A stretch of 64,000 bases of DNA from assembly GCF_041146795.1 (NCBI RefSeq), contig NC_135174.1, forward strand, positions 248,001 to 312,000, in the 5' to 3' direction. Below the pieces are notes generated by a model. That model had not been told where the DNA came from. It made no database searches and worked only from the letters and a program-made list of their open reading frames with translations. The stretch comes from Maylandia zebra (Eukaryota > Chordata > Actinopteri > Cichliformes > Cichlidae). A program made the translations under genes and the position numbers. Positions 1-64,000 of the stretch are shown piece by piece; the stretch's first letter is position 1; every line of letters starts with the position of its first letter.

Positions 1-316
1 AACGAGATCGCGGATACAAGCGGCAGAAATGAGCTTCCTCCGAAGGGTGGCTGGCCTCTCCCTTAGAGATAGGGTGAGAAGTTCGGCCATCCGGGAGGGG
101 CTCAGAGTAGAGCAGCTGCTGCTCCACATCGAAAGGAGCCAGCTGAGGTGGTTTGAGATTATATCTCTCGGCTGGCCTGGGAACGCCTTGGTATTCCCCC
201 GGATAAGCTGGAGGAGGTGGCTGGGGAGAGGGAGGTCTGGGCCTCTTTGCTTAGGCTGCTGCCCCCGCGACCCGGCCCCGGATAAAGCGGATGAAGATGG
301 ATGGATGGATGGATGG
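1..316 (+). mobile_element. 3' end of an RTE/Rex3-like LINE with GGAT tail
   Basis: Translation of the plus strand gives, with frame breaks, the C-terminal tail of a fish non-LTR retrotransposon polyprotein: AEMSFLRRVAGLSLRDRVR, LLLHIERSQLRW, then a [15 protein letters not shown]-like end. A short GGAT tandem tail follows at about 296-316. A very short 3' UTR ending in a GATG/GGAT microsatellite is known for Rex3/RTE elements, so that is the preferred family, but another LINE clade is possible. The element is 5'-truncated by the window edge. It abuts the 3' portion of the minus-strand L1 copy, so the L1 reading frame runs into this tail. Confidence 0.7.
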
Positions 317-2524
317 AAGATTATTTTTATTTTTCCAGTTCATGAGGACTGTTTTCTTGGCTATGCATAGGGCAGTGAAAACCACATGGGCGATATTCTT
401 TTCTGAAGTGACATTATCTAAGCTGCCCAACAAACACACTAAGGGGGAAGTTGGAATGTTACATTTCAGACATTTCGATAAGTCTTCACATATCTCGCGC
501 CAAAACTTCTGAACTGGTGGACAGAACCAAAGAGCGTGGCTATAATTGTCCGGTGAATAGGTTTGGCAGTGTGAGCAGTTGTTGGTAGACGTAAAGCCCA
601 TCTTGAACATCTGATGACCTGTATAGTGCACTCTATGTAGTATTTTGTATTGAATTAATTGAAGACTGGGATTTCGAATTAGATGAAAGGTTTTTAAGCA
701 AATCTGAGACCAGAAGTTTAGGTCTAAGTTAACTGATAAATCCGCTTCCCATTTTGCAATAGGAAGTGATGTTGATTCATCTGTTTTAGAAAGCATTCTG
801 TATATTTTGGATAGTAATTTGGGGGGTTTAAGAGTAAGAAATTGAACCACACTTGGTGGTGTTTGTAGTTCAACTTGACCCGGTTTAAATTTCTTTTTTA
901 CTATGGATTTAATTTGTTGATATTCTAAAAATCTTTTCTTGTTGATCCCATATTGTGTAACTAGTCCGTCAAATGAAATAAATTCTGTTCCTTCTAGTAT
1001 ATGTTCTAAATATTTGATTCCTTTACCACTCCAATCTGAAAAGTTTATCATATTATTGTTTTGTAATATGTCAGGGTTGTTCCAGATAGGTGTACGTTTG
1101 CATGGGATTAATGAAGACGCCGTCAATTTTAGAAACTCCCACCATGCTGTCAGAGAAGAGCTGATGTTGATGCTTTTAAAGCATTCATATCGTTGGATGT
1201 TTGAGCTGATAAATGGTAGGTCTGAGATCTCTAGATAATTGCAGAGTGCTTGTTCTACATCTAGCCAAGGTTCATCTAAGAGGGTATGTTTTAGCCATCC
1301 TGAGATAAACTGAAGCCTGTTGGCTAAGAAGTAGTGCTGAAAGTTAGGCAGTTCTAGTCCTCCTTTATCCTTGGTTTTTTGTAGTGTTTTTAAGCTTATA
1401 CGTGGGGGTTTATTTTTCCAAAGGAATTTGGACATACATGAATCTAGAGATCTGAACCAATCTTGTGGCGGTTTAGTTGGGATCATTGAGAATAAATAAT
1501 TTATTTTTGGTAAGACCATCATTTTTATAGCGGCAACCCTTCCCATGAGTGATATGGGTAGACATTTCCATCTAGCCAGATCATCTTCTACCTTCTTTAA
1601 AAGTGGGATATGGTTTAATTTAGTTAGATCTGCAAGCTTGGGAGAAACATTAATACCTAAATATTTTATATTTCCCGATTGCAGTGGTGTAGAAGAGGAA
1701 TTATGGAGGGAGCAATTAATCGGTAGGACTGTAGATTTTGACCAGTTAATTGAGTAATCTGATATTCTTGCAAAAGAGTTTATCAATTCAATCACCCCAG
1801 AGATATTGGTTTGTGAATTTTGGAGAAAGAGTAACACATCATCCGCATAAAGGCTGATTTTATGTTCCACGTTCTTGCATTTTATGCCCTTAATTACTGA
1901 ATTCTGTCTAATTGCTGCTGCTAGTGGTTCAATAAAAATTGCAAACAGTGAAGGGGAGAGTGGGCATCCCTGCCTGGTGCCCCTCAAGAGACAGAAGTTG
2001 GAGGATGTCTGGTCATTTGTTCTGACACAAGCTGTTGGGGAATTATATAATATTTTTAACCAGTTTATGAAAGAGGATCCAAAACCAAATTTGTGTAAAG
2101 TTGCAAATAGAAATTTCCAGTTAACTCTGTCAAATGCTTTTTCTGCATCTAAAGAAAATATTGTAGTTTCTAGGTTTTTACTGTATGAGTAGTCTATCAA
2201 ATTAAGTAACCTACGTGTATTTGTTGATGAGTGCCTACCTTTTATGAAACCAGTTTGGTCAGGATGAATTAAGAGGGGGGTTATTTTCTCCAGTCTCTTT
2301 GAGAGAGCTTTGCAGATTATTTTAAGGTCTACATTTATAAGGGATATTGGACGATAGCTTGAGGGATATACAGGGTCTTTGCCTGGTTTTAGCAGGAGAT
2401 TAATGTTTGCAGAATTCATATTTGATGGAAGTCTGCCCTTTTCTTTAATTTCCAACAACGTTCTGTAGAAAACTGGTGCTAGAATCGTCCGGAATTCTTT
2501 GTAGAATTCTGCAGGAAAGCCGTC
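251..2524 (-). CDS. L1/Tx1-like ORF2, C-terminal part (reverse transcriptase)
   Basis: This is the continuation of the LINE ORF2 beyond the 13.4-kb insert. RT motifs in order: [51 protein letters not shown] and the catalytic YADD near 1836-1849 (about residue 698 of the joined frame). A C-terminal cysteine motif NCSHC...HALWFC follows. The frame is open throughout. It reads through the GGAT microsatellite into the neighbouring LINE, so the last ~22 residues are foreign and the native C terminus is missing. Excluding the insert, 1421 + 2272 nt gives exactly 1231 codons including the stop, close to the usual size of this family. An ATG further up, inside the insert, opens a longer spurious frame to 2719. 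Confidence 0.9.
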
Positions 2525-2549
2525 CGAGAGAGATACTCCCATACAGCTT
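2525..2549 (+). repeat. Left terminal inverted repeat of the 13.4-kb insertion
   Basis: These 25 bases are identical to the reverse complement of 15948-15972. After CAGCTT the two ends diverge, to ATGACAAAATT on the left and GTTTCACACAC on the right. The L1 sequence immediately outside is continuous with that outside the other end. Confidence 0.9.
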
Positions 2550-2589
2550 ATGACAAAATTTAATCCGAAGTGATTGATGGCCCTAATCA

Positions 2590-2810
2590 TGACCTTTTGA
2601 CCTCCCCCCTCCCCCCCGGAAGTGTGTAATGAGCGTGACGAATTGCATCCGGAGAAGGGGGGGCGGGAAACCCCCGACATCCGGAGAAGGGGGGGGGGTG
2701 AACCCCGGAAGCGCGCCATCTGTCTCTAAGCGTGTCGAATTGCATCCTGAGAAGGAGGGGGGGGGGGAAACCTCCGGAAGCGCGCCATCTGTTGTTGGGA
2801 AAAAAATGTT
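2590..2810 (+). promoter_or_regulatory. GC-rich tandem repeat, promoter-like
   Basis: About two to three imperfect units of roughly 65-80 bp share GAATTGCATCC-GAGAAGG, a G-tract, and CCGGAAGCGCGCCATCTGT. They hold ETS-like CCGGAAG cores and CpGs in otherwise AT-rich DNA. A TATA-like AATAAAAAG lies at about 2840, roughly 55 bp upstream of an ATG at 2895. This resembles a polymerase II promoter, but no transcript evidence is available. It has no counterpart in the right arm of the insertion. Confidence 0.45.
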
Positions 2811-2894
2811 TTTAGAGGGAGGGACTGCAGCAGGGGAGGAGAATAAAAAGCAGAGAGGAGGTGTCACAATTTCTAAGGCACAGACACACACAAG

Positions 2895-2996
2895 ATGGAT
2901 CCTTTCATTCTGCAGCCCAGCAGCGCTCCTGTTTACTTGGACGGCGAAGAAATCTGCTCTCCCTCCGAACCCTCGAGCATGGGGGGCAGCAGCTGA
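2895..2996 (+). CDS. Unrecognised 33-residue ORF in the left end of the insertion
   Basis: An ATG in good context (CACAAGATGG) opens 33 codons beginning MDPFILQPSSAPVYLDGEEI, then Ser/Pro/Glu-rich residues, ending at TGA. It lies between the promoter-like repeat and an AATAAA at about 3067, so the segment has the layout of a small transcription unit. I do not recognise the protein. It could be exon 1 of a captured host gene or of a lost element gene, or chance. No clear splice donor follows it. Confidence 0.3.
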   Translation: MDPFILQPSSAPVYLDGEEICSPSEPSSMGGSS

Positions 2997-3079
2997 TTCT
3001 GTGGTGTATAGAGAGACAGAGCGGATGTAATTTTAGTTTCTTAAGCTGCACCGGCGTTTGTAATGGAAATAAAGAGTGA

Positions 3080-3334
3080 CTTCCTGTAGAGATTTCAATA
3101 GTATTTTATTTTCCTATAATACAGACGCTGTAAAAAACCTTTAAGATACACCATAGCTTGTGATGAAAAGAAGAACTTTCTATCCGCTTGTAACCTACAG
3201 GCTGCCTACCCTATATGTGTAAAAAATGAATAAATATCCCTTAGTGAATACTACTTTTCCTTTTGAGAGTCCTTTTTACAAGAGACTGAAAAACAAACCA
3301 TAATTGCCGTGACAGGCGATCTTGTTTCACACAC

Positions 3335-3366
<32 letters not shown>

Positions 3367-3690
3367 CGCGGGTCAAAGAGGAGTGAGATGACTTCCTGTA
3401 GAGAACCGTTTCTTTCAATAGTAATTTTATTTTCCTATAATACAGACGCAGTAAAAAACCTTTAAGATACACCATAGCTTATGATGAAAAGAAGAACTTT
3501 CTATCCACTTGTAACCTACAGGCTGCCTACCCCGTATGTGTAAAAAATTGAATAAATATCCCTTAGTGAATACTACTTTTCCTTTTGAGAGTCCTTTTTA
3601 CAAGAGACTGAAAAAACAAACCATAATTGCCGTGACAGGCGATCTTGTTTCACGCACACACACACACACACCGCGGGTCAAGGAGGAATG
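3080..3690 (+). repeat. Tandem ~300-bp duplication ending in CA microsatellites
   Basis: Two copies (about 3080-3375 and 3389-3680) run from GACTTCCTGTAGAGA through TACACCATAGCTT and GTGACAGGCGATCTTGTTTCAC to a CA repeat and CCGCGGGTCAA. They differ by several substitutions and by microsatellite length. The right arm contains only the second copy in full plus the extreme end of the first, so the first copy is where the palindrome becomes asymmetric. Confidence 0.85.
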
Positions 3691-4099
3691 AGACAGCGGA
3701 AGAGTTTTTTTCTTCATTACTTTTACAATGGGTTTTCTCAATAGACAGAAAATGATGACGCTGAGGAGTCAACAGCCGATATTATCATTGCTTGTAACCC
3801 GGTAAATAATTTCGTACATCTCCCAATAAAATAAGTCTTAGTGGAAAAAAGCTCATATTCGAATAAGTTTATTAAAGCACCCCCCTCTGTGGGAAAGAGT
3901 TTTTTTTCTCAGAGTCAAGTTTAAACCATGAGGAGAGTTTTGTCAACAGGAGACGGGTTTTGTCCATTTGGTAAAACAAATATCCGCCTCAAAGTCGTAT
4001 TTTACCGTTGCAGAATGTGGAAAACAGACGGCGTTCGCAAGAAGGCAATCAAAAAAAAAAAAAAAAAAAAAAGGAAATTGGATACCTCCAACTCTCCCG

Positions 4100-4137
<38 letters not shown>

Positions 4138-4344
4138 TGCATAGATAAACTCTGAATATAGTAGTGGGACTTCAGCTGTTTATGTAACTTACTATCTTAA
4201 GACTTTTGTGTCTACAATAATTAGTTTCCTTGGAACCAGATCCCTACCTGTTAATAATTCTCCACTGTACCCATGGTTCAGAAAATTACAGTCAGCCTGC
4301 CAGGGACACGTCACTCAGAGATAGCTGTCAATGTGGGATTTTTT

Positions 4345-4930
4345 TCTCCCCTTTTGTTCAGTTAAAGCTGCCTTTCATTCTTCAACACAGCTTAAACTCT
4401 AATAGGTAAGCTTTCTTGTAATTTCTTAGTTCTGCAGGCTTCTTGAAAGACATCCGAGACTCTTCTTTGGATGCTGGCTGCCTTTTGTTTTGTTTTCTGT
4501 CAAGATGATCCCACACCGCTTCGATTATCTTGAGGTTCGAACCCTGGAGAGATCAATCCATGACTGATGCGTTGTTTCATCCAGGCATACTTTGACTACA
4601 TTGGCAGTATGTTTGCGATCATTGTCGTACTGAAAAATGAAGTTGAAGCCAATCAGACACTACGTGGTAATACATGGTCGATCAAAATCTGGTGGAACTT
4701 TTCTACATTCATAATTTGATTAATTTGGATAAGAGCTCCAACAACACTGGCTGAAATCCAGCCTCAAAGCACGGTAGAGTATCCACGCTGTGTTAAAGAC
4801 GGCTATAGACATTCACTGTTGTATCTCTCTTCGGACCTCTTCCGTGCATATTTCAAATTTGGATTCATTACTCCATAAGACATATTACAGCTGATTTCTT
4901 TTTCCAGTCAATTTCTTGTGTAATTTGGCA
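4345..4930 (-). pseudogene. Decayed Tc1-like transposase fragment (left arm)
   Basis: Minus-strand translation gives, with stops and frame breaks, LWSNESKFEIFARKR then VWDHLDRKQNKRQPASKEES. These are the second half of a Tc1-like transposase, where ESKFEIF surrounds a catalytic Asp/Glu region and WDHLDR lies near the C terminus. It cannot be functional and is older than the palindrome, since both arms share its defects. Confidence 0.75.
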
Positions 4931-7249
4931 CACCTCAGCCTTATTTTTCTCTGTTCTCCTTCCTTAAGAATGGCTTATTAACAGCCACCCTTCCAACTCA
5001 GATAACTTTTGATGAGGTTTCATGAAATGTTTACAGCACTTGAGTTACTCGCCACGGCCATCCTAAATGCTAAAAACACTAAACTTTAATTCTAAATTAC
5101 GTAATTAACGTTAACCAGAAAAAACAAGCCAAAGTCGAAATGTTGCTGAGCTGACCTGTGGTATGCTATGTCTTCTAAAGCACGTATAATGTAAACAGAA
5201 CTGGTCTTTGCACAGAAGCCTGTGGAGCTTCATAATTAACCTCAGTGTGTGAAGAGGACTCTCCATTTAATAATAGCTGTAATAAAATGTTATGGCCGAC
5301 GGTGTTAAACGCTGCACTTGGGTCTAGCAGGGAAGATTTCAACTTTTCAATATGAATGAAGGCTGAAAACTGATTAGATTAATGTCTGATGATCTTTTCC
5401 GTGCTTCTTCAAGTTTGTAACACCAAACATATTAAAGGATGATGTAAGGCTCACAGGAAGAGTTTAATTAGACACACATTTACTATTTTCTTTATACTCT
5501 TTCTTTCTTGACATGTTTAATATGATTACTATCAGAGGAGAAAATGAACCTTGTGTAGTCTAAAAACTTTTTTATTTAATCAAACTGTAATGTTGTTGAA
5601 CTCTGACGGACGTGTCTTTTAATCTTGTCAACAAATCCTTAATCATCTAAATCTGCCATTTATCATCTTGTAAAATGTTCCCTCTGCTTCTGTTGCACAT
5701 CTCCCCCCGACACTCTCTGCTTCACCTGTCCTGTGCAGCTGGTCCAACCCCTGCCTGCCTCCTTAAACTGGGGTGTTTAAATCTCTTTACCTCTGTTGTG
5801 AACTTCACACAAAGTTTGTGGTAACAAAATCAAACTGACGAGGATCTCGTTTGAAAAACACACACACACACACACACACTCACGAGACAAAATAAAAACA
5901 GACTGCTCAAAGCAAAAGCAGAGCCCTCACAGTTGGTAGTACAAACACAGTGACAACATGCGTATTAGATACCCTCAGTGCCAAAAGCATAAATATGAAA
6001 AAAATGTGATCACCAAGAATATCCTAAAAATGGCATTGAGGTGCGTGTTACAGTAAAGAAAAAAAAAAAGTAGCCAAATTTTCATCGGAAAATGTTGAAT
6101 TTTAGTAAAAACAATGCTCTGTAGTTTGATACTGTCGTTACAGACAAAGCAGATGTTTAAAGCCTTTGGACGCACATTTGAAATGCACTCATTCTCCTTA
6201 TCAGCTGGAAACATTAAAGCCGTAAAATGACTTTTTCAAACGGATAAAAACTATTGACCAGCAGCAATGTTGAGCCTGTTCCAAAATTTGAATGTACATG
6301 TGTTGAAGGTGCGGGTCTTGTTGAATTATTAAACATACTTTCTTTAATTTTTCGAGCCACAAAAACAACAACTTTTAATTTTCTTCTGCTTGAGTCTCGG
6401 CCTCGGGTAGCTCTACTTATCATTGCTCAGTCAGTTGTCTGTTTGTGCTACTTTTTTTCAAGGAGCAGTGGATTATTGGTAAGGGTGACTTTATGTGTTT
6501 AGTTACTTAAGTGGAAGTACTGTGGAAAGTTTTACCTTACATACATAGATCTACCAGTACAGCTTCTGAGGTATCTGTTTACAAAATGTTATAATCTATT
6601 CAAAGGTTCTTTGCAATTTTACATTGATAAACATTATCCTTAACACATTTGGCCCACATAAAGTACTATGGCCATCACACGGTCATTTAGAATTGTTTAA
6701 ATAACTCGTGTCTTAAGTCCTTCCATCAAACAGAAAATTAAAAAAAAAAAAAAAAAAAAAACATGGTTCACTTTTACATCACAAAATGTTAGAAATATAA
6801 GCCGTTCATAACAACCTGAAAGGTTGGGAGTTTAAAATGCAAACCGATGGAAGCAGAAGTAGAAGACTATAATGTCTCAGAGCACACGGTGTCTATTAAT
6901 GTGTAGACATTTATAAATAGGAGCTTAATAAAGACGCTTAATTTCTTAAGAAATAAACAGGTGGAGTGATCTTTATCAAAAGTGGATGTTGCATCTGTGG
7001 CTAAACCACTGCACCCAAAAAAACTTTAAAAATCTACTGTGTGTGAGGCTGTGTAAGTAAAGCTTGCCCTTCACACCTGCGTGTAATAAACCATTTGTTG
7101 GGGGTTGTGGATTTGGCACCTCAGCATTGTGAAAGTGGGGAAACATGTTTCTGGCTGTGCATAAGATTCCTCCTTACAACTTAGAATCTCAGTTCTAAAT
7201 GAAATTCAGATGTTTTTTTAAGTATGGCTAATGTATTATTTGACTTCTA

Positions 7250-7251
7250 AG

Positions 7252-7296
<45 letters not shown>
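7250..7296 (+). repeat. CA microsatellite
   Basis: About 22 CA dinucleotides in the left arm. The partner GT run at about 11979-12028 in the right arm differs in length, showing slippage since the arms arose. Confidence 0.9.
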
Positions 7297-7297
<1 letters not shown>

Positions 7298-9030
7298 GAA
7301 CAACACAGAGAAGAAGAAGAGGGGGTCGTTTTACTACGCATCATAAAAACGCAATCATTCATCTTCCAACTGTATCTTTCTGTTCTGTCTTTAGAATCAT
7401 AGGTTGTTTACTGAGCCGTACTTTGGGAGTCATACTATTGTGATACTGGGGAGAAAAGGGTAAGGTTTGATAGACTAAACCCTTACACACATAACTTGAA
7501 AAACCTAAAGAGTGTGTGAGACTGCTAGCTGTGTTGTTCAGCATTAAACTCATCTACAAATGTGTTAGTAAAGAGCGACTTGTACTTCTGTCCCATTAAG
7601 CAACGGTTTAACAAATTTCACTGCAAACTATAAAAGGAATCTGGATTTATATAGAACATAGTAGTGATGGATTAAGTGCAGGAAACACTAGTATAAGGTG
7701 TCTATTGAACAAATCTCCTTCAGCGTTCAAAATGACCAAAGTGAGGCCTACAGGCGTTTCTCTCGGTTGGTTGTGTTCAGGGAAAAAGCAGCTAAATACA
7801 CTGAGACTGCTCCACATTGTTAGCGAGTTAACTCTGGATATCTGTAGGTTTTGTCAAACTTGGAGTGAACAAAAGCAGAAAAACAGTAAAAGATGCAGAC
7901 AGTGAAAGTCTGGTTTATTTCATGAACACAATGAAACATTTTACAGTCCACAGAGCAAAGTAGCATACATGATAAATAGATACACATAACATGAGAAGTA
8001 AAACTCGTCGTCTTACCACATGTTATATTCTGTAAACTTAAAATAACCACAGAAATTAGAGTTTAGTGTTTTAAGTCATCTATTAAAAAACATGAGTCAA
8101 CATTACTGAAGTGACACTTTAACGATGCGTCTTATCACCGTGTTTATGATGATAAAACATGTTCTCTCGTTAGTAGTTGTCAGCGCTGTCACTTGTCATG
8201 AAAATGTCCAGAGCCAGGGTTCCTCTTCAATTACCATTGATCATTAATAGGGTCACAAAAGATTTGTCACATTATCCCCATAAACAAAATGCTTTTATAG
8301 AAATCATCGTGATACAAATATTTAGATTCTTGATTCACAATGTGCACGAACTCAAAATCTTTAGAGGTTCATATTTATAAAGTATCGCAAATAATACATT
8401 TATACCATTGTATGAGCTACACTTCTTGTAAAAAACTGATTGAAAAAAGCTCCTGTCGTGACCTTCCTTCTGTGAGGACACACACACACACACACAGAGA
8501 GAGAGGGGGAGATCATTAGGATTGGAGGCGTTTTTGGATTTTCACTTATTGTTGGCTTTACAGTCACATAAAATTCATTCCAATTTTTTTTGCCTTTGCT
8601 TCAATTAAGGTGTTTCTTTAAATCTACAGCAGCTTCCTTTTCAAAAAGTTTACTGACATAGTAAGGAAGTAGCTAGGGAACTCAGTAAGTATGAGCAACA
8701 ACAGCTTAGGGACTGTTTCTACAATAAAGAGGAATTCATCATCATCCGCAGTTCATCAAAAAAAAAAAAAGTGCCATTAAAAACAATTCAACAGATCCTC
8801 AAAGTATGGATACAATCTGTTTTCAGCTGTAGAGGTACGCTTCACGTACTTATCAACATGCAGTTTAGAGGCTTGCATTAGAGTGCTTTGGTACTTGGGC
8901 CTCTTTTATTTAGCACGGTTATACCATTGTGTATTTAGCTATATAAATATGCTCAAGAGTCTATTGTATGTTTGTCATGCAATTAAAAATTCAAAAATAT
9001 AATTTTTAAATCAGTAACTTTGCAAATTTA

Positions 9031-10242
9031 GAGGAAATGTTTTTGGATAACAAATGTGTCACATTTTCAACAGGGTTTGAATAATCAGCGTTAACACAGA
9101 GACATTTATGCGCTGGGTATAACAGAAATCCTTACCTTGGAGCAGAGAAACACGGTGTATTGTTGCTTTTCTCTATTGTATAAGCAGTGCCCGACTGTCA
9201 GAAACGCTCTGTGCGGGTAGCAAAGTCGGATCCAACGCACATCCAGGAATCTGTGTGAAAGAAAGGTCTCGCTGCAGCTAGGCTCTCAGGATAGTCAGGC
9301 TTTTATTTATATTTGCATTCTGGTGCGTTAAAGCAGCCTCTGTGTCCCGCTTGGATCCTCATTCCGAAAATTCAGATATTTAAATAAAATGGTGAATTGG
9401 CTAGTGATGAGGAGCCACTTAGATCCGTAAAATGAGGTTTGATTAAATTAAACTCTTATGAACAGCTATGAACTCTACCTCTCTGCTGATGTGTTCCAAA
9501 CAAGCAATGTTTTCTACACGTCCAAACTGTGTGCTAACTACCTCACACCGCTGTGTCTGGGATCCGAAAAAATAAAAAGTTAAAACGCTATACCTTGGGG
9601 GGGAATTGTGAAGTGCTGAGGAAACTACTGTGTGTCTGATGGGGTGTTTTTATATAGGTGGACTTGGTTTCAGTTGGCCTCTGACATGATAAGATAAAAT
9701 AAAGGAAACTGATTGTAATGGAACTACAGTGCTGGGATGCTCTTGTTAAGGCAGCCTCTTTTATTGTTTTATGACTTGTTTTGCTGACTGTTGAGGGCCT
9801 AACTGTAACCAACTCTGTCTAACTGTTGCAGAGTTAAGAATCTGTAGTTTTTAGAAGTAACACAAGAAAAGTTTATTTCTAAAGGAATACCTGTTGTTTG
9901 TGGTGCTCTATTTAAAACTATTAGTGTCATGAACCGAAGTTCAGCGCACAAGCTGGACCCAGAAGCAGAGCCAACACACACAGGAGTACGAGAAAATAAA
10001 CTTTATTTTAACTGAAGGTGTCCCGGGAGGGTAGAAGGAAAACACGCGTGAAACTCGAGAAACCAAGGGACCGGGAGATGAGTCGCGCAGGAACGCCGAA
10101 AACAGGACTGTGGGAGGCTGCAACAGAAAAAGGACAAGAATTATTGGGGCGCGGGGAAATAGCAGCATACGTGGGGGAAGAGTATGAGTCTTACGGTGAC
10201 AGCGGGGCCGTGGGAGCCGGAGGGAGGGGTGAGGGTCCGCGC
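9031..10242. other. Central spacer of the palindrome
   Basis: This 1.2-kb unpaired segment separates the arms. The left three quarters are AT-rich with no coding signal. From about 9930 the sequence turns GC-rich: GTCATGAACCGAAGTTCAG, CTGGACCCAGAAGCAGAG and AAATAAACTTTATTTTA resemble the terminal region of a fish transposable element of unidentified class, reading toward the minus strand. It ends exactly at the inner edge of the right arm. Confidence 0.55.
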
Positions 10243-11975
10243 TAAATTTGCAAAGTTACTGATTTAAAAATTATATTTTTGAATTTTTAATTGCATGACA
10301 AACATACAATAGACTCTTGAGCATATTTATATAGCTAAATACACAATGGTATAACCGTGCTAAATAAAAGAGGCCCAAGTACCAAAGCACTCTAATGCAA
10401 GCCTCTAAACTGCATGTTGATAAGTACGTGAAGCGTACCTCTACAGCTGAAAACAGATTGTATCCATACTTTGAGGATCTGCTGAATTGTTTTTAATGGC
10501 ACTTTTTTTTTTTTTGATGAACTGCGGATGATGATGAATTCCTCTTTATTGTAGAAACAGTCCCTAAGCTGTTGTTGCTCATACTTACTGAGTTCCCTAG
10601 CTACTTCCTTACTATGTCAGTAAACTTTTTGAAAAGGAAGCTGCTGTAGATTTAAAGAAACACCTTAATTGAAGCAAAGGCAAAAAAAATTGGAATGAAT
10701 TTTATGTGACTGTAAAGCCAACAATAAGTGAAAATCCAAAAACGCCTCCAATCCTAATGATCTCCCCCTCTCTCTCTGTGTGTGTGTGTGTGTGTCCTCA
10801 CAGAAGGAAGGTCACGACAGGAGCTTTTTTCAATCAGTTTTTTACAAGAAGTGTAGCTCATACAATGGTATAAATGTATTATTTGCGATACTTTATAAAT
10901 ATGAACCTCTAAAGATTTTGAGTTCGTGCACATTGTGAATCAAGAATCTAAATATTTGTATCACGATGATTTCTATAAAAGCATTTTGTTTATGGGGATA
11001 ATGTGACAAATCTTTTGTGACCCTATTAATGATCAATGGTAATTGAAGAGGAACCCTGGCTCTGGACATTTTCATGACAAGTGACAGCGCTGACAACTAC
11101 TAACGAGAGAACATGTTTTATCATCATAAACACGGTGATAAGACGCATCGTTAAAGTGTCACTTCAGTAATGTTGACTCATGTTTTTTAATAGATGACTT
11201 AAAACACTAAACTCTAATTTCTGTGGTTATTTTAAGTTTACAGAATATAACATGTGGTAAGACGACGAGTTTTACTTCTCATGTTATGTGTATCTATTTA
11301 TCATGTATGCTACTTTGCTCTGTGGACTGTAAAATGTTTCATTGTGTTCATGAAATAAACCAGACTTTCACTGTCTGCATCTTTTACTGTTTTTCTGCTT
11401 TTGTTCACTCCAAGTTTGACAAAACCTACAGATATCCAGAGTTAACTCGCTAACAATGTGGAGCAGTCTCAGTGTATTTAGCTGCTTTTTCCCTGAACAC
11501 AACCAACCGAGAGAAACGCCTGTAGGCCTCACTTTGGTCATTTTGAACGCTGAAGGAGATTTGTTCAATAGACACCTTATACTAGTGTTTCCTGCACTTA
11601 ATCCATCACTACTATGTTCTATATAAATCCAGATTCCTTTTATAGTTTGCAGTGAAATTTGTTAAACCGTTGCTTAATGGGACAGAAGTACAAGTCGCTC
11701 TTTACTAACACATTTGTAGATGAGTTTAATGCTGAACAACACAGCTAGCAGTCTCACACACTCTTTAGGTTTTTCAAGTTATGTGTGTAAGGGTTTAGTC
11801 TATCAAACCTTACCCTTTTCTCCCCAGTATCACAATAGTATGACTCCCAAAGTACGGCTCAGTAAACAACCTATGATTCTAAAGACAGAACAGAAAGATA
11901 CAGTTGGAAGATGAATGATTGCGTTTTTATGATGCGTAGTAAAACGACCCCCTCTTCTTCTTCTCTGTGTTGTTC

Positions 11976-12029
<54 letters not shown>

Positions 12030-15000
12030 CTTAGAAGTCAAATAATACATTAGCCATACTTAAAAAAACATCTGAATTTCATTTAGAACTGAGATTCTAA
12101 GTTGTAAGGAGGAATCTTATGCACAGCCAGAAACATGTTTCCCCACTTTCACAATGCTGAGGTGCCAAATCCACAACCCCCAACAAATGGTTTATTACAC
12201 GCAGGTGTGAAGGGCAAGCTTTACTTACACAGCCTCACACACAGTAGATTTTTAAAGTTTTTTTGGGTGCAGTGGTTTAGCCACAGATGCAACATCCACT
12301 TTTGATAAAGATCACTCCACCTGTTTATTTCTTAAGAAATTAAGCGTCTTTATTAAGCTCCTATTTATAAATGTCTACACATTAATAGACACCGTGTGCT
12401 CTGAGACATTATAGTCTTCTACTTCTGCTTCCATCGGTTTGCATTTTAAACTCCCAACCTTTCAGGTTGTTATGAACGGCTTATATTTCTAACATTTTGT
12501 GATGTAAAAGTGAACCATGTTTTTTTTTTTTTTTTTTTTTTAATTTTCTGTTTGATGGAAGGACTTAAGACACGAGTTATTTAAACAATTCTAAATGACC
12601 GTGTGATGGCCATAGTACTTTATGTGGGCCAAATGTGTTAAGGATAATGTTTATCAATGTAAAATTGCAAAGAACCTTTGAATAGATTATAACATTTTGT
12701 AAACAGATACCTCAGAAGCTGTACTGGTAGATCTATGTATGTAAGGTAAAACTTTCCACAGTACTTCCACTTAAGTAACTAAACACATAAAGTCACCCTT
12801 ACCAATAATCCACTGCTCCTTGAAAAAAAGTAGCACAAACAGACAACTGACTGAGCAATGATAAGTAGAGCTACCCGAGGCCGAGACTCAAGCAGAAGAA
12901 AATTAAAAGTTGTTGTTTTTGTGGCTCGAAAAATTAAAGAAAGTATGTTTAATAATTCAACAAGACCCGCACCTTCAACACATGTACATTCAAATTTTGG
13001 AACAGGCTCAACATTGCTGCTGGTCAATAGTTTTTATCCGTTTGAAAAAGTCATTTTACGGCTTTAATGTTTCCAGTCATTTTACGGCTTTAATGTTTCC
13101 AGCTGATAAGGAGAATGAGTGCATTTCAAATGTGCGTCCAAAGGCTTTAAACATCTGCTTTGTCTGTAACGACAGTATCAAACTACAGAGCATTGTTTTT
13201 ACTAAAATTCAACATTTTCCGATGAAAATTTGGCTACTTTTTTTTTTTCTTTACTGTAACACGCACCTCAATGCCATTTTTAGGATATTCTTGGTGATCA
13301 CATTTTTTTCATATTTATGCTTTTGGCACTGAGGGTATCTAATACGCATGTTGTCACTGTGTTTGTACTACCAACTGTGAGGGCTCTGCTTTTGCTTTGA
13401 GCAGTCTGTTTTTATTTTGTCTCGTGTGTGTGTGTGTTTTTCAAACGAGATCCTCGTCAGTTTGATTTTGTTACCACAAACTTTGTGTGAAGTTCACAAC
13501 AGAGGTAAAGAGATTTAAACACCCCAGTTTAAGGAGGCAGGCAGGGGTTGAACCAGCTGCACAGGGCTGGTGAAGCAGAGAGTGTCGGGGGGAGATGTGC
13601 AACAGAAGCAGAGGGAACATTTTACAAGATGATAAATGGCAGATTTAGATGATTAAGGATTTGTTGACAAGATTAAAAGACACGTCCGTCAGAGTTCAAC
13701 AACATTACAGTTTGATTAAATAAAAAAGTTTTTAGACTACACAAGGTTCATTTTCTCCTCTGATAGTAATCATATTAAACATGTCGAGAAAGAAAGAGTA
13801 TAAAGAAAATAGTAAACGTGTGTCTAATTAAACTCTTCCTGTGAGCCTTACATCATCCTTTAATATGTTTGGTGTTACAAACTTGAAGAAGCACGGAAAA
13901 GATCATCAGACATTAATCTAATCAGTTTTCAGCCTTCATTCATATTGAAAAGTTGAAATCTTCCCTGCTAGACCCAAGTGCAGCGTTTAACACCGTCGGC
14001 CATAACATTTTATTACAGCTATTATTAAATGGAGAGTCCTCTTCACACACTGAGGTTAATTATGAAGCTCCACAGGCTTCTGTGCAAAGACCAGTTCTGT
14101 TTACATTATACGTGCTTTAGAAGACATAGCATACCACAGGTCAGCTCAGCAACATTTCGACTTTGGCTTGTTTTTTCTGGTTAACGTTAATTACGTAATT
14201 TAGAATTAAAGTTTAGTGTTTTTAGCATTTAGGATGGCCGTGGCGAGTAACTCAAGTGCTGTAAACATTTCATGAAACCTCATCAAAAGTTATCTGAGTT
14301 GGAAGGGTGGCTGTTAATAAGCCATTCTTAAGGAAGGAGAACAGAGAAAAATAAGGCTGAGGTGTGCCAAATTACACAAGAAATTGACTGGAAAAAGAAA
14401 TCAGCTGTAATATGTCTTATGGAGTAATGAATCCAAATTTGAAATATGCACGGAAGAGGTCCGAAGAGAGATACAACAGTGAGTGTCTATAGCCGTCTTT
14501 AACACAGCGTGGATACTCTACCGTGCTTTGAGGCTGGATTTCAGCCAGTGTTGTTGGAGCTCTTATCCAAATTAATCAAATTATGAATGTAGAAAAGTTC
14601 CACCAGATTTTGATCGACCATGTATTACCACGTAGTGTCTGATTGGCTTCAACTTCATTTTTCAGTACGACAATGATCGCAAACATACTGCCAATGTAGT
14701 CAAAGTATGCCTGGATGAAACAACGCATCAGTCATGGATTGATCTCTCCAGGGTTCGAACCTCAAGATAATCGAAGCGGTGTGGGATCATCTTGACAGAA
14801 AACAAAACAAAAGGCAGCCAGCATCCAAAGAAGAGTCTCGGATGTCTTTCAAGAAGCCTGCAGAACTAAGAAATTACAAGAAAGCTTACCTATTAGAGTT
14901 TAAGCTGTGTTGAAGAATGAAAGGCAGCTTTAACTGAACAAAAGGGGAGAAAAAAATCCCACATTGACAGCTATCTCTGAGTGACGTGTCCCTGGCAGGC

Positions 15001-15157
15001 TGACTGTAATTTTCTGAACCATGGGTACAGTGGAGAATTATTAACAGGTAGGGATCTGGTTCCAAGGAAACTAATTATTGTAGACACAAAAGTCTTAAGA
15101 TAGTAAGTTACATAAACAGCTGAAGTCCCACTACTATATTCAGAGTTTATCTATGCA

Positions 15158-15199
<42 letters not shown>

Positions 15200-15950
15200 C
15201 GGGAGAGTTGGAGGTATCCAATTTCCTTTTTTTTTTTTTTTTTTTTTTGATTGCCTTCTTGCGAACGCCGTCTGTTTTCCACATTCTGCAACGGTAAAAT
15301 ACGACTTTGAGGCGGATATTTGTTTTACCAAATGGACAAAACCCGTCTCCTGTTGACAAAACTCTCCTCATGGTTTAAACTTGACTCTGAGAAAAAAAAC
15401 TCTTTCCCACAGAGGGGGGTGCTTTAATAAACTTATTCGAATATGAGCTTTTTTCCACTAAGACTTATTTTATTGGGAGATGTACGAAATTATTTACCGG
15501 GTTACAAGCAATGATAATATCGGCTGTTGACTCCTCAGCGTCATCATTTTCTGTCTATTGAGAAAACCCATTGTAAAAGTAATGAAGAAAAAAACTCTTC
15601 CGCTGTCTCATTCCTCCTTGACCCGCGGTGTGTGTGTGTGTGTGCGTGAAACAAGATCGCCTGTCACGGCAATTATGGTTTGTTTTTTCAGTCTCTTGTA
15701 AAAAGGACTCTCAAAAGGAAAAGTAGTATTCACTAAGGGATATTTATTCAATTTTTTACACATACGGGGTAGGCAGCCTGTAGGTTACAAGTGGATAGAA
15801 AGTTCTTCTTTTCATCATAAGCTATGGTGTATCTTAAAGGTTTTTTACTGCGTCTGTATTATAGGAAAATAAAATTACTATTGAAAGAAACGGTTCTCTA
15901 CAGGAAGTCATCTCACTCCTCTTTGACCCGCGGTGTGTGTGTGAAACAAG
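10243..15950 (-). repeat. Right arm of the giant inverted repeat (5708 bp)
   Basis: Reverse complement of 3321-9030. It carries a private 24-bp tandem duplication (CATTTTACGGCTTTAATG repeated near 13058-13105), altered GT-run lengths and a few substitutions. Relative to the left end it lacks about 770 bp between CAGCTT of the terminal repeat and CTTGTTTCAC, with CTT shared at both sides. That is the footprint of a microhomology deletion. Confidence 0.9.
14370..14955 (+). pseudogene. Decayed Tc1-like transposase fragment (right arm)
   Basis: Inverted copy of the fragment at 4345-4930. LWSNESKFEIF lies near 14418 and WDHLDRKQNKRQPASKEES near 14780-14840 on the plus strand, with the same stop codons. 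It is a remnant carried by the palindrome, not the source of its mobility: its TA-type family does not match the TC target duplication. Confidence 0.75.
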
Positions 15951-15972
15951 CTGTATGGGAGTATCTCTCTCG
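15948..15972 (-). repeat. Right terminal inverted repeat of the 13.4-kb insertion
   Basis: Exact inverted copy of 2525-2549. It is followed by the duplicated TC at 15973-15974 and then the L1 ORF2 codons for KAPGPD on the minus strand. Confidence 0.9.
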
Positions 15973-17393
15973 TCTGGACCTGGAGCCTTATTATTGGGCA
16001 TACTTATCAGGGCTTCCTGGAGTTCACCTGGTGTCAGTGGTGAATCCAGTGCCATTGCTTGAGTGTCCAATAATTTTGGAAGAGTTATGTTGTCCAAAAA
16101 CGGATCAATTTCTTTTTTAGATGGGTTTATTTGTGGTGAATACAACGTTTTATAGAAATCCCTGAAAATGTTGTTTATTTGTATCGGATCATATATTGTG
16201 TTCCCAGATGAATCTTGAACAGCACATATAGTTGTTTTTTCTCTATTTATTTTTAGCTGGTTTGCTAGAAATTGACCGGATTTATTACCATGTTCATAAT
16301 TTTGTAAGCGTAGTCTTTGTACTAAGAATTTTGTTTTTTTATTAATTATCTCATTTAATTCTAGTTTAGTTTTGCGTATTTTGTTCAGTGTTTCCTGATC
16401 TTGGTGGGACGCGTAGGCTTCTTCTAGTGATTTGATGTTTTTTTCTAATTCCTGAATTTTTTTGTTTTCTTTTTTTTTTTTTTGTGATGAGAAAGAAATT
16501 ATTTTACCTCTCATCACAGCTTTCCCTGCTTCCCATAGAACAGAAGCAGATATTCCGGGAGTGTCATTATAGTCTAAATATGAAGTCCACTCTTTTTTAA
16601 AATATTTAATAAAGTCTTCATCTTTAAGTAGCGATATATTAAATCTCCAGTTTTTACTTGGCGTAGTATTATTCTTGTGCATTAGTGTTAAAGATACAGG
16701 ACCATGATCGCTGACAGCTATAGGGTGAATCTCAGTGTCTGAAATGTCGTTCAGCAGTGAGCTGCTGACCAAAAAATAATCCAGATGAGAGTAGGAGTGA
16801 TGGACATGTGAGAAAAAAGTATATTCCTTACTGGTGGGGTGAAGGGAGCGCCATGCATCGCAAAGACCAAAGTCGCTCATATACTGTTTGATTATATTTG
16901 TGGACTGCCAATTACGCTGAGTTCCCGCTGTATTGAGCCTATCCATGTCTTCATTTAGTCCAAGGTTGAGGTCGCCTCCAAGAACAAGTGTGCCATCTAA
17001 GTGTTCAGAGAGTGCACTGAAAAAACCGTGAAAGAATGAGGGATCATCAACATTTGGAACATATACACTTGCAATACATAGCTTTTTATCACGTATAGAT
17101 AGTTTAATGATTAAGAATCTGCCCTCTGGATCTATAACTGTATCGAGTACTGTGAAATTAATATTTTTATGTATTAAAATTGCTACTCCCCTTTGTCTAG
17201 AATTATAACAAGCTGAGAACACATTAGGAAACTCAGGTGTTTTAAGTTCATTCGAACCTCTAAGAGTTCTGTGGGTCTCTTGTAAAAGGACAACATCTGC
17301 CTGTAGTTTTTTGAGTTGGTTAAATATTTTTAACCTCTTTTCTCTGGAGCCAGCTCCATTTATATTCCATGTAATGAACCTCAGTGTACCCAT
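15973..17393 (-). CDS. L1/Tx1-like ORF2, N-terminal part (AP endonuclease)
   Basis: This is the first ~473 codons of a LINE ORF2, starting at the ATG complementary to 17391-17393. It opens with MGTLRFITWNINGAG, typical of apurinic/apyrimidinic endonucleases that nick target DNA. Further motifs are LLQETH (about residue 38), GGDLNLGL (about 141), a SHLDYFLVS segment (about 205) and the catalytic SDHGPVSL (about 226). A Lys/Glu-rich coiled linker follows. The reading frame is open to the insertion point, where it enters the inserted DNA and ends after about 46 foreign codons (stop near 15834). The catalytic residues seen look intact, so this copy was probably young when it was interrupted. The rest of the protein lies at 2524-251. 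Confidence 0.9.
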
Positions 17394-17967
17394 AGATGTT
17401 TGTGTATAACTAGGGATGTATGCTGTGCGCGTCGCTTAGACAGGTGGAGAGAATACGTCACTTGTTCATAAATAAAGAGAAGGAGAGAGAGAAAAAATGT
17501 GTGGCGAGATGCTCCCTGAGTCTGACTTTGTGTATGCATAGTTACTAATATGAGTAGGCTTGGCTTAAGTGTGTGTATCCTAAACGACTGTGTGCGCTGT
17601 CTGACTGAAGTAAATGTGCTGCCGTTGAGCGCATGGTGCGTATGTGTTGAAATAAAGGATGTTGCTTGTGGATGAGTGTCGAAGCAGGTGATCGAGGCAG
17701 TGAAAGGAATAAAGAAAGAAACCAAGGACAGGGGTGAGCAGCATAAAACCAAGAGGGGGAAAAGAGAGGAAAAAAAAACGAGAAGAAAAAAACAAAAACA
17801 AAACGTAAACATTCCAATTAAATCACTGACGGAGAGTGACGGTGTTAATTCTGCTATGAAATCACACTTTAAGATGCGATTTGATACTGGTAAGTTAAAC
17901 AGATGTTAATGCAAGTTAGTGTGAGTGGATAGGGAAAGGGTGTAGCTGATTCTTATCTGGTGTGAGG

Positions 17968-18098
17968 TTAATACAGCCACGGAGTGATGTTGGGGTCGCG
18001 GTGGAGCTGTCCGTCCACGTACAGCCGGTCCACAGCGATGACAGCGCGGGAGCCCTTCTGGATGAAGCCACGTCGGATTGGGAGTGTAACCTTCACCC
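17968..18098 (-). pseudogene. L1/Tx1-like ORF1 C-terminal remnant
   Basis: About 42 codons upstream of ORF2 on the same strand read VKVTLPIRRGFIQKG ... VDRLYVDGQLH and end at a TAA, 575 bp before the ORF2 ATG. Position and composition fit the end of the RNA-binding ORF1 protein of an L1/Tx1 element whose 5' part was lost by truncation near 18105. The assignment rests mainly on position. Confidence 0.5.
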
Positions 18099-18105
18099 AT
18101 ACATC

Positions 18106-18845
18106 TATGCTTGCTAACCAAGCTTACTGGCCTTACCTGATAACAAAGTACTTTACACTTTGGTCCAAATACCATAACTTCTAATCCCCAAAACGATTAA
18201 GATTGGAGCGGCTAGTTTCAAATACGGAGTCCAAAACCAAGCACTGCACTGCAAGACAGTTTTTCGATTTAAAAATAATTATCAAAATATCTCTTATATT
18301 GCTAAAATGGTTAAAGAAAAAAGGTTCTGTCCTAACCATTTTAATCAAAAACAGGAGTATGTAGTAATCAGGCAGCATGGCTGTGTTCTGGTGTCAGGAA
18401 AGACGCAGCTGGTCAAACTGTTTATATGTTTATTGTTGAAAAAACAATGGACAGAGGGAGTTGCACTGTTTTTGTCACCTCTAATCTCTTTTCTTCAGCC
18501 TCTTCATCATACAAATCCAGTAAATGAAAATTCAGACCATTTTATAATTCCACAAAGACGATTTAAGAGCTCAGAGTCCTAGGGTACAGGGACCGTCCAC
18601 GTTCAGTCCAGTGCTGAAAGAGGAGCTGCTCCACAGGAAGTGCTCACAGCAAGCTTTCAGTCATCAGCCTCACATCTCAGTTTCCTTCAAGTGACACAAA
18701 CACACTTAAGTAAATCAGTGTTATCACTCAAAATAACTGTGCTGGATGAAAGGACAGTTAATGTGAACCACAGTTTGTATTTAAAGCTTTCATTAAACCC
18801 ATCTCAGGTTTAATGGTACTCCTGTGTCTGCAGCTCTGTCCAGCT
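18106..18845. other. Intergenic sequence, no gene recognised
   Basis: AT-rich DNA between the L1 5' end and the first SINE. No ORF with family resemblance and no clear repeat boundary was seen. Confidence 0.5.
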
Positions 18846-18848
18846 GAA

Positions 18849-19138
18849 ATGGTAAATGGCCTGTATTCGTATAGCGCTTTACTCTACATTCAGTCATCCA
18901 CCCATTCACACACTGCAAGCTACATTGTAGCCACAGCTGCCCTGGGCTACAGCCTCGCACTGACAGAGGCGAGGCTGCCGGACACTGGCGCCACCGGGCC
19001 CTCTGACCACCACCAGTAGGCAACGGGTGAAGTGTCTTGCCCAAGGACACAACGACCGAGACTGTCCAAGCCGGGGCTCGAACCAGCAACCTTCCGATTA
19101 CAAGGCAAGCTCCCAACTCTTGAGCCACGACCGCCCCC
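18849..19138 (-). mobile_element. tRNA-derived SINE, copy 1
   Basis: On the minus strand the element starts GGGCGGTCGTGGCTCAAGAG, contains a tRNA-like B box (GGTTGCTGGTTCGAGCCCC) and TCCTTGGGCAAGACACTTCA, and ends with AGCGCTATACGAATACAGGC. The same family is present at 56338-56650. Internal promoter boxes of this type support RNA polymerase III transcription in SINEs. Confidence 0.85.
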
Positions 19139-21060
19139 ACTGAACATTGTAGGAGATTACCAGAGGTCTTCCCATGTCACACGAAAACTCAAATACTGCC
19201 AAAATGATTCTGATTGGCTGAAAAGATCAGAACACACTCATGTTAACTGAGGATCACATGATGAAGCTCATGCTGGCTTAAATTTCTCCTCTCTGCAGTT
19301 TGCTGTGACTCTTCACTTTCCCTCTGCTGCTACATGTTCACTGGAGTAAGCCTCAAAATTAAATGTGGTGTATGCCAGTGTGCAAAAAACATCCTGGATT
19401 TGCCTCATTGTGACTTCCAGTTCCTGAAAAGTAAAACCAGGCTGAAGGATGGTTGGAGCCTGATGTAAACATACCTGAACAAATGAGGCTCAGGAGCAGA
19501 TTAAACCTTTGAACCGAAGCTCTTTTTCCTGAAGAGATTCAGAACAGCACTCTGCATCCACATTTCCTTCTTCTAACTCACTAAACAGAGAGTTTGATTC
19601 GATATGTCAACTTTATTTTCAACATTTTGAATCTTACCTTCCTGTTAGAGCAAAGGTCATATGTAAAGCTCTTTAAGATGAACAATGCAGTCTTGTTTTA
19701 AAAAGCAGACAAGCACTCAAAGCAGATTAAAGTTTTTATTCACTTTGACTTTATATTACAGTTGAGATGCAAATGAATAAATTTGGGTAATTAGGCAGAT
19801 TGTTGTTACAATTTAGTCAGTGATTCGGACTTTTTCAGTTTGCACCTAAAGTACTGTAAGAGATCGATGCACAAATGAGTGAAGGAAGAAAACAACAACA
19901 ACGACAGAGACAATATGATATGCTTCATCTGATTGGCTGTAAAGTGAAGCAGGAATAAGATGAGAAATGTCACAAACCTGTGACCAGTGTTAGCAGACCA
20001 ACACGCTGGTGTCATCAGGTTCATGTTGGGAACAAAGCGGACGTGATGTTGGTAAAGCTGCCTGCCTGCACCGAGACGCCGGGCCCAGGGACACGCCCTG
20101 ACTCGGTTAACGATTAAGCAATGCCCTTCTGTTAGTTAGCCACGACACAGCAGGCCCAGAGTCACAAGCTGCCACAATGATCATGATCCAGATGTGTTAC
20201 CAGAAAATAAGGCAGCGCTTAAAAAAAAATTCCCGTAAACATCCTTTAAGAGATTAACCTAAAATCAATGGAAATTATAAAAAAGAAGCAAAGTCAGAGA
20301 AAAGTGTCAACCTTTGCTTTTGGTTCACATTACAGTTCAAACACATTTCATCAGTTTCATTTACAAAACATCAGGATTTTGAGATTTTCCTTATGTCATG
20401 TGATTCAGCTGGAGTTATGGTGCCGAGGCGAGACGGTCTCAGCGTCACAGCGTTCACACAATGCAACAGCATCAATCACGAGCACCGCCGAACGCTTTTC
20501 CAGAACGCTGCCTTATATCAGCAGGGGGATTATTGCCATTCCAGGTCAAAGACAGGAGGGGCTGAGATTCCAAAATAAAAGACAGGAAGCAGATATTTCA
20601 GCACTGAATTTACAAGAGATAAAAAAATACTCGTTGACAATTTAAATAAACTTTGAGATCGTGACAAAAGGTCACATTTTTAAGAAAAGCAGTCTTCGAC
20701 TGTTACTACTCGTTCTCGCCCACATCCAGCGGGGACTTCCTGTTCCCGGAGCTGCATCACCATTTCTAAAACACTATTTCCAGCTTTCTTTTTTAATATT
20801 AGCATCGTTACCAAGACCAAGGACTGCAAGAAAACCCGGAGCAGCTTTGGGGCCTGAACTTGGTGTGATACAGTCGTCTGCAGCAGGCTCCATCCTACCA
20901 AAGCACTAACAAACACAAAGCTGCCCTCAGCTGAGAGTCGTGTAAGAACGAGTTGGGATCACGCACAGAGCTTTTTCCTACAATCTTAAAACTATCCTTA
21001 GGGAATCATCTCAGCTTATACCACAAGCACATCGTGTATTAATCAGTGCAGCACGTCCCT

Positions 21061-21091
<31 letters not shown>

Positions 21092-22099
21092 CACACACAC
21101 ACACACACACGATCCCTTCACAGTTATAATGGCTGATTTTCCAATTGTTACCCAGTTAGAAATGAATTCCTCACACGATCAACTTAAAATCACTGACCTA
21201 AGCTAACAACAGAACAATGGCACTGGAGTCATCACGACAAATCCAAATGTAGAGAAAAGCAGACGGGCGTCTGGAAGGATGATATGGCAGCTCGACGTTT
21301 ACGAGGACAGAAGCAGCCACGGTGAAAGACGACTGGTCAACGCCGAGGTCGACATCGATGAGCTCGATCGTGTCCAAGATCAAACAAGCCATGGCTGAGA
21401 CGGGATGAGGAGCACGGTGGCACTAACATTAAGCTGTTTCTTACAGTAAATACCTGAGTTAGACATGTTTAGACAGTGGTATGAACAACAACGGTGGAGC
21501 AGGCCCGCCTCATCCCTGACTCACGTCTGCTTTCCAGCCCTGGTTTAGGAATCTGACGCCACACTGTAAACATAAATGAATCCAGTTAAGCCCTGTGAAT
21601 GATAAGATGATCAGGAAGTGTCAGCATGAGCAGTGGAGCTTTAGGTAGTTTACAGACAGACTGCATAGAAGTCACCACAATCCTGACCCTGTGAATCCAG
21701 GAACAACAAAATCCCTCCGTCTGCACAGCTGCCCGGAAACATCAGGACTGAGGTGGTGGGTGGATCTGTGGTCTGCAGCTCGCTCTTGAAAGCGAGACAC
21801 CGCAGAGCCAGCGTTATCAGAGGTACGGTCGACACCTTCCCATCTTTTTACACTACGTGCCGTCACAGTTTCACTGGCCGTGGCATCAGATACTCAAACC
21901 ACTGATCGCTGAGGTCAGGTGACCCTGTGTGAGCATCAGTGAGCTGCAGACGCGGCGTGTGAGGTCCTAATGCCTTCATGGGTTGGTTAGTGCATGTCGT
22001 GCTGAACACAGCTGCCCAGTCGCCTCCACTGCACACACACAGTCAGGTGAGATGATGCTTCGTCGTTTCAGCAGGAGGCGGGGTTTGTTTGAGCGAGCT
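19139..22099 (-). other. ipmk downstream and probable 3' UTR
   Basis: Three kilobases 3' of the ipmk stop codon on the minus strand. Reverse-strand AATAAA signals occur near 19611 and 19735, which would give a 3' UTR of about 2.4 kb if used; this is a guess. A CCAG/CA microsatellite lies at about 21067-21110. No other gene was recognised. Confidence 0.45.
21067..21110 (+). repeat. CCAG then CA microsatellite
   Basis: About six CCAG units run directly into about ten CA units, inside the probable ipmk 3' UTR. Confidence 0.9.
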
Positions 22100-25000
22100 C
22101 TACGCTGCATCACACAGGATCTGCTCCAGCACCGTCAGCAGGCGCTTCAGGCCGTAGATGTAGCCGTGATCCTGGCTCTCACTCGGGAAAACATGAGCAA
22201 AGTCGATCATCCTGACCTCCACGTCTCCTGCGCCGCTCTCCGTTTCGTCGCCTCCTCGGTCCTCCGCCTCCTCCCCGCTCCTCCTGCCGTCCTCTCTGTC
22301 CACATCCTTCTCTTGCAGTTGGGATTTGTTTCCGTTCCCATTAGGTGGTCGTTGCAGCTCACGCGACTGTTTCCATGCAGAGTTGTCCTCCTCACCCGGT
22401 GCTGAGACGCCGTCTCCAGACACGGCGCTCACAGCACCACCGTCTCCCCTGTGACCGTCCTCACCTTTCCTGCGATTGGAATAAACAGCGTCCAGGCTGT
22501 AGTCCCAGTGCTCTGCCACCTGGATGTTGTTGTTGTTGTACTCGGCCACTTCCTCTCCTTGCCCCAGCTTTCCCTGTCGGGCTTTCCGCTCTGTGCCGCC
22601 TTCACCTGATGACAAAGACGTGGGTGTTTTTAACATCACAGTGGGGCTGATGGATGGACTGCTGAGGAGGGACGACAGGGAGGATGAAGAGACAGAGGAG
22701 GGCAGGCCCTCGTAGACAAACAGAAGGGAGCTGGCATAGAAAGTCAGCTGGTGCTGGGACTCGAACCAGCGAAGGATCCGCTGCACTCTGCGGATGCTCG
22801 CCGCCACGGCGTCCTTCCTCAGGCTAACTCCATTATGGAAGAATTTAGACAAGCCTGGTGGACAGGAGAAGACGTTCAAAAACAATAACACCAATAATAA
22901 TAACAATAACACACAATAACTCAAGCGCAGCCTGTGTCTCCACTATGTGTGCCACTGTAACACATTACTGTAATCACGCTGCACACTGATATGTACACCA
23001 TGCTAACACAGGCCCGATCAGAAGTTTCACATCAGCTGAAAAATGGTACAAAATCCTATTTTGCATGTTTGAATCTTAACAAGGTTCCAGGAAGAAATGA
23101 GAGAGACACAAACGAGGTTTAACAATATCAGGCTGGAGCCCCTTTGTTCCTTCAGACCTGCCTTTGACTGGCACAGACTCACACAGCGTCCACATCCCAG
23201 CACTGAGATCGGGTGAATGTGGAGGAGCATTCAATGTCATGTTCAACAAACTACAGCATGATATGGGCTTCAGGACATGCTGCGTGGAGGAGTAAAGGCC
23301 CTGTTTAAATTTCATCAAACATACAGTCTCACACACATACATACCATCTTTAAGAGTGTCCTTAACCAATCCTCTTCCATAATGCTGATCATAGGAGTCG
23401 AAAGTGTCCGTGCACACCTTGTACACCTGAGAATACAAGAAAATCTCACATTAAAACAAACGTCTGCATTAGTTTTGGTTTGAAACACAGTGTCACTGTT
23501 CTCAGAGTCACTTATTCAGCAGCTGGCAGCAAACCAGAATGTTCCTGGACTTCCTGCTGAGACGGCACAACAACATCTGTGAGCTGTGACGAGGCCTGAT
23601 CGGTCAGGACTTTGTGATGGATTTCAAACTGATTGAAGACAGTGGGCCAATGAGAGAACGGGACCTGAAGGCTGCCTCCACCTAGTGGCCCAGAACTACA
23701 CAAATGTGTGTGCGTGCGTGTAACTCTGCAGCAGTGGTTCGAGCTCAGACGCTTCTGTTAATGTGCTGAATGCCGAGTTACATACCGACACAGCTTCAGA
23801 GCCGCGACTCAAACACTGAGCAGCTCTTTCAGACTGACATTTCTGTCCACAAACCCATGCAATGCATGCTGGGAGCCTTTTACGTCTGCAATCCCATGAT
23901 CATGAACTATAAGGGGATTCACTACAATCTAAAAATCAAGACAGCCATGACAAAGATTCCACAAATTAAAAACAACCCTCAAAATGCATTTAGAGCCAAG
24001 CTAACTGAATCAACTGTCAGAGATTTATTTTAGCATAATAAGACATGCTGTCTTCTGTTTCCGTCATCAGGAAGAGAGTGATCAGCAAACAGCAGCATCC
24101 TCTCTACGTAAACAACTGAAGTAGACAGGAACGCCCTCAGATCAGTGCGCTAACCTCTGATGGTAGCAGATCGTGATGATGCAGACCCACACCGCTCCTG
24201 TCAGTAGCATACAGCGCCACTGTAATGCTGATGAATGTTTACAGCATTTAGAATCAGTCTATAGAGAGCACTCTAACTTTAGCATTACTAAGGTATTAGA
24301 AAAAGCTTAATTTATCATTTATACAGCATTACTCCTCCATAGTATGGCTTTCATAAACACTCATATGATTATGACTGTGACGATTACCAGCAGTGATAAC
24401 TGTACACAAGGGGTGCAACGATACTCGTATGGATATTGAACCGTTCGATACAGAGCTTTCGGTTCGGTACACATATGTATCGAACAATACAAAAGTTTTA
24501 ATTTATTTTATCAGCTTTCCTTCTGACGATGCTGTCTGTGTGGAGCGCTCAGTGGATCTGCGCTCGACAGTGCAGCCTAGGCGGAGTAGTCGAACGCAGA
24601 TTCACTGAGCGCAGGGCAAGCTAGCAGACAGAAGCTAAGCTCCTTGCAACATGGCAAATTGAACCTCCCCCACCCTCATTCAGATCTGACGTTTGGAATT
24701 ATTTTGGTTTTCATGTGACGTATGACCCTGAAGGTAAGCGCGTCATGGACTAAAGTAAAACAGTATGTTGGATGTGCCACGCAATGCTCAATTACATGGG
24801 TGGGAACTAGTATGTTAGCGCAGTTAGCTCGTTAGCGTGTTGGCCGTCCAGGCCCACGCATGGGGCGATCCGTGGTAGCTCGTTAACGGAGATTTGCCGT
24901 GTTATGGCGTTAACGTCATTTCAGATTAAGGCTGACAGCACTAGTGGGAACACAACGAATATGACTGCACATTTACTCCGACAGCATCCTAGTGCAAAGA

Positions 25001-28000
25001 CAAGTGGAAGCAGACAACAAGCACGCATGCTACAAACTTTACCCGAGTCATTTAGACAGCCGTTAGCACAGGATTCTCCTTATGGGGACCTGATATGTTT
25101 AATATGCTGCTGAGAATATAGCCCAGAAGAAGCGGATAGTATAACTTTTATTTTGAAAGAGACATTTCTCTGTAATAAACTCTCTTTTCCAAAGATGAGG
25201 GATTCCTCGATCAGATAGATTTATTTTTTTATTACTTTGTTTCAGCAACATTAAATTTAAAAACTGTACTTTTGAGTTAAAATATATATTTATAATTTTA
25301 ATAAATGACAAATTAAAAAGGCACGAACATTTTTTTGTATCGAAAAAATATCAAACCGTGAATTTTGTGTATCGTTGCAGCCCTACTGTACACGGTGTAA
25401 CTAGTGTGATGTTATTGTAAAATGTTTCCCAGATTAGCATTTTTAAACCTTTTTGCTTTTACAATAGAACTTTATTTTTACTGAATAATCAGTGTTTGGT
25501 TTAAAGCTGCACTAAGGTGTTTGTCACCAGCAGAGGGCAGTACAACAACCTACACACAGACATGACGTTTGGTGATGAAGTCCAACGTTCAGTCCTGTGA
25601 ACACGCTGTTGTTATTGCTCTAACCGAAGTTTAACGTTTGGGAGAATGAGCTGTGGTGAATTATTTATTGCCTTTCCTCGTTAGCCGTGTTCCCCATTTC
25701 AACCTGAATATTAGTGGGCGGGGCCAACATGGGTTCAAGCAACATCTGTATCCCTACTCCAGACCTTCCCCATTCATATTACACCAGAGCCATTAGGAAT
25801 TAGATTTCTGTAATTCCAGAATGAATCTCCAGTTCGGGCATAAATAATGTTATCTAAAGTTTACACTTTTATTACTTACAGTTTAAGCCTAAAGAGTGGT
25901 GCTGACAGATTTCTTTCATTTACTTACCAAAATAAACCGAGACATATTCTTTTTCTTATATTAAAAAATATCTATTATGTGTGGAGCTTCTCACTGGTCC
26001 GGCCCACCTAAGATCAAACTGGGCTGTATGATGGAAACTGCTCTTGCAGTGTTCAGTAATATTAGAAAAGAACTATATAAATGGCAGTGCATGTGATACT
26101 CATACACTCACATGGACACTGCAAACATGTTTGTTTAACTGACCTCAGTAAAACATGCGTAGCCTCATACTTTAGACCAACACAAACAGGTTTCTTTGGC
26201 TCCCTGGGACATGTTTGCTGTGCAGTGTCCCATTGTTCTGTACAGAAGCCTTCTCTGCAGACACCACATGATAAACACTGAGCACTCAGCTAAAGTCCAC
26301 ATGCAGACATCACATTTTATGAGCCGTTTACAAAGGGTGTGGAGCTATAAAGCTGCTGCTCAGTCAGCCCATCGGTCGATGCTAAACACTCTTCACATCA
26401 TCTAGAAACTTATTACTCATTTCTGCAAAACACATTCATGACGTCTCAGCACTGAATCACACGTATCCTTCCCCTCTTTCATACCGCAACCTCTCTCACC
26501 CTGTAAACCGACCGGCCGTCTGTATCCACTGTGAGCGAGACATAACTGAAGCCATAGCGGCTCAAATGTCGCCCTGGTTACCGAGATCTGCATTGGGTGA
26601 TGAGGACCAGACCTTCAACAGATCCGAGGAACGACATCTGAGATCTCCACCATGAAGGACGCAGTCCTAGAAACAGCAAAGATACTGCACAGGACCCTAA
26701 AGCTCCCAGGCCTCTGGCAGAGGATCACGCACAGGGATTTCATTTTTTTACATCTCTGTATGTGTGTGCGTCTCATTTTTGCTACATTTGATCTTAAACA
26801 GACAGAAGCAAAGGGGAGAAAATGTATCTAATGTGACAGAGCTGGTGTTACAGGGTTAAAGGGTGCTAAATAGAAAGTTTGGGGAAAAGCCCCAAAATCC
26901 AACCTTCGTGTCACCATTAGTTCAGTCTACATGAGCCTCTGTACTTTATGCTCACCTCAGATTAGCCCCAGACACAGAACAAGTGGGCTCTTCACTAGAA
27001 ACTTGTTTGGCGGCCTTTGCACTTCATGGCTCTCTGGCCTTTGACCCAGACACATCACACCAATAAGAGGAGAAGTGAAAACAAGTTTGCAAAGATCATC
27101 AACACATTCACACCACAGCAAAGAAGCTGGAGGTGTGGAAACACTGAATGCAGTCCTGGAGTCAGAGCTCAGCGGTGTGGCACATTCAGATGAATGCTTT
27201 TAAACATCTGTTCAAAGACAAACAAAGGACAGTATCAGAGTGAGCATGAAGCCCAACGCTGGCTGTATCACTATCACACTCTAGCCCTAACCAGCACTCC
27301 TACTGCGATGATGACGATGACAAGTTGTAATGGAAACTGATCGACCTGATAAAGGTTTCGCTATGTGACTCTCTTTCAAACAGATAAGCTGTCTCTGTCG
27401 TTCCTCTTATCTGTTGGTTTGGTGTGGACAGTGGGTGTGACTGTGTGTGCATGCACATGGAAGCGCCACGCACTGTTCAGCTGATTTATTACAGGGTTAA
27501 AGATTAACCCATTTCCAGGTCCACTCCACGGCATTTCTCAGGACAAACGTTACTCGTTTTCCTGATTGTAGTGATTTGTGACCCTGTGCAGCAAAGATAT
27601 TTCCTCCTGCAGACATCAGCTTTACTAATACTGTGAAAATAAAGATGCGAGTCTGTGTTGGAACCAACACCAGCCTTTCTACATGCACGTTCTTTGTTTG
27701 CATGCAAGCAGCCGTCTTAGCAGATGTAACTAGCAAAGGTGTCTAAACGTGCTGGTAAAAAGATGCAACTTTTACAGCCGAGTCAATGCACAGTTGCATT
27801 TTACATACTAAGCACCTTCAGCTTCTCTGACACGAAAGACACTGAAACATGTGCGAGTCATAAGATCAGTCAACACATTAGACCCACAGCCTGCAGAACA
27901 AGCCCATCGTCCTCCCTCCACCGGCGTGCTGACAGCGGCGTTGGTCGTTTTCCAACTGCACTGTCATGAATGTCAGCATTTAACATGCTGACTGAGGTCT

Positions 28001-30882
28001 GATGGCAGCCATGTTGCTCTTGGGTTTTTGGAGCAGTGCACTGATGTTGGGGTGAACTTGCCGGGGCCTCCACTCCAACTGGCAGCTGTTTCCTCTCATT
28101 ACCAAACGTTCTCTCTCGGTGTTTCCAGAGTGATGGGCAGCAACAGTTGCTTCTCTAAGATCACTGCTGATGTTTCTCCTCCACAAACTGCTTTCAGAGA
28201 GGTGCTCACACAGTTACCAGTGATATTCGACTGCACCTTCTACTCACCTTCTTAACTCCTACAGAAACACTCGGGGGGATATTTGGCTCGTCACACAAAG
28301 ACTCTGCATTTGGACTTTTCACACCGACTGATCTGCAGGCCTGTGCGTGCTTTTACTGTCACAGCACCATGACTCAAACTCACCCTCAAGCCAAGCACCA
28401 GGAACCCGATCTCCTCCATCAGCGGGTATTTTCTGATCTGCTGTTCCCGTTTCTCCTGTGAGGCGTACGGATCATAGCTCCGCTGGCCCAGCTTCACATC
28501 CATGATACAGGGTTTGATGAAGTGACGAGTCACATCCTCCAGCTTCAGGTACAGGTCTGTCAGTCACAACAGAAGCTGTTAGTTTGTCTCGTTTTGTCTG
28601 ATTGTTGGTGAAATGCTGAACGTTCACGGAGCTTGTTGGCATATCAGCGTGAGTTTTATTTTAAAAAATCTACCTCATGTAAGAATACAATGATATGAAG
28701 ACACACCCGCAGTGCAACACCTACACCAACAATCACATCTGGATGCACCAGGATGAACACGAATCACGTGCTGAAGCTTTCACAGCTCTCATCGAGGCTC
28801 TAACATACAGTGGTTTTCTCTTTGACTCTGCGGACAGCTACAGATCCTTACTGAAAGACTGACCGTTTCCTGTTACAGTAAAATGTCAGTGTCTGTACTG
28901 GTATTTGGAGCTGGAGGTCCCAGCGTACACTGGGTCCGAAGCTCTCAGGTTTCTGTTTGCTGATCTGAGACATCTTTGCTTACACGCAGGTAAACAGTGT
29001 GTGCAGAGAGGAGACGGTTAAGCTCACTATTAGCTTTTTTTGTCTTTTGTCCGTAGCGGCTAATGCTAGCTGTTGTCTGTGTGATGCCACAGTACGGCCT
29101 TACCGTTGGGCCTGTCAGGAGAGGACCAGGTGCCGTAGTATCTGGGCAGATAAGTCTGGAGCTCGAGAAGACAGGGATCGCAGCAGTCCTCTGCATAAAC
29201 CTAGGACAGAATGCCATACGATGGTTTATCTCTATGTGAATAAGTACCTGCCAAAGCTTTTACAGTAACTAAAATCATCTCTCAGGACGGCATGAAGAAA
29301 AGGAAGACGGTGCAGCAAAGAACTGAACAATCTTCTTTGGTATTAGTGCCTCCCACGACGAAAATAATATTCAGGCTCTTTATAGTAAGTGCAAAGAGGT
29401 CAGTGTACTGGAAGCAAAGGGTGGCTACATCTGTTGATACTGGGACTGTTTAAAAAACAGAGAGCAAGCATGTGTTTGATGACACTGCCTCCTGAGCTCA
29501 GTAAAGTTTTGGAAACTGGGAGCGATGCTGGTCAGTGTGGGCCTGCTGCTGGGATCCCGTCAAACGACAGCCACACGTTAGCCTCAGACTCCGTCCTGAC
29601 ACAGCTCTAAAGAAAACAGTGAAGCAGCTCACTGTGGCTGCCTGTACTGATAATTCTTCATCCATCCAACACCGGCTCAACTGACCACGAGCTACATCTG
29701 ACCCGGTGACCCCGGGGGAACTTTAAGCAGCTGGTTAAACAGCTCCACCCGAGATCCAACAGCCTGGGTAGAACATATTTCAGCTTTATTGTGAGACAGC
29801 ATCGTGCAGCTTCTGAAGGTCACAAGGTTGAGTTCAAGTGTGAAGTCATAAAGGCTACGTTCACACTGCAGGTGAAAGCGCATCAAATCAGACTTTTCTG
29901 ACCCTCTGCGACTCATATCCATCATGGTGACAGTGTGAACGGCACAAATCCGATATTTTCAAATCCGATCTGGGTCACTTTCGTATGTGGTGCTGAATCA
30001 GACGCATATCTGATGTTTTAGAAAGCGACTGCTGCTTGATGGTCACGTCGCATTAAATCCGTCTTTTACGTCACTGACGCAAGACAGACGCCAACTATCA
30101 GCGCCGGAGAAGACATCGTGAACGCTTCCTGGCCCTCCAGTGAAACTGTTGGGAACAACGTGAACATTTTATTTGTTCTGTATAATCTGCAGATTCTGAC
30201 AGAAATCTGCAGCTATCCTTTGAAGCAGCGCTCCTCTGAAACAGCAACAAGGATCATTATTAGGTTATCTACATTATTATGTCAATAACAAAATAACTTA
30301 AAGCAAAAACTGGGAAACGTGAAGTCCGAAGTCTTTATATTAAGGCCATCAGTCAAACAATGCTGTTGCTCTGGGTCTAAACAGAGCGCGCTGTGTGTGA
30401 CGTCTTCTTTTGCGCATGCGGGCGCTTGAGCGTTCACACTAGAGCGCGTTTGCTGTCACATTTTATTTGTACTGTGAACGAGCAGACAAAAACATCGGAT
30501 TTGATCAAAAAATCGGAATTGAGCATCAAGACCTGCAGTGTGAACGTAGCCTAAGTTACACTTGAAATATAGGAGGGAAAAAACCAAGCAAACAAAAAAC
30601 TGCCCAGGCTACTCTGGTGCTCGTCTGTGACTCACGCTGTAAACCTGCGTCCTCTGTGACAGCAGAGGTGCAAAACAAGGCTGTTAATGCCCTTCATGTA
30701 CTTACTCAGCAGCATTTATAAGTCTGTTAACTTTATCACCAGAAACATGTTTACTGCTAATCTCCTTAAAATATCCCAGTTTTATTTTGAAAGCATAGCA
30801 CACAAAGTTTAAAAACAATATTTTGAGACATAAATGTTGTTTTTATTTTTTGGGCCATTTTCAAAGAGACCATGTGACCCGG

Positions 30883-30914
<32 letters not shown>

Positions 30915-32011
30915 ACCATGCTGTAAAACTGCATCTCTCGTGGACCTCTGGGTGGAGGCTGAAGCTGTTTGAGGACTGTTCCATCTGGATGCTGCAAAAT
31001 ACCTGCAAGAAACACAAAAGACGGCACTGAAAGTGGAAACTTACAAAAATAATCTGTGTGAAAGGCCGATGGCTCCAGGTGCTGCACAGTAAGACGACGG
31101 TTTAAAGACACCTTAACAGTTTAACCATAAACAATTCATTCAGCACTGAGCTTTATGATAAAGTTCTTAAATCAAAGGTTTGACAGAAACGCACAGAGAG
31201 GAAAAATAAAGTACAACACTTAATGATTCACCACATTTACACACATGACAAATACGAGCTCTCTGACACGTCACAAACACAGTCTCTTACAGTTTGCTGG
31301 TATTTTATTGGTGGGAATGTGTTGTGTTTGGACAATGACGGGCTGTTTCCTGCACAGAGGAAAATAACCACCATCAAGAAAATGTGCACAGACCTGCTAT
31401 TTCACACAGGCCAAGAAAACGTATTCAGAATGCAAACATCCAGTCAAACGTGTCCTTTTAACCCTCCGGCTCACTACAATTAAGTCGGCTTGTGAGAATA
31501 GGGCAGGGCATTCAGGGAATTCAGAGCCAGTGGGTGTGTGTCACGTGGTACAGTCTATGCAAACCTCACTTAAACCAAACATATTTCCGGTCATGACGAA
31601 GAATCTTATGGAGACTGTTTCGTGTTGTTCGTGTTCACAGCAGCTCAGACCTGAAACCTGGACAGTGGCAGAGGAATCGTTTGCAAAAACACCTTCAACA
31701 GCACAGAAGCAGCAGAGGCCTGAAGACACAGTGGGAGGAGATTATACAAGCTCAACTTGTTCTACAACTGTCAAAAGCCGCAGCAGTCCTTTTCTACGCC
31801 CGTTAGCTGGAGCTTAAGTGTTCTTTGTTAATATTCATTCTGTTCTTGAGGTTGGTAACTTGCCCAAAGATACTTGACATGCAGACTGGCGGGGCCAGGG
31901 ATCGAACCACCGACCTGATCAGCAGCTGACCTGCTCGACCTCCGAACACGCCGATGTTACTCTGCTGCCTCACTGACAGTGCACAACAATATTCAGATTA
32001 AAGAGGTTCAT

Positions 32012-32048
<37 letters not shown>

Positions 32049-35000
32049 TGTTTGTTTGTTTATTTGTTTAAAACAAATATCCGAGTCAGCCAGCCTGATC
32101 AGCATAATCACTGCGTAAACATCTTCATTTATTCCCCATATTAACAAGTTACTGACTGGCAGTAAATCATCCATGTGAGCCGACACACCTGAACGTGAGC
32201 AGCCAAACAACAACATCTGATTCGGAGCTAACATTATGTCAGGCTTGAGTCCTGAGAATCACACTCTTCCTCTGACAAACAGCTTGAATACACTCGTATC
32301 GTATGAGAGTTCCAGTGATGTTAGAGCCACTGTCAGCTAACAGCTGCAAAAACAGCAGTGCTCAGTATCGCTGTCGCTGGACACTTTCACTGACTCCAGA
32401 GTTTTACAGCCTCCTTCAGGGCAGACAGACGTGGACACATATTGACAGCTGAGGTAAACAGCAGACTGACAGCATACACTCACTGCCAATCTGCAATGTA
32501 CTGATATCTAGTGATGGGATTTTGCCCCTTGTACCTAAATAATAATCCAATAAACAGATAAACGTCTGATTTACAGGAAATAAATAAATAAAGTACTCTC
32601 AGTACTCATCCAGAGCAGGAGGTTCTCAAGCACAATGTTTCAGGCTGCAAGAAGCCAATCTCAAATATTTGGTGATTGTGAAACCACACAGCAGCAGATA
32701 TGGAGTGATGAATGAGGAACACAGAGAGAAGCTGAACTGACAAGAGACGTGCAGCTGCATGAAAAACGTCTTTCTTAAAGCAAAATCTCAAAGTGATGGA
32801 GCTGTGAAGACGCGACTACGTCAGGTGGACAGAGCGCGGCTGTACGATGCCTGTGGCCTACGTGATCAAAGACCGCTGCACAACCATTGCTGTGAAACAG
32901 GCTGTGGGACACCTTTACAATTACTCTGTTGGATATATTTGTAATAATACTATCAACAGTCATATTGATTCGTGTGAAGCTGGCAACTAATCAAAATCTA
33001 TCCATTTCTGTCTGACTGTAACTGTGTCATATAAAAGTGTCTCCAGTATTACAGGTACACATCTTTCATACCCTGATAACACTGGTAAAGTAATCCCATG
33101 TGTTGGCAACACTAAGACAAGTCCAGGTATCTCAGAGTCGAGCTCAAGCTGAAGTGTTCAGCAGTAGTTGCACACCTAAAAACAACAAAACTGCTCAGGC
33201 TACACTTGTGTCTACAGCTGACTCACGCTGTGTCACTACTGTTGCACTATGACCCTGCTGGGAACTTGATTCATACTTCAAATTAGGAAATATGTCATTG
33301 GTGACAGTAAGTCACTGGGAAAGGAGGATACTGACACTTATAAATGCTTCTGCCTGCAACCATCATCAAAGTGTTCTCCAGTCATTGTATCACACATAGG
33401 GATGGGTATCGAAAACCGGTTCTTGTTGAGAACCGGTTCCCACTGTTTCAGTTCCTTGGAAGTGTTTGCCATTTTTGCAAACGATTCCCTTATCGATTCC
33501 AGTCGCCCCGAATGACGTCATCACGTTGCGGAGCGTCATTTACCTGGCAGGAAACACGGCGCGTAAGCGGCTCAAACGCTCAAAAGTTTGGTTAGACTTT
33601 ACGAGAACGGATGACAACAGGGCAACTTGCAATACTTGCAAAGTGGATGTTTCATTTAAGGGAGGAAACACTACGAATATGCAAAAGCATTTGCTCACAA
33701 AACACGCGATGACCTTAAATGAATGTCGTGTTTTTAATTCCGCTCCGGACTCGTGAATCTCAACCCAGCAGCAGCGGTAACGTTTGCACGTCCTCTCCCG
33801 TTAATGCGGCAGGTAAATAATCAGCTAACAGTGCATATTATGTTAGCGCGATCTGCCTTATTACAAAACCATTACTGTGCATTTAGTGACCATGATGAGA
33901 CAGACAGAGTCTGGCTCAGATGCTGGCAGCTCTCGCTGCAGTCTACCGGCAGCGTCTCCTTTCAGGCCAGGATAGACGAATGTCACCGAGCAGTGTCTAA
34001 GTTTGTGGTCAAAGGCTTGCACCCATTTGCCACAGCAGATGATTTTCGGTAAGTGAATGTGTTTAATTGTAGGCAGGGACATTTCTGGATATTCTTGTGT
34101 AATTGCTACAGAATAATTTATGTTATACTTTGTTATTGCTACAGAAGAATATTTATTTTATTATTTTACATTTTTTTTTCCTGGGGACCCTGGGACGCCC
34201 CATTGAAGAGCCGTAGGCTGGATCATTAAGATCTCACTGTTGGGTTTGTAAGGCCATGTTACTCCTAAATTTCTATCTTGTTCAAAGAGAAGATATAAAA
34301 CAAAGTTCTAAGCTAATCGACCTTAGTGTTCTCCTTTTTTAAAGAGAATCGATAAAGAATCGAATCGTTAAACAGAATCGAAAATGGAATCGGAATCGTG
34401 AAAATCTTATCAATACCCATCCCTAATCACACATACAGAAAATATGTTTTCCTGAAATGTTGTGCTATAATTTTGAGTGTATAACGCTCACCCCTACACT
34501 GCAGCAAACGGGACGATGGACAACTTTCTGAATTTTGGCATTTCAACGAACTCTCCAAATGATACTGTAGAGCGCGACGTTTGCAAAGCACAGAGAGAAC
34601 TGCAAAGAGAAACTGACACATGTGTTCCTATCATGGAAACACTGAAAAAAGGTCCAGTGTGTAAGTTCGCTGTTTGCACACATGGACATTAGACACACGT
34701 CTGCTAAACAGTTGATGTCTCTTCTTTGGTGAGCGCGGATTCTATGAGGACAAACAAAGGAGTGAGTGTCTGCATGTAAAGGTGCGTTAACACCTGTCAG
34801 GATTAAGTCAGATCTCCGTTTGAATAACCAGCTAACATGAAGTCACACGAAGGCGAGCACAGAGGTGGTTCTGTGGCAGGACCTGTAAGTGCAGGGTGAT
34901 CAGAGTCGTGTCCGCAGCTGACTTACCCACTTTATCCACTCCATACTTGTGACCCGCCACCTGATGTGACAGCGGGACGCAGCCGTTCAGGTGAGCCTGG

Positions 35001-35158
35001 CTCTGGAGCCCTGAGGGTGGCTGGCCGGGCTTTTCTTTAGGGGGTGCGCCTCCGGGGAGCCGAGAGGTCACCCCACCCGCGGAGGAGCTGTGGGCCAGCT
35101 CCAGCCTGCCGAGCGCGACAGAGGACTCCATCATCATCTGAGGCTGAGTTCTTGACAT
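22100..35158 (-). CDS. ipmk: Inositol polyphosphate multikinase (6 exons)
   Basis: IPMK phosphorylates inositol phosphates (IP3 to IP5) and PIP2, mainly in the nucleus. Coding exons on the minus strand: 35158-34927, 31002-30917, 29200-29104, 28556-28384, 23426-23345, 22854-22100. All have GT/AG borders, phases match, and the sum is 1425 nt (474 residues). Recognisable blocks: LNGCVPLSHQVAGHKYGVDK (exon 1), ILQHPDGTVLKQLQPPPRGP (exon 2), LPRYYGTWS (exon 3), the inositol-kinase signature PCIMDVKLG with Asp158/Lys160 (exon 4), SSLLFVYEG (266-273) and IDFAH with Asp441 (exon 6). Human IPMK has 416 residues; the extra length is a Ser/Glu/Asn-rich linker (about 274-437) and a longer N terminus. The start codon is the only in-frame ATG close upstream of the conserved region. 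Confidence in identity is high. Confidence 0.97.
23427..24399 (-). other. ipmk intron 4, part near exon 5
   Basis: Intronic DNA with no recognised gene or repeat boundary. The intron continues past the hAT element to 28383; from 25394 to 28383 only short low-complexity tracts were seen. Confidence 0.6.
24408..25385 (+). mobile_element. Non-autonomous hAT element in ipmk intron 4
   Basis: The ends AAGGGGTGCAACGATAC and GTATCGTTGCAGCCCTA are inverted. They are flanked by a perfect 8-bp target duplication CTGTACAC (24400-24407, 25386-25393), the hallmark of hAT. Inside, ADSTSGNTTNMTAHLLRQHP (from about 24934) is the end of a BED zinc finger. The catalytic part is deleted, so it depended on another copy. 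Confidence 0.92.
28557..29103 (-). other. ipmk intron 3
   Basis: Intronic sequence between exons 3 and 4 with no recognisable element. Confidence 0.7.
29852..30552. mobile_element. MITE with AGGCTACGTTCACACTGCAG ends (ipmk intron 2)
   Basis: A 701-bp non-coding element with 21-bp inverted ends, AGGCTACGTTCACACTGCAG and its complement at 30532-30552. Further inverted matches (GTGAACG, AAATCCGAT/ATCGGATTT) continue inward. The target duplication is ambiguous (AA or TAA), so hAT and Harbinger both remain possible. No ORF was found. Confidence 0.8.
30892..30914 (+). repeat. GT microsatellite at the ipmk exon 2 donor
   Basis: The run lies immediately inside intron 2, so the donor is GTACACACAC. 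The repeat touches the splice site. Confidence 0.85.
31845..31960 (-). mobile_element. tRNA-derived SINE fragment (ipmk intron 1)
   Basis: The minus strand contains a B-box-like GGTTCGATCCCTGGCC, followed downstream by TCTTTGGGCAAG, as in fish tRNA-derived SINEs. It is shorter and more diverged than the copies at 18849 and 56338. Confidence 0.5.
32014..32046 (+). repeat. CA microsatellite (ipmk intron 1)
   Basis: About 16 CA dinucleotides. Confidence 0.9.
33397..34425 (+). mobile_element. Internally deleted hAT element in ipmk intron 1
   Basis: The ends TAGGGATGGGTATCG and CAATACCCATCCCTA are inverted, with a perfect 8-bp target duplication ATCACACA (33389-33396, 34426-34433). A BED zinc finger is readable at about 33580-33710: KVWLDF, CNTCKV and HLLTKH give the C-x2-C...H-x4-H pattern. 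A later hAT piece (KFVVKGLHPFATADDFR) ends near 34050. The catalytic core is missing. Confidence 0.93.
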
Positions 35159-36540
35159 GTGTTTAAAACCGTGGATGTGCAGTGCTGGGCAAGAAAGTCA
35201 CAAGCCAAACGTGTCATTCACATGCTGTCATTACGTAAAGCTCAGGCTACAGCCACGCGCAAATTCAACAAACTGTTCCCGGGCACGGTGCCGTCCAGGC
35301 GGGGACAGCACAGCGGCTGCGGCCGCTGCTTCGACCCCTGACACGAACCACGCTGACGGGCAGCGTCAGTGAGCGTACCCCCGCTGTGAGCGCCGGGGAA
35401 CACGGGCTCTAAAGGCAGAGCTGATTTACTGACTCTCACATCTCGGACAGCAGCATAAATACATCCTGGCCACATCCCACTTCCTACCAGTGTCAGCGCA
35501 CGCAGAGCCAAGGGCGACTTCCGCTCGCACACTCCAAAATAAAGCCGACCAACGTGGATAGATCATTCGGGATACACGGCACTGGCAAAGGACTAAACGT
35601 TATTTTACAAATGACAAGTTGGCTGTAGTTTTGTTCCAGTTGTACTCCTCTGTTTAACCCCAGAAGCCATTTATAAGCGTAAACAAAACTTCTTAGGGCT
35701 TTTATTATGGCGGTCAAGTCACACAACTTCCGGTCTCACGTTCTCCGAGTTCCGCCAGCTCCACTTCCTTGCTTCAGAGAAGTAAATACTGATGTCGGAG
35801 TAAACGGAGGTGCACGACACAGAGACCCTGTTCCACGCAGCAGCGAGTCGGACACGCGGCGTGATCAGAGACACACAGACATGACACGATAACTGTCCTC
35901 AGCCCGGCCTTGTTATCGATCCAGCCCATTAGTCTGCTAACAGTCCGTCCTCGCGGACACACCGCTGCTGTTCAAAGCCTTCAGCACGAGGGCCCTGCAG
36001 CTGCAAACAGGTCCGCGCGCTGTGCCGCAGTCCTAAAGCACTGATATGAAACGAGGTCGGCAGAGCCTTCCTCGGCCACAGATATCCAGGTCAGTGTAGG
36101 CGGCAGCCTCTACGTAACGAGCAGCTCAAAGCCTCCCACACGTTTGCGACACTTGCCAGTACTGTCGCAAAACCATCAATTTTCATCCACGAACGACAGC
36201 ACGTGCCTTCATTTGCATTTTCCATGAAATACATTTTACTCTTACGTGACTACATATAAAAAGCGTGTCAGTGTTTCGGTTACAATCAGATATTACTGCG
36301 AGTCTAAAAATAAACTGTATTTGTATAACCCCAAAATAGTTAGAACGTGGTTTGAAGAAGACAGTACAAAAGATCAAAATCACAATAAAAAAAACAGACT
36401 CACATAAAACCTGAACAAATCTGAAGTGAACATAATGGGACAGAGAAAACGAACTGTATAAAATAATATGCCTTTAGCTTAAATAAGTCAGTAATGACAT
36501 GAGATACACTTTATTTGGGCACAGCAAACATATAACAAGT
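35159..36540 (-). promoter_or_regulatory. ipmk upstream region, CpG-rich
   Basis: GC- and CpG-rich DNA extends about 1 kb upstream of the ipmk ATG. ACTTCCGG (35726-35733) is ETS-like and ATGGCGG at about 35708 is YY1-like. The transcription start cannot be placed from sequence alone. No coding exon was recognised up to 36540. Confidence 0.45.
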
Positions 36541-36544
36541 AGTT

Positions 36545-36915
36545 TGAACATGTGATGATCAGTGAGCAGCAGTGTGGCTTCATGCTGAGAAAGAGCACTA
36601 CAGATATGGTGTTTATTATAGAGGAGGTCAGAAAGAGCTTCACTGTGTCTGTAAGGATGTGCATGAGGAGGCCAGGAGTGGCAGAGATATATGTGAGGGT
36701 GGTGCCAGAGAGACAGTGGTGAGGTGTTCACGGTGGTGGTGGGATCACACCTGGGATCTGCTCTGAGCTCCTTCCTCTTTGCACAGACTGTCAGATTAGG
36801 TCAGGCAGGCGTCTCTGTGGACTATGATGTTTGCAGGTGACATCATGATCCGTAGGGAGAGGTGGAAGAGCGTCCAGAGAGGTGGAGGTACGCTCTGGAG
36901 AGAAGAAGAATGAAA
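36545..36915 (+). pseudogene. RTE-type LINE reverse-transcriptase fragment
   Basis: Plus-strand frames with several shifts read QQCGFMLRKSTTDMVFIIEE, then an RPGVAEIYVRVV-like stretch and TMMFAGDIMI, where YADD/FADD would be expected. This matches the palm region of RTE-clade LINEs with a damaged catalytic motif. It is truncated on both sides. Confidence 0.7.
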
Positions 36916-37780
36916 GTCAGAATGCACGTGGAGTGGAGAGTCATCAGAGCTGTGACAGTGCAGTCATGAAACACCAAACATATAAAGGCTTGTTTACATC
37001 ATGTAGCCCTGCTCTGAAACACTGACATAGATGTAACTCTGTCTGTGAAGCTGGATTTAAGAAATAAGTGTTTAAAGTTTATCTCCTGTAAGTACAACAT
37101 GTTACCTCACCAGGTTGGTTGACTTATATTAGCTTATGTTAGCTAACTAGTGACAGAATTGATAACCCAGTGGAAAATAAGGACACTAAAACTACACATC
37201 AGTTTAAGGGATCACCTTTACGCTGCCTCTGGCTGCAACAATGGGTTTTATGTTCACTTTCACTCTCTGTCTTTAGCAGTAAGTGGATCTTTGCTACTTG
37301 GCTAGCTGTACTAAAAGGGGAAGATTCACCTGCAAGCTGTAATGTCCACGTTTGTAAAGCAAACTTATAAATGACAACTGTGTGGAGGAGAGAACAGATG
37401 AGTTGCTTAAGGTATAAAAGATTTAATGTATTTGTCCTTGTCACAGTGGAGCTCCATCAGTCTGTCAGAGAAGGTCCTCTGCTGCCTGCTGTAAGTGGTG
37501 CAGAGGGTGGTCGAAAGCTTGCATAATGACCTCCTCTCCACCACAGCTTCAAATGTTTCCAGTGTGCAGCCAGTCACATGAACACATAGCCATCACTTCA
37601 GTCTGTCTGTAGGTGTCACCAGCTATGATGCTGTTCCCCCAGCAGAGCCTCTGTGCTGGTCTTCCTTTTAGCCTGTTGTCATTGTGCCACATCAGTATCC
37701 TGCCTCAGGATAGACACGATTTGTCCTCTTCATTCTGAAGTCAGTCACCATTCTTGTAGGTGGAGACACACATCACTGTG
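36916..37780. other. Intergenic sequence, no gene recognised
   Basis: No coding exon or clear element boundary was seen. Confidence 0.45.
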
Positions 37781-38175
37781 GAGCTCCTGCCCTGCACAGG
37801 CAGGACAGAGCTCTGCCCTGTTGAGACATTCTGCACATGTCTCAACTCTGTATATTTTTATATATTTTATTTATTGTTTACTCTATTTAAATTGTAAAAT
37901 ATGTGTATACACACACACACACACACACGTAGAAAAATATTTAGTATACACATCCAGAATTTTTTTTTTTTTTGCATATACTATTATATATTACATATAT
38001 TTATTAGTTTTCAGATGTAGCCATTCTTGTATTTTGCTTGTTTACATTATTGTATTTTGCACAACTCTGTTGCTTGTGAAGCTCGCACACAAGAATTTCA
38101 CTCACATGTGCTGTACCAATGTACCTGCACATGTGATGTGACAATAAAAGTGATTTGATTTGATTTGATTTGATT
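37780..38175 (+). mobile_element. 3' end of an L2/CR1/Rex1-type LINE
   Basis: The sequence has the 3' UTR style of fish L2/CR1/Rex1 LINEs and ends GACAATAAAAGTGATTTG followed by TGATT repeats (38138-38175). A CA run lies at about 37910-37928. No coding part is left. Confidence 0.6.
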
Positions 38176-38519
38176 CTCACATTCTCATATTGTCTGTTAG
38201 GTAGTCGGTAATCCATGAGAAGGTGGACGTGTTTGCTGACACTTCCTGTGGCTTATTCTTCAACAGCAGCGGCTGGATCACATTAAATGGATTTGATAAA
38301 CGAAAGAATGTGATCCTCCATCATGCAGTTACTCGTTTGTTTCTAACATGTAGATAGGAGTCAGATCTCTGCAGCACCCAGATTTAACTCATACACAAAC
38401 TACAGGAGGAGAGTAAATACAGTGTCTTATAAAATGGTCAATCAATTAATTTAATAATTAACTCTATGGAGAAACAAAGTTAAATAAGTCAAATAAAATG
38501 CTGGTATGACCACTCTGTA

Positions 38520-39210
38520 GGTTTACAATACAATACAAGTTTATTTGTATAGCACATTTAAAACCAGAGGTCCAGTGAAAGCAGTAGCAAAATATAAATG
38601 CAAATAAGCTAGCAGGTGGAGAGCATTGATTAACCAAGCATAAGCAGATATCAAAATAAAACTTATAAAGTAAAATCAGTACAAAACATTGTTCAACAAA
38701 ACAGAAGAAAAGGGCTTGCATAAGAGTACACTTACAAGAAGCGTACTCTAGATAGCCGGGAAGGCTAAACCAAAGTCTGGATTGAGTCAGATGTGCAAAC
38801 AGCTTGTAGGAGGTTGTTCCAGAGGTTAGGTGCAACTGAGGGGAAAGCACGGTCACCTCTGGTCTTCAGCCGTGACCTACGGTAGGTTGCACCAAGAGCA
38901 ACTGGTCTGATGATCTCAGTGCGCTACTAGGAATATACAGGCTGAGAAGATCAGTAAGATAGCTAGGCACGGTATTATTTATGATTTTAAAAGTAAGCAA
39001 TAAGATTTTAAAATCAATGTGATATTTAATGGGAGCCAGCGTAGGTCAGAGAGAATTGGGGTAATAGACCCAAACCTACTTGGTTTGGCTTTAGAGATTA
39101 GACGTAGTTGGTCAAAACTAGATTTAACTACAGAGGACGCATGTTTGTCAAGCTTAAAGCACGGCGGCTTGTTCGTGACAGAGACTCTGAGTTTGGACAT
39201 TTGTCCTGCT
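38520..39210 (-). pseudogene. L2/CR1/Rex1-type LINE C-terminal fragment
   Basis: The minus strand reads, with frame breaks, ILSDLRWLPL, then SYLTDLLSLYIPSSALRSSD and APNLWNNLL-like residues before a 3' UTR ending TGTGCTATACAAATAAACTT. This is the conserved C-terminal region after the RT domain in these LINEs. 5'-truncated copy. Confidence 0.75.
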
Positions 39211-39862
39211 GTAAAATGAATTTGGGAGAAATTCTTTTCTAATCACTCTGAGGAGTTCCCGGCATCGGTGTTAGTTTGGGTGTGTTCATATTTGTTGTTG
39301 TTGGTCTCACTAAGCTCCTTTTTTCCGTCTTCTCTTTCTCCTTATCACCCAACCAATCACAGCAGCTCGCTGCCCCTCCCTGAGCATGGTTACACTCCTG
39401 TTTTATCTACTGCAAATGGAGCTTTTTCAGCCCAGATTTGCCATCTGCTGCTCACAATAGATCATCTGATTGATGGGATTTCTCTCTAATATTCCTGGGT
39501 TGATACATAAAACACCTTGACATGGCTGCTGTGAACTAGTGCTATATCAGTATAGTTGAAATTGGTGTGGGGGTGGCTGAGGCAGTAGATACTCAAACTG
39601 TTTAGGGGGGCAATATCAGTGGCAGGAAAGTTTCTTTTCCACTGACATTCCTGATCCACATGCAGTTCCACTGAAAATGGTTTTAATGCCAAAAAGAAAC
39701 AAGAAAAAAGCCAATGTTACCTGATGTTTATGGAAGATTTTTCCCCTCCAGACTGTACAAAGCTAGGATAAAGGTGGAATTGACTGATTTAATGTCTGCT
39801 ACTCTTGATGTAACCTAGAAGTGACTGTGAACACTACAGCTTCTCTGCACCAGTTAAACATA

Positions 39863-40560
39863 GGCTGTGTCCCAATTCAGGGTCTGCAGCCTTAAAGTAC
39901 GCAGCCTCAACGATCCTCAAGGGCCGCGTACTCAAAGACCGCTAAGGCCGGAAGTGCGAGGCTTGTGAAATGGGACGGTCTAGCCTCCGTTGCGCTGCCC
40001 AGGTTGCCTAGCAACCATGATACTAACAGCTGGAAACGTGTCATACAGCTTTGTGTGACAGAAATGAAGGAGAAAATCTTTTGTTCATTTGTTTGTTTCT
40101 ACATGAGCTTTGATCATTCTCTGTAGGATTAAGCTCAGCTATTGAACGGCGTATATTTAAAGGCTTTAAAACCAAGTTAGTACAAACGTCACTAATGTCA
40201 CATAACTTTGCCGACATGTGGCCAACAGTAATGTTTAATGTTCTTCGTTATTAAACATTTGCACATAAATAAGTGACATCATATTCAGTACTTACTTTTC
40301 ACAGTTTACTCTTCGGCCGCTCCGCTTCTGCCGTCTGCGGCAGAATTCTCCACACCGACTGCCGCGCTATGAATTGTGGGATATATGGGACCACGAAGTC
40401 TACACTGCCACAGCCTTAAAATTCAGGGAAATGAAGGACGCATTTCAGGGCCGCATTTCAAGCAGCCTTTGAATTGGGACAGCCTTCGGCGCGCCGCTGT
40501 GACGTAATCGGCCTTGAAATGCGGCCTTTAAGGCTGCAGACCCTGAATTGGGATACAGCC
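39863..40560. mobile_element. MITE with GGCTGTGTCCCAATTCAGGG ends
   Basis: A 698-bp element with 29-bp inverted ends (one mismatch), GGCTGTGTCCCAATTCAGGG and its partner ending at 40560. The 3-bp ATA target duplication (39860-39862, 40561-40563) points to a Harbinger-like group, though this is not certain. No coding sequence. Confidence 0.82.
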
Positions 40561-40719
40561 ATAGAGTGTTACTGCAAACTTTATCACAGTACTGCAACCT
40601 GACCAGTGTAGCGTGCACTAACCTGCGGAGAGTCTCTAAGGAAGAGGCCATCCACCCTTCAGACAAAGCTCATTTACGCCACTTGTATCCACTGTGTTGT
40701 TCTTTTGGTCACTCCTCAT

Positions 40720-41510
40720 AGCTTGTTACGATAGGTGAGGGTAGGGACGTAGATCGACCGGTAAATCGGGAGCTTCGCTTTTACGCTCAGCTCTCTCTTC
40801 ACCACGGCCGACCGGTACAGCGTCTGCACCACTGCAGCTGCAGCACCAATCTACCTCTTAATCTCCTGCTCCCCTCACTTGTCAACAAGACTCCGAGATA
40901 CTCTTCCACTTGGGGAAGCAACTCGTCCCTGACCCAGAGTGGGCCATGGCCTCAGACTTGGAGGTGCTTGGATTCTCAATACACCCCTTCACACTTGACT
41001 GCGAACTGCTCCAGTGTAAGCTGTAGGCCACCACCTGATGATATCAACAGAGCCACATCTCAGAGACGAGAGTCTGAGACCACCCAAGTGGAAGCCTTCT
41101 GCCACTTGGCTATTCCTAGAAATCCTGTCCATGTTGAAGAACACCCACCAGGAACAAGTTTGACTTCTTACCGGCTATGTGGACCAAGCTCTTGCAATGG
41201 TTGTATAAGGATCCAACGGATGGTAGCAACAGTCCAGACACCCCTTTCTCCCAAAGCACTTCCCACAGAATACTCCAAACTGAACAATCAAATGTCCTCT
41301 CCACCTCGACAAAACACGTGTAGGCTGGTTGGGCAAACTCCCACGCACCCTGAAGTATCGTCAAAAGGATAAAGAGCTGCTCCAGTGTTCCGTGACCTGG
41401 ATGAAAACCTGGACTGCTCCTCCTGTATCTGAGGTTTGACTAACAGACGGACTCTCATTTCCAGCACCCAGACATAGACTTTTCCGGGGAGGCTAAAGAG
41501 TGTGATTCCC
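40720..41510 (-). pseudogene. RT fragment of the same LINE family as 1-316
   Basis: The minus strand reads GITLFSLPGKVYVWVLEMRV, QGAWEFAQPAYTCFVEVERTFD and SLYNHCKSLVHIAGKKSN, then a VEEYLGVL-like and RSVVVK-like region, with many stops and shifts. It matches the reverse-transcriptase palm of the RTE/Rex3-like family whose 3' end starts this window. Dead copy. Confidence 0.72.
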
Positions 41511-41512
41511 AT

Positions 41513-41743
41513 TGTGGCGGGGCGTGGTCTGTGGAGCCGCTGCAGGGGAGGTGGATGCACCTAAGCGGGATCCACAATCACGCCTCGCCGGCTTAAAGTC
41601 TGTGCTCGGACCGATGTCATGTTTGTTGTTGATGTGTGTGGCTGCAAGCTGCAGCTGGGTATTGTGTACAGCAACCGTGAGAGAATAAAAGATGATGCTG
41701 AAAAGCATAAAAATGTGGACAGGTCTGTCGTCTGATGATTACA
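41513..41743 (+). mobile_element. LTR of a Gypsy-type retrotransposon
   Basis: The 231-bp segment begins TGTGGCGGGGCGTGG and ends ATTACA, so it has TG...CA ends. It contains AATAAA at about 41685. One base later comes TGGTGCCGAAACC (41745-41757), which has the look of a tRNA primer-binding site. No second LTR was seen in the window. Confidence 0.72.
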
Positions 41744-41744
41744 G

Positions 41745-42076
41745 TGGTGCCGAAACCAAGCAGGAGGGCACAGCAGACCAGGGATGGAGCTGGTGGGTGC
41801 AGCGGGAGCAGGCCACAGTGTCTCGCAGCCAGCGGGATGAACTCCAGGACCGGATCGAGCGCCGGATGCAAAGGATTGAATCTGGTGGTTCTGATCCGGT
41901 CCTGGCCGACGCTGCCGATACCCCCACTGGCGTTCCCCGGTGGCGTGGGAGTGGAGGAGGTTCAGACTTTTCCAGTGCCCATGCGGACCCCCAGGGTGCG
42001 ACCAGCCAGGACGCAGCCTGCCGCCGCTTGCTGCGTTTTGTTTTAAAGTTAAATAATCAGCAGATGAATCCATTAT
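41745..42076 (+). pseudogene. 5' leader and gag start of the LTR retrotransposon
   Basis: An open frame downstream of the primer-binding site encodes a charged stretch (SQRDELQDRIERRMQRIESG) typical of the gag N terminus, then stops at 42076. Protease, RT and integrase are absent, so only the 5' end remains. Confidence 0.55.
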
Positions 42077-42501
42077 AAATGTGTATATTTTTGGTTAATC
42101 TGCATCAAATATAAAAACCTACTTTACAGTTTTGAATGAGTAATGATACAATAAGGATATAATAGAGACTTAGAGTCACAGCGGGTATTTTTTCTGCAGT
42201 GAGTAAAACTGTAATACATTTACAATACTATTATTATTATGTTTAATACTTGTATTTAAAGTAACACTTTGAATGCAGGACTTGTATTAGATGATTGTTT
42301 CAGCGCTGTCAGTATAGGCTAGAGTATTCGCACGTCTTCTAGTTTGTGTCTGTAGTTTGCGATGGTTTTATACAACTTAAGTACATTTGTGGCTTTGGAG
42401 AATCGAAACAACATCGTCTTTTTGTGCTCAGAGTGTGAGAAAGTATGAGGCTTTTTCTTTCCTTGGCACACAACCTGTAAAAAGCCAGTAAGTCATGAAA
42501 T
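42077..42501. other. AT-rich gap before the L2-type LINE
   Basis: No gene was recognised. It may include part of the 5' UTR of the LINE that follows. Confidence 0.4.
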
Positions 42502-43551
42502 ATGGCGCCGCGGATGGTCGCCCTGGTGCTTCAGTGCGTTACTTTTGTTTTGTTTTTGTGCATTTTCTCTGTGTCTGGGCACTCCTCTGGATACTCGTAC
42601 ACCAGAGAAGAGCTCCTTAACTACAGGACTACAACGCCTGTGGATTTATTTCCAATATTTGTCGCATCTGCGGCAGATTTACTGCTGACTCTGACCAGGA
42701 AAGCGAGACGCCGAAAGAGAGGGAAGCGAGCCGGCGCACTCGTGCGTTTGAGGAGACGCGGACTGCGAACTGCTCTTCCTGGGATCTTCCTTTCTAATGT
42801 ACGCTCACTCGGCAATAAGATTGACGAACTGGCCCTGATGAGAAGCATGAACAGAGACTTTGCCTCCTCCTGTGTGTTATGTTTTACGGAGTCGTGGCTC
42901 AGTGAGAACATCCCAGACTGCGCGCTCAAGCTGGAGGGCTTCCATCTGCTGCGCGTGGACCGGCAGGCCGCTCTCTCCGGTAAGTCCAAAGGTGGAGGTG
43001 TCTGCTTCTACATCAATAGTGGCTGGTGCACAGATGTGACAGTGATTGCTCAGCACTGCTCTTCCTCTCTGGAATATCTTTTTATCCACTGCAAACCGTT
43101 TTATTCTCCGCGGGAGTTCGCTTCATTCATCCTGGCCGCTGTTTACATCCCGCCAGACGCAGATGCGCAGGCAGCTCAGTGCGCACTCGCGGAGCAGATT
43201 CTCCACACGGAGCGGACATTCCCGGACTCTCTCATCATTGCTCTTGGGGACTTTAACAAAGCCAATCTGAGCCACGAGCTTCCGAAATATAAGCAGTATA
43301 TTAAATGCCCGACCAGAGAGGAGAGGACATTAGACCACTGTTACAGCACGATCAGCGGGGCCTATCGCGCGGTGCCCCGCGCTTCACTTGGTCTTTCTGA
43401 CCACGTCATGATCCACCTGATCCCCGCGTACAGACAGAGGCTGAAACTCTCCAAACCTGTCGTGAGGACTAAAAAAAAACAACGAGGCTGTGGAGGAGCT
43501 TCGCACGTGTTTGGAGACCACAGACTGGGACACAATGAAGGCTGCTTCTAA
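42502..43551 (+). CDS. L2/CR1-type LINE ORF2, endonuclease part
   Basis: The frame starts [16 protein letters not shown]. From about residue 98 it contains AP-endonuclease blocks: [53 protein letters not shown] and [11 protein letters not shown]. This enzyme nicks target DNA. The frame is lost at an A9 run (43471-43479); after it the residues are out of frame and stop at 43551. The protein continues in the next frame. Confidence 0.88.
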
Positions 43552-45529
43552 CAGCTTGGACGAGTTTACGGACACTGTCACCTCCTATATCCACTTCTGT
43601 GAGGACAGCGTTGTGCCATCACGCACCTCGGTGAGTTATAACAATGACAAACCCTGGTTTACTCCTAAACTCAAAAAGCTGTGGCTGGAAAAGAGTAAGG
43701 CGTTCAGAAGCGGAGACAGGGACTGCTACAGAGAGGCCAAGTACAGGTTCACTAAAGAAGTGGACATTGCTAAACATCAGCACTCTGAGAAGATGCAGCA
43801 GCAGATCTCAGAGAATGACTCGGCCTCTGTGTGGAAAGGTTTTAGGAATATCACCAACTACAAGCCTAAAACCCCCCACTCCACTGATGACTTGCTCTTA
43901 GCCAACACCCTTAACGACTTCTACTGCCGTTTTGACGAGCCATCAGGCAGCCTTCACACCTCCAACGGCCCCAACAATAGAGACACTTTGGACACTCATT
44001 CCCCCACCTCTCCCCCCTCCATAGAGCCATCACCACCTTCAAACCGTTCACCTACAACACCCCCCTCCTCACCCCACACAAAAGAGGATTTCACACCACC
44101 TCCTCCCACCACAACTCTTCATATTCATGAAGCAGATGTGAGGAAGCAGTTTAAGAGTCTGAATGCTCGGAAAGCTCCCGGCCCAGACGGCGTGTCTCCT
44201 GCCACCCTCAGACACTGTGCAAACGAGCTGGCCCCAGTGTTTTCTGGCATTTTCAACTCCTCACTGCAGGCATGTCATGTGCCTGCCTGCTTCAAGTCCT
44301 CTACCATAATCCCTGTCCCCAAGAAACCTAGGATCACTGGACTAAATGACTACAGACCCGTGGCTCTGACATCTGTGGTCATGAAGTCATTTGAGCGCCT
44401 AGTTCTCTCCCATCTCAAGACCCTCACGGCCCCCCTCCTGGACCCCCTGCAGTTTGCATATAGAGCCAACAGGTCTGTAGATGACGCCATCAACATGGCC
44501 CTACACTTCATCCTGCAGCATCTGGACTCCCCAGGAACCTACGCCAGGATCCTGTTTGTGGACTTCAGCTCTGCCTTCAACACCATCCTTCCAGACCATC
44601 TCCGAGACAAGCTTTCCCAGATGAATGTGCCTGATCCCATCTGCCGGTGGATCACTGACTTCCTGACGGACAGGAAGCAGCATGTGAGGCTGGGAAAGAA
44701 TGTCTCGGACTCCCGGACCATCAGCACCGGCTCCCCTCAGGGCTGTGTTCTTTCTCCTCTGTTCTTCTCCCTGTACACCAACTGCTGCACCTCCACCCAC
44801 CAGTCTGTCAAGCTAATCAAGTTTGCAGATGACACCACCGTTATCGGACTCATCTCGGACGGGGACGAGTCTGCCTACAGGAGGGAGGTTGAACGTCTGG
44901 TGTCCTGGTGCAGCCACAACAACCTGGTGCTGAATGCCCAGAAGACAGTGGAGATTATTGTGGACTTCAGGAAGCACACAGCTCCACTCCCCCCCATCAT
45001 CCTGACTGACACCCCCATCACCTCTGTGGACTCATTCCGCTTCCTGGGTACCACCATCACCCAGGACCTGAAGTGGGAGCCCACCATCACCTCCGTCATC
45101 AAGAAAGCCCAGCAGAGGATGTACTTCCTGAGGCAGCTGAAGAAATTCAACCTGCCAACACGGACGATGATGCAGTTCTACACTGCAATCATCGAGTCCA
45201 TCCTCACCTCCTCCATCACCGTGTGGTACGCTGGAGCCACTATCAGGGACAAACAGAGACTGCAGCGTGTTGTGCGCTCTGCTGAGAAGGTGATTGGCTG
45301 CAGACTCCCATCTCTGCAGGACCTGTACACCTCCAGGACATTGCGGCGTGCAGCTCGGATCTCAGCTGACCCTTCTCACCCTGGACACAGTCTGTTTGAC
45401 CTGCTCCCCTCAGGCAGGAGGCTCCGGTCCATTCGCACCAGAACCTCTCGCCATAAGAACAGTTTCTTCCCCTCTGCTGTTGGACACATGAACAATAACC
45501 ATATGACTGTTCCCGCTACTAACACATGA
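43480..45529 (+). CDS. L2/CR1-type LINE ORF2, reverse-transcriptase part
   Basis: The continuation in frame +2 has RT motifs in order: [82 protein letters not shown] and the catalytic FADD (about 44824). A fish-LINE C terminus follows ([40 protein letters not shown]). No in-frame stop occurs, so one A insertion is the only visible defect in about 1009 codons. Confidence 0.9.
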
Positions 45530-45830
45530 CCCTACGCTGTGTCACTGCATCATTCTATGTTTGGCACTGATCACCACCTGCACTCATGTATATATCTTTC
45601 AACGTAGCACTCTTAATTCTTATTCTCATGTATATATCTCATGTATATCTCATGCACATATCTTTCCACGTAGCACTTTTAATTCTTATCCCTACTTTTA
45701 TTTTTTTCCATGTCTATTTAAGTGCTATTTATGACACTATGTTTGCACTGAAGCACCGCAGCAATTTCCTAATGTTGTAAACCTGCTCAACATTTGGCAA
45801 TAAACCCCATTCCCATTCTGAAATATTTGA

Positions 45831-47397
45831 GGGTTTAACATCGTCGCTGTCTTTCTTGAGAAAGAGATGGAAAAAGAGATTTTGTGCATCTTCCTGTATA
45901 ATTTCAGAGGGTCCCAATCATGCTGACAATTACCCGTATCAGTTGGAAAGTTCATGTTATCACTGTAATTGGCCCCAAATTTCCTAAACATGAACATCCT
46001 AAACATTTCCTAAACAGTTTAAGAAATGCTGTCCAGGCCAGGCTCTTGGTAATGGCACCCTGAGAGTGTTTATGCTGTAGGCTTGCATAACGTCTCTAAT
46101 TTAGCATCATTTCGTGTCTATCAACACAGAGGCCCAAGTGGGATTTATTCATCGGGTTCCTGTAACTTCAATATAAAAGATGACCCTTGTGTTCGCATAT
46201 TAACTATTACACAGCGTCGAGGTTAAAGATGTTTTAACTAATATAGACTGAAGAGAAAGACTGAAGCAGTGAGTCAGTGCTAAATACTTGGTGAAGCCAG
46301 GCAGAAAGAAGATATTTGAGCATTACACACTATGGTGGCCTGCGGAGGAAGAACCCCCTTTGAACAGGGCGACCTTTGGCAGAACCAGGCTCAAGGGCAG
46401 CCATTAATGTCTTTCTACTGGCTGCTGGCCAGTCACAGGAGCATGTTCAGTGAGATTACCTAAATGTACCACCGAACCACACTTCAGCTCCTCCAGGCTG
46501 CAGAATTTACACCCTTTGGCACATCCTTTAACAAATAACAGTTTTACAGTTTAGAGTAAAATGTCATTCATATATATTTAATATCTGTAATATCTGGATA
46601 TATATATTTGTAATTTTGTAATATATTGTATTATTTAATTGAGTTCAGTCAGTTCTTAATGTCTTGGAGTGACTGTGACCACATAATTTCCTCAGGGTTA
46701 ATAAAGTATTCTGATTCTGACGACAGCAAAACACGAGGAAAATAAATCAAAGTAAATCAGGAAATGGTGAGAGAAGTGCAGGAAACACAGTCACAGACTG
46801 AACAAGAGTCCGGGGACACATGTCATAAATACAAACAGTAACCACAACCAAAATACAACAAGGTCTAAGGACACAGGACGCTAAGGTGTAAGGAAAATCT
46901 CCCCCAAAAGGCAAGAGCGAAACTAAAACGTTGATGCTTTATGTTTTTATTACAACGTGCTGATGTCAGCCTGCTATGGAAACATGTTATGTGTTGTACT
47001 GCTCTTTCCAAACCTTTCATACAATGTATCACTGATAAGTTTTTTTTAATGAAAAAAATTAACATAAAACCTACGTACTCATATCCCACGATGTCTAGAA
47101 CTTTAGTGTGAAGTTCCATAAAGAAATCATGGGTAATACAGCGTTTGTGCTGTTTGAGGGTTCTACCAGCACACTACATTGGAAAATGATATCTTGAAAA
47201 CTGTGGATGCTAGACTGCTAACAAACACACAAATGGAGCTGATTACACACTCCCTCCCTTCAGGGGGAGAATAAAAGGAAGAACAAAGCAACCCAACGGA
47301 GAACACCTGGTAATAAACAAGACTCCAATATAAAACCCTGGGACTGTTGTGATTTAACTATACAAAGAAATTCAAAGTGAAATCATTGCATCAAGAC
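45831..47397. other. Intergenic; one probable LINE tail
   Basis: No gene was recognised. At about 46560-46725 the sequence ends GGTTAATAAAGTATTCTGAT, the style of an L2/CR1 3' tail, so a short decayed fragment is likely. Confidence 0.45.
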
Positions 47398-48105
47398 ATC
47401 ACTGGACACTTTATTAGATACACCTTTCTTATAATGAGTCAGACCTCCTTTTGCCTTCAGAGCTGCCTTAAATCTTTGCAGCATAGACTCATCAGGGTGC
47501 TGCAGCTATGGCGCGGCTGGAGATGGGTGCACATCCATGATGTGAATATTCCTCCACATGTCAGAGGTGTTCGGTTTGATCTGGGGACTGTTGGTGATTT
47601 TGAGTGAACACATTGTTATGTTCAAGAAACTATATTCATGTTTCAGAGGATTTGAGCTCACGGTTTGTTATCCTGCTTGACGAGCCAAGAGCCAAGACTG
47701 GTAAATTGCAGTCATAAAAGGAGGCACAGACAATGTTTTCTATTGTTCAAGTTCAGTGAGCCTGTAGCCTCAGTTTCCTGCTCTTACAGACGCTGCGCTT
47801 GGTGTGGTTTTCTGCTGCTGTAGGCCACTTTAAGGTTTGATCAGGTCTTCTGATGACCTGGTTTGTAAATGGTTGTGTGGGGAAAGTTCCAATAGATCAG
47901 CAGTTTTTGAAATACTAAGACCAGCCCATCTAACACCATCACCGTGCTTTTCTTTCTCATTCTGATGCTCGCTTTGAATTTCACCAGGTTGTCTCCATCA
48001 TGTATACGTGCCTAAATACATTGGATTGTTATTCTATGATTCTATGATTAGCTGATTAGATGTTTGTGTTATGGAGAGGTGTACCTAATGAAATGTCCAG
48101 TGAGT
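47398..48105. mobile_element. TIR element, CACTGGACA-type ends
   Basis: The ends ATCACTGGACACTTTATTAG and CTAATGAAATGTCCAGTGAG (reverse) are imperfect inverted repeats of about 27 bp sharing TACACCT. The interior has AGATCAGCAGTTTTTGAAAT and TCATTCTGATGCTCGCTTTG, as in a very common fish repeat. The superfamily was not determined and no open coding frame was seen. Confidence 0.7.
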
Positions 48106-48402
48106 GTATGTAAAGAAACGTCACCAAATGACAGTCCTCCACCAAATAAACTTTGTTTTAAATACATATTACATTTCATCACATGATGAAGGTGAAAGCC
48201 GTATATGGTTGGAACTGTGGGATGTTTCTGATTTCTGAACAACAAGAAAAACGAGTGTTCTTCTACCAGCAGCGACTTGTTCAGCTTGTAGTGGATTAAA
48301 AAGATGAAGCATTGAAAGGCAAGAACTAAAGGTACCTCAGATACTTCCTTAAGTATAGCAGTTAGGGTTATTTCTGAGATACAAGCATAGCGCACATTCA
48401 GA

Positions 48403-48421
48403 ACTACATTTCCCGTGATCC
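48403..48421 (+). promoter_or_regulatory. ZNF143/Staf-like site upstream of ube2d1
   Basis: ACTACATTTCCCGTGATCC matches the ACTACAATTCCCAGCATGC-type ZNF143/Staf motif at most positions and lies about 180 bp upstream of the ube2d1 ATG. The match is by eye. Confidence 0.5.
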
Positions 48422-48600
48422 ACTTCGAGGGGACGACCGTAAACAGAAGAAAGCGGAAACAAAAGAGGTTTTTATAAAAACACAAACACGTCCCGGCTGT
48501 CGAAGTACTCAGGGAACAAACTACAACCATTGACTTGGCCAGCAATAATCCTACCAACACGAGCGAGGAGTGAGCACGGGAGCGGACTGCGTCAGTTAGC

Positions 48601-53117
<4,517 letters not shown>

Positions 53118-55460
53118 AGAAGATGAGCACAGCGCAAAAACGACAGGCTGACATTTAGTTTCTTTCTTTTCCCATCTGTTTTTTAAAGTCAACACGCACT
53201 GAAATTATAGTACGAACTCATGAAATAATCCTACTTAACTTCCACCAAACTGAACTGTTGTCATCGTTATTAATCCGAGGCCGATAACATCTACATTACT
53301 TTGGGGGGTTGTTTTTGTTTTTCCTGAAAAGAAGCCGGACTCGGAGCAGGCCACAGCCTGCCTGTGCGCACTCAGTGGATACTTGGGCATTTTTAACGTT
53401 TGGCATGTTATTATTGCACCACGGACGGTTCATTTGTGACATTCATGATTATTACAGATTGTTTTCTTTCCTTTTTAAGTACAAGTATAAAATGAGAGGA
53501 CAGAAATGCCACCAGATGCCAAACGGGAACAAGCCCACGTCAGCTGTGCTGTGAACGGAGATCAGAAGGGCCGCAGCAGGACGTCTTAGCTCGACTCCTG
53601 TGTTACTTTACCTAACAATACTTTTGTGTTCCTTACATTATTACTGTAACTGTTGCTGTGTTGATCCAGTCCAGTTGGACACAGCCAATTAAGGCTAATA
53701 CTTCATTGGCTGCAGAGAGGAGAGATGATGAGGGACAGCGTGGAGCTGCTGGCTGTGAGCACAGCCAGCTGAGGCTGTGCCTGATGTGTGGTTGTTGTTG
53801 GCTGCTTCTTTGTCTGAGCTGATGGTGCTGTGGATCTTTCCAGGTTACTACTGAAATCATTCAGTTAGCTGTTCTGACAGTAAGCAGCAGCATGCTGTTG
53901 GACACCGACCTATTAGCATGTGAGCACCGATAGCAGGACAGTCGCGTCATGTCTCCTTCCTGTCTAATTGTCCCTTACAGCCTCTGTAGACGAACCCCTG
54001 GTACAGATCACACAGAATGTAATGCACAGTGTGAGACGATGCAGAAGTATTGCAAAGAAATGCAAATCCCTTTTCTGTAATACAGGAAAAAGTCCTGGAA
54101 AACTTTGGAGCACGAGCTTCAGGTGGCTCCGTCATCCACCTTTCTGCTTCGCGCATCAGCAGCCAGGAAGAAACACTGAAGGCTGAATGTGAAATATGTA
54201 TGGCCCTCCAACAGACAACAGTACTGACTGATACTAATGTTCTCTTTGCGTCGTCACTTCATCGATGTGCTGGCTTACGGAGGAGTCTTGATGTCGGTGT
54301 AGCAGACCAAGTTGATTGAAATGAAACAATGTACTGTGGCAGTGGTCCTGAAAATGGGAGCGACTTCTTATGTGTTGCTGTTTTCTTCTATTGTTGTTGT
54401 TATTATTATTGTTATTATTATTATTGACAACACCTATATTGTATTCAGTCTGTTTGGAATGATTTTTTCTATTTGAACTCAGATTGGAGTCATCACAGTG
54501 TAAAGCTCTCATTAAAATGATGTGCTCTTGTCCCCTGATCGTAGCTGTGACGTTGGATTTCCACAGGTACAACAATCAGGCCTTCAGCCCAGTGAGAAGC
54601 TTTTTTACACTGTCCTCATTAAGCTGCACTCCATCGTAACAAAGGCTAAAGACCCTGCTTTTTGTTCCTGTGTAAAGTTTTCTACCTGTGTCTCTGAGGC
54701 CCATGTGGCACATTTTGTACTGGATTAAAGAATAGTACCGTTACTATCATGACATGATTGTGTAACTCTGCTTTATGTTGACACGAGCAACACACTTTGT
54801 ATGTGGTGCTCTTATTGCACTTTGACTGCGCTGTGTGCTGGCAGTGTTACATGAAACTAGAGAATATAGAAGCACAGTCAAACATACTGTGCAAAAGTCT
54901 TAAGCCAACATCCGTCTCTTTATATTTTGCTGGGAAACGGGAGAAACTGCACTTTTCCCCCTCCAACTTTATTTCAACAGAAACTTTTAACGAGCATAAC
55001 ACAACACAATGGGTTTTACAATTGTACTGCAAAATTATAACACAGAGGAAGAGTATGTCTAATTAAACAAAAAGGATAGAAATACAGATGCAAAGAGGAA
55101 AAACGGGACTGAATAATTCAATAAATTAAAATGTTACAAATATTAATGGTTTTTAAAGCTTTCTTATTGTGAGAGGAACACAGTTGTGTTTCTCTTCTGA
55201 AAGTGGAGAAGTTACATTTATGTGGTGTTTGATTAATGAGGTGAAAAGCACGACAGTCTCACTAAAGTCAGAGTCACCAAACACGTCCCGGGACTCATTC
55301 AGATCAGATGCTGTTAGAGATCAAACGACATGTAAAACCTCAGTAAATGTTTCTATATCGCTCTTATATTTTAACAGGGTTAAATCAACAGCAGCTTAAA
55401 CCAAATTTCCTTTTGAAACCACACTCGTCATAAACAACCATCGAGCCCTCTGAACACTAG
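53118..55460 (+). other. ube2d1 3' UTR and intergenic region
   Basis: The ube2d1 3' UTR starts here; candidate ATTAAA signals lie near 54511 and 54721, none convincing. An imperfect GTT/ATT microsatellite lies at about 54391-54425. No other gene was recognised. Confidence 0.45.
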
Positions 55461-55466
55461 GCGGAA

Positions 55467-55480
55467 ACGGAAGTGACGTA
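55467..55480 (+). promoter_or_regulatory. ETS/CRE composite site upstream of tfam
   Basis: ACGGAAGTGACGTA combines an ETS core (GGAAGTG, the GABP/NRF-2 class) with a CRE-like TGACGTA, about 345 bp upstream of the tfam ATG. GABP/NRF-2 control of TFAM is established in mammals. Use of this site is inferred. Confidence 0.55.
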
Positions 55481-55823
55481 CAAGCACACCGCCGTTTCGT
55501 CTAAATTCAAAATGAACATCAGATGACTTCAGATGTCTTAAAGTTGTTTTGACCACGTTGTCTTTGAGTCTGTTTGTGCTTTAAAGCTGATTTGCTGCTT
55601 TGTTGGAAGTAAAGCTTCAACACAGGAAGTTAAAAAAAACAGTTGACCTTTTCCCACAATCCACCGGGAGAGAGTGAAGGCGCGTTTTGTTGGTAGACAG
55701 TTGGTGGTGCGTGTCCGTGGGCTCCCTGGGTTCCAGCGCTATCACAGCGTCGCCTGAGCACAGAGACAACGCGTCTGCTCTTCGCTCCCCTGTTTGCGGA
55801 CTTTCGCGCTGATTCCCGCCGAC

Positions 55824-58800
55824 ATGGCTCCGTACTTGCTGACAGCAGGTGTTAGCCTGCTGGCTAAGTCCTTCAGTGTGCTCTCCTGCACTGGCTCTCT
55901 GGCAAGGTAGCTAACCCAGGCGTATGTGTTGCATTAGCTAGCTGCAGAGACACTGCAGTCTGCTGTGTGAAACTCCCTGAACATCGTGTTTTAGAACAGT
56001 GAGTGTTGGTGATGGTAGCATACGTAAGCGTAGCATGAAGCAGCCGTAAATATAAACATGGCCTTCGGTTCTTGGTACTGTTGGTAAACAGAAAAGCAGA
56101 CATCTTGTAAGAGTTCCCGTTTGCTGTCAGTGCTTTGAAGCTTCGTGTGCTCTTCATATCCGACAGGAAACGCAGTGTAGCTGCAGCTCACACATAGCAG
56201 CGCTGCAGTGTTTGCAGGCTAATGCTGACTGTCTTCTTTCAACGCGGACAGTAAAGTGTCACCCAGTTAGCAGTGTGCTGTGTGAACAAGCACACTGTGC
56301 GGTCAGACATGCACTGACAGTCATGATGAGTAGAAATGGGGCGGGGCGATCGTGGCTTAAGAGTTGGGAGTTCGCCTTGTAATCGGAAGGTTGCCGGTTC
56401 GAGCCCCGGCTCTGACAGTCTCGGTCGTTGTGTCCTTGGGCAAGACACTTCACCCATTGCCTACTGGTGGTGGTCAGAGGGCCCGGTGGCGCCAGTGTCC
56501 GGCAGCCTCACCTCTGTCAGTGCGCCCCAGGGTGGCTGTGGCTACAATGTAGCTGCCATCACCAGTGTGTGACTGTGTGTGTGATATGTAAAGCGCTTTG
56601 GGGTCCTTAGGGACTAGTAAAGCGCTATATAAATACAGGCCATTTACCAAATGTTCCTCACAGATCTCAGGCATGAGTTAGAGTCCAGCTCTGAACCCTG
56701 AAATACTCCATGTGGAATAAAGCGTGATGGAGAGGAGAGAGATGGCTGTTCTCATGTATGTTGCCTCCCTGCAGGTGTACCAGCGTGCTGCCCTCTGCAT
56801 TCTTCAGCCCAGTGAAGTTTCTGACCTCCGAGGCCCGCTCCCCTCCAAAGAGACCTCTGAACGGATACATGAGATATGTTCAGCAACAGAAGCCGCTCAT
56901 GGCCAGACAGAACCCAGGTATGCACTGTCACACTGCAGGCTGGTCAGCCTGAATGAGCAGACGTGTAAACATTCAGACAGGAAAAGGTTTGAACCTCGTG
57001 TATATGAAAGCAGTTAAATGGCAGTGATGGGCTGAGGCTTTAAGACACTACTCTTTGTATTTTGCTACAGAAAATGAATATAGATGTGGCGATTTATTAA
57101 AACGTGCAGTCTACGTGGACATAAAGTATATATGGCTGCTTTTACGGACACACTGCACACCATGTGCATATATGCCATTGCTATGGTTAATGGCTCCTTG
57201 GCAATCACCCTGTTAGTTTGGAAGTAATGTTTCATGCCTGGTGTATGTAGATGCAATGCTGGTTAATCCCCTGAGCGAGGCCTCTCTGTGCCTGAATACT
57301 TCACAGGTCAGAGTTAAAAGTTGAAAATGCTACAGCAAAGGCAGTGAAAATGAATAAGAAATCCAGAAACAGAAAGAAACGAGGGATGGCTTCAGGCGTT
57401 TGCACAGTCCTTCCGACAACACATACATACATATACATACAGAAATGAATCAAGCACCGGCATGCAGCACAGCGTGGATAAAGATAACACATGGGGCCAG
57501 GTTGGCGGCTGGATGGGATGGAAACAGCAGCCATGATGGCGTCCAGAATTTCTCCCACAGTCGTGTTGTAGGTATGACGGTGGTGAAGCAGAGGGGGGAG
57601 AGGAGAGCCTGTGCACACTTCTGTGGGCGCATGGAAGTGCATCCATGCTTCCTAAAATATCAGTGAGAAGAATCAGCGGCTCGGCTCCAGCAGCTGGTTG
57701 TGATTTGTTTCCGCAGGGTGTTTGGCAGTGAGGAGCACCACAGCACTGACCTGATCAGTCCAAAGAAGAGCACGAGGATTGTCCAGTAACACACAGACCA
57801 TGTTGTCTAGGGCTGCTCGATTAATCGAATTTTAATCACGATTACGATCTGGGCTTTCAACGATCATTAAAAATGACTGAGCCGATTATTAGCCCCTCCC
57901 TCATTTATCCGCGACACCTTAAAGGCCGGTCCGTGAAAATATTGTCGGGCGCAAAAAAGGTTGGAGACCGCTGATTAAGAGGACCCGAGGGAAGCTCGGA
58001 AAGCTAAGCAGAAGTTATTTGGAGAGGAGAGTGACTGCCGCTGGTTGAAAAGAGAGGTAAAAAACAACTTCAGTGGTGTTGCACACTATTTTATATTATT
58101 TTTTAAAGTCATTGTTAACCCTTTAAAGCCGGTCAGAGCAGCACGCTCCATTTTGTGTAGCTATTTTTAAATCCCTTTTTATGCAATTTTTGCAAAGCTA
58201 TGTGTGGAAGGAAACTGTGACCGAGGACAAGCTGATGGCATCAGATGTAAGTACAACTCCTCTGGTTTCATATGCAAAACAAATTATTGCGCTAGCTTAC
58301 ACGGTTCAGGTTCTACAGGGATTTAAAAATAGTTACACAAAACGGAGCGTGCTGCTCTGACCGGCTTTAAAGGGTTAACAATAACAATGTATTGAATAAT
58401 GACTTTAAAAAAATACTATAAAATAATGTGCAAATGTTTGCAATATAAGAAATAAATGAAAAATGTAAACATCTATGTTTAGTGAACTTTGCAGTGTTGC
58501 TCTGTGGTGCAGCTACGACACCGTAGCAAAGTTTACACACTGTGTCTACTTGATCCACGTCTGACTGAACCCATAATGTTTCCACACCACTGAAGTTTTT
58601 TACCTCTCTTTTCAGCCAACAGCAGTCACTCTCCTCTCCAAATAACTTCTGCTGAGCTTTCCGAGCTTCCCTCAGGTCCTCTTAATTGTTGTGACACGTG
58701 TTCGAAATGCAGAGAGGTGCGCTCGATTTGCCACACGGAGCAGCGCGAGAGTAAAGCACGAGGGAGGGGCTGATAATCGGCTCAGTCATTTTTAATGATC

Positions 58801-61346
58801 GTTGAAAGCCCAGATCGTAATCGAGATTAAAATTCGATTAATTGAGCAGCCCTAGTGTTGTCTTGGACAACAATGGAAAACTAAACTGTGAATTGTGGCT
58901 AATTGTCAGAGTCTGGGTGTGTAGAGTAGACCGGGCCCACGCTGGCAGATGTTACTTTCAGTGACTTTTTCTAACAACCATGAAAACGAGATTATGAAGA
59001 TTGTTGTGCTGCACTTTGTTGCCTTTAAAGGCCAAAGTCCCTTTCAGTGCAGAGCTGTAGATGTAACACGGGTGTCTGTCAGCTGCCCGGCTCGGCCCTC
59101 TCTCCCAGATCTGTATGAACAGTTTGTGAATGAGCCTGTGTGGCTGCAGCAGCTCTGTGAGACACTCTAGATCAGTCACAGTTTCTCTGTCCTTCCTCTA
59201 GTGATGCATTTTTGTTGTCATTAAACATTTCCTCATTATTTTCTTCAGAAATCAAAGCAGTGGATCTGATTAAGACGATTGCCCAGCAGTGGAGATCACT
59301 GAGCCCAGAACAGAAACAGGTATCTCATTTCTGTGTGTGTATAAACTGTAGGGGTGCAACAGTTCACCAGATCTATGGTTGGGCCGTAGCATCACGGGTT
59401 GTGGTCGTGGACTACACGTCACACACGACAATGTTTAAAGTCGTTTCCTTAAATTCCTCTGAAGTACATTGATAGTCATTCTCTACATCTTAACTAAAAG
59501 AATACATTTTCTTGATCGTCATCCAGAACTTTTGGGCCTGTTTAGAATATAAAGCCTGAAGTTTATACTGTATTTATACATTTACTGTGATTCTTCCAAA
59601 CATTTTCTCATTAAATAAAACAGGAAGATGTGAAGAACATCAAAGGCATAAAGTGAAAAGTAGACTCGAGTGACCTGAGCGGGTCGGGCTTTTCTCACGA
59701 GCCGTTGCATCCCTAATAAACTGCTTCGGTAGCTCGAGGCGGGCACGTGCAACTGTGATAAATGAAAATATGCTTCTGTCAGGTTGTGTTTGTCGCACAC
59801 AGGTAACAATAGCACGGCGTTACCAGCGGTGAAAGTGGAAAAGTCCTCTCTGTTGTGACCCGAGTCTTTTGTTTGGTAGCCGTTTCAGGAAGCTTCTCTC
59901 CGGGCCCGGGAACAGTTCAAGGTGGATCTAGAGCGCTATCAAGCCCAGCTGACTCCTGCACAGCTGCAGCAACAAGCCCAGGAGAAAAGGCAGAGGAGGG
60001 CCAAGAGGAAGGCCATCCGCAAGAAGAGGGTAAGAAAGACAGAAAGGACCAGAGCAGGCTGGTTTTTATCTCCTGTGCACTCATCGTGGGTTTGCTGGGT
60101 TGGTAGTTCAATCCTTAGCTTCTCCTGTTCAAACTCTCTAAGGCACTGAATGTGAACTGTGCAGAGTTTTACTGTGTGTGTGTGTGTGTGTGTGTGCGTG
60201 TGTGTGCGTGTGTGTGCGCGCGCGTGCACGTGTTTTCCAGGAGTTGACAAACCTGGGGAAGCCCAAACGTCCTCGCTCTCCTTTCAACATCTTCATGTCG
60301 GAGCACTTTGAGGAGGCTAAAGGAATTACGTCTCAGGTCAGGAAGTACACGTGCACTGATCCAGGGTCAGTGTGACCCTGATTTAAAAACCTGCAACAGG
60401 TATCAGAGTTTCAGTGTTTGGTGTTTATGCCGGCACGCTGGCGCGGCACAGATGACTAATGATGTGTAGTGAAGTCAGCCGGTGGGACGTTACCCCGGCA
60501 GCTTCTCTCCGTCTGTCACGTTTGATGTTTGCTGGGAAGCTTCTCTTGCACTTTACAGTAACACCACGTAACATCAGCTCCTGTAAGATGGTGTGAGGAG
60601 CAGGAGGCGCTAGTGTGAGCGGAAAAAAGATTAGCACCAGTACAAATGAGGTCATTTTATATGACGATGGTATGGATGCGTTTTCCATATCAGCAAACAC
60701 ACAGAGCCAGAGTTTCTGACATGAAGTGCACCTGCAGAAACTGGACTAAATGGAAATGCCAGTTTGAGATGGAATACAGATTCAGGTGAAACTGGAGCAG
60801 CTGTCAGGGTGCTGATGCAGCACCCTGACAGCTGCTCCAGTCATTTCTCTTGTTCTGTGTTGGTCAGCAGCTAAGCAGACACTGCAGGGTTGTTTTGGCC
60901 AATAGTTGCTCCTGTCGTTGTTTCAGGCTAAGATGAAGTCGCTGTTGGAGGACTGGAGGAATCTCTTCAGCCATCAGAAACAGGTCGGCAACACGCACCT
61001 TTCATCCTTGTAGCTGGAATGCTAATGAGTGCTGTCGGGTCTTCTGACATTTGTATTTGTGCCACAGGTCTACACGCAGCTCGCTGAGGATGACAAGATT
61101 CGCTACAAGAATGAGATGAAGTCGTGGGAGGACCACATGGTGGAGATCGGAAGAGAAGACCTGATCCGAGAGCGGACCCTGTCTACCAAGAAGAAACCTG
61201 CTGCAAGAGCCAAGAAGGCAACAAAGAAGGTAACAAAGAAGGCTAAAACTGTGAAGAAAGCCACGGGAACGTCAAAACCCTCCAAGAAGACCACAAAAAG
61301 CAGATTGGCGAAAACTGTCAGCCCGCCGTCCACCAAGAAGACATAA
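55824..61346 (+). CDS. tfam: Mitochondrial transcription factor A (7 exons)
   Basis: TFAM compacts mitochondrial DNA into nucleoids and bends promoter DNA for mitochondrial RNA polymerase. Exons: 55824-55906, 56775-56917, 59249-59319, 59880-60029, 60241-60336, 60927-60983, 61068-61346. All borders are AG/GT and the total is 879 nt (292 residues). The N terminus (MAPYLLTAGVSLLAKS) lacks acids and looks like a mitochondrial presequence. HMG box A covers about 45-115 (PPKRPLNGYMRYV, IAQQWRSLSPEQK), a basic linker about 125-150 (RQRRAKRKAIRKKR), and HMG box B about 155-220 (GKPKRPRSPFNIFMSE, NEMKSWEDHM). Human TFAM has 246 residues; the excess is mostly a Lys/Thr/Ala-rich tail (241-292). AATAAA at 62196 is the likely polyadenylation signal. 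Confidence 0.96.
56338..56650 (+). mobile_element. tRNA-derived SINE, copy 2 (tfam intron 1)
   Basis: Head GGGGCGATCGTGGCTTAAGAG, B box GGTTGCCGGTTCGAGCCCCG, TCCTTGGGCAAGACACTTCA, tail GCGCTATATAAATACAGGCC. Same family as the copy at 18849-19138, with a slightly longer 3' part. It is in sense orientation to tfam. Confidence 0.88.
57808..58854. mobile_element. hAT hairpin MITE (tfam intron 2)
   Basis: Ends TAGGGCTGCTCGATTAATCG and its inverse, with near-perfect 8-bp target duplications (ATGTTGTC at 57800-57807, GTGTTGTC at 58855-58862). Inverted matching continues in blocks almost to the centre (for example AGAAGTTATTTGGAGAGGAG with CTCCTCTCCAAATAACTTCT), so the whole element can fold back. 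A second MITE sits at the centre. No coding sequence. Confidence 0.9.
58119..58374. mobile_element. piggyBac-type MITE nested in the hAT hairpin
   Basis: It is flanked by TTAA on both sides (58115-58118, 58375-58378), with ends CCCTTTAAAGCCGGTCAGAG and the inverse. Inverted repeats extend about 60 bp each. TTAA target duplication with CCCTTT-type ends is characteristic of piggyBac elements. It is 256 bp and non-coding. Confidence 0.88.
59349..59715. mobile_element. Short hAT-type MITE (tfam intron 3)
   Basis: Ends TAGGGGTGCAAC and GTTGCATCCCTA, with a perfect 8-bp target duplication ATAAACTG (59341-59348, 59716-59723). The left end starts only 29 bp after the exon 3 donor. It has 367 bp and no coding sequence. 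Confidence 0.9.
60172..60232 (+). repeat. GT microsatellite before tfam exon 5
   Basis: The GT/GC run forms most of the last 60 bp of intron 4, leaving only TTTTCCAG as a pyrimidine tract before exon 5. Confidence 0.85.
60791..60841 (+). repeat. Perfect 24-bp-arm hairpin (tfam intron 5-6 gap)
   Basis: ACTGGAGCAGCTGTCAGGGT continues to GCTG, then ATG, then the exact reverse complement of all 24 bases. A perfect stem of this length with a 3-nt loop is unexpected in intronic DNA. It lies in the intron between exons 5 and 6. Origin is unknown. Confidence 0.9.
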
Positions 61347-62215
61347 GACGCGTCCAGAGGAGGTGACAGGAGCTGTGATGGCTCGGGCGGAGCTCGGCCT
61401 CGCTTTTCTCTGACTTGAAAGTCAGCTGTCTCAGCTGACAGGACAGAACTTTGATAACCTTCAGACAGATCCGCATCATTGATGTCTCCAGATAAACCGC
61501 GATGGCAGCATTTGTAAAAAAGGTACCTGTGAGTTTGAGTCCTTCCCTGTGATGCAGACTCACTCCTCCAGGCTTAGATGGAGTAGTAAAATACCAAGTT
61601 TGACTTTAAAAGTGTGAGAGCCAAATGAAGCAAGCCTGTTGGCGTCGGAGCGCTGACGTGTACCGCTGTGGTGTTGACAGGAACAAACGGGTTCCTGTTG
61701 CCGTCCTAGAACACCTGCAGGATTAATGTGGGCTGCATTTTTTACTTCAACACATCCACACAAAATCCTGCAACAATGAATGAGTCTGAATGTGTCCTGT
61801 AAGGTCCACTGATTCTACCTGAACCTGACATAAATCCATACTTGGTGCTGGTGAGTGTGCAGCTTTAAACGCAGCGCTCCGGGCGGTCCCACATTTCCTC
61901 TTGAGATCAGAGCACCGCTGTTCACATGCAAGAAACCTGACTGAATTTTAGTGTCATTACTGTCATGCCTGTTGCTTCAGTAGCAACTTTAACGTGTGTC
62001 CGTGACCCTGAATGAAACCAGCTGCTTTACACTCTGTACTCGGCTAACGTCCGGTAACATTTGGTCTGTTCTGTTATTATGAAGAGCATAGTGTAGTACT
62101 GATAGCTGCTTTGTGTTGTAGAGTGCACAGGTCTCTGTGCTGCCATGTTCATCCTGCTTTATTATGTCTTTCCTTGTATGGTGTTTTTTTCCCTCAATAA
62201 ACCTTCATATACAGT
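61347..62215 (+). other. tfam 3' UTR
   Basis: Runs from the stop codon to just past AATAAA at 62196-62201. No repeat boundary was recognised. Confidence 0.6.
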
Positions 62216-63671
62216 TTTCTTCTACATGGCCTGAAATGATTCTGCATGTGTGCATGAAGCCCCCAGTGTCAGGCAGGATACAACATGTCAGCCGTATGAC
62301 GACGAGGTGTTTCAGTGATCTGTGTTACTGACTTCACCTTTCAGGGCTTTGTGGTTCTTTGTGTGACACATTCATGCAACATTTGAAGTTTCTGGCTCAA
62401 GACATGCGTCGAACAAATGAGGAACGCTGTGACTGACGATGACCTGCTGTCCTGACAGGCTGCTTGTTCTTCAGCTCGTTTCCTGAAACGCTGTTACGTT
62501 CGTGGCCGAGGGGTAAATCGAAAGTAAGAGCCAAAACAGCGCTTTTCAAAATGCTATGCAGCCATTTATTGACGTCAGCAGTGAGCAATGCCAAAATAAC
62601 AAACAAAGCTCTAACGGTCCCCAAGCTTCCCTGTCAAATAAAAGTCAACCAAAAACAGTTTAAATAAAGTTTTACTTTGACAAACAGACCTGGGTTCAAC
62701 AGAAAGGCTTCTCGCTCCGACCAGGCTGCTGCACTGGACTACATACACACATGTACAGTGGACGGGTTACAAATGACCTCATTTACGAAGGTCAATGTCC
62801 TAGCACCAGACACAAATCAGCTGATACTAATATACCAGCTGGCCACGTGTTCAGTCAGACACTCAAAGCAACACTCAGTAACGGGCTGTTGGGTGGAGGA
62901 GAGAGGGCCAGGTGGTGTCATCTGGTGGTTAAGTACTTGTTGTTGAATCCAACCACTCAGCAGGCACTGGTCCCCATTAAGACACACCCATGTGTCTGAG
63001 ACCCACAGCCATCCTCTGGTGGGAGGAGTCTGTCACACATCCTGGGTCATTGCAGAAGCTGCTCTTTAAATGGGAAAAACCCTGTGGTGACATTTTTACT
63101 ACAGCTCAGCATCCAGATACTGTACTGCTGCATCAGGCCTTGTGTCAGCCCGTGTGAGTGACACACTATGACGGTCCTTGTGGTCAGCAGGCTGATGGTT
63201 CATGGCCCATTTTACTGCGCTGATATCTTCATCCCAGAGAGGGAAACGTCTGTGTTTTAAAAAGATTCATTTCAAAGACTTCACATGATTTAAACACAGA
63301 TGCATGTTACCTTGATGGTGACTCTCAGCAGTGTACCCTCAGACTGTTCTTCCCAACACATTTACTGCAGTTTCTCCTCCTACAGTGTCTACGGGTCACC
63401 TGCAGGGAGACCCTCAGGGGCCCGGAGGCTGCTGTGATGCAGCTTGGCCCAGTAAAGCCTGGAAGTCCGGAGATAAAACCAGTTTGTGATGGACGTTTCC
63501 CAGCACCATCATATCTCCAGTCCGCCCATCACACAGACGCACAGACACCAGTTGCTGCAGAAAGAGGGAGAGATGGCGTGTGAATAGGCAGTGACGTAAT
63601 GAATGGTTGTTTTCCTTCACCGTGGACGCCCGTGTGTTGCTGTCAGTGCTGCTCCTCAGCCTCTGAGCAGA
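62216..63671. other. Intergenic sequence downstream of tfam
   Basis: No coding exon, RNA gene or clear repeat was recognised. Confidence 0.45.
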
Positions 63672-63673
63672 TA

Positions 63674-63865
63674 CAGTGGCTTGCTGTATTACGCACACGC
63701 CACTTTGCAGTTATTTATTTGTAACACATGTTTGGAATCACGTATGATTTTCATTCCACTTCTCACGTGTGCACCACTTTGTGTTGGCCTTTCACCTGGA
63801 ATTCCAATAAAATGTGACAAAATGTGGGAAAGTTCAAGAGAGCCGAACACTTTTGCAAGCCACTG
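63674..63865. mobile_element. Tc1-type MITE
   Basis: Ends CAGTGGCTTGC and GCAAGCCACTG with TA on both sides (63672-63673, 63866-63867), the Tc1/mariner target. The interior (AATAAAATGTGACAAAATGT) belongs to a very common fish repeat. The copy is shortened to 192 bp. Confidence 0.85.
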
Positions 63866-64000
63866 TATGTTCTCTGAATGTGGCAACCTTCTTCAGAAGA
63901 AGCATCAAAGGGTGTGTACTGGAAGGTTTCAGATAATAATCAACTGTACTGAAGGACATGAGGTTTGTGAGAAGTATTTTAAATATCAGTGAAATGTTTC

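What the first reader, a model, noticed from the sequence alone, without database searches (positions are those of the whole stretch)
2525..15972. 13.4-kb palindromic mobile DNA inserted in an L1 ORF2
The ends are identical 25-bp inverted repeats and the target is duplicated by 2 bp (TC). The interrupted L1 codons rejoin exactly. Almost everything inside is two 5.7-kb arms of near identity around 1.2 kb. Long-TIR foldback elements are known (Galileo/Foldback in Drosophila), but arms this long with a 2-bp TC duplication and no transposase do not match a family I know. It may be a non-autonomous giant element mobilised by an unknown transposase, or a transposon whose one end was replaced by an inverted copy of the other.
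Basis: partly seen in the sequence, partly recalled or inferred. Interest (0 to 1): 0.88.

Follow-up and report, generated by a model that had tools for sequence, protein, structure and literature searches.

The report
Palindromic two-left-ended Polinton in fish
This 13.4-kb mirror-image stretch of what looks like fish DNA is a gene-less relative of virus-like jumping genes called Polintons; it carries two copies of the same end around what looks like captured host DNA, and relatives at other sites in the genome show that such elements were made and inserted more than once.

Summary
The palindrome is real, but its ends were misread and its family is identifiable. The element is 2527-15970, with AGAGAG..CTCTCT termini and a 6-bp target-site duplication with one mismatch (CGTCCG/CGTCTG), not 2 bp. 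Genome search gave 15 further pairs of inverted ends; 13 of 15 have perfect 6-bp duplications, a hallmark of vertebrate Polintons/Mavericks. Two pairs enclose PolB; one of these also holds an rve integrase with chromodomain.

In those two coding pairs only the left end continues beyond about 470 bp. The same left-specific sequence lies at both ends in 12 of 15 pairs; one 3.7-kb pair shows only the right-type end at both ends. So the finding is a symmetric two-left-ended derivative: about 1.5 kb of Polinton end plus about 6 kb of host-like DNA, folded back. Three other copies share its exact centre, so it moved as a palindrome. Arms are more alike within than between seven sampled copies, but not in an eighth (C3). 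Best mechanism: fold-back during protein-primed replication, as in adenovirus symmetric recombinants, then integration in trans. Structure is shown; replication is inferred. New variant of a known kind.

The parts
2521..2526 (.). left copy of the 6-bp target-site duplication (CGTCCG)
   Evidence: terminus set by comparison with 15 other end pairs
2527..2993 (+). left terminal repeat shared by both ends of the two coding Polintons (AGAGAG terminus; query positions 3-469)
   Evidence: right ends of C2:1278725-1295440 and C4:18076346-18092821 match query 3-469 only
2843..3001 (+). TATA-like AATAAAAAG and 33-codon ORF (ATG 2897), by eye; no homologue found
2986..4063 (+). left-end-specific Polinton sequence (query 462-842 and element 865-1539); contains a roughly 322-bp tandem duplication (units from 3103 and 3424)
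   Evidence: 78-93% identity to left ends of the two coding elements; no match in the 2.3-kb piece near the right end of the C2 element
4318..9031 (+). left arm, captured host-like non-coding DNA; its junction with Polinton sequence lies between about 4064 and 4318 in poly-A/CA repeats
4440..5010 (-). decayed Tc1-type transposase relic in the arm (26-residue match to Sleeping Beauty, E = 8e-4)
5178..5331 (-). LINE relic (L2-like by eye) also present at C8:175522-175753
   Evidence: the family name comes from no call
9032..10241 (.). 1210-bp spacer; same centre in three other copies (L103, L105, L112); in the C3 copy this stretch lies within the palindrome arms
10242..15943 (-). right arm, inverted copy of 3356-9031
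15948..15950 (.). AAG (CTT on the other strand) at the junction of the deletion in the right end
15948..15970 (-). right terminus (23 bp, ending CTCTCT)
15971..15976 (.). right copy of the 6-bp target-site duplication (CGTCTG)
251..2520 (-). downstream part of the interrupted L1 ORF2 (reverse transcriptase)
   Evidence: RVT_1 E = 4.4e-41
15977..17435 (-). upstream part of the interrupted L1 ORF2 (endonuclease)
   Evidence: Exo_endo_phos E = 6.1e-20

Best explanation
A non-autonomous, two-left-ended (symmetric) derivative of a Polinton/Maverick family. A Polinton left end of about 1.5 kb became joined to about 6 kb of host DNA. The joined molecule was then turned into an inverted dimer, so both ends carry the same terminal repeat and, presumably, the same replication origin. 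I propose that this happened by fold-back of a displaced single strand or of a broken end during protein-primed strand-displacement replication outside the chromosome, as in adenovirus symmetric recombinants. The resulting linear palindrome was integrated by the family's rve integrase acting in trans, giving 6-bp duplications, and has gone through this cycle several times. An initially near-perfect palindrome (like the C3 copy, gap about 63 nt) lost one copy of its centre, giving the 1210-bp spacer of this copy and three others. The right terminal region here later lost about 0.8 kb. Shown: palindrome, ends, 6-bp duplications, two-left-end geometry, insertion at several sites. Supported but not proven: arms kept alike. 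Inferred: extrachromosomal fold-back replication, integrase in trans, host origin of the arm DNA, the order of central and terminal deletions.
For: Family: 15 other inverted end pairs 3.7-23 kb apart (40 of 99 first-look candidates scored), 13 of 15 with perfect 6-bp duplications; (AG)3//(CT)3 ends with 6-bp duplications are a stated signature of vertebrate Mavericks (passages of PMC8097293). PolB lies inside 2 of the 15 pairs; rve plus chromodomain in the C4 piece examined for it. Two left ends: left-specific sequence (query from 462 or 496 to 842 or beyond) is matched at both ends in 12 of 15 pairs, at the left end only in the 2 coding pairs, at neither end in 1 pair; it continues to element 1539 beside both coding left ends and is absent from the 2.3-kb piece near the C2 right end. 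Mirror case: C11:766130-769792 has two right-type ends; the outer 119 bp of its central 1.4-kb piece are 100% inverted copies, and frames in it resemble, by eye, those near the right end of the C2 coding element; duplication ATCCCG is perfect. Shared centre: L103, L105 and L112 have exactly this element's arm/spacer junctions and different duplications. Arms: pooled over 7 copies and element positions 1800-3290, within-copy differences 8 of 5836 sites, between-copy 293 of 50997; 10 sites private to one copy and present in both its arms versus 5 that differ between arms. One copy (C7:60.67 Mb) lacks element 5133-5768 in both arms.
Against: No extrachromosomal form, terminal protein or replication intermediate was observed. 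Arm likeness could be chromosomal gene conversion. The eighth copy tested, C3, goes against it: its arms differ at 5 of 355 sites, no less than C3 differs from this element (3 of 353, 4 of 361), and its innermost 250 bp are only 84% alike; it was not in the seven-copy count. The finding itself supplies 6 of the 8 within-copy differences, and three of its seven differences sit within 18 bp. Only sampled pieces were compared and between-copy comparisons are not independent. Four of the 12 two-left-end pairs were not symmetric in the sampled 800-bp pieces (three on C14, one on C7); a fifth (C25) was only seen to have two left ends. For the C4 coding element and the C11 pair the missing left marker rests alone, which scored part of its candidates. 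Host origin of the arm DNA rests on relics and on one diverged, rearranged copy without Polinton ends (82-95%); the genome-wide arm search did not complete.
Confidence: 0.8

Rival explanations
1. The palindrome formed in the chromosome: breakage beside a one-ended Polinton fragment, sister-chromatid fusion or template switching, giving two inverted left ends that the integrase could then mobilise. Later arm identity is kept by gene conversion, or simply reflects young insertions.
For: The arms contain old chromosomal relics. The junction at 10241/10242 shows no obvious microhomology on inspection of the sequence. The C3 copy has diverged arms. Gene conversion is known to keep palindrome arms alike (recalled).
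Against: Both a left-left and a right-right symmetric form appear in the same family, which a rare chromosomal accident predicts less well than a replication route. The C3 copy has an unpaired centre of only about 63 nt, as fold-back would leave.
Confidence: 0.26
2. Ordinary extension of terminal repeats, as described for Galileo: internal sequence of a chromosomal element is drawn into the repeat by gap repair, with no special replication.
For: Galileo repeats recruit internal and foreign sequence (passages of PMC4168063).
Against: Here nearly the whole element becomes repeat, the Polinton genes and the other end are missing, and a right-right form exists too.
Confidence: 0.1
3. A cut-and-paste transposon of an unknown superfamily with a 2-bp TC duplication, as first read.
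For: The two bases outside a 25-bp perfect repeat are TC on both sides.
Against: In 15 related end pairs the two bases before AGAGAG vary, and 13 of 15 have perfect 6-bp duplications that include them.
Confidence: 0.01
4. Assembly artefact: one arm is a mirrored copy made by the assembler.
For: Large palindromes are error-prone in assemblies (recalled).
Against: The arms differ by 7 substitutions and several repeat lengths; the same centre occurs at three other chromosomal sites with their own 6-bp duplications; both ends join the same L1 frame.
Confidence: 0.02

Closest known systems
Polinton/Maverick elements of vertebrates (Barreat and Katzourakis 2021, PMC8097293; passages seen)
   Same: AGAGAG..CTCTCT end motif, 6-bp target-site duplication, size within their 12.7-24.6 kb range; coding relatives with the same ends hold PolB and, in the one C4 piece examined for it, an rve/chromo integrase
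   Different: This element encodes none of these that Pfam recognises, has two left ends and is a palindrome over most of its length. The passages describe mining from regions holding both integrase and PolB, which would pass over gene-less forms
Adenovirus symmetric recombinants (SYREC of adenovirus 12: two viral left ends around a palindrome of human DNA; recalled, not among the 10 papers listed)
   Same: Two identical left ends, cellular DNA in inverted arms, a relative with protein-primed replication
   Different: Those are known as free virion DNA from cultured cells (recalled); these are integrated and multi-copy. Analogy of mechanism, not membership
Galileo/Foldback long-repeat elements of Drosophila (PMC4168063; passages seen)
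   Same: Very long inverted repeats that take in foreign sequence
   Different: P-superfamily transposase and shorter repeats (second-longest about 1.6 kb in the passages seen); here Polinton ends and a 6-bp duplication

Membership tests
Polinton/Maverick (as non-autonomous member) | end motif 5'-(AG)3 // (CT)3-3' | tested here: met
   motif stated in PMC8097293
Polinton/Maverick (as non-autonomous member) | 6-bp target-site duplication | tested here: met
   5 of 6 bases here; perfect in 13 of 15 related pairs
Polinton/Maverick (as non-autonomous member) | long terminal inverted repeats | tested here: met
   in relatives; here the right one is reduced by an internal deletion
Polinton/Maverick (as non-autonomous member) | element itself encodes PolB and integrase | tested here: not met
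   so it is not an autonomous Polinton
Polinton/Maverick (as non-autonomous member) | relatives with the same ends encode PolB of the protein-primed kind | tested here: met
   PF03175 (DNA_pol_B_2) inside 2 of 15 pairs; none in 14 control genomes. That this model covers protein-primed polymerases is recalled
Polinton/Maverick (as non-autonomous member) | relatives with the same ends encode a retroviral-type integrase | tested here: met
   rve E = 3.7e-11 and Chromo E = 6.1e-9 in one 4.35-kb piece of the C4 element; not tested in others
Polinton/Maverick (as non-autonomous member) | relatives encode capsid, packaging ATPase and protease | tested here: inconclusive
   adenovirus-type protease only below cut-off (E = 0.048); no Pfam capsid or ATPase in the pieces scanned
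Adenovirus-type symmetric recombinant | two copies of the same end around an inverted repeat | tested here: met
Adenovirus-type symmetric recombinant | produced by protein-primed replication of a free linear genome | not testable with these tools
   needs extrachromosomal DNA
Galileo/Foldback (P superfamily) | P-type transposase in relatives | tested here: inconclusive
   relatives with the same ends hold PolB and, in one, an rve integrase; no search for a P-type transposase as such was run

The most novel reading that the evidence does not exclude
In this genome the Polintons have given rise to self-complementary satellite genomes: two-left-ended palindromes with captured host DNA that replicate as fold-back molecules on the enzymes of coding Polintons, are re-templated from one arm in each cycle (so arms of most copies are more alike within than between copies), and reintegrate as heritable defective genomes that outnumber the coding copies among the 15 pairs seen.
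Probability: 0.37. Interest if true: 0.88.

Novelty: new variant of a known kind. Interest (0 to 1): 0.76.

Why it matters
How Polintons replicate and whether they leave the chromosome as virus-like genomes is, to my knowledge, inferred from gene content rather than observed. Symmetric left-left and right-right forms are the by-product expected of protein-primed strand-displacement replication, so they turn that question into something that can be counted in genomes. They also suggest a route by which Polintons pick up and spread kilobases of host DNA, and a class of large palindromes that surveys starting from Polinton genes would pass over.

Tried and rejected
Rejected: a 2-bp TC duplication and a new superfamily; ISL2EU, whose stated duplication is AT (PMC4482050 passages); Harbinger, stated as 3 bp (PMC9179366 passages). 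My own intermediate idea that 10241/10242 is the original fold-back junction, drawn from the diverged copy at C8:125.8-130.2 kb in which arm and spacer are contiguous, was replaced by a central deletion after the C3 copy showed a longer palindrome.

Led nowhere: Rfam (0); the terminus and two interior patterns in viral contigs (0 each); a 16-mer in prokaryote contigs, 37 stretches, chance level by my own estimate, none read; the terminus letters in papers (0); a 41-codon stretch holding the 33-codon ORF against the protein collection (no candidate). Literature: on foldback, inverted-duplication and fish elements; others (62 papers, 20 listed; 14 listed) on nonautonomous or palindromic Polintons; (638 papers held 3 of 6 terms, 10 listed, none of the 10 with SYREC or symmetric recombinant). 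By title and start of abstract none listed describes palindromic Polintons; only these searches support any statement that this is not in print. Of PMC9587614 and PMC6431247 I saw passages.

Limits: only 40 of 99 first-look candidates were scored, so copy numbers are lower bounds; unpaired ends were not followed inward. Of the 15 pairs I sampled mirrored 800-bp pieces in 10 (6 symmetric, 4 not), centres in 14, and interior pieces of the C3 copy. The seven-copy arm comparison leaves out C3 (done apart) and the four pairs that were not symmetric. P13 (C25) has two left ends but its centre is a Gypsy-like insertion (by eye) and its arms were not examined. Three C14 pairs share flanks and are probably one insertion later duplicated, so 12 two-left-end pairs are at most 10 insertion events.
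Full report
What is there. The window lies at C8:248001-312000 of a 962-Mb genome in 63 contigs; its LINEs look like those of a fish, but no tool named the species. An L1 ORF2 on the minus strand (reverse transcriptase in 251-2524, endonuclease in 15973-17435) is split by a large insert. Removing the insert and one TC leaves one open frame of 1244 codons, so the L1, and hence the insertion, is young. The insert is palindromic: arms 3356-9031 and 10242-15943, spacer 9032-10241. The arms differ by 7 substitutions in about 5.66 kb and by lengths of CA repeats and a 26-bp repeat.

The ends. The exact 25-bp end is found nowhere else in the genome. A search with the whole left end (2525-3420) gave 109 matches, many of them in inverted pairs 3.7-23 kb apart (40 of 99 first-look candidates scored). 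Reading 70 bp at both ends of 15 pairs showed that the conserved sequence begins with AGAGAG (once AGAGCG) and that the two bases before it vary. With that boundary 13 of 15 pairs have perfect 6-bp duplications, and this element has CGTCCG/CGTCTG, one mismatch. Of the two that fail, one (C7:4.61 Mb) has 3 mismatches and one (C14:9.57 Mb) has the same flank on both sides. Vertebrate Mavericks are described as having (AGT)2//(ACT)2 or (AG)3//(CT)3 ends and 6-bp duplications, sizes 12.7-24.6 kb and repeats of 46-1447 bp (PMC8097293, passages).

The coding relatives. The PolB model PF03175 matched 83 places in the genome and none in 14 control genomes; matches lie inside the pairs C2:1278725-1295440 and C4:18076346-18092821, and near four unpaired ends. 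One 4.35-kb piece of the C4 element holds an rve integrase domain and a chromodomain, with a sub-threshold adenovirus protease match. Capsid and ATPase were not recognised by Pfam in the pieces scanned.

Two left ends. In both coding elements the right end matches query 3-469 only, while the left end continues through 842; beside both left ends the match goes on to element position about 1539 at 78-89%, and a 2.3-kb piece near the right end of the C2 element does not match at all. No such piece of the C4 right end was read. So query 462-1539 is a marker of the left end. Its first part is matched at both ends in 12 of 15 pairs (from 462 or 496). In the finding the left end has it whole, and the right end keeps the terminal 23 bp and the sequence from about element 800 inward, joined at CTT. 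One pair, C11:766130-769792, shows the marker at neither end; the outer 119 bp of its central 1.4-kb piece are 100% inverted copies, and reading frames in that piece resemble, by eye, those near the right end of the C2 coding element. I read it as the mirror case, a two-right-ended palindrome; its duplication ATCCCG is perfect.

The same palindrome elsewhere. Copies at C2:22.49, C2:13.44 and C11:9.13 Mb share exactly this element's centre (arm to element 6507, spacer 6508-7717) and have different 6-bp duplications. The C3:55.08 Mb copy has a longer palindrome in which the spacer belongs to the arms and the unpaired centre is about 63 nt. I read the 1210-bp spacer as the result of an asymmetric central deletion of such a palindrome. 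Copies at C7:60.67 and C14:34.34 Mb are palindromes with other centres, and the first lacks element 5133-5768 in both arms. The C12 copy is symmetric in the sampled piece (788 of 788); the three C14:9.4-9.8 Mb copies and C7:4.61 Mb are not symmetric in theirs, although both orientations of the arm sequence occur in the C7 copy.

What the arms are. From about element 1794 inward nothing matched in the three coding-element pieces compared or in the two coding-element centres; the 4.35-kb C4 piece was not compared with the arms. This part carries a decayed Tc1-type transposase (E = 8e-4 to Sleeping Beauty), a LINE relic and microsatellites, and no convincing Pfam domain. A diverged, rearranged copy of part of it lies 120 kb away at C8:125792-130226 (82-95%); no Polinton end with 6 or fewer mismatches in 25 lies in the 272 kb examined except those of the finding. 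The likeliest reading is captured host DNA; the search that would have found the source did not complete.

Arms within and between copies. Over element 1800-3290 in seven copies, arms of one copy differ at 8 of 5836 compared sites and different copies at 293 of 50997 (pairwise comparisons overlap, so no significance is claimed). In the four copies with this centre the figures are 6 of 3482 and 68 of 14346. Since those four share one fold, their palindrome is older than their separation, and arms evolving independently should differ at least as much as the copies do. Ten sites are private to one copy and present in both its arms; five differ between arms. The finding supplies 6 of the 8 within-copy differences. 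Against this, the C3 copy, which was not in that count, has arms that differ at 5 of 355 sites, while C3 and the finding differ at 3 of 353 or 4 of 361, and its innermost 250 bp are 84% alike. It may be an old insertion, or its arms were never homogenised. With the diverged C8 copy as outgroup, changes occurred in both arms of the finding: three clustered ones (5727, 5729, 5744) in the right, one (8791) in the left; the other three could not be placed.

Mechanism. Mavericks are expected to replicate by protein priming, like adenoviruses (PMC8097293 discussion passage). In that scheme a displaced strand or a broken end that folds back and is copied yields an inverted dimer with the same origin at both ends. 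Adenovirus 12 SYREC DNA, two viral left ends around palindromic human DNA, is the known example (recalled; not among the papers listed). The family here shows both expected products, left-left and right-right. Integration in trans by the rve integrase would account for the 6-bp duplications. Re-templating from one arm in each cycle would account for arm likeness, though chromosomal gene conversion is not excluded.

Verdict. Observation confirmed with corrected ends; interpretation half right; a new variant of a known kind. The surprise for a specialist lies in inherited, multi-copy symmetric recombinants of a eukaryotic virus-like element and in the direct test they offer of how Polintons replicate.

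Noticed in passing
C14:9382931-9391948, 9571080-9580706, 9764886-9774211 (outside the window): Three copies share flanks: one has flanks A and B, one has B on both sides, one has B and A. This looks like one insertion multiplied by inverted duplication, possibly driven by the palindrome itself.
   Followed up: partly
C11:766130-769792 (outside the window): A 3.7-kb pair with two right-type ends of the same Polinton family, a perfect 6-bp duplication, and long reading frames in its central piece.
   Followed up: partly
window 2843-3068: A compact TATA-like / 33-codon ORF / AATAAA unit at the terminal repeat, MDPFILQPSSAPVYLDGEEICSPSEPSSMGGSS; no homologue found.
   Followed up: partly
C25:3842746-3866126 (outside the window): A 23.4-kb pair with two left ends whose centre holds a Gypsy-like reverse transcriptase frame of 466 codons (by eye).
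   Followed up: no
window 42499-45526: A second LINE with RVT_1 and an ALKBH8_N match.
   Followed up: no
window 22103-22942: Possible host gene exon: inositol polyphosphate kinase domain, E = 1.1e-20, minus strand.
   Followed up: no
C8:128640-129236 (L049): A roughly 600-bp TG..CA insert flanked by AGAT in the diverged arm copy, looking like a solo LTR (by eye).
   Followed up: no
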